NCBI GenBank assembly: GCA_002239025.1
Contig: MPNM01000020.1
Span: 1 to 51,307, forward strand
Length of the DNA stretch: 51,307 nt
DNA from: Chloroflexi bacterium bin125
GTDB lineage: Bacteria; Chloroflexota; Dehalococcoidia; Bin125
Direction: 5' to 3'
The translations under genes and the position numbers were made by a program. Below are positions 1 to 51,307 of this stretch, piece by piece (within the stretch, counting starts at the first letter, position 1; each line of letters begins with the position of its first letter). The notes below the pieces were generated by a model. The model did no database searches, had not been told where the DNA came from, and worked only from the letters and a program-made list of their open reading frames with translations.

Positions 1-864
1 GTGCTGACCGGGTCAATGTGTCGGCATCCGAGAACTCCGAGCCGTGATGAGCGGCCTCCCGACGATCCCGATCGCGCGACACATGTGAATGCGACGCTCA
101 CTCCCCTACAGGACCTCCCGACGCGGCCAGGGAAGGCGCGTACGGCGGAGCGGCCGGGGGTCAGCGAGCGGACCTTGCGTCGCACGCTGGAGTCCGAGCA
201 CCTGAGCTGGCGGATGACCTCGCCCTTGCTGCGCGAGCAGAACGAGCTGAGTGACCAACGACGGTTGGCCAGGGAGGCGCGGCTGGAGTCGCTGGTCGAT
301 CAGGTGCAACAGTTGGAGCGTCGGCTGGGCGAGTTCGAGCAGGTCACCGGGGAGCTGCTGGACGAACCGGGCGAGCGAGTGGCTGCGGCGGCGCAGCATG
401 CGGCAGAGGCCAAGGAGCAGGTAGCGTTGGGTGCTTTGGCGGTGGACAGGCCGGGAACTGCGACGACGGTCGTTGCCCCGCGTCGAGTCAAGGTCTAACC
501 GGAACGGCTTCTCAAGCTGGTCACGGTCGAGCCCGCCGAGGACGACGCGGCGGTCTATCGCGAGGCCTTGCCGCACATCGCCGAGTGGCGGCGGTGTCCC
601 GTCGCGAGGAAGGCTGCGCCCCACACCTATGCCTGGCTGCAGAGCGAGGATGCCGAAGCGCGGATGCTGCAACTGGAGATCGAGCTGATTGTGGAGCGCG
701 AGTTGACCTTGCCGCCGGGCGAGCTGCCTTTGGCTCGGGACCAGCGACGCCGGGAGCTACGGCGACGCAACCAGCGGCTCGGCACGGCGCGTTCGGCATT
801 GCGGCGCAGGCGCTGGCGACGGCGGCTGGTGCGAGGGCTGAGCCTAGGGTTGCTGGGTGGCTGA
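1..864 (+). pseudogene. Unknown charged, coiled-coil-like ORF with one in-frame stop
   Basis: One reading frame runs from the window edge to a TGA at 862-864 and is broken only by a TAA at 496-498. The product is very rich in Arg, Glu, Leu and Ala. A short helix-turn-helix-like stretch (VSERTLRRTLESE) lies near residue 53, followed by a long heptad-like helix. I do not recognise the family. The segment sits between two near-identical direct repeats, which suggests a mobile-element relic. It could also be two short genes, or the tail of a gene that begins outside the window. Confidence 0.35.
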
Positions 865-1010
865 GGACAGGAGACGGCGCCCCGCTCGACCGGTTTGAGA
901 AGGAATCCCTTGGCTTCCGGGGTTTGATGCCGATCGGCCGGCTATCGTCGAGTGAGCCGGGGCCGGGGCGATTTACGCCAGCCGGGTCACTGTGTCGGCA
1001 TGCAAGAACT
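8..1010. repeat. Direct repeat pair of 29 bp bracketing the first kilobase
   Basis: Positions 8-36 and 982-1010 match at 26 of 29 bases in the same orientation; both contain GTGTCGGCAT and end in AGAACT. They enclose the broken coiled-coil ORF. A weaker partial copy of the left part (GCCGGGTCAATGTG) is near 48675, next to another transposase remnant. They may be IS ends or the result of duplication. Confidence 0.55.
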
Positions 1011-1068
1011 TAGCTGCGGATTGAGCAGCGTTGCAATCTTCCCGTTCGATCGGCACATGTCGGAGAAC

Positions 1069-1938
1069 TCATCTCCCTGCCGTTCCTTCAGGTGCGGTGC
1101 GCGACACTCGGACCGAAAGCGAATGGGGCGCCGGCTCAAGCGAGAGCTCCGCCTCTATCGGCCATCCGGCCGCCGCGGTCGACCACTCCGGCATTGTCAC
1201 CGCCATGCCCACCTCGCCGCGAGTCAACTCTTGCAGCCATTGCCAGTCGAGGCCAGCGGCGACCCCTTCCGGCGCATTTACCAGCGGTCCGATGGTGAAG
1301 AGGTCATGGCCCCACCCCAAAATGAGGTTGAAGACTTCTGATACCAACGGATCTCCTCCCTGCGAGGATGCCATTGTGAGAATGGCGGAAGTGGCATTGG
1401 CTTCAATTGGGTCCTGGAACCAGCCGAGCACCGACCCAGTGCGCTCCGCATTCCTTGGCGGCAGGTCGTATCCGGTCACCTGATACGACCACACCTCAGC
1501 CTCACCGAACCAGCGGATTGAATCGTCCAAGCATTGAATCAACGGCGGGACGGCCACCGCCGGGTCCGTAGGTGGTCCTCCGTCGTCAAGCCTGGGTAGA
1601 GCCGCAGGAACCGCCTGCGACCGAGCCCAGCCCGGCGGCGGAGGGTTATCGGGGACATCCGCATACGTAGGGGGATTGACCCCGAGCCCGACCTGGGCAA
1701 AGCCGATTCGCTGTGGTTCTTTGTGGTAAGTCAGCTCCGCCTCTTCAACCTTCCACAGGCGAGATGTCGTCTCTCCGTCAACCCTGGCAGACCATCCCAT
1801 AAGTACCGAACGAGTGCGAAAGGCGCCCCATAGGTAACCATCCAGTTCGTTATCGGATGGATCATCAGGGTCGGGAGCCACACGCTCGGGAGTCGGGATG
1901 AGGCGCCCGAATGCGTCAGCTAACAGCGTTGGATACAT
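1069..1938 (-). CDS. Hypothetical protein, about 289 aa
   Basis: The frame is open to 1992, but the ATG at 1938 has the better ribosome binding site (AAGGGAAGG about 8 bases upstream), so I place the start there. The protein is acidic and soluble, with no signal peptide, membrane segment or motif I can name. It has Pro-rich stretches around residue 110 (PPPPGW) and several Trp residues. The family is unknown. It stands alone on the minus strand, downstream of the small genes at 2203..2469 and 2028..2189, with which it could be cotranscribed. Confidence 0.6.
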   Translation of the reverse strand: MYPTLLADAFGRLIPTPERVAPDPDDPSDNELDGYLWGAFRTRSVLMGWSARVDGETTSRLWKVEEAELTYHKEPQRIGFAQVGLGVNPPTYADVPDNPPPPGWARSQAVPAALPRLDDGGPPTDPAVAVPPLIQCLDDSIRWFGEAEVWSYQVTGYDLPPRNAERTGSVLGWFQDPIEANATSAILTMASSQGGDPLVSEVFNLILGWGHDLFTIGPLVNAPEGVAAGLDWQWLQELTRGEVGMAVTMPEWSTAAAGWPIEAELSLEPAPHSLSVRVSRTAPEGTAGR

Positions 1939-2027
1939 GTTGGGCGCCTTCCCTTGGTCGTTTCTGAGCGGCCCCATCGGCGAGGATCGCACAAGAAGTA
2001 AATGAACTCACGGTGAGGCCGGCTGGT

Positions 2028-2189
2028 TTAGGAACGCGACTGGCCGACCGCCCCGCCGATCAAGCGGACGCTGCCCGCGACGATCACCGAGAACACGAAG
2101 ACGATCAGCACGTGGCAGCCAGACCAGACAAGTCCACGAGCTAGTGCAAACACTGTGGTCGCCCGCAGCCATGTCTCGAATGTGGTCAA
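2028..2189 (-). CDS. Possible small membrane protein, 53 aa
   Basis: A TTG-started frame gives a short product with one strongly hydrophobic segment (HVLIVFVFSVIVAG) flanked by charged ends, as in small single-pass membrane proteins. It lies 13 bases downstream of the 88-aa gene on the same strand. No clear Shine-Dalgarno sequence is visible and another frame (start at 2199) overlaps it, so this is a weak call. Confidence 0.25.
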   Translation of the reverse strand: MTTFETWLRATTVFALARGLVWSGCHVLIVFVFSVIVAGSVRLIGGAVGQSRS

Positions 2190-2202
2190 GCAGGTTCACT
2201 TG

Positions 2203-2469
2203 CTAATCGAGGAGCCCGCGCCGCTTGGCCTCGTCCACCAACTCTTCGTATCCACGCGGATCGTCCTGACTGAGGCCGAGGTCCGCCCGGAGTGCTGCAG
2301 TAATGATCTGCTCGATATGGTCGTCGCGCTCTTGCACTTCCTCGGGCGTGGCGTTGGTGTCCAGGCGGAAGAGATTCATGGCAACCTCTTCCATCTCGTC
2401 GAAGGTGTTCGGACCGTCCTCAGCTGGTTTCCGCCGCTGGAGCATTCGCCTGAGACCCATCGGCGTCAT
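2203..2469 (-). CDS. Small hypothetical protein, 88 aa
   Basis: An acidic, helical protein without signal peptide or membrane segment. The middle part (VQERDDHIEQIITAALRADLGLS) looks like a helical hairpin, and the C-terminus ends in a lysine/arginine-rich helix. I do not recognise the family. The start could also be the second Met, four codons in. The gene lies alone in a stretch otherwise made of decayed DNA. Confidence 0.5.
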   Translation of the reverse strand: MTPMGLRRMLQRRKPAEDGPNTFDEMEEVAMNLFRLDTNATPEEVQERDDHIEQIITAALRADLGLSQDDPRGYEELVDEAKRRGLLD

Positions 2470-2950
2470 CTTCCATTATCTGTCAGACTGTTTCACGGCA
2501 CTATGCGGGATCGTTGCGGCACGTGCAACCATGCCGAGCGACAAACTACAAGACCAACATGGACGTCTCTCGCACCTTGACCGCACCGGACGGTTCCTGC
2601 GCTCCGACGCTAGATATTCCTTTGATCGCTGGTGCTGGGCCTTGCTCTTCGTAGTCAGCATCCGATATTTCATCTTGACAACGCTGGTCAGCCTGGTGCA
2701 GATCGGTCAGCATGGATCACCGAAGGCGATTGAGGTCAAGGCGCCGCAATCCTGGAGATAGAAAGTCGGTTGCGTTCTGATTCCCGACCGCGTAACAGGG
2801 ACACTTGACCCGCACCGCGATTGTCCTCAGGGTGCTGACTGACGCGAGGGCCGCTGATTCCCCGAGTCAACACCCGCTCGATCGCCCGCCGTCCGCCCTC
2901 GCGCTCCAACACTGCCATGTACGAAGTCATCGCCCTGATCGCAATCGCAA
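2470..2950. other. No supported gene
   Basis: Several short frames on both strands are open here, but none has a convincing start, composition or family resemblance. The stretch runs from the start of the 88-aa gene to the IS5-group transposase remnant. Confidence 0.5.
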
Positions 2951-2986
2951 GATGGTCAGCGCGGCGGGCGCAACCGGGCCCGCGAC

Positions 2987-3010
2987 CCCCGTTCGAGCTA
3001 GGGGCAGGCC
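2987..3010 (-). repeat. 24-bp palindromic insert, inverted orientation
   Basis: In the intact relative an Asp codon is followed directly by the Phe-Lys-Gly-Glu codons. Here eight codons (PRSS-stop-GQA) are inserted at that point. Read on the minus strand the insert follows the layout CCTGCCCC, about 10 variable bases, then GGGG, and it matches the insert at 3361-3384 at 20 of 24 positions. Confidence 0.8.
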
Positions 3011-3177
3011 TCCAAGGGTGAGCGCCTCAGTCGCGAGACGCACGCCTCGACCACCGACCCGGAGGCGCGGCTCTACCGCAAGAGCAAGCAGCAAGGCGCG
3101 CAGCTCTGCTATCTCGGCCATGTGCTCAGCGAAACCGGAACGGCCTGGTGGTCGATGGCGATCTGACCGAGGCAGAC

Positions 3178-3200
3178 CCCTGGGCCAGCCAGGGGCAGGC
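3178..3200 (-). repeat. 23-bp palindromic insert, inverted orientation
   Basis: It is inserted after the Asp of the TEAD motif, where the other copies continue directly to GYAER. On the minus strand it reads CCTGCCCC, a variable centre, then GGGG. It is one base short of the 24-bp form, which shifts the frame. Confidence 0.7.
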
Positions 3201-3245
3201 GCCTACGCCGAACGGGACGCCGACCTGTCGATGCTCAAACGCAGC

Positions 3246-3269
3246 AGCCTGTCCCGCACTTGATGCGGG
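3246..3269 (+). repeat. 24-bp palindromic insert
   Basis: Eight extra codons (SLSRT-stop-CG) lie between a Ser and a Val codon, compared with the transposase at 15229..16338, which has Ser-Val adjacent. The arms TCCCGCA and TGCGGGG flank a loop with an in-frame TGA. The transposase copy at 47027..48070 has an insert at the same site. Confidence 0.85.
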
Positions 3270-3360
3270 GTCAGGGGGTCGGGCCAATCTGGGCGCGGAA
3301 CGGGCCAACGGCACGCGCGACTTCGTCTGGGACCTGCGCGCGCTGGGGGTGACGACCTAA

Positions 3361-3384
3361 AACCTGCCCCCAGCTTGAACGGGG
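3361..3384 (+). repeat. 24-bp palindromic insert
   Basis: Eight extra codons (NLPPA-stop-TG) stand before the Val-Ala-Gln-Asn codons of the transposase. The arms are CCTGCCCCC and CGGGGG, with TGA in the loop. The layout is the same as the other inserts. Confidence 0.85.
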
Positions 3385-3827
3385 GTCGCTCAGAACGAAC
3401 AAGGCCGGCGCACCGCGATCGACCGGCGAACGACCAGACCTCCGGGCTACGCGCGGAGTCAGCACCGTCGCAAGATCGTCGAAGAGGTCTTCGGCTCGAT
3501 CAAGACGGTTGGTGCCGGCGGCAAGCTGCACTACCTCGGCCAGGCCCGCAACCAGGCCCGCAACAAGCTCTGGTTCGAGTGACCGCCGCCGCTTGCAACC
3601 TCACCCGCCTCGCCGACATCGAGGCGGCCGCTGCGTAGCTGTACGGCGCGGCCGGGCCTCAAGCATCAGATGCAACACTCGAGATCCCGCCCGTTCACTT
3701 GCTGGACCTGCGCGCGATCTCTGCTTGACGTGCGTCCACTCGTCGGCGATGGCCAGCATGACACCTGCAATCCGTCGTTCAGTAGCCTGCTAGGGAACCA
3801 TCCGATCATCCGCAGCGTCTTGTTGGT

Positions 3828-5720
3828 ATGCGGACACTTACCACTTGGAGCCTCACCCTCGCCACACTGTTTGCGCTATTGGTCACGGTCTCGGCTTGCG
3901 CGAGCGACCAACCGCCCGTCGCACCGACCTCGGCGATGCCCGCAGAGCAATCCACTGACGACAGCGAACCGCGCGACGCTCCCGTTGTCGCCGAGGCTCA
4001 GCCAGAAGCGCCGGATGCAGACTCATCCGCATCCGAAGCGACCGCCGAGCCTCAGTCAATTCCGTCCGACGACCCGACGCGAGTCAGTGGTGTGCAGATC
4101 ATGAGGCTCACGGCGGCTGCCGATCTGTTCCGATGGCCAAGCGACGATTGGCTGCCCGAACGACGTGTCGGACCGCGCACCTTGCTGATGACGGACGGCT
4201 ATCACGAGCTGGTCAACGGGACGATCTGGCTCCGCCTCGATCTCAACAATGACCAAGTGGGGTGGATGCGACTCAGCGACTCGCCGCTGACCCGAGCACA
4301 AGCTCAGCAGCTGCCAGCAGTCGACGCGCCGCCGCTGCCAGCGATCGATTTGACGACCAAGGCTGGAGAGACGGTCACCGTGACGTTGCTCGGCCAGCTG
4401 CCGAATCGCCATCGCGTGGCGCTGCAACCACCAGGCAGCGCGGCTGAGCCAGTGTGGGTCGAGCGTCGAATGTTACCGCGCGACGCCCCGATTGACGCGC
4501 TGCCCACATACGTCGGTCCGCTCTTCGGTGAGTGGTCCGAGACTGAGCGCTTCGCGTCCCCTGCCTTCGTGGTCGTGGCCCAACCCGGCCTCACGCTCTA
4601 CGCGAGACCAGAGGGGCCGCCAATGGACCACGGCGTCGCCTGGGGAGAGTATCCCGTGCTGGGTCGCTCGATAGATGGCGCATGGATTGCACTATTGGTC
4701 GACCAGTTGGTGCCGCCCGTGGTCTGGATACCCCTCGAGCGGGTCGATCTCCCAATCGACCCCAATGACATCCCCATCATGCTCAGCTCCGGCTTTCAGA
4801 TCTTCCAGCTCTCAGACGAGGGCGGTCTCACCACGCTCATCCAATCGGAGGAGCCGGACGCGTGGCGATGGGTCGATGCGGCAACCCTGTTGGTCTTTCG
4901 CTCTGGGTCCGGAACCTCCCTCTTGGATCTCGCCACCGGTGAAGAGCGTTGGGTCACGGAGCACAATGTGTACGACGTTTCACCCGACGGCGCCTACGCC
5001 CTCAGGACGTTCATCCCCGAATCGGACGGCACAGGCGGCGCGAGCAATGACCAACGAGTCATGCTGGTTTCGCTGGAGAACGGCGACACGCAGCAGTTCG
5101 AAGGTGTGTATCGACCCCTGGGGCGCTGCGGCAGCCACGGCGGTCCAGTGACGCTCCTGCGCTGGTCACCCGACTCTCGATGGTTGCTCAGTATGGTTCA
5201 TCCCGATGAGGAGGGCGAGCGGAGTCGCACATTCGCGCTCTCGGTGCTCGGCGTACAGATCGAAATCTTGAAGCCGGACGAAGACCACTATCTGTACGAC
5301 TGGCGCTCGCTCTACGACCTCGAGCAAGCGGGGGTCGAGTTCCGCTACGTCAACAGTGCCGGAGAACAGGTCGAACGCCCATGGTCGGTGGGAATGCTCG
5401 CGGCAAGTGTGCAACCTGAGACGCCGGCGGTGGAACTCCCTGACGGCTGGTGGTCTGGGACGGCGACCAGCGAAGGGCCTTTCACTCTGGCACGCCGTTC
5501 GAGTAGCACAGAAGCGGTTGGCGCTGATGGCTTCGCCACGCTCCCGTCGAATCATGGCGGTTGGAGTCTGAACGAGTTCGGGTTGTTCGACTCCGACGGC
5601 AATCTGCTGCATTCGTTCCGTAGCTTCGGGATTGGCTGTGGAACGCTGGGCAGTCGTGTCGAGCTCTCGCCTGATGGCCGCACGCTCGTCATCGGCACGA
5701 AGTGGCTGAGCTGCGCCTAG
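3828..5720 (+). CDS. Lipoprotein with WD40-like beta-propeller repeats, 630 aa
   Basis: The first 24 residues form a lipoprotein signal peptide: Arg, a hydrophobic core, then a VSAC lipobox with Cys24 as the lipidation site. Residues 25-85 are a Pro/Glu/Asp-rich linker as in many surface lipoproteins. Residues about 95-320 contain SH3-like strands (WLRLDLNNDQVGWM, WVERRMLP). The second half carries repeated PD40-type blades (DVSPDGAYALR, RWSPDSRWLLS, ELSPDGRTLVIG), as in TolB-like propellers. The protein is probably anchored outside the cytoplasmic membrane; its ligand is unknown. The gene stands alone and ends in TAG. Its good codon structure shows that it is intact, unlike its neighbours. 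Confidence 0.8.
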   Translation: MRTLTTWSLTLATLFALLVTVSACASDQPPVAPTSAMPAEQSTDDSEPRDAPVVAEAQPEAPDADSSASEATAEPQSIPSDDPTRVSGVQIMRLTAAADLFRWPSDDWLPERRVGPRTLLMTDGYHELVNGTIWLRLDLNNDQVGWMRLSDSPLTRAQAQQLPAVDAPPLPAIDLTTKAGETVTVTLLGQLPNRHRVALQPPGSAAEPVWVERRMLPRDAPIDALPTYVGPLFGEWSETERFASPAFVVVAQPGLTLYARPEGPPMDHGVAWGEYPVLGRSIDGAWIALLVDQLVPPVVWIPLERVDLPIDPNDIPIMLSSGFQIFQLSDEGGLTTLIQSEEPDAWRWVDAATLLVFRSGSGTSLLDLATGEERWVTEHNVYDVSPDGAYALRTFIPESDGTGGASNDQRVMLVSLENGDTQQFEGVYRPLGRCGSHGGPVTLLRWSPDSRWLLSMVHPDEEGERSRTFALSVLGVQIEILKPDEDHYLYDWRSLYDLEQAGVEFRYVNSAGEQVERPWSVGMLAASVQPETPAVELPDGWWSGTATSEGPFTLARRSSSTEAVGADGFATLPSNHGGWSLNEFGLFDSDGNLLHSFRSFGIGCGTLGSRVELSPDGRTLVIGTKWLSCA

Positions 5721-5801
5721 CGACCGCAATCGCGTGATTGCCCGTCGGGCTAGATTGGACTCGATTGCCCTGCGTTGGGTCTGAGCGCCGTGGGAATGTG
5801 C

Positions 5802-5966
5802 ATGGGTCTGCTTGATCGGGCGAAGCAGCGGGCGGGGTCGCTGATTGGCGATGCCAACGCGCGTGAAGTGAAGCGCCTCTCGGGCGCCACTGAGGCCGTC
5901 ACAGGGTGGGAGCCCACGCTCGAGCGTATGACTGACGACGAGCTGTATATCGCCAGGAATTATTGA
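5802..5966 (+). pseudogene. secA: SecA N-terminal fragment
   Basis: The first 47 or so codons resemble the start of the preprotein translocase ATPase SecA: a short amphipathic lead (MGLLDRAKQ), then NAREVKRL, a helix ending in WEPTLERMTDDEL. In SecA this last motif (usually LSDDEL) leads into the nucleotide-binding domain. Here the match stops at DDEL and a TGA follows seven codons later. The rest of the roughly 900-residue protein is absent. The break coincides with repeats that look like an IS21-type end. A functional secA must exist elsewhere. Confidence 0.6.
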
Positions 5967-6012
5967 CCACTTCGCCAGGGTCGTGACCAGATCGCCAGGC
6001 GCGACACCAGGT
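5951..6012. repeat. Tandem 20-22 bp repeats, probable IS21-family end
   Basis: CGCCAGG occurs at 5951, 5973 and 5993, alternating with TTGACCA, GTGACCA and ACACCAG. Multiple spaced terminal repeats of this size are typical of IS21-family ends. They begin exactly where the secA reading frame is lost. No istA or istB gene follows, so the element itself has been deleted. Confidence 0.45.
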
Positions 6013-6544
6013 CAGCTGCCGGTCAGACGACGATCGCTGCTCCTCTCGGTTGCAGCAATGATCGCGATCCCGGCGACCAACATGGCTCAATGCCTGGCCA
6101 AGCGGCCTACAGACCCTGGTGATCTTGCGACTTGGTGGCTCATTGATCTTGGCGATTTACACTCAGACAGCTGCGCTGGCAACTGCCCCTGACCTGGTCC
6201 CTGCACTGGCTGCTACGGGTGCTGAAAGTGGGGCTGTGGGGCAGGCCGGGCGAGCGCTGACTGCTGAGCACAACGGTGTTGCGATCCCTTCGCGAACCCT
6301 CCACGTCTCTGGATGGTCAAGGCGCAAGGGGGAGAAGAGCGGATGAAGTTCGTCAGCAGGGCAACGCCGGTGACGGGTGAGGCCAGACCCCCTGCCCTGA
6401 GCGGCTGGAAAAACAATGAGGACATCAAGTAGGCCCAGCGTCGGGCCCAATCCCGCCGTCGTTGCAGTTCGAACGCGGAAGATCAGACACGCTGGCTGCG
6501 TAACGTGGCGGCTGGCCAGAGCGCTCATCTTACGCGCCAATCGT
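6013..6544. other. Decayed DNA without a supported gene
   Basis: Short frames are open, including a hydrophobic one at 6119..6346, but none has a convincing start or family match. The stretch lies between an IS-type end and a transposase remnant. Confidence 0.4.
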
Positions 6545-6735
6545 CCCGCCCAAGTCGAATTGCCGCCGACCCCGGGCCTACGACACGCGCCGCTACCGCC
6601 GAGGCACGAGATCGAGCGCCTTTTCGGAAGGCTCAAGCGCTTCCGACGAATCGCCCCCGCTACGACAAACTCGACATCATATCCCTCAGCGGGATCTACT
6701 TCGCGGTGATCCACGACCTGCTGCCATCGATGTGA
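6545..6735 (+). pseudogene. IS5-family (IS427-like) transposase C-terminal remnant
   Basis: Two frames together give the characteristic end of an IS5-family transposase: the Glu region EIERLFGRLKRFRRIA in one frame, then RYDKLDIISLSGIYFAVIHDLL in another. One frameshift separates the pieces, and everything upstream of the last third is missing. Confidence 0.7.
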
Positions 6736-6874
6736 ACAGGGCCTAGCCAGCGGGTCTCGATCAGAGTGTGCACGCACATTCCAGACTTCGACAACGGCGT
6801 CAGCGTCGGGTTGCGAGGGATACGCACCGCGATATTCTGGATATGCAGAGATGCACACCCGCGAGGATGCTGTC

Positions 6875-7147
6875 ATGACCCTCCAACGCCCTGCCGAAGA
6901 AGTCGCCCGCCTCGGCGATGAGATCTACGAACGCGACATTCGCGCCCAGGTCGAAGCCAACCATCACGGCGAATTCGTAGCCATCGACGTGGAGAGCGGC
7001 TCTTGGGGACTCTCCACCGACTTACGGAGCGCGCGCGAGCAACTGCGCTCGCTTCAACCGGACGCGCACGATGTGTGGCTGCTTCGCGTTGGTCACCGCA
7101 CGTTGCATCACATCGGTGGACGGCACCAGCAGGCGACGCAGTTGTGA
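6875..7147 (+). CDS. Small protein paired with an aspartic protease, 90 aa
   Basis: The ATG at 6875 is chosen over the one at 6851 because the family resemblance starts at MTLQRPAEEVARLGDEIYERDI. The central motif HHGEFVAIDVESG is typical of a small family often found beside clan AA proteases or toxin-like genes; its role is not known to me. The stop overlaps the GTG start of the next gene (GTGA), so the two are translationally coupled. The C-terminus (VWLLRVGHRTLHHIGG) is beta-rich. Likely a cytoplasmic partner or antitoxin-like protein, by inference. Confidence 0.7.
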   Translation: MTLQRPAEEVARLGDEIYERDIRAQVEANHHGEFVAIDVESGSWGLSTDLRSAREQLRSLQPDAHDVWLLRVGHRTLHHIGGRHQQATQL

Positions 7148-7518
7148 CGATCACTGGTGTTGTCAACGACAGTCTCGAATCGGTCATCTCGCTCACCGTT
7201 CAGGGACCATCTGGAGAAACGCGGTCTATCAACGCGGTCATCGACACTGGCTTCGGAGGATTCCTCACGTTGCCGCCATTGCTCATCGCGGATCTGAACC
7301 TGCCGTTCGTCGGCTTGGGAAGAGCCACATTGGGCGATGGCAGCGAGGTCGCGTTCCCGTTCTACGACGTCGCCGTGCTCTGGGACGGCAGCGTACGGCT
7401 CGGATTGGCCGATACCGCGGACACAACGCCATTGGTCGGCATGGCGATGTTGCAAAACTACGACTTGCACCTTGAGGTCCGTCATGGCGGCCGTGTGACC
7501 ATTGAGCAGCTGCCGTGA
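7144..7518 (+). CDS. Clan AA aspartic (retropepsin-like) protease, 124 aa
   Basis: The GTG at 7144 overlaps the TGA of the upstream gene. The product has the retropepsin-like active-site motif in VIDTGFGGFLTLP (DTG near residue 37), a Gly-rich strand (LGDGSEVAFPFYDVAVLW) and a second hydrophobic-Gly turn (TPLVGMAMLQNYDLHLEV), as in single-domain aspartic proteases that act as dimers. The length is normal for the family. Together with the preceding small protein it forms a two-gene unit. The substrate is unknown. Confidence 0.8.
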   Translation: MTITGVVNDSLESVISLTVQGPSGETRSINAVIDTGFGGFLTLPPLLIADLNLPFVGLGRATLGDGSEVAFPFYDVAVLWDGSVRLGLADTADTTPLVGMAMLQNYDLHLEVRHGGRVTIEQLP

Positions 7519-7783
7519 TTGCCGCGATCTCGCCTCTTGCCTATCGGACGGAGAGGGAATGGTTGCCATCCCGCCTACAGATAGGCACGAATGACAACGC
7601 GCCTGGCAGATTCTTGTTGGACCATCACATGTTCCTCGGCCTCCATTCCTCCAGGAGAACGCTCCAATGGTCCATTTACTTTGAAAGCAGTTCTCGAAGG
7701 TCGCACCTTGTTGAGCCGCAGTGCGCAAACGGACGGCGTGGCACTTGGAGGTCGTCGCTGCGGGCGGCCGATACCATTTGCTC

Positions 7784-10700
7784 ATGCCTAACTTCGAGAT
7801 CCTAACTCAGCAGTTCGCTTCGCAGTGCGAGGCGAAGTACGCCAACCTCTATGGCGGGCAGGCTGAAGATCAGCTCAAACCGCTGGTTGGCGCTCTGTTG
7901 GAGGCGGTCGGCCCTTCTGTCAATCTGGGAGTCGAGTGGCGCTCCGAGGTCCACCCAGACGACGTTGATGGACGCCCAGACATGGGCGTGATTGCCGACA
8001 ACCTGCTCGTTGGACACATCGAACTCAAGGCTCCCGATGTCGGGGCGCGCCCAGAGCAGTTCACAGGTGCCAACCGGAAGCAGTTTCAGCGATTCTGCGC
8101 ACTGCCCAATCTGATCTACACCGACGGCACTATGTGGTCGCTGTACCGCAGCGGCGAACGGGTGGACAGAGTCGCGATCGCTGCCGACATCCGCGACGGG
8201 GCGCAAGGAATCCTTCCAGACAAGCTGGCAGACTTTCTCGCCCTCCTGATCGACTTTCTGCATTGGAACCCGGTCACCCCGACAAACGCCGCCGCGCTAG
8301 CGAAGTTCATCGCGCCGCTCAGCAGGATCCTGCGGGACGAAGTGAGCGCGGCGCTTGGGCGTGGGAACGAACCGATCTCCCAATTGGCGAATGAATGGCG
8401 CCAAACCCTCATGCCGGAGGTTAATGACGAGCAATTCGCAGACGCTTATGCACAAACGCTGACTTACGCTCTGCTGCTGGCTCAATTCGAAGGCGCGGAA
8501 TCGCTCAACCCCTTCGTGGCGGTCCCAACATTGCAGCGAGACCACGCTCTGCTCGCCGCAGCACTGCAGTTGCTCGAAGCTCCCGTAGTGCGCGAAGAGC
8601 TGCGCATGCCGATCGAACTGCTGGAACGGGCTATCGGCGCGATTGACGAAACACAGCTCGAATTCACCGGCGGTCACTGGTTGTACTTCTACGAGGATTT
8701 CCTGGCCGCCTACGATCCCAAGCTGCGTAAGGATCGCGGGGTCTTTTTCACACCGAACGAAGTCGTCGGATGCCAGGTCCGGCTCGCCGCCGAGCTCTTG
8801 CGCACGCGCTTCGGCAAAGCCGATGCATTCGCCGATCAAGCGGTGCATGTGCTTGATCCCGCTGTTGGCACCGGCACTTATCCGCTGGCGATCATCGACC
8901 ACGCCACTGAGACCATCGCCGAGAAGTACGGCCCGGGCATGGTCGAGGAGCGCATCTCCGACCTCGCCGACCGGCTCGAGGCCTTCGAGATTCTGGTAGG
9001 CCCTTACGCCGTTGCCCGTCTCCGGATCACGCAACGCTTGCACGAGGCCGGCGCGACCGCCAAAGCGGCCCGCGTCTATCTGGCCGACACGTTGACCTCG
9101 CCAAACACTGCCGAAGAGTTTTCGGCCTCCTTGCTGTCGCAGGCGATGACAGACGACCGCAAGGCTGCCCAGCAGGTTAAGAGCGAACGCAACATCACTG
9201 TCTGCATCGGTAATCCGCCCTACGACCGTGGCAAGAAGGGCGAATCCGGCAGCGCGGAAGGGACCGGGAACTGGGTCGTCCACGGCGACGGCACGCCAGA
9301 TGAGACGCCACTGCTTGAGTCGTTCACGGAACCGGTCAAGGAAGCGGGCGAAGGCGGACAGCTGAAGAACCTGTACAACTCCTACGTTTACTTTTGGCGC
9401 TGGGCGATGTGGAAGGTCTTCGAATCGCCCGACCACCAGGGCATCGTTACGTTCATCACGGCGTCGTCCTACCTACGCGGCCCCGCCTTCGCGGGGATGA
9501 GACGCGCCATGCGGAGGACGTTCGATGAACTCTGGATTATCGATCTGGAGGGCGACAACCTAGGCGCGCGGAAGACAGATAACGTATTCGCCATTCAGTC
9601 CCCGGTGGCTATCGCGATCGGCGTCCACAGCGCGGCGCAACGGCAGGCCGCACCCGCGCGGGTGCGCAAGGCCAAGCTCACCGGCAACTTGAAGGAGAAG
9701 CTCGCGAAACTCGACCAGATCGAGTCTTTCTCGGATATCGATTGGCGGGATTGCTCAGACGAGTGGGACGCTCCGTTCTATCCGGTTGGCAAAGGGGCCT
9801 ACTTTGACTGGCCTTCAGTAAACGACCTCTTTCCCTGGCAGCAGTCCGGCGTGAAGGCAGGACGAACTTGGCCCATCGCCGAGTCTCCCATACTTGCCGA
9901 GACTCGATGGAAACGATTGCTTTCATCTGAACAGAGCGAGCGCGTGGGCCTTTTCGTTAATCGCGCGACCGGGCGAAAGGCAGGAGACGAAGTCCGCTCG
10001 CTGACCAATCCGGTGAACCACCACACTGCGATCTCTATTGCGGCGGCTGACGAGCCGACTCCTCAGTCGGCGCGATATGGATACCGCTCGTTCGACCGAC
10101 AGCACATTCTGGCCGATGCCCGTTTGATGGACCGCCCAGGCCCGCCACTGTGGACAGCACACGGGGAGAGGCAAGTCTATCTGGTCAGCTTTCTGACTGA
10201 GGTAGTAGGCCGCGGACCCGCGGCGGTTGTTTCGGCTGCGATTCCCGACTTGCACTATCTGCGCGGGAGCTTCGGTGGGCAACACACTATTCCCCTCTAC
10301 CGCGACACCGACGCAACCTTGCCCAACGTCGCTCACGACCTGCTCGCTCTCCTGGGCGCGTCCGCCGAGGACTTGTTCGCCTACGTCTACGGCATCCTCG
10401 CGCAGCCGGCCTACGTGTTGCGGTTCTGGGACGAACTCGAACTGCCGCCGCCGCACGTGCCACTCACCAAAGACGTGGAACTCTTTGCCCACGTCGCGCA
10501 CCATGGACGCAAACTCATCCAATTGCACACCTACGGCGAACGCTTCGTCCCCGACGGTCAGCACTTAGACCTGAGCGGAACCGCCAGAAACACCAAGGCA
10601 GTCTCGCAGAGCGAGTATCCCAACTCGTTCCGCTTCGACAACAAGACCAAGACACTGCACGTCGGCGACGGCGAGTTCGGGCCGGTCGAGCCTGAGGTCT

Positions 10701-11029
10701 ACGGCTACTCCGTTTCGGGCTTGCAGATCGTCAAGTCGTGGCTGGGCTACCGCATGAAGGATCGCAAGGGCAGGAAGTCGTCGCCGTTGGACGACATACG
10801 CCCAGAGGTCTGGGCGTTCAGCGAAGAGTTGCTGCAACTGCTCTGGGTGCTAGAGCGGACCATCGCTATGCAGCCGGAGGGCAAGGTGTTGCTGGACAAA
10901 GTGTTGGCATCGGATTTGTGGACGGCGGACGAGCTACCAAAGCCAACAGGGGCTGAGCGACGACCACCGAAGGCTCAGCCTGCGGCGACGGAACAGCTCG
11001 ATCTATTGATATCGACTACAGAGGTGTGA
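7784..11029 (+). CDS. Type IIG-like restriction-modification enzyme, 1081 aa
   Basis: A single chain with nuclease, methyltransferase and specificity parts. Residues about 60-85 carry a PD-(D/E)xK nuclease motif (GRPDMGV, then GHIELKAPD). The N6-adenine methyltransferase core has motif I DPAVGTGT near residue 357 and motif IV NPPY near 477. The C-terminal 350 residues resemble the specificity domain of type ISP/IIG enzymes (SFGGQHTIPLYRD, EVYGYSVSGLQIVKSW). No helicase domain is present, so it should cut as a type IIG enzyme rather than a translocating type ISP one. The ATG at 7784 lies six bases after a TACCAT element, so the mRNA may be leaderless; the longer frame from 7721 lacks a better start. 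Every core motif is intact. Confidence 0.85.
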   Translation: MPNFEILTQQFASQCEAKYANLYGGQAEDQLKPLVGALLEAVGPSVNLGVEWRSEVHPDDVDGRPDMGVIADNLLVGHIELKAPDVGARPEQFTGANRKQFQRFCALPNLIYTDGTMWSLYRSGERVDRVAIAADIRDGAQGILPDKLADFLALLIDFLHWNPVTPTNAAALAKFIAPLSRILRDEVSAALGRGNEPISQLANEWRQTLMPEVNDEQFADAYAQTLTYALLLAQFEGAESLNPFVAVPTLQRDHALLAAALQLLEAPVVREELRMPIELLERAIGAIDETQLEFTGGHWLYFYEDFLAAYDPKLRKDRGVFFTPNEVVGCQVRLAAELLRTRFGKADAFADQAVHVLDPAVGTGTYPLAIIDHATETIAEKYGPGMVEERISDLADRLEAFEILVGPYAVARLRITQRLHEAGATAKAARVYLADTLTSPNTAEEFSASLLSQAMTDDRKAAQQVKSERNITVCIGNPPYDRGKKGESGSAEGTGNWVVHGDGTPDETPLLESFTEPVKEAGEGGQLKNLYNSYVYFWRWAMWKVFESPDHQGIVTFITASSYLRGPAFAGMRRAMRRTFDELWIIDLEGDNLGARKTDNVFAIQSPVAIAIGVHSAAQRQAAPARVRKAKLTGNLKEKLAKLDQIESFSDIDWRDCSDEWDAPFYPVGKGAYFDWPSVNDLFPWQQSGVKAGRTWPIAESPILAETRWKRLLSSEQSERVGLFVNRATGRKAGDEVRSLTNPVNHHTAISIAAADEPTPQSARYGYRSFDRQHILADARLMDRPGPPLWTAHGERQVYLVSFLTEVVGRGPAAVVSAAIPDLHYLRGSFGGQHTIPLYRDTDATLPNVAHDLLALLGASAEDLFAYVYGILAQPAYVLRFWDELELPPPHVPLTKDVELFAHVAHHGRKLIQLHTYGERFVPDGQHLDLSGTARNTKAVSQSEYPNSFRFDNKTKTLHVGDGEFGPVEPEVYGYSVSGLQIVKSWLGYRMKDRKGRKSSPLDDIRPEVWAFSEELLQLLWVLERTIAMQPEGKVLLDKVLASDLWTADELPKPTGAERRPPKAQPAATEQLDLLISTTEV

Positions 11030-11262
11030 GATTCGACTGACTGGTGGACGGCCGAGTCTCCGTTGTTGTCCTTAGCCAATGACTAGCGTGTCCTATCCCC
11101 GAGTTGTGGTGACAGGGGCGGGCCTGCTGAAATGAGCGGTCGGCGAACCCCGACGCTGGTTGCCGAAACGATGGCTGCACAGGTGCCCTCACCTCCCATC
11201 TGACTCCGTAGCAGGAGGGGGAACTCAGCCCTTTGCCCTAGCAAAATGGAACTGGAGCAGGC

Positions 11263-12612
11263 ATGACCACTGACATCGAGCAGGCGACCATGCGGTACTC
11301 AATCCAGGATGTGATCAAAATTCTGGAAAACGAGCCGGTTCGCCCCGACCACGTCGGCCAGTTCACGGTCGTACAAGTCATGAACCGCGTCTCGATCGCG
11401 CATCTCTCGATCGAGCGTGCGCTGAAGTTCCTCATTACACGAGCGGGCCGGCCGCTGACGAAGGAACATCACCTTGGAGATCGTCTTCGCGAACTGGCTC
11501 AACATGAACCGAGGTCGGCAGACTTCCTCAATCACGCGTTTCAGGTCGCCGTGCAGCACTATCGTCTCAACCCGAAGGCGGACAACATGGGCCATCTCAA
11601 GTCCCTCGAGTCCTACCTCGATGTTGCCGGCTCCGACCGTGCCTTCCAAGACTTGCGCTACTGGGAGCTTCACCAATCGCCCGACGAAGTATTGCTCCGC
11701 CGCCTCTATCTCGCACTGCACATAGAACTCCTTTACGCAGTGCTCGAGCTGCTTCGTGGGCGCCCGCCGACCGACACGGTCGCGATTAGGGTCGAACGAG
11801 CTGTGAAACAGGCCATGCAGCCCGCTTCCGAACTGGCCTGCTCCTCAGGAACCCCGCAGGAGGACTATGTCCGTTCCTACTTGGCGTGGCGCCGTGGTTT
11901 CGCCTCCTGGTGCGACGCACTGGCCGACGCTGTCCGAAGTAAGTTCACCAACGGTGATGGGTTCGCGAACGGCCTGGTCGTAAAGGCCTACCGTGAGCTA
12001 CTCGAATCCTCCGATCTGGCGGTGTCCTACTTCGCCGGAACGCTGGACGTGCTGCCGAGGCAGCCTCGGGATGTGATCCCGCCAGTTGAGTGGATCGAAA
12101 CCCCGCCTCAGCAAAGAGGATTCGTCAACGCTCCTTCTGGAGAACCGCTGGGAGAGATCGCACGCCGGTGGGACGGACTTTGGGATATCAGTCCGTTCCT
12201 GGAAGGGGCAGTAGGAGTGACTGCCAAGGCGGCGAGTCAGACGGACGCCCAGTGCTACCTGGCTGCGTTGTTCAGCCGAGTCGCCGAAATCACCGTGAAT
12301 GGTGAGCAGCGACGGCACAGGATCGTGACGGACGAGGTGACGCTTCTCGATTGGAGCCAGGCTCAGTTCGGCCATGCGGATGATCCGCCGACGAAAAACG
12401 CTACACAGTCTCACGAGGTCGTGTTCTGGGATGTCGATCATGGCCTCAAAGTCGATAACCGGATCAGCCTCAGGGTACGCAGAGAGATCGAACGGCCGTT
12501 GGTTCACGTGCTCGAGGGAGTGGTCACGATGGTCGAGGGACACGTGATCCGTCTTGTCGGAAGTTACGCAGATGAGGTCGATGAACCAGACTCATGTGAG
12601 CGGTCACCCTGA
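11263..12612 (+). CDS. Hypothetical protein, possibly HEPN-like, 449 aa
   Basis: It begins 233 bases after the type IIG gene on the same strand. Residues about 40-85 (RVSIAHLSIERALKFLI, then HHLGDRLRELAQHEP) have the helical pattern of HEPN domains, which are common in defence and toxin proteins. A clear R-x4-6-H catalytic motif is not obvious, so the assignment is tentative. The C-terminal 200 residues are beta-rich and unknown. There is no signal peptide. The start at 11263 is 13 codons before a second Met. It may act with the adjacent restriction enzyme, but only the position supports this. Confidence 0.6.
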   Translation: MTTDIEQATMRYSIQDVIKILENEPVRPDHVGQFTVVQVMNRVSIAHLSIERALKFLITRAGRPLTKEHHLGDRLRELAQHEPRSADFLNHAFQVAVQHYRLNPKADNMGHLKSLESYLDVAGSDRAFQDLRYWELHQSPDEVLLRRLYLALHIELLYAVLELLRGRPPTDTVAIRVERAVKQAMQPASELACSSGTPQEDYVRSYLAWRRGFASWCDALADAVRSKFTNGDGFANGLVVKAYRELLESSDLAVSYFAGTLDVLPRQPRDVIPPVEWIETPPQQRGFVNAPSGEPLGEIARRWDGLWDISPFLEGAVGVTAKAASQTDAQCYLAALFSRVAEITVNGEQRRHRIVTDEVTLLDWSQAQFGHADDPPTKNATQSHEVVFWDVDHGLKVDNRISLRVRREIERPLVHVLEGVVTMVEGHVIRLVGSYADEVDEPDSCERSP

Positions 12613-12616
12613 GCCA

Positions 12617-12874
12617 ATGCTCACGACCGCTAGCCGATGGGCGCCAAGCGCGGCATCCTTGTCGCTGTTCGCAGCCTTGACGGTCACCGCGTGCGAGGAA
12701 CCGAGCGCTGATCTGTTCTCGCAGCAAGCTGGACAACAACAGCAGCACTAACAGGAAGTGCCGAAGGCGCATGGGTTTGCTGAGCTCCGGATTCCGCCTG
12801 TAGATGTCGACGGACTTCAGACCAATGAACTGATGGAACTGCTGATGCACCGGCGTGCTGGCGGGTCCGCGTGA
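12617..12874 (+). pseudogene. Small lipoprotein gene with one nonsense codon
   Basis: The frame encodes a signal peptide with a VTAC lipobox (SLFAALTVTACEEPS), a Gln-rich stretch, and then, after an in-frame TAA at 12749-12751, a sensible continuation (QEVPKAHGFAELRIPPVDVDGLQTNELMELL when joined) to a TGA at 12874. The stop sits inside the Gln run and looks like a CAA-to-TAA change. The layout resembles the lipoprotein at 19356..19757. Confidence 0.45.
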
Positions 12875-12904
12875 GACAATTCGCGCTCTGTGGTAGTGGA
12901 GCAT

Positions 12905-13321
12905 ATGGAGGCGGACGGACCCGGCGAGTACGTGAGGATTCCGGCGGAAGTGAGCCTTAACAAGACGGTTCCGGTGGCGCTGCTGAACGCACTCAGATCA
13001 CACGGCCTGCCGTCTGCCGCCTACAAGTTTCGTTGGATTGACGAGTGGCGGACCGTCATGTTCGCGCCGCCCCAAGGGACCTGGAGTGGCACCTCCGCCC
13101 AAGCCTTGGTGATCGAGATCACACTCAGCGAGTCAACCAGCAGGAGCACACTGGCGACGACGCGGACAATGACGATGCATTTCGGTTCCTCTGGATCGCG
13201 CGAGTATCGCAGTGTTGCTGAGCTGCCGTGTTCCGGCGCCTTGAGACGTACCCGGCAAGCCAGCGACAGAGGCTCCGGCGGCTCGCCCTGGAGCTTGGGC
13301 TGGTCGGGGAGTTCGGGCTGA
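12905..13321 (+). pseudogene. Unknown ORF, probably frameshifted
   Basis: The first 80 codons from the ATG at 12905 look protein-coding (YVRIPAEVSLNKTVPVALLN, AAYKFRWIDEWRTVMFAPP). The composition then changes to low-complexity Ser/Arg/Gly, while another frame becomes better (DDADNDDAFRFLW, RLETYPASQRQRLRRLALELG). That suggests a frameshift near 13130. The family is unknown. Confidence 0.35.
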
Positions 13322-13808
13322 CTCGCCCCAGGTCGACCTGCCCTGGCCAGAACGACGGCGTGAGCGGGAGCTGCATTGGCGGAGCCGGACATTACGACAT
13401 TTGAGATCGCCGCCTTCGCTGAATTGGTGACTGCGCTGGATGTTGGGGGACTACTGATCCTTGGACTGTGAGGTCGTGCGGGCGGGAATTGAGCGACCAT
13501 CGCAACGGGACTCGGAACGTCTTGTAGCGCCGCCATATCTCTTGACAGTTCCGTACCCAAGACGAATGCCAAGCAGGCGAGTTTCGAGCGCAGTGCTGCT
13601 CCTTCCCCATGCTTCGGCCAACTGAGCATGGCGGATTCTGTACTCCCCTCTCGATTGGAATGCGACCCACCCAGCGGACACATCTCCCAAACATCGAGTG
13701 GACATACGCTTCCTGGCTGGCCGAAGGGGATCCCTGGGTTTGTCGCGAGATTCACAACTACTTTGATTCCACCAATCAGAATGCATCGAGTCTCCGTATC
13801 GTGTCCAT
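13322..13808. other. No supported gene
   Basis: Fragments of possible coding sequence continue from the broken ORF upstream, but no frame is open with a convincing start. The long minus-strand frame covering this stretch and the start of the next gene looks like a shadow frame. Confidence 0.4.
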
Positions 13809-14714
13809 ATGACACAGCACCGACCGCGGAGACACCACAGCGTGCCCAGCTTCTATCTGAAGGGCTTCGCCTTGCCATCCGGAAGCAAGAATGTCTCGTG
13901 GCAGATCTCCGCCTACAACCGGGAGACGGGGAAGACCCTCGCGAAGACGTCAATCGCGAATGTTCCCGTCGAAAACGACTTGTACAAGAACTGGGATGTT
14001 GATGAAGCTGACGCCTACCACGTGGAAATTGGGCTTGCCAAGCTTGAGTCGCGTGCTGCCGTGGCACTCAAGAATGCGACGGATCATGGGAAAGTGGAAG
14101 CAGCCGACATCCCCCTGATTCGTGATTTCCTCGTCTACACCTACGTGCGCACGACGGCTTATCGAAAGCATACGATCAGAGGTGCAGCCGAGTGGATTCC
14201 GAGCCGAGGCGTAGAGCAGGTCCGGGCCAAAGGCCCTCCGGCAGGGGCTGGCAAAGAATTCCGGGCTAGTTTTGATCCCTATCTCGATCTCATTGCCTCT
14301 GGGGAGGTCCGGATTGAGGAACATCCAAACTTTGGACTGCGAATGCAGTTTCCGCCCCCCGACGGGTTGTTCGATGGCCTAGCCTCAGGCTGGAACTATG
14401 TGGTGGTCTACGTGGGGGCGGATCGTCTCGTCACTTCCGACGTTCCGATCGCGCTGTACAGTCTAGCCGCCGATCATTTTGGAGTGATTCACGAGATTGG
14501 GCTCGCCAACGCAGACGAGTTGTGGATGCCGCTCGATCCGTCACACGGGCTACTCCTTAGCCGGGATTCTTCGTTGCCTCCTTGGCTTGGCTCCCTGTCT
14601 GAGGAAAGGGTGCGAGCCTGGAACAACGCGATTTCGGCTGCAAGTGATCGGTGGACCATCTGGCATCCCGAATCAGCGGCACTCAGATTCGTGGAGCTTC
14701 CTGGGATGAACTAA
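13809..14714 (+). CDS. DUF4238 family protein, 301 aa
   Basis: The N-terminus HHSVPSFYLKGFA (residues 8-20) is the signature of the DUF4238 family, usually written HYVPQFYLRNF. The family's function is unknown; members are common in genomic islands. The rest is as expected in length and pattern: a helical middle (IPLIRDFLVYTYVRTTAYR) and a C-terminal part (ADRLVTSDVPIALY, ELWMPLDPSHGLLLSRD) resembling the conserved TSDxP and PLxP motifs. It has no signal peptide, and the gene stands alone. Confidence 0.8.
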   Translation: MTQHRPRRHHSVPSFYLKGFALPSGSKNVSWQISAYNRETGKTLAKTSIANVPVENDLYKNWDVDEADAYHVEIGLAKLESRAAVALKNATDHGKVEAADIPLIRDFLVYTYVRTTAYRKHTIRGAAEWIPSRGVEQVRAKGPPAGAGKEFRASFDPYLDLIASGEVRIEEHPNFGLRMQFPPPDGLFDGLASGWNYVVVYVGADRLVTSDVPIALYSLAADHFGVIHEIGLANADELWMPLDPSHGLLLSRDSSLPPWLGSLSEERVRAWNNAISAASDRWTIWHPESAALRFVELPGMN

Positions 14715-14741
14715 CGCGTCATCGCGTCAACTCAACGCGAC

Positions 14742-14768
14742 GCACCCACGTTTGATGGGTGTCTTTCG
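14742..14768 (+). terminator. Weak hairpin after the DUF4238 gene
   Basis: CACCCA (14743-14748) pairs with TGGGTG (14756-14761) around a 7-base loop, followed by TCTTTC. The stem is short, but the position 28 bases after the stop codon fits a terminator. Confidence 0.35.
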
Positions 14769-15054
14769 AGGGGCATATGCGCTGCGCATCAGGCTTGGTG
14801 ATGTTGCAGGACGCATGTTCGTCGACTGCTATGTCCCCCAGGGTGCCCGATTCTCCGACGGAAGTGCCTGCCATCAACATTGTCGGGGGTCAGCAAATAT
14901 CTTCGCGCAACGGTTCTGTGAAAAAATGTAGACAACGACTGCAGTTATCCGAGCTGAGCGATGTGCAGGAATGACCTATTGTGCGAAACACTCGACGATC
15001 GACCCTGCGCACCCGGTATCAGGGACTGTGGAGCTTCTACCGTTGAGTCGACCC
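14769..15054. other. No supported gene
   Basis: An AT-richer stretch between the DUF4238 gene and the interrupted Uma2 gene. No convincing ORF is visible; the promoter of the Uma2 gene should lie here. Confidence 0.4.
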
Positions 15055-15228
15055 ATGCAGCCCAGCTTCGCACTAACAGGCTGCTGAACTACGGATGATA
15101 CGCGCCAGACCTGGCTATCTTCGGCGAGTAGGCGCAGGCTGAGCAGCGATCGACTGGAGGTCCTGTAGGTGAGAGGGCGGGATCCGGACCGCAGTTTCGA
15201 CACCTGAGGCCACGTCGGCGCGGTTCAG

Positions 15229-16338
15229 CTACGCGGCGGCCGCCTCGATGTTGGCGAGGCGAGTGAGGTTGTATGCCGCGGCGGTCAGTTCGAACCAAAG
15301 CTTGTTGTGGGCCCGGCCCAAGTAGCGCAGCTTGCCGCCGGCACCAACCGTCTTGATCCAGCCGAAGACCTCTTCGACGATCTTGCGCCGGCGCTGACTC
15401 TGGGCGTAGCCCGGATGCCGGGTTGTTCGGCCATCGATCGCGCTGCGCCGGCCGCGCTCGTTCTGCGCCACATGGGGCGTTACCCCCAGGCTGCGCAGGC
15501 CCCAGACGAAGTCCCGCGTGTCGTAGGCCCGGTCGGCGCCCAGCGTGGCCGGCCCCCGGACACTGCGTTCGAGCATCGTCAGGGCGGCGTCCCGTTCGGC
15601 GTAGCCGTCGGCCTCGGTCAGTTCGACATCGACCACCAGCCCGTGACGGTTCTCGGTCAGCACATGGCCCAGGTAGCAGAGCCTGGCCTCCTGCTGCTGG
15701 CCCTTGCGGTAGAGCCGCGCTTGCGGGTCGGTGGTCGAGGCGTGCGTGTCGCGACTGCGGCGCTCGCCCTTGAAGTCCTGGGGCCGGTTGCGACCGCCGC
15801 GCCGAGCATCATCCGGCGGCCACTTATCGCGCGGTCGATAGCTCTTGTGCGAGGCCCAGGCGTCGAGCAGCGTGCCGTCGACCGTGACGTGGTCTGGGGA
15901 GAGCAGCCGACGACCTCTGGCTTCCTTAACCACTTCCTTGTGCAGTACCCGGGCCGCGTCTGCCTCCATGAGCCGTTCGCGGTTCTACATGAAGGTCGTC
16001 GGATGGAATGGCTCGTCTTCCACCCCGCTTCAGGTGCGGGGCAGGCTGTTCAGGTCCAGGAACCACTTGAACAGCAGGTTGTAGCGCAGCTGCTCGCAGA
16101 ACTGGCGCTCCGAGCGGATCGTGAGGAAGGGCATCAGGAGACTCGACTTGAGCAGGTGTTCGGGCGGGATCGAGGGCCGCCCGTTGTCCGAGTAGATCTC
16201 GTCGAACAGCGGCGACATACGTTGCAAGGCCGAGTCAGCCAGGGGCTTGATCCGCCGCAGCGTGTGGTTCTTCGGGACGAAGCCGTCCGGCGTCAAGCCC
16301 AACATCATCGTCGCCTGCCGCTTACTCTCGCCGCGCAT
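15229..16338 (-). pseudogene. IS5-group transposase, full length but with two stops
   Basis: One frame of 370 codons runs from the ATG at 16338 to the TAG at 15229-15231 without any frameshift. The N-terminus RPSIPPEHLLKSSLL and SERQFCEQLRYNLLF is the DNA-binding part; THASTTDPQARLYRK, LGADRAYDT and KIVEEVFGWIKTV are DDE catalytic-domain motifs. The frame is broken only by a TGA at 16030-16032, inside a 24-bp palindromic insert, and a TAG at 15985-15987. If either stop is real, the protein is inactive. Confidence 0.85.
16024..16047 (-). repeat. 24-bp palindromic insert in the IS5 transposase
   Basis: On the minus strand eight codons (SLPRT-stop-SG) lie between Asn and Val-Glu-Asp-Glu-Pro. 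The copy at 47027..48070 has Asn-Val adjacent here. The arms CCCCGC and GCGGGG flank a loop with an in-frame TGA. Confidence 0.85.
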
Positions 16339-16940
16339 CGCAGACCTCCTTCGTCTATCGGTTCAGCATCTCTTTCATGATCTCAAACGTTCATTTTTCA
16401 GCAGCCTGCTAGAGCTGTGCAACCTGAACGAGACGGTGCCATTCGAGGTCGATGAGACAGGAGCACTAATCGCGGGTTCACCGAGGGGACCAACGAGCGA
16501 ATTGATGATGATCGAAATCGCACATCAACTGCTCGGGTGGATGGATGCAGACGGGGGAGACCTGGTCTTCGGCTCCGGCGCGTTGTTCGAGTTGCCAGAC
16601 AGTAATCGCAGATCTCCCGTCATCGCCTGGGTGAGCGGCTGATGGGGATCAATCTGTTCGACGGGGAATCATGGAGGGTACCGCCAGAATTTGTGGTTGA
16701 GATCTGGTCGCTGTCAGGCGACATTGACCGGCTGCATTCGAAGATGGAACTCTGGCTGCGCGACGGAGTGCAGTTGGGCTGGTTGGCGGATCCATTCGAT
16801 CAGAAAATCTGGGCATAACAGCCCAGCATCGAGCCGGTAGTTCTTGAGTGTCCAGAGGCGATGTCGGACGACGATGTATGAAAATTACATACCAAAGTAA
16901 CCAGGCCGGTCTGAGAGACTGACCGAGAGAGGAGGCTGAG

Positions 16941-17882
16941 ATGGCGAAAGGACCAGGACGCAGCTACCGGAGGGACATCAGCCTGCCGGAGCTGTTCAAG
17001 CGATTCCCCGACGACGAGGCTGCCGATCAGTGGCTGGTGAGGATTCGTTGGCCGAACGGCATCTGCTGTCCACGCGAGGATTGTGGCTCGGACAACGTGC
17101 AGATCGGTACGACGCATCATTCGATGCCTTATCGCTGCCGCTCCTGCCGCAAGTTCTTCTCAGTCAAGACCGGCACAGTCATGGCCAACTGGAAGCTCGG
17201 CGCCCAGATTTGGGTGTTGGCCCTCTATCTGCTCAACACCAGGATCAAGGGCGTCAGCTCGATGAAGCTGCACCGCGACCTCGGCATCACGCAGATGTCG
17301 GACTGGCACCTGATTCACCGGATCCGCGAGGTCTGGAACGACATCAACGAGCTACCCGAGTTCTGGGGTCCGGTTCAGGCGGACGAGACCTGGATTGGTG
17401 GGCTGGACAAGAACCGTCATAAGAGTAAGCGCCACGGCCGTGACTGGCGCAAGAAGCGCACTCCGGTCGTCGGCGTGTTCGACGAACGAACCCGCGAGGT
17501 CAGCGCCCAGGTTGTCGAACAGGTGGAAGCGCGCTCAGTCGTGGGCGCGGTCAGAGCGCGGATCAGAGCCCCGTTCACCCTGGTCGTCAGTGATGAGAGT
17601 CCGGCCTACAACGCCTTCATTCGGCATGAGTGGGTCAACCACTCGATTGGCCAGTACGTCAACGACATGGCCACGACCAACGGGATCGAGTCGTTCTGGG
17701 CGGTGTTCAAGCGCGGCTATCACGGCACCTACCACTGGTTCAGCCACAAGCACGCCCAGCGCTACGTGAAAGAGTTCGCCGGTCGGCAGAACTGGCGGGC
17801 GATGGACACGGAAGAGATGCTCGAGGCCAGCGTGAGGCCGATGGTCGGTAAGCGGCTGGCCTACGCCGAGCTGATCGCCTGA
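16941..17882 (+). CDS. IS1595-family transposase, 313 aa, intact
   Basis: The N-terminus has a zinc ribbon (CPREDCGSDN near residue 36, then CRSCRKFF near 63), followed by the IS1595/ISXO2 pattern FSVKTGTVM, IWVLALYLL and the DDE-type catalytic core: VQADETWIGG, LVVSDESPAYN and NGIESFWAVFKRG. The length is normal and there are no stops, so it may be active. The start has a strong ribosome binding site (GAGAGGAGG). The left edge lies in the tail of the Uma2 pseudogene, around 16870-16900. Confidence 0.9.
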   Translation: MAKGPGRSYRRDISLPELFKRFPDDEAADQWLVRIRWPNGICCPREDCGSDNVQIGTTHHSMPYRCRSCRKFFSVKTGTVMANWKLGAQIWVLALYLLNTRIKGVSSMKLHRDLGITQMSDWHLIHRIREVWNDINELPEFWGPVQADETWIGGLDKNRHKSKRHGRDWRKKRTPVVGVFDERTREVSAQVVEQVEARSVVGAVRARIRAPFTLVVSDESPAYNAFIRHEWVNHSIGQYVNDMATTNGIESFWAVFKRGYHGTYHWFSHKHAQRYVKEFAGRQNWRAMDTEEMLEASVRPMVGKRLAYAELIA

Positions 17883-17931
17883 GCCGTTTGCTTGCCGCCT
17901 GATACCATATGTCTATAAGGGAAGCGCAACC

Positions 17932-18123
17932 ATGGCGACGCAGGATGAGTCTCGCCCGGCCACAATCTCAGAGCTGAACAGAGGCTTGGCGCAAGTCAAT
18001 CAACGTATTGACGACCTGCGCGCTGACATGGACTGGCGCTTTCGCCTGCTGATGTGGGGCATTGCGATTGGTTTTCCCTCTGTCTTGGCAGTGTTGGGAG
18101 CCCTGCTCGCTCAAGGAGGATGA
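17932..18123 (+). CDS. Small coiled-coil membrane protein, 63 aa
   Basis: Residues 10-35 form a heptad-like helix (LNRGLAQVNQRIDDLRADMDW), followed by one membrane segment (LLMWGIAIGFPSVLAVLGALLA). This layout resembles small XhlA- or DUF1640-like membrane anchors. A ribosome binding site (AAGGGAAG) lies 9 bases upstream. It is the first of four closely spaced small genes. Function unknown. Confidence 0.65.
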   Translation: MATQDESRPATISELNRGLAQVNQRIDDLRADMDWRFRLLMWGIAIGFPSVLAVLGALLAQGG

Positions 18124-18127
18124 ACTG

Positions 18128-18304
18128 ATGGCGAAGAAGAAGCGCGACCTGCGCATCCCCTGGCCCAAGCCGAAGCCGATCGAAAAGGCGACGCCCGAGG
18201 AGATGGCGTTCGCCCTGCTCAACACCCACCCAAAGCGCGACGACGAGTGGAAGTACTCAAAGGCCGGTGAACGCGAGCCGGCCGAGGTGAGAGAGGACGC
18301 ATAA
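18128..18304 (+). CDS. Small basic hypothetical protein, 58 aa
   Basis: The ATG at 18128 lies 4 bases after the preceding stop, with AAGGAGG just upstream. The N-terminus is Lys/Pro-rich (MAKKKRDLRIPWPKPKP). Its TAA overlaps the next start codon (TAATG), so translation is coupled. The family is unknown. Confidence 0.6.
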   Translation: MAKKKRDLRIPWPKPKPIEKATPEEMAFALLNTHPKRDDEWKYSKAGEREPAEVREDA

Positions 18305-18507
18305 TGGCAGACCAACCCAGGAAACACGTCGACTTTGTGTCTGACATTGACATCAAGGTCGATCCGCCCAACTCAGAAGGAAACATCAGGGTCACCTTTT
18401 CGGTGCCTGGGATGCCTCCTCACGAATACGGAATCACTCCTGCCAAAGCGCAACAGCTTGCGACGGACTTGAACGCGGCAGTCCATTTCGGCGACAAGCA
18501 GACCTAA
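18304..18507 (+). CDS. Small hypothetical protein, 67 aa
   Basis: It overlaps the preceding stop codon by one base. The product is soluble, with a beta-strand-rich middle (NIRVTFSVPGMPPHEYGI) and a C-terminal helix (PAKAQQLATDLNAAVHFG). The family is unknown. It is part of the four-gene small-protein unit. Confidence 0.6.
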   Translation: MADQPRKHVDFVSDIDIKVDPPNSEGNIRVTFSVPGMPPHEYGITPAKAQQLATDLNAAVHFGDKQT

Positions 18508-18528
18508 TCGAGGATGGCGAGGATTAGC

Positions 18529-18963
18529 ATGGGCACAGTCCAGCGGCCAGATTCTCCCGACGCTTGGATCATCATTCCGGGCGCGTCAGCCGATGCCGGA
18601 TACAACGCTTCCGGAAACCTTGAGGATGTCACCTTTGGTGAACTGAAGGCCTTCCGAAGAATGTCTGGCGAGCAGAAGCAGAAGTTTCCTCCTGAGGTTC
18701 TCGAACAGCTCGAAGTGATGGAGAGGGAAGAACGCGAGGGAATGCAACAGACGATCGAGCGGTTTGCTGGATCGACGCAGCTTGGTCCTTTTGCGGGTTC
18801 GGTCGAACCTTTACTGGACTCCGTACAGCGCGATCCACCCATCCCGAGTCTGCTACCTCAGCCCCAGGTGGTTAGTCTGTCTCAAGAGGACTATGCGTTG
18901 CTCCTTGAGATTCGCGATGTTTTGGTCGATATACGCTCTTTGCTAGGAGGCAACAGCCAATGA
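18529..18963 (+). CDS. Hypothetical protein, 144 aa
   Basis: The ATG at 18529 is preferred to the one at 18514 because GGCGAGG lies 6 bases upstream of it. The protein is acidic and mostly helical, with a Glu-rich centre (QLEVMEREEREGMQQTIERF) and a C-terminal amphipathic helix (DYALLLEIRDVLVDIRSLL). It is the last of the small-gene cluster and ends 20 bases before the tRNA on the other strand. The family is unknown. Confidence 0.6.
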   Translation: MGTVQRPDSPDAWIIIPGASADAGYNASGNLEDVTFGELKAFRRMSGEQKQKFPPEVLEQLEVMEREEREGMQQTIERFAGSTQLGPFAGSVEPLLDSVQRDPPIPSLLPQPQVVSLSQEDYALLLEIRDVLVDIRSLLGGNSQ

Positions 18964-18982
18964 CTCTATGGCTGCCTTGTGT

Positions 18983-19071
18983 TGGTAGGGGCGACAGGAA
19001 TCGAACCTGTAAGTCACCTGGGATGACAGCGGTTTGACAGACCGCCGCGTTTGCCATTTCGCCACGCCCCC
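18983..19071 (-). tRNA. Class II (leucine-type) tRNA with GUC anticodon
   Basis: The cloverleaf is complete: a 7-bp acceptor stem closed by a G-U pair, a 3-bp D stem with a GG-containing loop, a 5-bp anticodon stem, an 18-base variable region that forms its own 4-bp stem, a 5-bp T stem with TTCGATT loop, discriminator A and an encoded CCA. The D arm and long variable arm are those of leucine tRNAs. The 7-base anticodon loop is CTGTCAA (19034-19040), giving anticodon GUC (19036-19038), which reads aspartate codons. Ordinary tRNA-Asp has a short variable loop. Either the anticodon has mutated, or this is an unusual tRNA. Confidence 0.85.
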
Positions 19072-19133
19072 ACGAACGACGGGTAGGAAGCGCGGACTTG
19101 ACAACCCGCGAGTTTAGCTACCCACGCAGCGGC

Positions 19134-19162
19134 TTGAGTCAGAGCGGAGCTAGGAGTACAAT
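19134..19162 (+). promoter_or_regulatory. Sigma-70-type promoter of the small RNA
   Basis: TTGAGT (19134-19139) and TACAAT (19157-19162) are separated by exactly 17 bases. They point toward a short non-coding stretch that ends in a strong hairpin. Confidence 0.6.
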
Positions 19163-19168
19163 GGGGGT

Positions 19169-19244
19169 GTCCAGCCTACATTGCAGCGCTTGGCTCTGCT
19201 CTGCCGCTGCCGAAGCCCGCGCCTAAGGCGCGGGCTTCGTCATT
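19169..19244 (+). ncRNA. Candidate small RNA of about 75 nt
   Basis: Between a good promoter and a strong terminator hairpin there is no start codon with a ribosome binding site and no ORF of note. Transcription would start near 19169 and end just after the hairpin. It lies beside the unusual tRNA on the opposite strand. I do not recognise an RNA family. Confidence 0.45.
19212..19238 (+). terminator. Strong GC-rich hairpin
   Basis: A perfect 12-bp stem (GAAGCCCGCGCC with its complement) closes a TAA loop and is followed by GTCATTTC. It probably ends the small RNA. The T-tract is short. Confidence 0.65.
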
Positions 19245-19355
19245 TCACCAGCCCATGATACCACTGCGCGGCTGCATATCCAGGTGATCAATTGATGCTG
19301 ACATTGGAGATTGTTGATTCTGTCGATATTGTTGACGATTCCAAGATTGTCAATC

Positions 19356-19757
19356 CTAATCTCGGCTGCTGAGGATCAACTGAAGCACGCGAACCCCGGC
19401 GGCGAAGTCCTGCTGGGGGATCAAGTCCTCCTCGAGGTCATGGGCAAGGTCCTCGGCCATGTAGAGCGCATCCTCGTCGCTCAGTTCGTTGATGTTGATC
19501 ACTACCAGGTTGGGATTGCCAGACAGATAGGCGCCGCACGACCAGACCGTGCCGGCCAGCAGTTCGGCGTGGAGATGGGAGAATGCCTGTTGTTGTGGCT
19601 CAGGCTGGTTCTCTTGTTGGGGCAGAGATGGTTCGGTACCGCAGGTAGCCATCAAGACTGCGAACACGGCGAACACTGCGCCGAAGGCGAGGATGCTGCT
19701 CCGGGTCCAACGAGGCTTGTCTGTCTGGCGGTCTGATTCTGGGTCTGTGTTCGACAC
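19356..19757 (-). CDS. Small secreted or lipid-anchored protein, 133 aa
   Basis: A charged N-terminus of about 20 residues precedes a hydrophobic segment (SSILAFGAVFAVFAVLMA) ending in a lipobox-like MATCG, then a Pro/Gln/Glu-rich linker and an acidic globular part (NLVVININELSDEDALYMAEDLAHDLEEDL). It is probably a lipoprotein or a single-pass membrane protein with an outward C-terminus. The family is unknown. Confidence 0.55.
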   Translation of the reverse strand: MSNTDPESDRQTDKPRWTRSSILAFGAVFAVFAVLMATCGTEPSLPQQENQPEPQQQAFSHLHAELLAGTVWSCGAYLSGNPNLVVININELSDEDALYMAEDLAHDLEEDLIPQQDFAAGVRVLQLILSSRD

Positions 19758-20029
19758 GGCGGGCGCTCCTGAAGATGGCCGTGTCGAGCGTGAAGGAACA
19801 GGTTAGAAGTCAGTTCTGGTGGAGAGGCTGCATAGCGAGGCCCCATTCTTGGCACGGGCTGGGTCCGTTGCCACACGAAGACTGCCCGACGGATACGCCG
19901 AGAAGGGGACACAAGACGGCCCCAGCTCTCTTGTTTCGACGTGTCCGTTCGTCTGCAATCCTCGTTTGGCGGACTCACCGTAGAGAGCAGTCCTATATGA
20001 TATCAAGCAGATGGAAGTGAGGTCAGGCG
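19758..20029. other. Intergenic region
   Basis: No ORF is convincing. A TATGAT element at 19996-20001 lies about 29 bases before the next gene and could be its -10 box; no good -35 is visible. Confidence 0.35.
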
Positions 20030-20296
20030 ATGGCCGAAATCCGCACGATGGACCTGGGCGGCCAGCAACGTCGGGTCATCGAAGTCGCCTTCGAGACCGA
20101 CGAGGAAGAGTGGGCTCGATACAAGCTGCACGATGGCGGGGCTCTTCGCGTAAAGTACCCGGTGTCCAGGATCTGGATTGAGGTTGACGAGGATGGGGAG
20201 GTTGTTAAATCCCCTTTTGGTGACCCGTCGGTCTTCGTCGATGGCATGTTGCTGCTTGCTTGGGACACAACCGGAAAGGACCCCACCGATGGCTGA
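20030..20296 (+). CDS. Small acidic hypothetical protein, 88 aa
   Basis: It has a GTGAGG ribosome binding site and an acidic, beta-rich product (RRVIEVAFETDEEEWARYKL, SRIWIEVDEDGEVV). The last 8 bases overlap the next gene. The family is unknown. It is first in a three-gene cluster of very small proteins. Confidence 0.6.
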   Translation: MAEIRTMDLGGQQRRVIEVAFETDEEEWARYKLHDGGALRVKYPVSRIWIEVDEDGEVVKSPFGDPSVFVDGMLLLAWDTTGKDPTDG

Positions 20297-20441
20297 GAAG
20301 ATCAAAGGCACAGCGCAGAGTACCCAGATCGAGGCGCCGTTCGTCCGGCAGTCAATGAGGCCTGGCGCTCCAACCAAAATCGCAGCGCCGGTCTACGTCA
20401 AGCTTGATGAGCAAGGAAACGAGATCGAGCGGCAGGGTTGA
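20289..20441 (+). CDS. Very small hypothetical protein, 50 aa
   Basis: The ATG at 20289 overlaps the end of the preceding gene by 8 bases, so translation is coupled. The product is charged, ending in a strand-turn motif (APVYVKLDEQGNEIER). The family is unknown. Confidence 0.5.
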   Translation: MAEKIKGTAQSTQIEAPFVRQSMRPGAPTKIAAPVYVKLDEQGNEIERQG

Positions 20442-20462
20442 TGGTAAAGGGCGCGCTGAGAT

Positions 20463-20759
20463 ATGGGCTTCAATCTCAAGGGAGCTACCAGCCTGCTTCG
20501 GCTGCTCATTGAGCTATGGGAGCACAGGAGGCATCAACGTTGCCGCCACTACGACGTCAGTGAGGTTCGTGTGAATGGCCGCCAAGCATTCGCCCTCACC
20601 CTGACCCTGCTGCCAATCGACAGGATCTCGAGCCACTGTACGCGATGCGGCCTCATTTCCACTTACGTCTGGTGGGACGGGTACCGCGAACTGGCTCTCA
20701 ACCGGCAGGTAGCCGCCGTATCAGAAGTGACTGGCATGGCGTGGCGCAGATTTTCATGA
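20463..20759 (+). CDS. Small hypothetical protein with CxxC pair, 98 aa
   Basis: It begins with a hydrophobic-basic helix (GATSLLRLLIELWEHRRHQRC), followed by beta strands and a possible half zinc-ribbon (SSHCTRCGLIS). It lies 21 bases after the preceding stop and completes the cluster. The family is unknown. Confidence 0.5.
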   Translation: MGFNLKGATSLLRLLIELWEHRRHQRCRHYDVSEVRVNGRQAFALTLTLLPIDRISSHCTRCGLISTYVWWDGYRELALNRQVAAVSEVTGMAWRRFS

Positions 20760-20870
20760 ATGTGGTTACTTTCGTAATATTATTCCCAGATGTATTGCCT
20801 GCGCTGGAGGTAGATCTGCGACGGATCTGGCGGCCGGCATGAGGCTCAGTCATCCGAGACACCTAGTCCT

Positions 20871-21332
20871 TCATATCCCTTTCCAGCACTGTGGCTGCCT
20901 CTGAATTGTGCAGGGACTTCTGTGGTTAGGAGAATGTGCAATCCTTCTGTCGATATCGACATACAGGGAATAGTAGTCAAGCTGCTGGCTTGTGTCCCAC
21001 CACAGGCTGCGATTGTTGTTCAGCAGTCGGATCGCTGTTCCAGACTTGGAAATGTATCCGCGCCACTCCAGAAGGCCATCCTCCGCGATCCAACGAACGG
21101 CAGCAACGGAGAGGGCTAATCTTGGCTTTGTGTTCAGAGTTTGCCGTAATGACTCTTGAGCTTGCCTCGACAGATAGTCAAGCACTCTATCTACTCGCTG
21201 CAGTTCCGTGGTTGTGTCCGTATCCCATCCTTTGCATTCCGATGGGTGTTCCCGGCGGGTTGGTGAGTCCTTGTATCCGCAGCACAGATTCTCTCGCAGG
21301 AATTCTTCGTTGACCCGAGTCCAGTAGGCCAT
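20871..21332 (-). CDS. Hypothetical protein, 153 aa
   Basis: It follows the methyltransferase-HNH gene by 108 bases on the same strand and may be its last operon gene. The N-terminus has several Cys residues (ENLCCGYKDS, PSECKGW). The middle contains an Arg/Leu-rich helix and aromatic strands (WRGYISKSGTAIRLLNNNRSLWWD). No family is recognised. Confidence 0.5.
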   Translation of the reverse strand: MAYWTRVNEEFLRENLCCGYKDSPTRREHPSECKGWDTDTTTELQRVDRVLDYLSRQAQESLRQTLNTKPRLALSVAAVRWIAEDGLLEWRGYISKSGTAIRLLNNNRSLWWDTSQQLDYYSLYVDIDRRIAHSPNHRSPCTIQRQPQCWKGI

Positions 21333-21440
21333 GACTCAGCTACCTCTCAGCGCGTGTGATGGACGGTAGCTGATCACTAGGTGGTCGGACAAGGTCAGAG
21401 ACAGGGATCTCGTGGGCCTTTTCCGCTCCCGCTGGGGCCG

Positions 21441-22733
21441 TCACTCATCGGTCTGGCGGAGCCTGACGCGGAGATAGTTCATGTCTCGGTTGCCTTTGGT
21501 TCGATTACACCAGCCGCAGAGGAGCTGGAGGTTGCTGTCGGTGTGACGGCCGCCCCTTGAACGGGGGGTGATGTGGTCGATTTCGAGGTTCCGCATTCGC
21601 ATTGGGTCGCCGCAGCCAACGCATTTGCCCTTCTGAGACCGGTAGAGAGACTCGCGAATGTCAGGACTGACCTCGTCAGGTGGTTGGTCGGTACGAGCCG
21701 GCACGTCGGTTCGGTGGTGGCCGCCGAACAGCCCGACGCCGGAAGTAGCCACCATACGCTGGTTTACCAGTTCCCATGCGACGTCAGAAATGTCAATACC
21801 GATCCAGCGGCGATTGAGTTTCTCTGCCGCGATGCACGCGGTGGCGCACCCGCAGAACGGGTCCAACACGACATCACCCTCGTTGGATGAAGCGGCGATA
21901 ATGCGCTCGATCAGGGCGAGTGGCTTCTGTGTTGGATAATCGACTCGCTCTCTGTTCTGAGGACCACCCAGGATGCGGATGTCATCCCACCAATCGCGCA
22001 ACGGCGGTCCCACGCCCGTGTAATAGGACTCGCGCATTCCCTCAGGGATCTTGCCGTCGACCACCGCTTGCCGGTATTTCTCCTCGTCGAAGATCGTTAC
22101 CATGTTGCGGCTGTGATTGGCATTGTAACCACGCCTCATGGCGCTCTGGTAGGTCGCCATAGGGCCTTCGGTGAAATCGCCGCGTTGGACATTGAAGGTG
22201 TTTCCGGCGCTGCGTGCATAGAACAACAGCACATCGTGCTTGGCTTGCCACTTGTTGGCCTTCGAGGGCATTCCGCGATAGCCCCAGATCACCTCGTTAC
22301 GGAACGACTGCTTGCCGAAGATCGCATCGAGCAGCGACTTGAGGTAGTGGCTTACCGTTGGATCGCAGTGCAGATAGAGCGAGCCTGTCGACTTCAGCAC
22401 ACGGTGCATTTCCAACAGGCGAACGCACATGAACGTGAGGTAGGCCTGCATCGACTCTCCGTAGGCGCGTCCAGCGGCCGTGATTATGGCCCAGACTGCG
22501 GGATCGGAGGCTTCGATCTGGGTGACCCACTCTTCCTTCATGTCGTCAAGCGTCCAGACATCGTCGAAGACGGCACCGGCGGCGCTGGAATCGAGTGGAG
22601 CTTGCCACTGCTTACCGCTGTTGAATGGAGGATCGAGGTAGATCAGGTCAATGCACTCGCTGTTGATCCCCCGCAGGACGTCTAGATTGTCGCGAGTGAA
22701 GATCGTGCGGTTATCGACGTTGAGTTCGGGCAT
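21441..22733 (-). CDS. DNA methyltransferase fused to HNH nuclease, 430 aa
   Basis: An amino-methyltransferase of the beta order: the catalytic motif comes first (LIYLDPPFNSGKQW, DPPF at residues 34-37), the cofactor motif later (VVLDPFCGCATACIAAE, DPFCG at 291-295). After a linker the C-terminus is a complete HNH domain: C371 and C374, DH at 386-387 in EIDHITPRSRGG, C406 and C409, then Asn410. A GAGGAG site lies 6 bases before the ATG. The chain therefore joins modification and nuclease modules and could be a compact restriction-modification enzyme, or a modification enzyme with a nicking domain. The Abi-like gene directly upstream is probably in the same operon. Confidence 0.85.
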   Translation of the reverse strand: MPELNVDNRTIFTRDNLDVLRGINSECIDLIYLDPPFNSGKQWQAPLDSSAAGAVFDDVWTLDDMKEEWVTQIEASDPAVWAIITAAGRAYGESMQAYLTFMCVRLLEMHRVLKSTGSLYLHCDPTVSHYLKSLLDAIFGKQSFRNEVIWGYRGMPSKANKWQAKHDVLLFYARSAGNTFNVQRGDFTEGPMATYQSAMRRGYNANHSRNMVTIFDEEKYRQAVVDGKIPEGMRESYYTGVGPPLRDWWDDIRILGGPQNRERVDYPTQKPLALIERIIAASSNEGDVVLDPFCGCATACIAAEKLNRRWIGIDISDVAWELVNQRMVATSGVGLFGGHHRTDVPARTDQPPDEVSPDIRESLYRSQKGKCVGCGDPMRMRNLEIDHITPRSRGGRHTDSNLQLLCGWCNRTKGNRDMNYLRVRLRQTDE

Positions 22734-22803
22734 CTCAATCTCCTCGGTTCGTGCCGTTCATTAGCATCACCTCAGTTCTCCATTGGTTTCTCCAAAAGGC
22801 TGG

Positions 22804-23754
22804 CTAGAAGCGCGTCAGGAAACCCCGCCGTTGGATCGCAATCAGCGCGACCGCGATAGTCACCGCGTCCCGCCCCTGTTCGACGTCATGGACGACGCGC
22901 CGGTCTGAGTTTCCGTGACGGTGATGAGCGCGCCAAATCGAATCGGCGACGCCATGCACCAGTTGAAGGCCCGCATCTTCGAACTCCGGATGGGGCTTAC
23001 CCGTCAACGGCCTGGTTCGCTGGAGCCTCGATGAGAAGCGCCCTTGCTGGGAGGCTATGTCACCCAGAACTGTGCCGAGTGTCGCCGTTTCGTTGTCGGG
23101 TGATACGTCCTTTCTCAAAGCAGCTTCTAGAGCCTTTACAGTCTCGTCATAGGCCTTCTGCCCATCAGCCTTGCTGCCCCAAGCAGCAGCCCATGCAGTC
23201 CTCAGGTGTCGACTGGCAGAGTCACCTGGTTCCGTTGCCTCCTCGAATAGATTTTGCTCGGGCACACTCACTCGCAGAGACAATCCTGGTAACTCTCTAT
23301 CCACCTTCCACGCTGAACCGCCACGCTCCAGAAGTGTGTCGAGGGTCTGAAACGACTGTTCAATTCCCCCTCCTTGAGATCCAACGAATCCCTCGTTGCC
23401 GAATTCGGTGACGAGTTCCTGTTCACTTCGAATTATCCAATCGACCAAATCGATTAGGAGGTCGGGACTCTCCTGCACCGCACCGCGAAGGTCATCGATA
23501 TCGCGGCATGTCAACCGCAGTTCGACGCAGATTTGTGTCCCCCTCCCAGCAGACCCATCCGCGCCAATCCCAAAAGAGTCGACTCCATTATTGAGACACC
23601 ACTCGAAGAGTGGCTCAAGGAGGTGAGGGCAAATCTCAAGATCAAGTCCAGACGGTTCGGCTTCTACCATGCCGATCTTGACCCGTGGAGGATCCTGGCG
23701 TCTGACTCGAGTACCCAGACTTATTGGGTCGACGACATCTCGTCCCCTAGCCAT
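22804..23754 (-). CDS. Abi-like hypothetical protein, 316 aa
   Basis: The ATG at 23754 (MARGRDVVDP) is preceded by AGGAAG 7 bases away and is preferred to the longer start at 23859. The C-terminal third (HLRTAWAAAWGSKADGQKAY, VKALEAALRKDVSPDNETATLG) resembles the C-terminal domain of Abi-type proteins that carry a conserved AxxAVEAxxxPxVxPNxxxATLG pattern. The N-terminal two thirds are unknown. It ends 70 bases before the methyltransferase-HNH gene on the same strand, so the pair is a likely defence operon. Confidence 0.6.
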   Translation of the reverse strand: MARGRDVVDPISLGTRVRRQDPPRVKIGMVEAEPSGLDLEICPHLLEPLFEWCLNNGVDSFGIGADGSAGRGTQICVELRLTCRDIDDLRGAVQESPDLLIDLVDWIIRSEQELVTEFGNEGFVGSQGGGIEQSFQTLDTLLERGGSAWKVDRELPGLSLRVSVPEQNLFEEATEPGDSASRHLRTAWAAAWGSKADGQKAYDETVKALEAALRKDVSPDNETATLGTVLGDIASQQGRFSSRLQRTRPLTGKPHPEFEDAGLQLVHGVADSIWRAHHRHGNSDRRVVHDVEQGRDAVTIAVALIAIQRRGFLTRF

Positions 23755-23825
23755 CTCCTCGCTTCCTTGTCTGCGAAGGTGGCGAAGGGGTTTCGCCCAC
23801 ATACTCAGGTTTCGCCGCAAAGACC

Positions 23826-24014
23826 ATGACATGGGCAATCGCTCTCTTCGGTCAACCAAGACTCAGAAACTTAGGTGTTGCACGACAGTTCCCGGACGGC
23901 ATTGGTGCGCTGCTCTTCGAGCCACAGTCCCTCTACTTCAATCGTCATGACGGCATTATATGGGCGCCAACAGACCTCTCTTCCTTCGGCCTGTCTCCCC
24001 CCGCTCCGCGGTGA
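23826..24014 (+). CDS. Possible small ORF, 62 aa
   Basis: A 62-codon frame divergent from the Abi-like gene, with a protein-like middle (GALLFEPQSLYFNRHDGIIWAPTDLSSFG). There is no good ribosome binding site and I recognise no family. It may be a remnant of a larger gene. Confidence 0.25.
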   Translation: MTWAIALFGQPRLRNLGVARQFPDGIGALLFEPQSLYFNRHDGIIWAPTDLSSFGLSPPAPR

Positions 24015-24117
24015 CAGAGGGTAGTCCTCGTGTATTCCGACTCCAACGCTGGCGGGAGTTGGGCATGGTTTTCCGACGATCGACACTGGAGGGGCTCTGA
24101 TCCCTCTGCTTGACCCC

Positions 24118-24382
24118 GTGACCGATGTTGAGGAAGAGCTTCGCTCTCAGTTGCTCGTCTCGACCGTTGAAATGGTGGTTGGTCGGGCTGGGGATCGTCA
24201 CTCAGGCCGGCGATGTTTGGTCTGGCCTGCTGTGTGATCGAGATGATCGCGACAGCCAACGCACGCTACGACCCGACACGCCTTGGTGTCGAACTTTTAC
24301 GCGTCTAGCCACGGCAGGCCGAACTGATGATCGTTTCCGGCACTGTTACCTGGTAGATGGCGCCTCCGGTCCGGCGGATCTA
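24118..24382 (+). pseudogene. nuoB: nuoB fragment (NADH-quinone oxidoreductase subunit B)
   Basis: From the GTG at 24118 the sequence reads [25 protein letters not shown]. After a frameshift it continues [35 protein letters not shown], then PRQAELMIVSGTVTW and MAPPVRRIY. These are the conserved blocks of NuoB, including the double-Cys cluster ligand region FGLACC. Two in-frame TAG codons interrupt the later part. The match ends at RRIY, where the ISNCY left end appears to begin. Other complex I genes are absent. Confidence 0.75.
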
Positions 24383-24452
24383 CTTGCTGAGTTCATTGTC
24401 GATGTTCAGTGACTTTGATAGGGGCTAACTGTTTAGCGATTTTGTCACTCCT

Positions 24453-25338
24453 ATGGAGGACGTGACATTGAACCGGCGAGACCAGACGAGGCTCAGATTG
24501 CTGAACAGCGTGATATCAGAGGAGGTTTCGGTCGCCGAAGCGACGCAGCTGATGGCGTTCAGCGAACGACAGGTTCGACGCATGCTTGCGGCCTACCGGC
24601 GTGACGGCGCCCGTGCATTAGCTCACGGCAACCGCGATCGTCGCCAGAGCAACGCGCTGCCCGAAGGTCTGGAGTCGCACGTCGTGCGGCTCGCGGCAGA
24701 GCACTACCCCGGCGCCAATTACTCGCACCTGACCGAGCTGGTGGAGGAGCGGAAAGGGCTCCGGCTGAGCCGCTAGACCGTGCGGCGGGTGCTGCTGCGG
24801 GCCGGACTCGCTAGCCCCCGTCGGCGTCGCCTGCCGCGTCACCGGATCCGACGCGAACGGATGCCGCAGGCCGGGATACTGCTGCAACTCCACGATAGCC
24901 ACCACGCCTGGCAAGAAGAACGGGGACCGCGCTTCGTGCTATTGCTGACCGCGGACGATGCGACCGGCAGGGTCTCGGTCGCGCGGTTCCGTCCAACCGA
25001 AGACGCGCGCGGCTACTTCCAGCTCATGGAGCAAGTGATCGGCCGGTTCAGGCTGCGGCTCGCGCTCTACACAGATCGCCACGCCGTCTTCCGGCCGGTA
25101 GGTAAATGGTGTGAACTGTCTTGCGCGACGACCCAGTTCGCGCGGGAGATGCGGGAGCTGGGCATCATTCAGATCTTCGCCCGCTAACCGCAGGCCAAAG
25201 GCCGTGTTGAGCGTATCGCTGGCACGTTCCAAGACCGACTTGTGACCGAGCTGCGCCTCATGGGCGCGTCCCCGACCAGCGAAGCGCAAACGCTCCTGTA
25301 CCAGTTCCTGCCGCACTTCAACGCACGCTTCGCCGCAA
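24453..25338 (+). pseudogene. ISNCY transposase, 5' part
   Basis: The frame from the ATG at 24453 encodes an HTH (SVAEATQLMAFSERQVRRML), the linker ARALAHGNRDRRQSNALPE and the DDE domain (LLLTADDATGRVS, LALYTDRHAVF, KGRVERIAGTFQDRLVTELRL) up to FLPHFNARFAA. A TAG (24774-24776) and a TAA (25185-25187) interrupt the frame. The conserved D, D and E regions are present. The coding match stops at 25338, where the minus-strand type IIL remnant begins. Confidence 0.8.
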
Positions 25339-26886
25339 CGGAGGATTGCCGACGATGCACTCCGCTTCCGGCCAGGCGGCAGGGACGGGGTTGCCTTCTT
25401 CGTCGTAGGCGAGGATGGCGTCACGGAGTTCGATGTTGTCGAGCGGTTGGAGGACGGGGTCGCGGGGGAAGCCGTAGCCGTGGTCGAGCATCCACTGGAT
25501 GTGTCCGATCCAGATGGCGACGCCGGCGAGCTCCTTGGCGTAGGGGTTGATCTCGATGCCGAGCACGTTGTGGGGGTCGACGCGGGGGAACTCGCCGGTG
25601 ATGCGCAGGCGCTCGGCGCCCCAGCGGATGGCCTGCTGCTCGAGGTCCTTGAGCAGTCGGAGGGTGACGTAGAGGAAGTTGCCGGAGCCGCAGGCGGGGT
25701 CGAGCACGCGCACGTGGCGGAGGCGATCGAGAAAGCCGCGCCATTCGGCCTCGGCGTTGGTCTCCCATTTGGGCAGGTTGGCGCGGCGCAGGCCCTCGCG
25801 GGTGAGCGGGCTGGGCTCGCGGTCCTTCATCAACCCGTTGACGCGTTCCTGCATGGCGGCGAACACGCGGCGCAGCGGGGTCATCACGACGGGGTCGACG
25901 ACCATGAGGATCTTCTCGCGGTCGGTGTAGTGCGCGCCGAGCTGACCGCGCTTGGCCGGGTCGAGACCGCGCTCGAAGAGGGTTCCGAGGATGGCGGGCT
26001 CGACCTGGGACCAGTCGAGGTTGGAGGCTTCGGCGACGGTGCGCAGTTCGTCGCGGGTGAAGCTGAGGGCGGAGTCGACGTCGAAGAGTCCGCCGTTGAA
26101 CCATTCGATCCGCTGCGTGCCGAAGAACCGTCCTGCTTCTCGGTCCGACATCAGCCGAAACAGATCGGCGAGTCCGTTGGTGAACTCTTCCGGCTCGTCC
26201 TAGCGGGAGTCGATCAGATCAGTCATCAGCCTGCGCGGCAGTAGTCCGACATCCTCGGCGAACAGGCAGAACAGGACGCGGTTGAGGAAGTGGGCAACCG
26301 CCTTGGGTTCGTGTCCGCGATCCTGCATGGAGCGGGCGAGGTCGGCAAATCGCGAGGCGGCGGCCTGGGTGACTTCGTCGGGAGTCTGGCGCGGCCGCAG
26401 CTTGACCGGCTCGATCATCACCGCGCGCAAGATGTCCAGCGCATCCCTCGTTGGGTCGCCGCCGGCTGCCAAGTCGTCGAGGGTGATTTCCTAGACCGCT
26501 GGGCCTGTGTTGGTGAAGTTGGTGTGGACCTGGATGCGGTACATGTCGCTGACGAAGATGGCGGGCGGGTTCTCGAGGTCTCCGCGGTAGTCGAGCAGTT
26601 GTCGATAGGCGGCGGCCAGGTCGGCGCGGTCGCCCTTGTATTCCCAGCCGTAGTGTCCGCACTTCCAGACGTCGGCCCAGCCTTGACCACCCGTGCTGAG
26701 TCGCTTAGCGCTGGCCTCGAAGGTGTATGACTCGCCTAAAGGATCCGCTTCGGCCGGTTTCGGTAGGCCGAATAACTCGCACAAGTCCAGGAAGTGCTGC
26801 TGGGAGGAGGCGCGCTCACGCCGGGCGTTGTCCCGCCACTTGGTGGCGAAGTCGGCAGCAGGAAGTCTCTGGAGATTCATAGCCAA
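25339..26886 (-). pseudogene. MmeI-like type IIL restriction-modification enzyme, broken
   Basis: The N-terminus (FATKWRDNARRERASSQQHF, WKCGHYGWEYKGDRADLAAAY) matches the nuclease and helical part of MmeI-like enzymes. Next come AVAHFLNRVLFCLFAEDVGLLP and the methyltransferase core with motif I LDPACGSGNFLY and the start of motif IV, VGNPP. There the match ends at the junction with the ISNCY sequence, so the rest of the methyltransferase and the specificity domain are lost. Two in-frame TAG codons (26491-26493 and 26200-26202) also interrupt it. It is certainly non-functional as a single protein. Confidence 0.8.
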
Positions 26887-26916
26887 TGAACCGATACCAG
26901 AGTCGCGTTGCGGGTC

Positions 26917-27636
26917 TCAGTCGCCACGAATGCGGCGCAGCTCCGCCTCCAGTTCGCGGACACGCCGCTGAGATTCGACGCGCGCCGCACGCTCTGCGTC
27001 TGCCCGAGCGCGCTCATCTGCAAAGGTCGCGATGTGTCGACCGCTGATCGGGTCGTGCCAGCCGAGCCGTCCGGCCTGCCAGCGGAGGTTGAGGCCGAGC
27101 GCTTCGCTGTAGCCCTCTAGGCCGCCGTTGTCGAGCGTCTCGACGGGGATCGGCTCATAGCGCCCGGCAACCAGACGATCGCCCCCTAAGCGCGCCCCGT
27201 GAAACTCGCCGGTCTCGTCGAATCGCCAATACTCGCGGATCCCGAAGAATTCGTAGTCGTCGCGCTTGGAGCCGACATCGGTCGGGCCCGTGCTGGCCGA
27301 AGCGATCTCAAGCACGAAGTCGGGTGGTTTGCCTTGTTCTGAGATCACATAGCCGTTACTTGAGCGGTAGGACTCGGGATCGACATCGAAGGCGATCAGC
27401 AGGTCGGGATAGCGTGCCCGTTCCCGGAAGCTGGTCAGGTCTTGCACGATCCAGCGATCAGCCGTAACCAATAGCGTCTTCGGGTCAGCCCCCTGGTCGA
27501 TCAGGTGTTGAGACAGGTGGTGCGCGTTGCCCGGTTGGTGCAGATGGTCGTAAGCGGTCACTTCATCGGGCTCCCGCATCGGAATATCGGGCAGCCGCAA
27601 TCGGCGATAGCCTTCGGTCTGCTTGGCGGTCGTCAT
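26917..27636 (-). CDS. Uma2 family endonuclease, 239 aa
   Basis: A full-length member of the Uma2 (DUF820) family, a PD-(D/E)xK-type fold of unclear role that expands strongly in some genomes. Motifs include YPDLLIAFDVDPE, GKPPDFVLEIASAST (PDFVLEI carries the active-site Glu), KRDDYEFFGIREYWRFD and a C-terminal coiled coil (RARADAERAARVESQRRVRELEAELRR when joined). GAGG lies 8 bases before the ATG. It stands between the type IIL remnant and the Druantia-like operon. Confidence 0.85.
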   Translation of the reverse strand: MTTAKQTEGYRRLRLPDIPMREPDEVTAYDHLHQPGNAHHLSQHLIDQGADPKTLLVTADRWIVQDLTSFRERARYPDLLIAFDVDPESYRSSNGYVISEQGKPPDFVLEIASASTGPTDVGSKRDDYEFFGIREYWRFDETGEFHGARLGGDRLVAGRYEPIPVETLDNGGLEGYSEALGLNLRWQAGRLGWHDPISGRHIATFADERARADAERAARVESQRRVRELEAELRRIRGD

Positions 27637-28334
27637 GGGTGTCCTCTGCTTGGCATGGTACCGCAGTCAAGCACGGCGGTCTCCGGTTTGGCCGCGCTCG
27701 TGTTGCTTCGTCGCCCGCCGCCTGGTCGGTACCCTGAGCACTGACTCCCGGGCGCCGATGCCGGAATGCGCGGACGATCGTCGGCACAGCTAATGGGGTA
27801 GTCGCCCACAAGCGCACCTAGGATCCGTGCCTCATCCTCTACAGGGCGACCTCCCAAGAGAAAGTTCGCAGTTCAGTACACGACGGTCCACTTTTTCGGA
27901 CCGTCACGTACTGAACTGCGAACTGAGTCGCGTGACTGGGCGTTGACCGTGAAGCGGTTCGGGCCGAGGGCCGGACCTTCCTCTGGACGCCGAAAGCGCA
28001 ACACTTCAGCCTGAGGTCGCCGGGGCACGAGTCCAGGCATAGCCGGAAGGACGGAAAATCACGGCTGGCCTCTTCCAACTACAGCCGAAGAACTCGAAGC
28101 ATCGCCGCATTGAATATCCCGCCGTCCGGTTCGCGGTCAGAGTCTTCTTCCTGTTCATCCATGACCGCTGTCCTGGCTATCGACACCCTAGAAGCATCGA
28201 CTCTTTCCGTGCTAAACACGGTTGCCTGGTGTTGGTCCCTGAGGCGAGCAGCGGAATAATCGACCAGTTGGGAGCGAGGTTGAGACCGAAGCCGTCACGT
28301 CTGGCTGTCCATCGATCAAAGGTGTGTTTGATGT
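27637..28334. other. Non-coding stretch before the Druantia-like operon
   Basis: No frame is convincing as a gene on either strand. The stretch holds the large inverted repeat at 27863-27924. Confidence 0.45.
27863..27924. repeat. 27-bp inverted repeat with 8-base loop
   Basis: The left arm (27863-27889, starting AGTTCGCAGTTCAG) and right arm (27898-27924) are complementary at 25 of 27 positions around ACTTTTTC. The left arm recurs at 37290-37316 with one change, and related arms occur near 46963-47024 and 49556. The sequence just outside the left arm (CGACCTCCCAAGAGAAAG) is also shared with the copies near 46950 and 49545. It looks like two mobile-element ends placed head to head. Confidence 0.75.
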
Positions 28335-28367
28335 GGTGGTCAACTGTTGCACACCCAGGTGACCACC
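28335..28367. promoter_or_regulatory. Inverted repeat upstream of the DruH-like gene
   Basis: GGTGGTCA (28335-28342) and TGACCACC (28360-28367) are perfect inverse copies 17 bases apart, 40 bases before the start codon. This is a possible operator or leader hairpin. Confidence 0.35.
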
Positions 28368-28406
28368 TATCTTCCAATTTGCACATTGACAGAAGGGACA
28401 AGCACG

Positions 28407-31400
28407 ATGCTGGATCGGCAGCAAGCGGTACAAGCGCTGGGAGAGTTGTTGGCCGCATATTGGTGCCTTGAAGGCTTGGGCGGCGCGGCTCTTCGCGCCC
28501 GACGTGGGCTCGAAATGGACCAAGATCGGGATGCCCTGATGGACTGGGATGCGGACGAGCTTGCTGCCGAGCGGCGCGAAGCTCAGACGCAACTGACCAG
28601 CTTGCTCGACGACGACGTGAGGTCTGGGCTCGCAGACCTGCTGTTCCGCGTGTCGGCCGTGACTGGCCTGTCCCCTGACGAGACGCAAGTGCAGCAACGA
28701 CTTGTGAATGACTACGGCCTTGGTGATGTCCTGCGAGTGCGGCCATTGTTGCGCGAAGTGGCCGGCCTGCTGAGGCCACGCAGTATCACCTTCTTGCTTC
28801 GTGGGCTGAGGGCCGTGGATGAAGCTGATCACATCTGGCGGCCTTACGATCACTGGAACACGGCGCTGTCCGAGACTGTCTTCAACAAGGAACACTCTGG
28901 CCGGTCGGTCTACCTCGATATCGAGCCAGAAATACTTCGGCGGGCGGCTGAGGCGATTTGGCCACCCCTTCACGACGCCGACGATGTCGTGGAGACAGGC
29001 CTTCGCCGCACTGTACGTCGCACTTGTGTCGGTCGACATTTCAATGCGCAGCCGAGTCGCAGCAAGGCAGGGAAGGAGAACATCGGCTTCGACACCCACG
29101 CTGAGCGAGTGGTCATTTGGCACGGCGAACGTCATGTGGACAACTCTGCATCGGACATACCGCCGCCTTCCATTGCGCTGTTAGCAGCGTGCTCACTCGC
29201 CGCAGAACGGATGCGCACAGACAGCGACAAGGCGGCCACTAACTACTACGGTCGTCTCGCAGAAGTGCTTGACCTCACCGAGGAGCGCGCGTCCCACTTG
29301 GGAGGCAAGTACCGCGAGCACGCATTGTTGCTCTGGGAGAGCCTGAACGTCTGGTTGCGAGACCTCCATGGTCAGCGGGGATTGCCGACGGCTGTGTCGT
29401 TCGGGCACCAGCGATTCGTCAGTTTGCCAATCTCGCAAGCACTGATCCGCGCACAAGAGCGCGATCGCTTGTCTGAATTCTTTGCGCGCTACCAGTTCAA
29501 TCCCGGTCAGCAAGTGGCCAGAGACGACATGGAGGGGATGCTCGGCCACTGGATTCCCAGTTCGGGCGCGTCAGGATTGCGAGATGTGTGGGGACGTGGC
29601 CCGGAAATGCGCCGTCGGATCGCCGACGTTGTCTGCACGGAGCTTGAGCACTGGACAGGTGAAGTATCGGTAGCGGCGTTCACGGGACGGCAGCAGCGAT
29701 CGCTTCTCGTGGCTGCGACCTGGTACGAGGAACCAGAAGCGGAGTTTGCAGCGTTTCTCTGCGTGCGCTCTTCAGAGTCGGAAAGCCTCAGCGGTGAGTA
29801 CCGGACTGACAGTGGTAAGGACGTACGAGTCCAACGTGACCCTGATGGCTTGCTGACCCTGAGCTCCGGCGAGGGCGACCCGCTGCGCGAGCGGGCGCTA
29901 GTCGAGGCGGCTCTCAAGGGCGGGTTGCATCTCGAACACAAGACACTCGATGTCACGCTCTCACTCGCCCAGCAGCAAGTCATCGTGTTGCTCTTCGACC
30001 AACTGCGTCAGGTCTACATCCAGTCAGCGCATGTGGAGCTTGGGCGCGAGATGCTCCTATTGGTGGATGACGCTCTGACAGGCCAAGTGAGACTAGCTCT
30101 TGAAGAGTCGGCCGAGGATGGTTTCAGCGTGGCGGCGCCAGAGGTTCACAGTCTGTCAGCACGATGGACGCTGTTCAGCAACGTGCGACTGAATTCGTTG
30201 CCGTCTGTCGCGGGCGAAGACCTTCAATCGCTGCGACCGCTATCACGGACCCAAGTAGAGCTCGAAGGCGGCGTTCAACTGACAGATGGACGTTGGCATT
30301 CCCAGGCGCCGCCGTCGATCATTGCCGTTGATGGGCACAGCCGATCATTCAATGTGACGCTGCACAGTCAGTCCAACCTGGATGAGAAACCGCGTGATCT
30401 CGGCACGCACGCTGGACAGGCCAGTATTGCGTTGGCTAGTCGTGAGCTTGCCGACGGCGACTACCGCATCGTTCTAACTGAGGAAGGCGGGGCCGAGATC
30501 ACGTCACGCGCGCTCAAGTTGCGTTCAGGCAGTTCGGCGCACCTCGATCCTCCACAGTCATCGAGCGAGGATCTGGCACACCCGGCGACTCCCACGTTTT
30601 CACCCCGATCGGCCCTTTCAGCAGGTCAGGTGTGCGAATCAACAGGCGACACACTGCAAGGCGCAGTGTTTGATCATCGTTCAGGCCTTCGGGCAGTGCC
30701 CGAGACGAGGCTGCGACCAGCGATGGGAGGCATGGAACCGTTTGAGTCCATCGAGTCTTGGTTGACGCGCGTGGCTGGCGAAGCAACAGATGCCGGTCTG
30801 CGAGAAGTTCAAAGTCTGCTGCGTCGGGGGCTGGTAGAACACCGGCAGGGCAAACTTGTCCTCACGGAAGCGGGCAAACGGGACATTGCATCGCGGAACA
30901 CGGGCAGGAACCGGAAAGATCGTCCAAGTCTGAGTTCGTCGAGGTCTCGAACCCTGAATGTCGATCTCGACCTCATCCTTGACGCACTCTCCGTGATCGG
31001 TGCGGGATCCTGGAACGCGTTCCGTCGACTGATCGACCACTCAGATGAGGAGCGCTACAAACCACACGAGGCGCTGCGGACGCTGCGTGCGCTGGGTTAC
31101 CTGGATGTCGAGGTTAACCATCGGAGCGCAGCGCCTCAGCAGTGGTCGTTGTCGCCGCCTGCATTGCTGGTACTGGCCACGAGAACAAGCGCAGTGTTCA
31201 CTGGCCGGAGGCCCCCAGAGCTAGTCGAACGGCTCATTGAAGCAGCCAGTGCTGAGGCCGCCGATGTGGTCCAGTCGGAGGCCGATGGTCGCCCCGCTCG
31301 AATCCAGCTCGATGCTGAACATTCCGGAGTGCTTCAGAACATCGCGAATGCTGTGGGGATTCCGCTGATCTTCGACCTGCCGCGCCGAATTCTCGAACGG

Positions 31401-31856
31401 ATGCCGACGATCCATGAGATCCTGGTAGCCCAGCCGGAGTTGTTCGTCCCCGACGAATGCACATTCGGGCGGTTCGACCGCGCCTCCAACAGTTGGCGCA
31501 GAACCGATGCCTCAGACGGGCGCCTCGCAGGCGGTTATCAGATTCGATTCCCCACGGGAGAACAACGCAACGCCGTTTGGACTGACGGCATCTGGCGAGA
31601 GTGCGGCAGTGCCACGGCCAAATATGCCGGTGCAGCCGCAGTCGGTGAGCACATCATGGCGTACGACGAAGAACGGCAAGAGTTGACGTGTCTGTTGGGC
31701 GCCAGGCCACCAGGGCTCTTTGAGCGAGCGCTGATTCTGTGCAGCGGAGAGCTTCCACAGACGCCCGGAGATCATCGATGCATCTATGGCAATGTGCCCG
31801 ACAACGTACACCGTTGGATCGCTGCGAAACTCGGGCCGGCTGGATGGAGGCGATGA
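28407..31856 (+). CDS. druH: DruH-like Druantia type III protein, 1149 aa
   Basis: A very large protein directly upstream of a DruE-type helicase, which is the two-gene layout of Druantia type III (druH-druE). The ATG at 28407 (MLDRQQAVQALGE) has AGAAGG 10 bases upstream and is preferred to the frame start at 28347. I see no catalytic motif, membrane segment or zinc site. A winged-helix-like part near residues 860-960 (SLLRRGLVEHRQGKLVLTEAG, LDLILDALSVIGAGSWNAF) suggests nucleic-acid contact. The stop codon lies one base before the next start. The assignment rests on size and context more than on motifs I can verify. Confidence 0.6.
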   Translation: MLDRQQAVQALGELLAAYWCLEGLGGAALRARRGLEMDQDRDALMDWDADELAAERREAQTQLTSLLDDDVRSGLADLLFRVSAVTGLSPDETQVQQRLVNDYGLGDVLRVRPLLREVAGLLRPRSITFLLRGLRAVDEADHIWRPYDHWNTALSETVFNKEHSGRSVYLDIEPEILRRAAEAIWPPLHDADDVVETGLRRTVRRTCVGRHFNAQPSRSKAGKENIGFDTHAERVVIWHGERHVDNSASDIPPPSIALLAACSLAAERMRTDSDKAATNYYGRLAEVLDLTEERASHLGGKYREHALLLWESLNVWLRDLHGQRGLPTAVSFGHQRFVSLPISQALIRAQERDRLSEFFARYQFNPGQQVARDDMEGMLGHWIPSSGASGLRDVWGRGPEMRRRIADVVCTELEHWTGEVSVAAFTGRQQRSLLVAATWYEEPEAEFAAFLCVRSSESESLSGEYRTDSGKDVRVQRDPDGLLTLSSGEGDPLRERALVEAALKGGLHLEHKTLDVTLSLAQQQVIVLLFDQLRQVYIQSAHVELGREMLLLVDDALTGQVRLALEESAEDGFSVAAPEVHSLSARWTLFSNVRLNSLPSVAGEDLQSLRPLSRTQVELEGGVQLTDGRWHSQAPPSIIAVDGHSRSFNVTLHSQSNLDEKPRDLGTHAGQASIALASRELADGDYRIVLTEEGGAEITSRALKLRSGSSAHLDPPQSSSEDLAHPATPTFSPRSALSAGQVCESTGDTLQGAVFDHRSGLRAVPETRLRPAMGGMEPFESIESWLTRVAGEATDAGLREVQSLLRRGLVEHRQGKLVLTEAGKRDIASRNTGRNRKDRPSLSSSRSRTLNVDLDLILDALSVIGAGSWNAFRRLIDHSDEERYKPHEALRTLRALGYLDVEVNHRSAAPQQWSLSPPALLVLATRTSAVFTGRRPPELVERLIEAASAEAADVVQSEADGRPARIQLDAEHSGVLQNIANAVGIPLIFDLPRRILERMPTIHEILVAQPELFVPDECTFGRFDRASNSWRRTDASDGRLAGGYQIRFPTGEQRNAVWTDGIWRECGSATAKYAGAAAVGEHIMAYDEERQELTCLLGARPPGLFERALILCSGELPQTPGDHRCIYGNVPDNVHRWIAAKLGPAGWRR

Positions 31857-31857
31857 C

Positions 31858-34800
31858 GTGACGGAAATGATTGCCCAGCCGAAGTTTGTCTACCAGCGTC
31901 TACGGGAGGCGTATCTCCGCTATTACGACACAGCGTTCTGGGTGCGCAATCGGTCAATCCGTGCTGAGCGCCGGCGTCTGCTCGAGGCCGAGAGGGCCAT
32001 CTTTCAAGAGCCGCTGCTTGAGCCGACCTTGCCGTTCCGCTTGGGAGCGTCAATTGCTGAGGTGTGCGACGCGATCGGGCTCAGTAGAGCCATCGCGGAA
32101 ACGCTCAAGCGCATGTTCTTTCTGGATCGGCAACCTGATGACTCGTCGTTCCCCCTTTACGAGCACCAGGCGCGGGCGTTTGAGATATCCGCTGGCGGAG
32201 CATCCGTGACCAATCCCGTCGTCACTGCGGGCACCGGCTCGGGCAAGACAGAGGCATTTCTGCTGCCTATCTTTGCGCGATTACTCCGCGAGGCGGAGGG
32301 CAATGACGTATGGACGCAAGAGACGTCGCATCGGTGGTGGGACTGTGGCGAAGCAGAGCCGTGGCGGCCGGTGCGATCGGAAGATGCGAGCCGCACCGCG
32401 GCCGTGCGGGCCCTGATTCTGTATCCGACGAACGCCCTGGTCGAGGATCAGATCACCAGATTGCGACGCGCTGTTTGGGCCGCGCGCGGCGAGGATAAAC
32501 GCGGTCCGCAGTTTTACTTCGGCCGCTACACGGGCGAGACCATTGGCGGTGCTCGTACTGCTCGCCCTTCGTCGTTGAAGGAACAAGTCGCCAAGCAAGC
32601 AGCGCGGGAACTCCAGGAGATGGCCCGAGACGCGCTCCAACTACGCCAGACAGGAATCGACCTGGAAGTCCGCGCCCAGTTCCCCGATCCATCGCGCGGG
32701 GAGTTGGTCACGCGATGGGACATGATCGCCACGCCACCGGACATCTTGGTCTCCAACTTCTCGATGTTGAACGTGATGTTGATGCGAAGTCTGGAGGAGC
32801 CGATCTGGGAGCAGACCCGGCAGTGGCTTGCTGACGATCCGTCGCACGCGTTCACGCTGGTGATCGATGAACTGCACCAGCAGCGCGGCACGGCTGGGAG
32901 CGAGGTCGCACTGCTATTGCGCAACTTGCTGCAGCGCCTGGGACTGGAACCGGATTCGCCTCAATTGCGCTGCATCGGTACGAGCGCGTCGCTCGATGAT
33001 GACCCTGCGTCCTCGGCGGAGTACATCGAACAGGTCTTTGGCGTTGACCGAGTGCGTTTCGAGGTGATCCCAGGAGTCCAGCAGGAGCTTGATCGCAATA
33101 GCCCGCGCCTGGATCGCAGGCGCTACGAGTTGCTCGCCGATCTCGAACGCGCCGAGCATGTCTCCTCGGAGGAGGCTGAGCAGCTGGCAGCGGCAATCGC
33201 GGCGGTCTGCGGATCACCAGTGAAGGCCAAGCGACTGAGCGACATCGAACAAGCGCTGTTCGGTTCGCGCGACCCCGACTCGGCGGCGATGGACGGTGTT
33301 CTCTCAGTCCTTGCCGCTCGACCGACCGCAGCGGGCGGTATCGGCATCCGGGCGCACATGTTCATCCGCAACGTGGTCGGCATGTGGGCCTGCAGCAATC
33401 CTGCGTGCTCGGCAGTTGACGCTGAGTTCCAAGACCCTGAGCGTCGGATTGGCAAACTGTACCTCCGGCCGCGGCCGTCCTGTGCTTGCGGAGGGCGAGT
33501 GCTGGAGCTACTGCGCTGCGACCAATGCGGTGAAGAATCGCTGGGCGGGGTCGTAGTCGAGCAGGGCGGAAACGGTACCTACTACCTGGCGACCGACGAG
33601 CCTGAGTTCCCATCTCGGCTGCACCCACTCGTACAACAACGCCGCTATCGGAGCTACATGTGGTATCGGCCGTTTCTGCCTGAGACAGAGCTCAAGTCAT
33701 GGAAGCACGGTGGCGTCGAGCTAGCATTCATGCCGGCGCGGTTGGATCCTGAACTGGGGCTGTTGCGTCGGGCGGACAGACGCCGGACAGACGGGGTGAT
33801 GTTGAGCGTTGGTGCAGACCCTGAGGGACGGCCGATCCCAGCTCTGCCTGAACAATGTCCGGGTTGCAGCGCCTCGAGGCGGAATCCAAAGCTGAACGTC
33901 TTCTTTCGCGGAGTGGTGAACAGTCCCATCCGTGCGATGCGGACTGGCTTTGCACGTGTCACCCAAGTCGCGCTCGATGCGCTGGTGCGAGAACTGGAGA
34001 GAGATGGTGAACGGCAAACGATTGTATTTTCCGACAGCCGTCAGGACGCTGCGGTCGCAGCCGCAGGGATCGAACTGAGTCACTTCCGCGACCTGATTCG
34101 CCACTTCGGTGACAAGCTTCCGTCTCAGCAACGTTCGCTTGCCGATCTCATGCGTGCCGCGGCCAATGGTGAGACGTTGGCGGACGACGAGCAGCTGCAG
34201 CTGAAGGAAGGGATGACCAATCATCCACGAGTGTGGGGCGCGTACGAGTTTGGCCAGGAGTCTCCGCAAGGAAAAGAGGTCATTCGAGAGTTCGAGGAGT
34301 CGCAGGCTGCGCTGGATCGGCGGTTGCCATGGAATGAACTGCTGCGCCGTCTGGAACGCCACTTGGTCGGATTGGGAGTCAATCCAGGCGGACCCAGGCC
34401 AACGTTTGCTGCTTGGGGTCCAGGTGGAGAGGATGGCTGGTGGACTGCGTATCCGCCTCCCTCGTCCGTGCCCGGCGCCTGGAGGCCGCGCGGCAAAGAT
34501 TCAGCGCAGGAGGAGCAGCGTCAGCGTGTGCGAGATTTCAGCCTGTCGCGCTCACTCTTCGAGGCGGCCTTCGATTTCACTGGACGAGACTTTGAGTCGA
34601 TTGCGCTGGGCTGGGTCGAACCGATCGATCTTGATCCAATACCCCAGCTCCAACTCGCCGGCGACGCTGGCGGAGAGGTGATCCGCAGCGCCATCCGGAT
34701 CCTTGGTCGGCAGGGTCACTATCGCGGTGCGACCTATTTCTACGGCGTTGACTCCATGCCTAGGCCGCTGCGAGATTACCTCGCAGCGGTTGCGGAGCTG

Positions 34801-37254
34801 CACCGCCGCGACGCTGAAACACTGCTTGATGGGGTTGAGCGAGTCCTGCGGGACACTGGAGTGATTAACGATCAGTGGGAGCTCGACGCTAGCGCAATCC
34901 AGATGCTGCGCTGGAATGAGCAGGACAGCAGCCCGATGCGCTGCCTACGTTGTTCGCAATTGCATCTGCATGGGTCGGCTGGCATTTGCACGGGTCGGAA
35001 ATGCAACAGCGACCAGCTTGCAGAAGACACCGAAATCAAATCGTCGCGAGGTACGGAGTGGGCGGGCGATTACTACGAGTGGCTTGCTACGGAGTCAGCG
35101 TTCCGGCTACGTGTGGAGGAGTTGACCGGTCAGACCAAACCGCTGGCCGAGCAACGTCGACGGCAGCGATACTTCAAGGCCGCCTTCCTGCCCGAGGAAG
35201 AGCATTCCTTGAGCCACGGCATCGATGTGCTCAGCGTCACCACGACGATGGAGGTGGGCGTCGATATCGGCAGCCTGCGCTCGGTCGTGATGGCGAACAT
35301 GCCTCCGCAGCGGTTCAACTATCAGCAGCGTGTCGGGCGTGCTGGTCGACAGGGTCAACCGTTCTCGTACGCCCTGACTGTGTGCCGCGATCAGACACAT
35401 GATGACTTCTACTTCAACCATCCTGATCGAATCACCTCGGATCCACCGGCGCCTCCGTATCTGGACCTCCAGTCCACACGAATAGTGCGTCGCGTCGTCA
35501 ATGCGGAAGCACTGCGTCGGGCATTCAACTCTTTGTCCAAGTCGTTTGACGGCGGGCGCAACGTACATGGGGGATTTGGCGCAACTGAGGACTGGCCCAA
35601 ATGGCGCGAACGGATCCACCGTCTTCTGAGCGATGTAATCGACAACGAGGCGATAGTGGGGCGGCTGTGCCAGTACACCGGTCTCGATCCGAGCGACCAG
35701 ACACAGCTTGTCTCGCTGGTGCGCGAGCGCCTAGTCGAGGAGATCGATGAAGCCGTTGCGAACCCGTCCTATCGACATGAAGACCTGAGTGAACTGCTTG
35801 CCAATGCCGGCTTGTTGCCGATGTTTGGATTTCCTACTCGTGTGCGGTCGCTGTATTCGAGAGTGCCAAAGAGCGCTCGCGAAATCGAAAGAGCCCAGGT
35901 GGCGGATCGGGACATCGAGGTCGCGGTCTCCAGCTTTGCGCCCGGATCTGAGGTGATCAAGGACAAGCACAAGCACACGGTGGTCGGCTTCGGACATTGG
36001 ACGCGTAAGGGCAACCGTGCTGAACCGTCGTCCGAACCGCTGGGTCCGCGGCACACGCTGTTGAGCTGTGCCTTGTGCGGAGCGGTTCAAGAACACACAG
36101 AAGGCGGCCCGCATCGGTGTCTGGTATGTGAGGAGGCAGTCGAGCCGATCACGATGTACGAACCGCAGGGATTCGTGACGGACTTTCGGCCTGCGGACTT
36201 CGACGATCGCGTCGAGCACGGGCCGTCAGCCAAGTGGCCAAGGCTGGGCGTAACGCCGGCTGGGCGTCGTGAAGGCGAAACCAGCACTCTGAGATATGGA
36301 GTCTTCGATGCAGCAGACGTCTACACGATCAACGACAATCACGGTCGCATGTTCCCGCTACGTCGGGACGGGTCAATCTGGATTGCGTGTGACCCCAGCC
36401 TTTACGATGAGCCGCCGCGTGACCTAAGACTGAACCTCGGCGATGCAGAAGAGTCAGCTGCAATCGGCTCGATTCGACGTACCGACGCGCTCACACTGCT
36501 GCTGACAGAACTCGATTTGCCAGGAGGCATCGGGCCGATTGCAACTCCAGTGGGTTCCAATGCTCCGCTGCAGCCGGGACTGGCGGCGTTGTTGTCTTAC
36601 GCTGCGCTGCTCAGAGTCACGGCGGCTCAGCAAATCCTTGATGTGCGAATGGAAGAGCTCAATGTCGGCCTGCAACCAACCCCCTGGGATGGCCGTCTGA
36701 CGCAGCGCATCTTCTTCGCCGATGACTTGGCCAACGGCGCCGGCTATGCGACATATCTCGGACGGTCTGACGTGCTGCCGCGATTGCTCCGTGAGGCGGC
36801 CGCCCTGGGTCGCGAGTTCGCCCGCGGGTCTCATGCAGAAGATTGCAGAGGCTCTTGCCCAGATTGTCTGCGCAGCTACGACAATCGGTGGCTGCATTCA
36901 GCCTTGAACTGGCGTCTGGCACTGGACGTGGCCGAACTAGCACTTGGCAATCCGCTCGACGAACGCCGCTGGCTCGACGACGCAGCCGTTTCGGTGAGGC
37001 AAATGACAGCGTCTTCAAGACTGAACTGCGAAGCTGCCGCAGGACTGCCAGCGCTTCGCAGCAGCGGAAGCGGGCGCTGGGCAATCCTTTGTCATCCGCT
37101 GTGGCCAACGGAACAAGCCTCGTGGATCAAGGAGCAGAAAGAAGCGGTTGCCCATGCGAGACACAACCAGGCCACGGATGTCCAGACAGTCGATCTGTTT
37201 TCGTTCGAGCGTCGTCCTGGGTCTGTCATGAGTTGGCTGAACGGCAAAGGATGA
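31858..37254 (+). CDS. druE: DruE-like DUF1998 superfamily 2 helicase, 1798 aa
   Basis: The start is GTG at 31858, with GGAGG 7 bases upstream and one base after the druH stop. Helicase motifs are complete: Walker A GTGSGKTE (about residues 125-132), LILYPTNALVEDQ, Walker B DELH (337-340), RCIGTSAS, IVFSDSRQDAA, then VTTTMEVGVDIG and QQRVGRAGRQG near residue 1156. Cys clusters occur in the middle (CACGG, CDQCGEES, CPGCSASR, CLRCSQ). The C-terminus has the DUF1998 signature CRGSCPDCLRSYDN, H and LNWRLALDVAELAL. Size and layout match DruE of Druantia anti-phage systems. No damage is visible, so the two-gene system appears intact. Confidence 0.8.
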   Translation: MTEMIAQPKFVYQRLREAYLRYYDTAFWVRNRSIRAERRRLLEAERAIFQEPLLEPTLPFRLGASIAEVCDAIGLSRAIAETLKRMFFLDRQPDDSSFPLYEHQARAFEISAGGASVTNPVVTAGTGSGKTEAFLLPIFARLLREAEGNDVWTQETSHRWWDCGEAEPWRPVRSEDASRTAAVRALILYPTNALVEDQITRLRRAVWAARGEDKRGPQFYFGRYTGETIGGARTARPSSLKEQVAKQAARELQEMARDALQLRQTGIDLEVRAQFPDPSRGELVTRWDMIATPPDILVSNFSMLNVMLMRSLEEPIWEQTRQWLADDPSHAFTLVIDELHQQRGTAGSEVALLLRNLLQRLGLEPDSPQLRCIGTSASLDDDPASSAEYIEQVFGVDRVRFEVIPGVQQELDRNSPRLDRRRYELLADLERAEHVSSEEAEQLAAAIAAVCGSPVKAKRLSDIEQALFGSRDPDSAAMDGVLSVLAARPTAAGGIGIRAHMFIRNVVGMWACSNPACSAVDAEFQDPERRIGKLYLRPRPSCACGGRVLELLRCDQCGEESLGGVVVEQGGNGTYYLATDEPEFPSRLHPLVQQRRYRSYMWYRPFLPETELKSWKHGGVELAFMPARLDPELGLLRRADRRRTDGVMLSVGADPEGRPIPALPEQCPGCSASRRNPKLNVFFRGVVNSPIRAMRTGFARVTQVALDALVRELERDGERQTIVFSDSRQDAAVAAAGIELSHFRDLIRHFGDKLPSQQRSLADLMRAAANGETLADDEQLQLKEGMTNHPRVWGAYEFGQESPQGKEVIREFEESQAALDRRLPWNELLRRLERHLVGLGVNPGGPRPTFAAWGPGGEDGWWTAYPPPSSVPGAWRPRGKDSAQEEQRQRVRDFSLSRSLFEAAFDFTGRDFESIALGWVEPIDLDPIPQLQLAGDAGGEVIRSAIRILGRQGHYRGATYFYGVDSMPRPLRDYLAAVAELHRRDAETLLDGVERVLRDTGVINDQWELDASAIQMLRWNEQDSSPMRCLRCSQLHLHGSAGICTGRKCNSDQLAEDTEIKSSRGTEWAGDYYEWLATESAFRLRVEELTGQTKPLAEQRRRQRYFKAAFLPEEEHSLSHGIDVLSVTTTMEVGVDIGSLRSVVMANMPPQRFNYQQRVGRAGRQGQPFSYALTVCRDQTHDDFYFNHPDRITSDPPAPPYLDLQSTRIVRRVVNAEALRRAFNSLSKSFDGGRNVHGGFGATEDWPKWRERIHRLLSDVIDNEAIVGRLCQYTGLDPSDQTQLVSLVRERLVEEIDEAVANPSYRHEDLSELLANAGLLPMFGFPTRVRSLYSRVPKSAREIERAQVADRDIEVAVSSFAPGSEVIKDKHKHTVVGFGHWTRKGNRAEPSSEPLGPRHTLLSCALCGAVQEHTEGGPHRCLVCEEAVEPITMYEPQGFVTDFRPADFDDRVEHGPSAKWPRLGVTPAGRREGETSTLRYGVFDAADVYTINDNHGRMFPLRRDGSIWIACDPSLYDEPPRDLRLNLGDAEESAAIGSIRRTDALTLLLTELDLPGGIGPIATPVGSNAPLQPGLAALLSYAALLRVTAAQQILDVRMEELNVGLQPTPWDGRLTQRIFFADDLANGAGYATYLGRSDVLPRLLREAAALGREFARGSHAEDCRGSCPDCLRSYDNRWLHSALNWRLALDVAELALGNPLDERRWLDDAAVSVRQMTASSRLNCEAAAGLPALRSSGSGRWAILCHPLWPTEQASWIKEQKEAVAHARHNQATDVQTVDLFSFERRPGSVMSWLNGKG

Positions 37255-37289
37255 TCTCGCCACTCCTAGAGAGGCACGTCCCATTCAAA

Positions 37290-37316
37290 AGTTCGCAGTT
37301 CGGTACACGACGGTCC
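37290..37316. repeat. Single arm of the 27-bp repeat
   Basis: It is identical to the left arm at 27863-27889 except for one base and in the same orientation, 36 bases after the DruE stop. Together the two copies flank the Druantia-like operon as direct repeats. Confidence 0.7.
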
Positions 37317-37371
37317 ACCAAACTGGACAAAATCAAGAACCTTCGAGTTGACGTTCGCGTTGGAGATCTGA

Positions 37372-37940
37372 GGCCGGGCCCACCAACCGGCTTACCGCGC
37401 GACCAATCCGGCGTTCGACTTGGGCACGTTCCTTGCCTTCCGTCAGCCGCGCACAGTCATTCGGGATAACACCGTGAAGCACCGCTGCCGCACGCTGCAG
37501 CTCCTGCCCGGCCCCGAGCGAACAAATCACACTGGCGCGCGAGTCGACACGGTCGAGCGACCGGAGGGCGCCCTCTCAGTCCGTCACCACGGCGAGCTGA
37601 TCGCGAACCGGCTGGACCCACCGTTGGCCAGACACTGAGCCCGACCCCGTCCGAACTCGCCAGCCATCCTCACCACGAGGAACCGTCACCGACCGCGGCT
37701 CCGATGGAGAGTTGCCCTGGGCCCTGCGCTTGGACTGGACAACAGCGCAGTCGACCCCGCAGGCAGCGGTGCTGCGCCTGGTCGCGCCGTCAACGGTCGC
37801 CCACTGCGGCCACCCACGCCGCGTCAACTTGCTCGCTGGAAGGGGAGCCAACAAGCGCAGCTGCAAGAGCTCTCGATCCGGGCCACCGGTCACCTGCTAG
37901 GAATCTCGCGCATCACCGTGAGCAGCTATGATCGGTCGAA
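37372..37940 (+). pseudogene. ISNCY transposase, 3' part
   Basis: The frame QPAYRATNPAFDLGTFLAF, DNTVKHRCRTLQLLPG, GARVDTVERPEGAL is the C-terminal beta-barrel-like domain of ISNCY transposases. After a frameshift near 37700 the tail appears: TPRQLARWKGSQQAQLQ and LSIRATGHLLGISRITVSSYD, an HTH-like end typical of the family. The fragment starts exactly where the 5' part at 24453..25338 stops. Confidence 0.75.
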
Positions 37941-38268
37941 CGGCGTGCCTGGACGCAGAACCTGCACTGCTTCATCCTTCCAGGAACGTCGCGACACTAT
38001 CAGAGTCGCTGCTCAGTTGGGCTGACATCATCGATGATCGTCAATAGTGAACTCACTCGCGCGCCCTCATTCTTGCCGTTTCCGCACATTGTAGACATGC
38101 TTGGCTATCTCTCTCCCCTCGGCCGGTTTCTCCTGCAACTGGCGCCGCAACGACCACTGCACGACTTATCGAAGTCGGATACGCAGTATCCAATGTATAT
38201 GGTCGCTCCTTAAAACAGAAGTCAGAGAGACAGTCACGCGGACCTCAACACGACTTAGCAGTCTTCGT
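37941..38268. other. No supported gene
   Basis: The stretch contains the probable right end of the ISNCY element (near 38055), then AT-richer DNA downstream of the minus-strand operon. No clear terminator was found. Confidence 0.4.
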
Positions 38269-39291
38269 TCAACGTGGTGGTACGTTCGGCAACAGGAATC
38301 CCAGTTCTTCGATGATTGTCGACAAAGACGGCTCCCCCACATGACTTGTAGGCTCACCTGGTTGGGGGCACCACACAAGACTGTTCTCATCCTTCACTGC
38401 AATGGAGCTGACACAGGAAAGGAAATCCCCCGGCATGTACGACGGATATGGGTTTTCGCTGTCTTCAAAGCAACAGATAACCATACTGTGCAGCATTGGA
38501 CTTTGGATGGATCCGCGGGCATGGCGAATTGGCGTGCCCCGATACTGGACCAACGGGAAGAAAGCAGCGGAAATGTGAGGATTTGCGAAGTATTGCCTTA
38601 GCGTGTTGTGAATGAATGCCTTTAGAGCCCAAGTAAAGTTGCCCAACACAAACCCGCTTTCGGGCAACGACTCGGCTCCTCCGCAGATTTCCAGATATGC
38701 TTTTGTGTCGTCGTAAAGACCTTCGGACAGGAAGTTTCGCAGTTTCCGAGAGTCAATCTGATCTCTGACTGTAAGAAGTAACACAAACACCCCTGGGCCT
38801 CCCCGGTCTTGATATGCGATCTTCTGGTCGGTTAGGATTTGCCGAATTGCTTCGAACCGCCACACTTTCTTTCCTTCCCTGGTGTCGATTCGGCTTGATA
38901 TCTCATCGCAGAAGTCCAGATTGTAAAGAGTGATCACTTCTTTCGGGTTGTAAGGTTGGCCGTCATAGTCTTGACGAAGTATGATTACTTCTTCCATAGG
39001 ACCGAAGAATGCACGTCCCGGGATTTCCAACAGGTTCAGGTTGCGACGAAGTTCGACGATGTTTCTTCTCCCGTCAGGGTCATCCTTAGTCTGCGAAGCT
39101 CGAACTTCAAAGGCAACCACTTCCTCAATCATGTCTCGCCAAGCGTTGATGTCGAGCAAGTCAACACCCGGAAGGCCCATATAGCGAAAGCGGAAGCCAT
39201 GGTCTTGATGGAGTCGCCTGAGCAGGGGCGTGTTCCATTGTTCCCTGACGATGCGCTTGGCAGAGGTATCAAACGGATTACGAACGGTCAT
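38269..39291 (-). CDS. Unknown protein, last gene of the radical SAM/GHKL operon, 340 aa
   Basis: Its ATG overlaps the stop of the upstream ATPase (ATGA), so translation is coupled. The protein opens with FRYMGLPGVDLLDINAWRD and continues with a conserved-looking block (EVITLYNLDFCDEISSRID). This is loosely like the methyltransferase-type fold of three-Cys-motif partner proteins (TcmP), which also pair with radical-SAM-like proteins, but the catalytic residues cannot be verified. The second half (VFVLLLTVRDQIDSRKLRNFL) is unknown. Base composition is lower in GC than the left part of the window, which suggests transfer as part of the operon. Confidence 0.7.
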   Translation of the reverse strand: MTVRNPFDTSAKRIVREQWNTPLLRRLHQDHGFRFRYMGLPGVDLLDINAWRDMIEEVVAFEVRASQTKDDPDGRRNIVELRRNLNLLEIPGRAFFGPMEEVIILRQDYDGQPYNPKEVITLYNLDFCDEISSRIDTREGKKVWRFEAIRQILTDQKIAYQDRGGPGVFVLLLTVRDQIDSRKLRNFLSEGLYDDTKAYLEICGGAESLPESGFVLGNFTWALKAFIHNTLRQYFANPHISAAFFPLVQYRGTPIRHARGSIQSPMLHSMVICCFEDSENPYPSYMPGDFLSCVSSIAVKDENSLVWCPQPGEPTSHVGEPSLSTIIEELGFLLPNVPPR

Positions 39292-40934
39292 GGGTTCTCC
39301 TCTAGGTAATCTCGGAGTTCTTTGATGACCTGAGAATACCTGTCGGCCGAAAGATGAGGTTTGAGAACGGTGTCGTCGAGGTGCTGTAGGAACCGCCGGA
39401 GATTACCTAGGTCTGCCAGACCGTATGCCTCCAAGAGTTCAACCAAATCCGCAGGGGCGTTCTCCTCACGCGCCAAATCAGCTAGGACGGGAGGTGTGGC
39501 CTCTCGTTGGACGGCCTTCACTACTTCCCGTTCAATCTTACGCCGGGTCCGGCGCTGACTACCTAGGGCTTCGCGAACAAATCGCTCTACTCCCTCCAGC
39601 ATGTCTTGCGTTGTCTTTAGACCGTCGGGATCTGCTTCCTGGAGCCTCCTTCTGTGAGGCTTCAGTCTGCGCTTCATGTCAGACAATTGAGCGTTGATGG
39701 CCAAGAGGTGTTCGCGATCCCGCTGGATTGCCGCAAGTTCTTTATTGTGCCCCATCAGTTCCGTTGCAACGTCCGCCAGTACGTCCTTTGCACGATCTAG
39801 TTCTTGGAGCTTGTTGGCCCAAGAATCGACCTTACGTGTGAACTTAGGTAAGGTCTCTGCGAAGATTTGGCTACGAGTGTTGTGTTCGAAATCACTTCGT
39901 CCAGCATTAGGGATCATGTCCGGATGTGTTACTATTACTTCTCCTGTGATTCTACGGCTATAGACGGTTCTTCCGAAGTATGGTTCAAGGTAGCGCCGGT
40001 CGCCGATTGAAAAGCCGAATTTCTTGAGTAGAAGGCCACGGATAGACAAATCCTTTATTGTCTCCCTGGCATCGTTCACACACACCCATGCAAATCCAAA
40101 GTCGTGTTTGCCTTCACGAATGTCAAAGAACTCGGGTTGGTGCAGGCCTCCGTGGCGGAAAACTGAATTGGTGTAGGGACGATACAGTTGTTGCGAGTGG
40201 TCTCCAATGTTGAGTATCAAAGGAATCACTCTGTAGTCTTCTTTCTGGAAACGCTCAGCAATGAGGTGACCGAACCTGAAGTCAGGGTTGAACGGCAAGG
40301 GAACGACATTTTGGAGATAGTCAATGACTGTGTCCCAATCATTGAGTCGGCGGTATGCGTCGGGCAACAAGCCAGTCATTAGAACTTTAGATCCATGATG
40401 GGGGATGATGTCATTGCGAGTGGTCTCCACATAGACGGACTCTTCTAACAGGCGTTGAAGATATAGACTGGGCGGTTTGCCTTGTGAGCGCCGCTCTTGT
40501 TCTGCTAGAAGTTCCAGGCGGATCTGCTTGAAATCAAAGAAGATTCGGTAGGTAGTGTCTGATTTTGCCGTCTTAGTGAAAACCTCTAGGGAGTCGCATA
40601 AGTTGAAGCCGCTGTATATGCCAATGCCTCGAAAACCGATGTTCACCATCGGGTTCTTTTCTGAAATGCCCAATCGCATGGCTTTTCTAGCGTCATCTGC
40701 ATTCATGCCCAAGCCGTCATCCAGGATTGATACGACGTCTGGGTCAACAGAAACTCGTACTTGGCTTGCATTGGCGTCTATGGCATTCTGAATGTATTCG
40801 CGCAAGCAGTCTAGGGTGTCACGATACAGGCCACGAGTTAAGATGGGAAGGAGGTCTCCTCCTATGTCTTCTCTCGAGAAGCGTTGGCGCGGTGGGGTTT
40901 GTGAGGCTGCGTCGTCTGATTGTTCTGTAGACAT
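39288..40934 (-). CDS. GHKL/Hsp90-type ATPase A, 548 aa
   Basis: The N-terminus carries the Bergerat ATP-binding fold: REYIQNAIDA (Glu46, Asn50), LDDGLGM (residues 71-77) and the lid motif GFRGIGIYSGF (100-110). This part resembles the ATPase domain of Hsp90, MutL and MORC proteins. Residues about 410-480 form a long coiled coil (DVATELMGHNKELAAIQ, LSDMKRRLKPHRRRLQE), as expected for a dimerising clamp ATPase. AGGAGGT lies 6 bases before the ATG, an ideal ribosome binding site. It overlaps the following gene by 4 bases. The relatively low GC suggests horizontal origin. Confidence 0.8.
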   Translation of the reverse strand: MSTEQSDDAASQTPPRQRFSREDIGGDLLPILTRGLYRDTLDCLREYIQNAIDANASQVRVSVDPDVVSILDDGLGMNADDARKAMRLGISEKNPMVNIGFRGIGIYSGFNLCDSLEVFTKTAKSDTTYRIFFDFKQIRLELLAEQERRSQGKPPSLYLQRLLEESVYVETTRNDIIPHHGSKVLMTGLLPDAYRRLNDWDTVIDYLQNVVPLPFNPDFRFGHLIAERFQKEDYRVIPLILNIGDHSQQLYRPYTNSVFRHGGLHQPEFFDIREGKHDFGFAWVCVNDARETIKDLSIRGLLLKKFGFSIGDRRYLEPYFGRTVYSRRITGEVIVTHPDMIPNAGRSDFEHNTRSQIFAETLPKFTRKVDSWANKLQELDRAKDVLADVATELMGHNKELAAIQRDREHLLAINAQLSDMKRRLKPHRRRLQEADPDGLKTTQDMLEGVERFVREALGSQRRTRRKIEREVVKAVQREATPPVLADLAREENAPADLVELLEAYGLADLGNLRRFLQHLDDTVLKPHLSADRYSQVIKELRDYLEENP

Positions 40935-40937
40935 TTG

Positions 40938-41138
40938 TTACCTCCTGTGTGCTGGTGTGTGTGGAATGAACGCTGCGCAGTGTGAGGGCTGCGGGCAGGT
41001 GGTCGACTCCATTGTGGCGAGGATGAGGTGGAGATTGCAAGAGGCAGGGATCGATTCGGTGAGCCGGTGGTCCCTACTGTGCGTATAGGTCACGACCGCT
41101 TCGGCGTGAAGTACTGAGAAGTGACCACTTGCAGGCAT
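40938..41138 (-). CDS. Possible small protein between the two ATPases, 66 aa
   Basis: The 217-base gap between the ATPase genes holds a frame from the ATG at 41138 with AGAGGT 9 bases upstream, ending 3 bases before ATPase A begins. The product has a Cys/His cluster (CPQPSHCAAFIPH) that could bind metal. On the opposite strand 40966..41088 encodes a 40-aa frame with CEGCG. Only one of the two, if either, can be real; the minus-strand one fits the operon. Confidence 0.35.
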   Translation of the reverse strand: MPASGHFSVLHAEAVVTYTHSRDHRLTESIPASCNLHLILATMESTTCPQPSHCAAFIPHTPAHRR

Positions 41139-41151
41139 ATGACTTACCTCT

Positions 41152-42768
41152 TCAGCTGGAGTTTGATTGAGTATCTGGTGATTCGGCATTAGTTGCTGTG
41201 TGCCGCCTTAGGGTCACCGCGGCCTTTGAATTGTTTATGGTTATCCGGTCGGGATCGGTCTCTGGCGTTCCCTGGTGGTTCTTGGACGTTTTTGCCATAA
41301 CCAGTTCAATCAGGTTCCTTGCAATGCCTGGCGACGGCGCGAGGGTGGCTAGGGCGCCAAACACCTTCTGGTAGATGACAACTTCCGAGGGGGAAATGTC
41401 ATCCAACTGCGGCGGGACCCTCCGATGGGAGAAGCTGCTCAGTTGGCTTTCCGCATCTTCGAGCCTCTCAAGTGTGCCACTTTCGACATCTCTTTGGAGG
41501 ATGCTTTCCTGAAGGTCCTGAAGTTGCTGCAATCCCTCGCGGACCAAGCGAGTCGAATCTTCCGCAGTGAGGAGACCGGAAATTGCGAGGGCATGGAGCT
41601 CCTCGACATTGGTCAATGCAGTAAGGACTTTCCTGGTACGGTTGCGAGCTGCCGACTCCCGCCTGCAAAGCGCGCTGATGTGGCGTAGCACCGGAACCAG
41701 GTGGTTTTCGAGGTTTCGCAGATGGGGACCAGGTTCAAAGTAGTCCCGCCTGGCGTTCGGAATGATCCGTGAATCTAGGATGTGCAGTTCCCCAACACAC
41801 CATCGGTTGAAGCGTTCCTCTGCGAAGAGGTCGTCGAACACCGCCTCTCCACCAATTTGGATGTTTCCTACTCTGGCCCTGATACCACGTAACCTGCCGT
41901 GTCTCGGGATCGCGCCCAGATAGGATGAGTGGGCGATCCAACCGATCGCCGCCTCGCCTGTGTCGTCGACGCTTGGAATGCGGACCTCCTGGAACTCTGT
42001 AAAAGGCACCTCCGTGTTGTTCGATAGCTGGACCGCTTGTCCGTGTGGTCTCTCTACAGGAACTGAGTCTCCGTCAAGTAACACCTCCAGTGTGAGCGGA
42101 AGTTCTTCGGCAGCGAACAGTCTCTCGACTCTCTCGGTGAAAGGAAACTCAGTGCCCAAGGGGACAGGGCACACTTCGCCTATGTAATCTCTTACCGCCT
42201 CGCGATTGAGCACTAGTCCCGCGGAGTGGCGCGCGACGTCTCCCAACTCGACCTCAAAAAAATGCTCTGGATAGTCCGAACCCGGCAGCGTCTCTATATC
42301 GACGCAGTCGAGAATCGCCCGGTCTAGTTCCGATTCCGTCGAGGCCAAATCGGGGAGCCTTTCGCTATGCCAGGTGATTCGAGTGACTGATTGTTCCGCG
42401 CAGGCGCGCGTTGAGAAAGAGACTGTCTTTGCATAGGCAAGGCCAGCCAGTCGGCCTACACCTCTGAAGCCCCTGTCTGCTCCGATTCTCTTGGAGCTAC
42501 GTCCAATGGGCAGCAATCGTTCCAGCGCTTCCTTTCGAGACATTCCGGGGCCGTCGTCCCGAATTCTGACTCGGCGCCCAGAAACGTCAATAGTGATTGT
42601 TACCCTTGCCGTTGCGACGAGTTCGCGCGCCGCAATCGCGTCGGCCGCATTTTGTAGGTACTCCCGGTACATCGATAGCGGGTCGCTATACATCCCGGTT
42701 GTCACAAGCCCAAGCAACCCAGCGCCTGAGAGCACGGGTGTTTCCTGAATGTCCAGTGAGTCAGGCAT
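41152..42768 (-). CDS. GHKL/Hsp90-type ATPase B, 538 aa
   Basis: A second Bergerat-fold ATPase, distant from ATPase A but with the same opening (GLLGLVTTGMYSDPLSMYRE): REYLQNAADA (Glu36, Asn40), RDDGPGM (residues 70-76) and GFRGVGRLAGL (100-110). The middle resembles the second domain of Hsp90-like clamps (DSRIIPNARRDYFEPG). A coiled coil follows near residues 390-450, then a Ser/Thr-rich tail. It begins 12 bases after the radical SAM gene. Two different ATPases in one operon suggest a heterodimeric clamp. Confidence 0.8.
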   Translation of the reverse strand: MPDSLDIQETPVLSGAGLLGLVTTGMYSDPLSMYREYLQNAADAIAARELVATARVTITIDVSGRRVRIRDDGPGMSRKEALERLLPIGRSSKRIGADRGFRGVGRLAGLAYAKTVSFSTRACAEQSVTRITWHSERLPDLASTESELDRAILDCVDIETLPGSDYPEHFFEVELGDVARHSAGLVLNREAVRDYIGEVCPVPLGTEFPFTERVERLFAAEELPLTLEVLLDGDSVPVERPHGQAVQLSNNTEVPFTEFQEVRIPSVDDTGEAAIGWIAHSSYLGAIPRHGRLRGIRARVGNIQIGGEAVFDDLFAEERFNRWCVGELHILDSRIIPNARRDYFEPGPHLRNLENHLVPVLRHISALCRRESAARNRTRKVLTALTNVEELHALAISGLLTAEDSTRLVREGLQQLQDLQESILQRDVESGTLERLEDAESQLSSFSHRRVPPQLDDISPSEVVIYQKVFGALATLAPSPGIARNLIELVMAKTSKNHQGTPETDPDRITINNSKAAVTLRRHTATNAESPDTQSNSS

Positions 42769-42780
42769 ATTCGCACGCCC

Positions 42781-44403
42781 TCACACGACCTGTGTGCCCT
42801 TTAGCGCGATCGCTTCATCGTGGTCGAACAGGCCGGCGTCTTCAACTACCTCGTCCTCATCTAGGTAGTCGCCGCTTGCAGTCATCTCCAACATAAGCCG
42901 ACGACCGTTTGTCTGCGCGTCCTCACTGGTGTCAAGACCGTGGAACATCATCAGACGTCGGAGGTGCCGATCGATCGTCTTGTCAGTTGCCAAGTCCCGG
43001 AAGTATCTTGAACCCATGCCGCTCCTGTTGGACGGATTCGATAGAAGATGAACGAATTCCGCCTCCTGGGGTAGTGAAAGCTGTCTGCGTAGGGACTCAT
43101 ACTCCTCCTTTTGGTCTCGTCCCTCGCCATCCTCAAAATATTCGCGATGGAAGATGAAGGCGTGAGGAAGCCTGAGAAGGCTCTCGAACTCCTCTTCGTT
43201 CTGACCATAGGCTCTCCGGAAAAACGGCGGGCTACCACTCACGACACCCTTTGTCGCCTGGAGCATTAGCTGGAAGGAACGGAGATAGTAGCGATTCCAA
43301 CCTTTGCCTACGTGTGATCTGTCTTTCAGGGTTACGGGCTGGTAACGCATCGGAAACGACCAGATTCGGATCCCTAGCTCTTCATTGAGGTCGATGTTGA
43401 GGCGCATCCGCTGGTAGAGATCCGCTGGAGTGTCCATGAAGTTGTAGAGCATATAGTTTGAAAGAGATGTAATCTGGTTTTGGGCTGCCATGCGGATTGA
43501 CCTTTCGTACACCTTTCTGACACCAATGTGATCGAATGCAATGCGCAGCGGGCTGATGCAAATGGTAGACATTTCTCGTAGGAACATGTCTGACTTGGCG
43601 AGGATTCGCGCGTCCACTCCCTGGTTAAAGTCGACGCGTCGCTTCGTCGGTCGTTCGCCATCTCTAGATAGTTTGGCACCTGGCGTAAAGCCAAGGTCAC
43701 GAATCTCGGCAATCACTTCCCTGTAGCGAGTTGAGGCTGCAATATTGTTGTCCATGAGCACGAGGTCCTTTTTCTCCCCGTGCCGTTTGGCCACTTCTTC
43801 GACAAGATTGGTCAGGGGTGGCATCTCGCGCTGGCCACCCTCCAGCTTCGGCACCCCGCAGAAAGAGCATGTCCTCACGCATCCGCGGGATGCGTAGCCA
43901 AAGTAGGCATCGTGTACCGGGTAGCTATAGTCGATGTCTTCAAGGATGCCGTAATCAGGGACTAACTCCTCAATTGGTGTGCCGGCTAGATCGTCGGCAC
44001 CGAACTCGAAGTCACTTGACGACAGTTCCAGAGCCACCGGTGGGGGACGGTCCAGCAGGCCCCTAACAAAGCGAACGCCGGCCCATCTGGGCTCTTTCAC
44101 GAAGGCTTCTTGCATGAGCGAGACTGCAATGCCACCCACGAACACTCGCTCGGGCTGGCCGCCGGCTGCACGTATGGCGAAATCTATTGCTGAGGCCGTG
44201 CGCTTCCACTCGAAGGTGAACAGCGTGGTGACATACACTCTGTCCCACGATCGTTTCAGCATTTCCTTGTTTTCGCCCTTAACAAAGGTGACATTGTCTC
44301 CTCGACCGGCGGGTCCGTGATAGGCGGCAAGCTTCATCAGGCCCAGCGGCGGGTATTTGTTGGGGTAGCCGGGTTCGATGAGCAGAATCTCCCGTGATCG
44401 CAT
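42781..44403 (-). CDS. Radical SAM protein, 540 aa
   Basis: The iron-sulphur cluster motif CxxxCxxC is present in ASRGCVRTCSFCG (Cys175, Cys179, Cys182). The N-terminus (EILLIEPGYPNKYPPLGLMKLA) resembles the cobalamin-binding-like domain of B12-type radical SAM enzymes, but no DxHxxG cobalamin motif is seen. After the cluster come LVLMDNNIAAS and other strands of the barrel; the C-terminal 150 residues are helical and unknown. GGGAG lies 8 bases before the ATG. It is the first gene of the operon with two GHKL ATPases and a partner. The substrate is unknown; a modification of protein or nucleic acid is possible. Confidence 0.85.
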   Translation of the reverse strand: MRSREILLIEPGYPNKYPPLGLMKLAAYHGPAGRGDNVTFVKGENKEMLKRSWDRVYVTTLFTFEWKRTASAIDFAIRAAGGQPERVFVGGIAVSLMQEAFVKEPRWAGVRFVRGLLDRPPPVALELSSSDFEFGADDLAGTPIEELVPDYGILEDIDYSYPVHDAYFGYASRGCVRTCSFCGVPKLEGGQREMPPLTNLVEEVAKRHGEKKDLVLMDNNIAASTRYREVIAEIRDLGFTPGAKLSRDGERPTKRRVDFNQGVDARILAKSDMFLREMSTICISPLRIAFDHIGVRKVYERSIRMAAQNQITSLSNYMLYNFMDTPADLYQRMRLNIDLNEELGIRIWSFPMRYQPVTLKDRSHVGKGWNRYYLRSFQLMLQATKGVVSGSPPFFRRAYGQNEEEFESLLRLPHAFIFHREYFEDGEGRDQKEEYESLRRQLSLPQEAEFVHLLSNPSNRSGMGSRYFRDLATDKTIDRHLRRLMMFHGLDTSEDAQTNGRRLMLEMTASGDYLDEDEVVEDAGLFDHDEAIALKGTQVV

Positions 44404-44445
44404 TAGGAACTCCCGGGAAGTGATGGTGCATTGGACATCGGATCC

Positions 44446-44474
44446 ATTCTAGTGGGCAAGGGAGTTACTTTGAG
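44446..44474 (-). promoter_or_regulatory. Possible promoter of the radical SAM/GHKL operon
   Basis: On the minus strand TAGAAT (44451-44446) is preceded, after 17 bases, by CTCAAA (44474-44469), a weak -35 box. It lies about 40 bases before the start codon. Confidence 0.35.
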
Positions 44475-44713
44475 CGTGACCCGATTGTGACCCGCAATGG
44501 GAAGGCGATGGTTTGCGGTTCTTCGCGTTGAGGGAATGGCGCGCGAGGTTGGCCCCCGGTTGCCAGGCCGCACTATCAAGCTCGCGTGCGCGCTGCCGGC
44601 ACACGTTCACCTAGGGTCTTGAGTCGCTAATGCGCTGAACAGATAGGAGAGATGATGGTGCCGGTTTGCCCATCCCGGGTGCTCGGTAGAGTGTCATTCC
44701 TGCCCAACTGGAC
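44475..44713. other. No supported gene
   Basis: DNA between the radical SAM operon and the IS630 remnant. No ORF or clear signal is visible. Confidence 0.4.
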
Positions 44714-45862
44714 TGCCCGACGCTGGCGATCGGACTGAGTGCGGTGGAGAAAGAGACGCTAGAGCACTAGGCGCGCAGACCAAGCAGAGCGCAGCCGGAT
44801 CACCCTCGCGGCGGCGGCCAGGTTGGCGAGCACGGATATCGATGCGGCGCTCGGTTGCTGTCCACTCACGCCGGCAAGTGGCGGCGACTCTTCACTGAGC
44901 GCCGGCTGAATGGGCTGAGCGATGAGTCGCGTCGCGGCGGGGCGCGCACGATCGGCGATGAGCAGGTGGAAGCGGTGATCGTCAAGACGCCGGAACAACA
45001 ACCACGCAACGCGACTTTCTGGTCAACTCTCTCAGTTGCCGCCGAGAGGGGCATGTCGCAGCCCGCCGTCTCCAGGATCTGGCGGGCCTTCGACCTCAAG
45101 CCGTACCTCTTCGAGCAGTTCAAGCTGTCGCCGGACCCGCAGTTCATCCATATGGTGCCGACGTGGCCGGCTTCTATCTCAACCGGCCGTCCTCGGTCGT
45201 GCTATGCGAGGACGAGACGACCCAGATCCGAGTGCTCGACCGCGCGGCGCCAACGCGGCCGATCCTGCTGGGTCTGCCGCGCCGACAGACCCACGGCTAC
45301 GTCTATCACCGGGCCAGCAATTTCCACGCAGCGCTAGGTACTGCCCTGGCCATGTGATTGCCGACCTGACTCCGCGACACCGGGCCCGCGCGTTCCGGCG
45401 CTTCCTCAACCTGATCGGCGAAGAGGTGCCCGATGAACTCGCGTTACATGTCCTCCTGGACAACGTGGCCACCCACAGCACCGCCGGGGTCCAGCGATGG
45501 CTCCAGCGCTACCCCCGCTTCCGCTTCCACTTCACGCAGACCTACAGCTCCTGGATGAACCTAGTCGAGCGGTGTCTCGCCGAACTGACCACCAAGTGGT
45601 TCAGGCGTGGCCGAACGCTGGGTTGCCGACTGGAACAAACATCCGCGCCCCTTCGTCTGGCACAAGACCGCCGAACAGATCTTTGGCAACCTGGCCGGAC
45701 ATCTCAACCGCATGCCCGACTCAGGACACCAGTTACTCTCCCTGGAGGAATGGATCGACAAGTTCGAACGGCCGCATCACAAGCACCTGCGAGAGACGTG
45801 GCCATTGACGGAGCCAGGCACTGCAAGCACCATCTCTACAGCCATTCGAAGAAACAGGCGTG
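44714..45862 (+). pseudogene. IS630-family transposase, frameshifted
   Basis: Pieces in all three frames reconstruct an IS630 transposase: WRRLFTERRLNGLSDE, SQPAVSRIWRAFDLKPY and FKLSPDPQF, then AGFYLNRPSSVVLCEDETTQI (first Asp region), then LHVLLDNVATHSTAGVQRWL and FTQTYSSWMNLVERCLAELT (the second Asp and the Glu), and finally HPRPFVWHKTAEQIFGNLAG. At least three frameshifts and a TAG near 44771 make it inactive. Confidence 0.85.
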
Positions 45863-46277
45863 ATGAGAACGCCGTTCGCCGGCGCGGACTGTTGGATTGG
45901 CATCCCCTCTGCGCTAGCGTGGGCAACGCCAACGGAGACAACGCGCTACTGAGTGATTATCGACTTCCGAGGCGGCGATGCGGTCGACTTGCTCAATCGG
46001 CAAACGGCTTCGATCTCAAGCACGCCTAAAGGATCCGGCTAGCGAATTGATGCGACGATGAGATCGCTCAACTCGCCAAGCTGATTGAGATTGATGAGAG
46101 CGAGTTTATCCGCAACAGCAGATGTGGCGTCGTCATGGCAGTGTCACTCGAAGCGCTCAACATCAAAGTCGCATTGGAGTAGCCAGTGGGTTGGAACACC
46201 GACGGGACAAGGAGGCCACCTGGACGGAAGAGTTGCTCGCAGGACTTGGCTATGCGCGTTAGCGTTGGGAGTGTGGA
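45863..46277. other. No supported gene
   Basis: Decayed DNA between the IS630 remnant and the DUF4160 gene. A short stretch (KLIEIDESEFIRN, then GVVMAVSLEALNIKVALE) near 46075-46180 looks protein-like but has no clear start and ends in TAG. Confidence 0.4.
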
Positions 46278-46514
46278 ATGCCGAAGGCGTTTGAGGAGGG
46301 TCCCTATCGATTCTTTTTCTACTCCAACGATCGAGACGAACCGATCCATGTACATGTCAAACGCGAGAGGAATGTGGCAAAATTCTGGCTCGATCCGGTG
46401 CAGCTGGAGCGCAGCGGCGGATTCCGGCCCGCAGAACTGCGGACGATCGAGAGAATCGTCCAGGCCAATCAGGAATCTCTGATGGAGGAATGGCATGGTC
46501 ACTTCAACGACTGA
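46278..46514 (+). CDS. DUF4160 family protein, 78 aa
   Basis: RFFFYSNDRDEPIHVHVKRE and AKFWLDPVQLERSGGFRPAEL are the conserved blocks of DUF4160, with the typical HVHV motif, and the length matches the family. These genes are usually followed by a DUF2442 gene, as here, with a 20-base overlap. The pair behaves in genomes like a toxin-antitoxin or regulatory module; its biochemical role is not established. Confidence 0.85.
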   Translation: MPKAFEEGPYRFFFYSNDRDEPIHVHVKRERNVAKFWLDPVQLERSGGFRPAELRTIERIVQANQESLMEEWHGHFND

Positions 46515-46839
46515 GATAGGGACTCCTCGGGCGACAGATGTCTCTGTGACCGATGACACACTGATGGTCGACCTGTCGGATGGCCGGGCCCTATCCGTCC
46601 CCCTACTTTGGTTCCCGCGGCTGACCCACGGCACCGACGAAGAGCGTGACAATTGGGAGCTCATCGGCGCCGGGGAAGGGATCCATTGGTCCGAACTGGA
46701 CGAGGACATCAGCGTTGAGGGACTACTCGCGGGCAAGCGCTCCGCAGAGAGCCAAACGTCATTGCGCCACTGGCGCAATGAGAGAGTTCATGCTCATGAG
46801 AATGTCGAGAGTTCCTTCCTGGAGAGGCAAAGTGATTGA
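46495..46839 (+). CDS. DUF2442 family protein, 114 aa
   Basis: It overlaps the DUF4160 gene by 20 bases. The motifs TLMVDLSDGRALSVPLLWFPRL and NWELIGAGEGIHWSELDEDISVEGLL are the standard DUF2442 core. The last 25 residues look unlike the family (family members end soon after GLL), so the tail may be altered by downstream rearrangement. It forms a two-gene unit with the preceding gene. Confidence 0.85.
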   Translation: MVTSTTEIGTPRATDVSVTDDTLMVDLSDGRALSVPLLWFPRLTHGTDEERDNWELIGAGEGIHWSELDEDISVEGLLAGKRSAESQTSLRHWRNERVHAHENVESSFLERQSD

Positions 46840-46944
46840 TTTGGACGAGCCAACCGTCCCCGGTTGCTGGAGGGATGGTCACTGTTGGAACTCGAACCCA
46901 GAAGAGCCCGGTGAGCTCCCGAGAATGTGAGTAGGGACCTACAG

Positions 46945-47024
46945 CGCGATCTCCCAGGAAAAAGTTTGCAGTACGGTCTCGTTAGACCCACTTTTCACGA
47001 CCATCTGATATTGAACTACGAACT
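46945..47024. repeat. Degenerate copy of the large inverted repeat
   Basis: CGATCTCCCAGGAAAAAG followed by AGTTTGCAGTACGG on the left and a right arm ending ACTACGAACT at 47024 match the repeat at 27863-27924, with a similar CACTTTTCAC centre. It ends 2 bases before the truncated edge of an IS5 copy. Confidence 0.6.
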
Positions 47025-47026
47025 GA

Positions 47027-48070
47027 CTTGTTGTGGGCCCGGCCGAGATAGCGCAGCTTGTCGCCCCTGCTGATCGTATTGATCGGGCCAAAGACTTCTT
47101 TGTCCCGTTCGCGTCGGCGCTGACTCTTGCGGTAGCCCAGGTGCCGCGTGGTCCTGCCGTCGTTCGCGCTGCGCCGCCAGCGTTCGCTCTGGGCTACGTA
47201 CGGTGTGACGCCCAGGTCCGCGGGTTCCAGATGAAGTCGTGCGTGTCGTAACTGCGGTGGGCACCTAGCGTGGCTGGTCCGCAGACCCCGCGTCAGGAGC
47301 GAGGGAGGCTGCGGCGCTCCAGCATCTCGAGAGCCGCCTCGCGTTCGGCGTAGCCGTCGGTCTAGGTAAGCTCGACATCGACCGCCAGACCATTCCGGTT
47401 CTCAGTCAGCACGTGACCGAGGAAGCAGAGTTACGCGCCTTGCTGCATGCCCTCGCGGTAGAGCCGCGCCTCGGGATCGGTGGTCGAGGCGTGCTTATCG
47501 CGACTGCGACGCTCGCCCTTGAAGTCAGCGTGGCGGTTGCGTCCGCCGCGCTGACCATTTTGCAGCGGTTGTTCGTCGAGCGGACAGTAACTCTTGTGCG
47601 AGGCCCAGACCTCCAGCAGCGTGCTGTCAACGGTGAAGTGGTGGGCCGAGAGCAGCCGCCGGCGACGCGCCTCGCGGACTACTTCCTTGAGCAAGACCCG
47701 CGCCGCGTCCGCCTCCAGCAGCCGCTCGCGGTTCCTCGTGAAGGTCGTCGGGTGCAACGGCTCATCCTCCACGTTGAGGCCGAGGAACAACTTGAACAGG
47801 ATGTTGTAGCGCAACTGCTCGCAGAACTGGCGCTCCGAGCGGATCGTGTCGAAGGCCACCAAGAGGCTTTTCTTGAGCAGGTGCACGGGCGGGATCGAGG
47901 GACGTCCGCCGGCCGCGTAGACCTTGTCGAAGAGCGGCGACATCCACCCCAAACGCCGAATCGACCAGCGGCTTGATCCGACGCAGCGGGTGGTCCCGCG
48001 GCACAAAGCCCTCCGGCGTCAAGCCCAACATCAACGTCGCCTGCCGCTCGGTCTCACCACGCACCTCCAT
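47027..48070 (-). pseudogene. IS5-group transposase remnant (copy 3)
   Basis: The N-terminus starts at 48070 (GETERQATLMLGLTPEGF). After a frameshift the main frame continues RPSIPPVHLLKKSLLVAF, SERQFCEQLRYNILFKLFLGLNVEDEP, THFTV-like blocks and HASTTDPEARLYRE. Further stops and frameshifts follow, including a TAG within VELT-stop-TDGYAE and a 24-bp palindromic insert. The 3' end is cut off at 47027, next to the inverted-repeat element. Confidence 0.85.
47287..47310 (-). repeat. 24-bp palindromic insert in IS5 copy 3
   Basis: Eight codons (SLPRS-stop-RG) are inserted at the same site as the insert at 3246-3269 in copy 1; copy 2 lacks it. The left arm has decayed relative to the right (CGCGGGG), consistent with an older insertion. 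Confidence 0.75.
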
Positions 48071-48240
48071 GATCTCACACGTCCTTTTCAGCAGTGTGAT
48101 AGACGCGACTACTCCCTTCCTTTGAGTAGAAGCATAGGGAACAGGTCTGCGCTACTCTAGGCGAAGATCGCTCAGGTCGGCGCTGCCTGCCAAGCAAGCA
48201 GGCCCGTGATCTAGAGCGGAACCTTGAGGAACAGTAAAGG

Positions 48241-48561
48241 ATGAAGGCAAGCATGCCTGAACAGGACATCGACGCAGCGCTAGACGCGGCACAGCAGTGG
48301 TACGACTCATTGCTCTTCGCTCTATTGCAGGTCGGGGGGATCGACCCAACTTCAAGCGATGTAGCAAGTCAGATCCGTGAATCAGTCCACCGTGATTTGT
48401 TCCCGCTTCCGCCGCTAGTGGCTAGGGGAATATCGGCCCGTTACGACTACACGGCGACAGCCGCTCGATTGCTTGAAGAGAGAGGATATCGAGACCCCTA
48501 TGGCCTTCTGGGAGGATTGCTCGATCTAAAGGCCCTAGCCGCTGAGGACGAGGAGAAGTAG
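48241..48561 (+). CDS. Hypothetical protein, 106 aa
   Basis: A soluble helical protein (DAALDAAQQWYDSLLFALLQVGG) without motifs I recognise. A possible alternative start is the second Met (residue 5). There is no strong ribosome binding site. It stands alone between two transposase remnants. Confidence 0.45.
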   Translation: MKASMPEQDIDAALDAAQQWYDSLLFALLQVGGIDPTSSDVASQIRESVHRDLFPLPPLVARGISARYDYTATAARLLEERGYRDPYGLLGGLLDLKALAAEDEEK

Positions 48562-48689
48562 AGTTGTTGACCTCCATATGTCACCATCGGTTGGGACGTC
48601 AACAGCAACGCAAGGGTTGCTTCGACTAGGGCCGGCTCACTCTGTTTGAGACCTGTGGCAGAGTTGCGGGACGGTCTGGCGGCCGGGTC

Positions 48690-49470
48690 AATGTGATCAT
48701 GCAACTGACCGACGCATAATGGGCGCGGATCGAGCCACTCATGCCGACTCCACGCGGGAACTGCAAGTTGCCTTCGCGACAGGCGCTTGAGGGCTGACTG
48801 TTCGTCACCAAAGAAGGATGTACCTGGCGCGCCTTGCCCGTACGCTTCGGTCCCTGGCACACGGTCTACATGCGCGGACGGTGTTGGATCCACAAGGGCG
48901 TGCTGGAGCGCGTCTTCGCTGAGCTGCAGCGCATTGAGTTGCAGGCGCAGACCAAGCAAGCTGAGCCAGAGCGGCCGCTGTGCGTCTCGATCGACAGCAC
49001 GAACGTGAAGGTCCATCAGGACGGGATGGGAGCACCCAGCAACAGGGGCGCCAGGCGATCGGTCGCTCGCGCGGGGGCCTGACGACCAAGTTGAACGCCG
49101 TCGTGCCGGAAGACCGGCTGCCGCTGATCCTGACCCTGACGCCGGGCCACTGGGGCGATGCGCCCTGGGACCGCTGGCTCTTGGAACAGCTCGGGCCGAT
49201 ATCTAGTCGGCCGCAGCTGCTCGCCGACCGTGCCTACGAGGGCGATGCAATGCGCGCGTTGGCCGCCGAACTCGGTTAGGAGTTCGTCACCCCGCCTAAG
49301 ACGAATCGCCTCAAGCCCTGGGCACTGAACCGTGTTGCCTACCGCGCCCGCACCGCGATCGAACGCTATTTCGGTCACATCAAGCGACTGCGCGGCATCG
49401 CCTGCAGGTGTTACAAACTCGCCCACGTCTACCTCAACCAAATTCTCCTCGCCTGCATACACTTCATGAC
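48690..49470 (+). pseudogene. IS5-family (IS427-like) transposase, broken
   Basis: LPVRFGPWHTVYMRGRCW, LCVSIDSTNVKVHQDG and, after a frameshift, GGLTTKLNAVVPEDRLPLI, LLADRAYEGDAMRAL and TAIERYFGHIKRLRGIA are the ordered blocks of an IS5-family DDE transposase. In-frame stops near 48791 and at 49277-49279 and the frameshift near 49050 make it inactive. The end, HVYLNQILLACI, is intact. Confidence 0.8.
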
Positions 49471-49539
49471 GAAACAGAGTGAACAGGCCTTAGAGGGTGA
49501 CTTCGCCGTTCTAAGGACCCCAAGTCGCCGACAACAACG

Positions 49540-49570
49540 CCACCTCCCAGGAAAAGTTCGCAGTACGGTC
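49540..49570. repeat. Partial copy of the large repeat
   Basis: CACCTCCCAGGAAAAG followed by TTCGCAGTACGGTCTCG matches the left half of the copy at 46945. It sits where the IstA coding similarity ends, so it may mark an element edge. Confidence 0.55.
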
Positions 49571-49571
49571 T

Positions 49572-49898
49572 CGCTTGGCCCACGTAGGCGCGCACCGTCG
49601 GCTCGGCCACCTGAGCGCCGCGCTCGTCCACCAGCCGCTGCCAGATGCGCCGCGCCGTGTGGCGCTGCTTGCGCGGCGCGCTCAGATCGTCCACCAGCCA
49701 CTGGCGGACCGTCTCGCGGTGCGGACCCAGCCGCGGCGCCGCCCGGCGGCTCGGCCGGCGCGGCGGCGGCAGCGCCGAACCCAGCGCTTGACGCACCGTC
49801 CGCCGGTGCACTCGGTGTCGGCGCGAGAGGCCGCGAATCGACACGCCCTCCTCGCGCGAATCTCGTCGAATACGCTCAAATAACTCCACCTTCGACAA
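49572..49898 (-). pseudogene. istA: IS21-family IstA N-terminal fragment
   Basis: MSKVELFERIRRD, EGVSIRGLSRRHRVHRRTVRQAL (HTH) and LSAPRKQRHTARRIWQRLVDE are the first 110 residues of an IstA transposase. The DDE domain and istB are missing; the match ends at TVRAYVGQ next to the repeat at 49540-49570. The IS21 left end follows upstream. Confidence 0.8.
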
Positions 49899-49959
49899 CT
49901 CCTCATCCTTTGCTCCGGGTAACTCGTGATCACCCGAGCCTAGTCACTGGATCGGTCGG

Positions 49960-50004
49960 AGGTGGGGCCACTTCAGAAGATCAAAACGGCCCCAGGTGGG
50001 GCCA
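49960..50004. repeat. IS21-type terminal repeats
   Basis: AGGTGGGGCCA occurs at 49960-49970 and again at 49994-50004 in direct orientation, upstream of the istA fragment. This spacing of short repeats is usual at IS21-family ends. Confidence 0.5.
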
Positions 50005-50014
50005 AATCAAACAA

Positions 50015-50341
50015 TCATTCCCACTGACGCAAGCCCTGCTCAGGTTCCTGTAGGCGGGGCCCCTCCCCACCGCCTGACTTGTTCGACGCTGGCGGAGTCT
50101 GCCGTTCCTCGCTCTCCTGCTCTTGTTGCAACTCCCCGTCTCCGCGTTCGCGCAGGTACTTCTGCAGCACCCCGCGCATCTTCCGGCTGACGTGCCGGGA
50201 CTCCTGGCAGTTGGCCGCCGTGCGGTAGCTGACCTCCAGCAGCTCAGCCGCCTTGACGATGCCTTCGACCTCGACCAACCGGTCCAGCGCCGCCAGCAAC
50301 TGCTCGTCGCTGGGCGCCCCCTCGCGTCCCCGCCTGCTCAT
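50015..50341 (-). CDS. HTH-type small DNA-binding protein, 108 aa
   Basis: Residues 10-50 (SDEQLLAALDRLVEVEGIVKAAELLEVSYRTAANC when joined) form a helix-turn-helix of the type found in small proteins near IS elements. A Glu/Gln-rich tail (LQQEQESEERQ) follows. The protein probably binds DNA. A phased repeat array lies 50-120 bases upstream of its start, on the side where its own promoter should be. The partner genes usual for the family are absent. Confidence 0.65.
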   Translation of the reverse strand: MSRRGREGAPSDEQLLAALDRLVEVEGIVKAAELLEVSYRTAANCQESRHVSRKMRGVLQKYLRERGDGELQQEQESEERQTPPASNKSGGGEGPRLQEPEQGLRQWE

Positions 50342-50392
50342 CCGACCCCTCCCCTCCTGTTGCCTGGAACACTGTCCGCCCGTGTCCGCTCA

Positions 50393-50462
50393 CTGGCCAG
50401 AACCCGGACAACCTGGCCAGAACTGCAATAAAAGTGCAATTTCACTGCAATCTGACTGCAAT
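50393..50462. promoter_or_regulatory. Phased direct repeats upstream of the HTH gene
   Basis: CTGGCCAGAAC occurs twice (50393-50403, 50413-50423), 20 bases apart. Immediately after, TGCAAT occurs four times with an exact 11-base period (50424, 50435, 50446, 50457). The spacing puts each copy on nearly the same face of the DNA, as for an operator array or iterons. It is probably bound by the adjacent HTH protein, by inference. Confidence 0.6.
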
Positions 50463-50975
50463 TCGGGGGGAAGGAGCCCCAGACACCCACTGGTTGCCGG
50501 TTACCTCCGGTAGGAGGGGTCAAGTCCAGTCCAGGACTGGAGATCCGGCCCCGATTGCAATTGTCAATCGCGTCCGGATTCCTGTACACGCCTCCGACCT
50601 CCAACGAGGTGATCCCGCTGTCCGATCAGATCAAGTGTGTCGCAAGCAACGGTACCGGCGAGCGGGTCGGTTCAGGCCAGCGTCGCCCCGATGGCCAATC
50701 CCGAAGTGGATCAGCCACGCTCCTGTAGAAAGGAGCGCAGGTGCGTTGGCGTCTGCTTGCAGTGGAGGCGGCCTTCGCGCAACTCGTCGTGCTCGGCGAT
50801 GACGGATGTCGACATGGTCTGCCTCGACGGCGCGGCGCCCGCGAGCGGCGTGGTTCGGTTGGCGATCGCTTGGAACTGCGTCGTGCCGAGATCGACATAG
50901 GATTGACGGTCGAACGAGCACGAGCGCCAGGACAACCTGGCCGGCACTTCAGCTCGCTTGAGCAAGGCAATCGAC
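50463..50975. other. No supported gene
   Basis: Many overlapping frames are open on both strands because of the high GC content, but none has a family resemblance. ATTGCAATTGTCAAT near 50553 is related to the repeat array. Confidence 0.35.
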
Positions 50976-51110
50976 ATGACCCAGACACCGAGAATGCGTG
51001 GCAAGGGCGGTAAAGGCGGCAAGAGCGGCGGCGGTCGCCCGGCCAACGCGCCGAGCACGACCGGCAAGCCCTCCGGCGGCGGACGCGGCAACAACCCGCC
51101 CAAGCGCTAG
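50976..51110 (+). CDS. Gly/Lys/Arg-rich small protein, 44 aa
   Basis: The ATG at 50976 follows AGCAAGG by 8 bases. The product is low-complexity and basic (MRGKGGKGGKSGGGRP, PSGGGRGNNPPKR), without predicted fold, and the base pattern keeps the Gly/Lys codons in frame. It could be a nucleic-acid-binding tail-like peptide. The family is unknown. Confidence 0.4.
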   Translation: MTQTPRMRGKGGKGGKSGGGRPANAPSTTGKPSGGGRGNNPPKR

Positions 51111-51232
51111 CGACCCGATCCGGGCGATTCCTGGTCGGCGCCGTTGATCGGCGTCGAAGCGCTCACGGCTCCGCAGCACGCGTTCGCTCCCCAGCCACAC
51201 CCCCAGCGATATGCACTCTTCGGATTCCAACT

Positions 51233-51307
51233 GTGAGCGACGACGCGCTGATCGACGCGATCTGGGACTACCTCAATGCACTGACGCGTAGGCAAGGCCA
51301 CCGCCGG
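51233..51307 (+). CDS. Possible gene start, runs off the window
   Basis: From the GTG at 51233 a frame stays open for 25 codons to the window edge (VSDDALIDAIWDYLNALTRR). It is too short to classify. Confidence 0.3.
   Translation, partial: MSDDALIDAIWDYLNALTRRQGHRR

Follow-up and report, generated by a model that had tools for sequence, protein, structure and literature searches.

A radical SAM enzyme and an Hsp90-type GHKL ATPase, here called GHKL-A, form the fixed unit of a real, recurrent, mobile, and modular system. We examined this system from a window of 51,307 nucleotides of Chloroflexi bacterium bin125 (contig MPNM01000020.1), which is the whole stretch of DNA analyzed and in which a sequence-only reading had described an operon of four genes. 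Compared with that first description, the fixed unit proves smaller and the whole system larger: the core pair is invariant, and the modules that accompany it are exchanged. It is very probable that this is a defense or conflict system overall, and a mobile bacterial system with this core is apparently undescribed so far.

Organization of the window locus

The four genes lie on the minus strand, each with an ATG start and no internal stops. Core gene 1 (42781..44403, 540 aa) encodes the radical SAM enzyme, recognized from its ORF, its cysteines, and an AF2 model; GGGAG stands immediately 5' of its ATG. Core gene 2, GHKL-A (41152..42768, 538 aa), follows after 12 bp and was identified with Pfam as an Hsp90/HtpG-type ATPase. 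A spacer of 217 bp (40935..41151, assigned to no strand) separates it from GHKL-B (39288..40934, 548 aa), a second Hsp90-type ATPase found with Pfam and the first gene of the module that we call M5. GHKL-B overlaps by 4 bp the second gene of M5, which encodes the partner protein (38269..39291, 340 aa), a remote relative of the NF047698 family.

These genes are intact and placed and spaced exactly as the sequence-only reading had them. Yet its single four-gene operon is better divided: GHKL-B with the partner and GHKL-A with the radical SAM enzyme are best read as two modules, because of their GC difference, their 217-bp separation, and their different histories. GC content is 0.51 for the partner and GHKL-B, 0.57 for GHKL-A, and 0.55 for the radical SAM gene, all below the 0.61 of the window's left part, as had been observed. 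The spacer is the probable boundary between the core and the GHKL-B/partner module; no convincing promoter or terminator was found in it, and an Rfam scan gave no match in the operon region.

Just alongside the operon, and outside the system, are the Druantia genes that the earlier reading had suspected, both on the plus strand: DruE (31786..37254; PADLOC DruE2, 1559 bits) and DruF with a DruL-like C-terminal part (28347..31856; PADLOC DruF2, E 6.7e-132; DruL4, E 2e-23). The DruF- and DruL-like regions occupy a single 1169-aa ORF with a TTG start, upstream of DruE, which may represent a fusion variant of Druantia type II/IV. Since the window also holds a type IIG restriction-methylase (7721-11029) and a type II methyltransferase (21441-22733), the operon is located in a defense island. 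The stretch immediately 5' of the radical SAM gene, where many relatives have a DGQHR gene, contains degenerate transposase remains (44660..45863, plus strand), recognized by eye as overlapping, broken ORFs. Overlapping ORFs at 47431-48070 resemble, again by eye, a frameshifted transposase. Broken transposase remains on both sides of the operon are a sign of a mobile-element-rich region. ARAGORN annotates a tRNA-Asp at 18983-19071 whose 89 nt are long for tRNA-Asp; it is possibly a remnant or an integration site.

The radical SAM–GHKL-A pair is the fixed unit

At least 154 radical SAM relatives were found among 84,980 species genomes, and 80 of them were taken for analysis; the joint set of loci, from the window, plasmids, and genomes, numbers 88. 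GHKL-A is the next gene on the same strand in all 86 loci in which the next gene is sequenced, and in 36 of these the two genes share a 4-bp ATGA-type overlap. Searching 72,556 plasmids with the radical SAM sequence gave 12 full-length relatives (53-57%), and a GHKL gene follows the radical SAM gene in each of the seven records examined. With GHKL-A as the query, the same 12 records were recovered, plus one partial match. Among 385 genomes, every full-length GHKL-A is located beside a radical SAM gene. The idea of a standalone GHKL-A was rejected, the only stray in these genomes being a 105-aa fragment and the only one on plasmids the partial match just mentioned. The pair thus co-occurs strictly and constitutes the fixed unit.

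The window's full set of four genes is also found elsewhere. In one locus (L072), GHKL-B, the partner, the radical SAM gene, and GHKL-A all lie on one strand, and another (L024) has all four components together with a ParB/SNF2 cassette. The sequence-only reading would have been undermined had the four genes never occurred together elsewhere or had they constantly belonged to a metabolic pathway; neither is the case, as L072 and L024 show the joint presence and the flanks have no recurring metabolic pathway.

Exchangeable modules accompany the core

The modules come from a clustering of every ORF in the 88 loci, which yielded few shared families; the remaining flanks differ. At least one module is present in 85 of the 88 loci, and the other three are on contigs of 5 to 10 kb. 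Module M1 comprises a ParB-like protein, a small protein, an SNF2 helicase (a relative of ZorD and DpdE), and another ParB-like protein; the ParB-like profile has no match in the PDB. M2 is a short DGQHR protein encoded immediately upstream of the radical SAM gene, which it overlaps in most plasmids examined. DGQHR proteins accompany only part of the radical SAM loci; the short M2 type matches TIGR03187 over the cut-off (2e-44), and its nearest relative is DpdB (2.7e-17). M3 pairs a PIN_8 protein with a second GHKL in 23 of 23 cases, and M4 combines a NurA-like protein, a HerA-like protein, and a GHKL, its profiles matching HerA (E 4.5e-46) and NurA (E 0.066) of the same PDB complex, 7f6d. M5 consists of GHKL-B and the window-type partner, sometimes with a HerA-like ATPase (DUF87), and occurs in the window, L024, L053, L072, L078, and L073, where the partner is assigned from position and motif only. 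M6 is a long DGQHR protein, with a Swt1-type HEPN domain in one tested case.

In the plasmid collection, PIN (11 of 11 records) and ParB-like proteins (7 of 7) are confined to the 12 records that bear the core. Taking seven unrelated replicon groups, the joint occurrence of PIN and core by chance is of the order of 1e-28. Conservation differs between core and modules: between the window and L024, identity is 83% for the radical SAM enzyme and 65% for GHKL-A, but falls to 31% for GHKL-B and 29% for the partner. Likewise, L024 and a further locus (L026) are 84% identical in the radical SAM enzyme, whereas their three large M1 proteins share 41%, 47%, and 31%. These comparisons indicate that modules travel independently of the core, whose partners are exchangeable.

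No nuclease is recognizable among the window operon's own four proteins; PIN and NurA nuclease modules are found in its relatives. A search of the window genome for missing modules gave weak generic matches only for SNF2 and none for the ParB-like protein. Three DGQHR genes elsewhere in this genome were considered as the missing module and rejected, as they sit in unrelated cassettes. On two contigs of this genome (L143, G000:C15; L144, G000:C19), cassettes similar to each other consist of a DGQHR gene and then several small to mid-size ORFs, with no radical SAM or GHKL gene; they form a putative DndB-type cluster.

Two further observations concern module composition. In L053 (8722-9633) and L078 (17516-18355), a Gp37/Gp68-type three-cysteine protein, recognized by eye, adjoins the HerA–GHKL–partner module. 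An Azospirillum genome (G316) carries two versions of the system on contigs C50 and C54 (L096 and L054); one has M1 and a DGQHR protein, and the other has a NurA-like gene and a second GHKL.

The radical SAM enzyme and its phage relatives

The cluster motif C175xxxC179xxC182, by which the protein had first been recognized, is kept in 88 of 88 loci, and its three cysteines are invariant, phage members included. The match to Pfam PF04055 (E 0.0016) falls under the family cut-off. In the AF2 model, which is good (pLDDT 84.9), a Rossmann-like domain at the N terminus is followed by the radical SAM barrel, and the C-terminal domain is helical; with CxxxCxxC in a modeled partial TIM barrel, the protein qualifies as a member of the radical SAM superfamily and is predicted to cleave SAM reductively. 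VIA-align of the model gave its best matches to AprD4, MgmA, MiaB/MTAB, TsrM, and OxsB at Z of about 19-21, and viperin-like enzymes came low in the list (Z about 10.5). The substrates of the nearest solved folds are RNA, protein, peptides, and small molecules.

Class B-type enzymes (MgmA, TsrM, OxsB, and AprD4) and MiaB/RimO have the same Rossmann-like N domain and barrel. However, the window enzyme is only about 12-17% identical to them, has its own C-terminal helical domain, and differs in two motifs. The DxHxxG cobalamin motif was sought in its sequence and is absent; some relatives, such as TsrM, bind cobalamin without it. Moreover, no cysteine precedes C175, so the three N-terminal cysteines of MiaB/RimO are missing. 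A MiaB-type methylthiotransferase was therefore ruled out, since these cysteines would hold the auxiliary Fe-S cluster.

The window enzyme also matches the phage family phrog_9298 (E 1.8e-37). Members of this family belong to the same sequence family and have the invariant core residues in common, but they are about 300 aa long, and in those examined we noticed no neighboring partner GHKL. In several phages, these relatives adjoin DNA methyltransferases; in PV036431, the radical SAM gene overlaps genes for an N6/N4 and a cytosine methyltransferase. Short phrog_9298 proteins were seen in phages of Bacteroides, Oscillospiraceae, Marinitoga, and Methanomassiliicoccales (L116-L136 and L148-L151), often near ParB_N/N6-N4 methylases and PAPS reductase.

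The two GHKL ATPases

GHKL-A and GHKL-B are two diverged Bergerat-fold ATPases, as the sequence-only reading had it: both match HATPase_c_3 in Pfam above the cut-off (2.2e-14 and 3e-10), and they are 27% identical to each other (E 3e-25). To judge from their residues, the N box (E..N..D) and DxGxG are intact in both, with E36, N40, D43, D71, G73, and RGFRGxGR invariant in GHKL-A and E46, N50, D53, D72, G74, and G76 invariant in GHKL-B. They are closer to Hsp90/HtpG than to MutL or MORC. The nearest PDB entries are HtpG for GHKL-A (E 4.6e-13) and HtpG/TRAP1 for GHKL-B (E 3.2e-16), and the best 60 PDB matches of both are all of Hsp90/HtpG/TRAP1 types; single-sequence NCBIfam scans gave mixed weak matches.

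The two had further been proposed to form a heterodimeric clamp. Yet 37 loci that contain the ParB/SNF2 module have one GHKL only, and the two proteins differ in conservation between the window and L024, as described above. We rejected the heterodimer as a defining feature, with GHKL-A present without GHKL-B in many loci. An obligate A-B heterodimer is unlikely because modules swap independently of the core.

The partner protein

The partner had been described as a protein of no known family, and searches of Pfam and PADLOC gave no match. It scores 36.1 bits (4.6e-9) against NCBIfam NF047698 (PP_RS20740), whose cut-off is 200 bits, and we regard it on this score as a remote relative of that family rather than a member. 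Relatives of the partner are present in L024, L072, and L053; plasmids and viral contigs gave no match. Its profile matches the RNA methylase RlmI (E 0.019). Because the AlphaFold model has low confidence (42), its fold matches to methyltransferases serve as a lead only; together with the motif pattern and the RlmI match, they tentatively suggest a methyltransferase-like Rossmann fold.

The NF047698 family is named after a mutated Pseudomonas putida gene, its protein having been found in a furfural-tolerance screen (PMC9630843). Both true members found in sampled genomes have a cytosine-5 DNA methyltransferase and a GHKL ATPase alongside, as compact m5C methyltransferase–GHKL–NF047698 triads (L141:5894-10409 and L147:7098-11286). 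Rather than the generic effector first imagined, the partner is thus distantly related to proteins found beside GHKL ATPases and cytosine methyltransferases. The triads resemble the window in joining a GHKL directly to a partner from this remote family but differ in lacking a radical SAM gene. As an M5-type module stands with a methyltransferase in both genomes, the radical SAM–GHKL-A pair may take the place of the DNA methyltransferase. The triads themselves resemble a restriction-modification system without a recognized nuclease.

Distribution, mobility, and defense context

The system is found in at least 11 phylum-level groups and is chromosomal in many phyla. Complete versions reside on plasmids of cultured bacteria, for example pNL1 of Novosphingobium aromaticivorans and pR132505 of Rhizobium leguminosarum WSM1325, and seven contigs of a viral collection carry the core, M1 genes being present on six. 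Phyla are intermixed in the radical SAM tree, the window's clade being composed of Chloroflexota and Actinomycetota. Within phyla, occurrence is sparse: the system is present in 2 of 385 sampled genomes of the alphaproteobacterial class, one of which is the center genome, and among 301 genomes of the window's phylum a full-length close relative is present only in the window's own. Plasmid and viral carriage, horizontal spread across phyla, and module swapping bear out the suggestion of a mobile, conflict-type system beside Druantia. A Gammaproteobacteria bin (L046) and a Nitrospira bin (L048) have the same locus, with an identical radical SAM protein and the same flanking ORF lengths, reflecting either very recent transfer or contig mis-binning.

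Among the systems in the flanks of the loci are Lamassu, Mokosh, Shango, Uzume, type IIG, and candidate systems. Enrichment over controls, however, is not shown: the control regions are also defense bearing, the first lying on a CRISPR locus and the second having R-M genes, and for this reason we give no defense-island enrichment statistic.

Possible function of the system

A defense-type function is likely. Our preferred reading, to which we give a probability of roughly 45%, is a restriction-modification-like defense in which the core makes a mark, most likely on DNA, and the modules attack unmarked targets. A chemical mark would be installed by the class-B-like radical SAM enzyme together with GHKL-A, often joined by a DpdB-like DGQHR protein; ATP-driven cycling of GHKL-A would load or open the enzyme complex on its target; and the exchangeable modules would attack targets without the mark. 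In the window, the attack module would be GHKL-B with its putative Rossmann-type partner, and elsewhere it would be PIN–GHKL-B, NurA–HerA–GHKL, or ParB-like–SNF2–ParB-like. We favor DNA marking because of the triads, the DpdB-type DGQHR protein, the methyltransferase neighbors in phages, and the precedent of GHKL proteins in restriction operons. The modules are nucleic-acid machines (SNF2, PIN_8, HerA, NurA, and DUF87), which supports a restriction-like reading. However, the methyltransferase analogy comes from two triads only, and methyltransferases are common in phages. The lack of a recognizable nuclease in the window operon also speaks against this reading, as does the range of substrates of the nearest solved radical SAM folds, which are RNA, protein, peptides, and small molecules.

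The PIN and HEPN-bearing DGQHR modules are RNase-like and would fit RNA as well. The core may instead modify RNA (a tRNA, say) or a protein, perhaps a translation factor, with the modules acting when the mark is missing or removed in infection. The closest folds include MiaB/MTAB, which act on tRNA, and MgmA, a protein methylation enzyme, and Hsp90-type ATPases classically act on proteins. Yet the SNF2, NurA–HerA, HerA-like, and ParB-like modules indicate DNA, the DGQHR protein is that of DNA-modification systems, and the radical SAM enzyme lacks the N-terminal extra-cluster cysteines of MiaB/RimO; we find an RNA or protein substrate unlikely. A fixed core with interchangeable effectors is also typical of sensor-effector systems. 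There would then be no self-marking: GHKL-A would sense invader structures, and the radical SAM enzyme would make a small-molecule signal or inactivate a nucleotide or protein, as viperins or signaling systems do. Viperin-like enzymes do appear among the fold matches, but low, and the DGQHR/DpdB link, the replacement of a methyltransferase relative to the M5-related triads, and the large DNA translocases among the modules make such a mode improbable. A role outside defense, in plasmid or mobile-element maintenance, replication, repair, or metabolism, would agree with the frequent plasmid location, with HerA–NurA and SNF2 being repair proteins too, and with the NF047698 protein of the furfural-tolerance screen. 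It is hard to reconcile with the very patchy distribution (2 of 385 and 1 of 301 genomes), the chromosomal copies in many phyla, module swapping, and flanks that share no metabolic genes, and we consider it improbable as well.

Restriction-like DNA marking has a stronger form, which we hold to be possible but doubtful. The system would be a previously undescribed class of bacterial immunity: an Hsp90-type ATPase would drive a radical SAM enzyme that installs a new kind of DNA modification as self-mark, at least five interchangeable attack modules would read this mark, and the shortened radical SAM enzyme of phages might copy it. If the core marks DNA, radical SAM chemistry would serve as a mark of self and non-self, an Hsp90-like ATPase would be a working part of a restriction machine, and an orphan phage radical SAM family would be explained. 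If the substrate is RNA or protein, this would still be a modular immune-type system of wide phylogenetic range.

Comparison with known systems

The sequence-only reading knew of no named system with this composition, and we found none containing this core in PADLOC 2023, NCBIfam, Pfam, or the open-access literature, although an undetected description is possible. In PADLOC-DB 2.0.0 (2023), the radical SAM enzyme and the partner have no match and the GHKL ATPases have weak local matches only; nor does any Pfam or NCBIfam model put a name to the radical SAM enzyme or the partner.

The Dpd 7-deazaguanine system is similar in that a DGQHR/DpdB-like protein accompanies a modification enzyme and an SNF2 helicase related to DpdE, and both systems are modular and horizontally moved. 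Proteins of the DpdB type serve the insertion of modified bases into DNA (PMC12839542). However, the DpdA transglycosylase was not found in the present system, which has a radical SAM enzyme and an Hsp90-type ATPase in its place, and the window operon lacks DpdA, DpdB, and any DGQHR gene. The MORC/paraMORC operons described by Iyer et al. in 2008 are mobile and combine GHKL proteins with SF2 helicases, nucleases, and DNA methyltransferases (PMC2292703). The present system likewise associates GHKL ATPases with helicases and nucleases in mobile operons, but its ATPases are nearest to Hsp90/HtpG, and a radical SAM enzyme replaces the methyltransferase.
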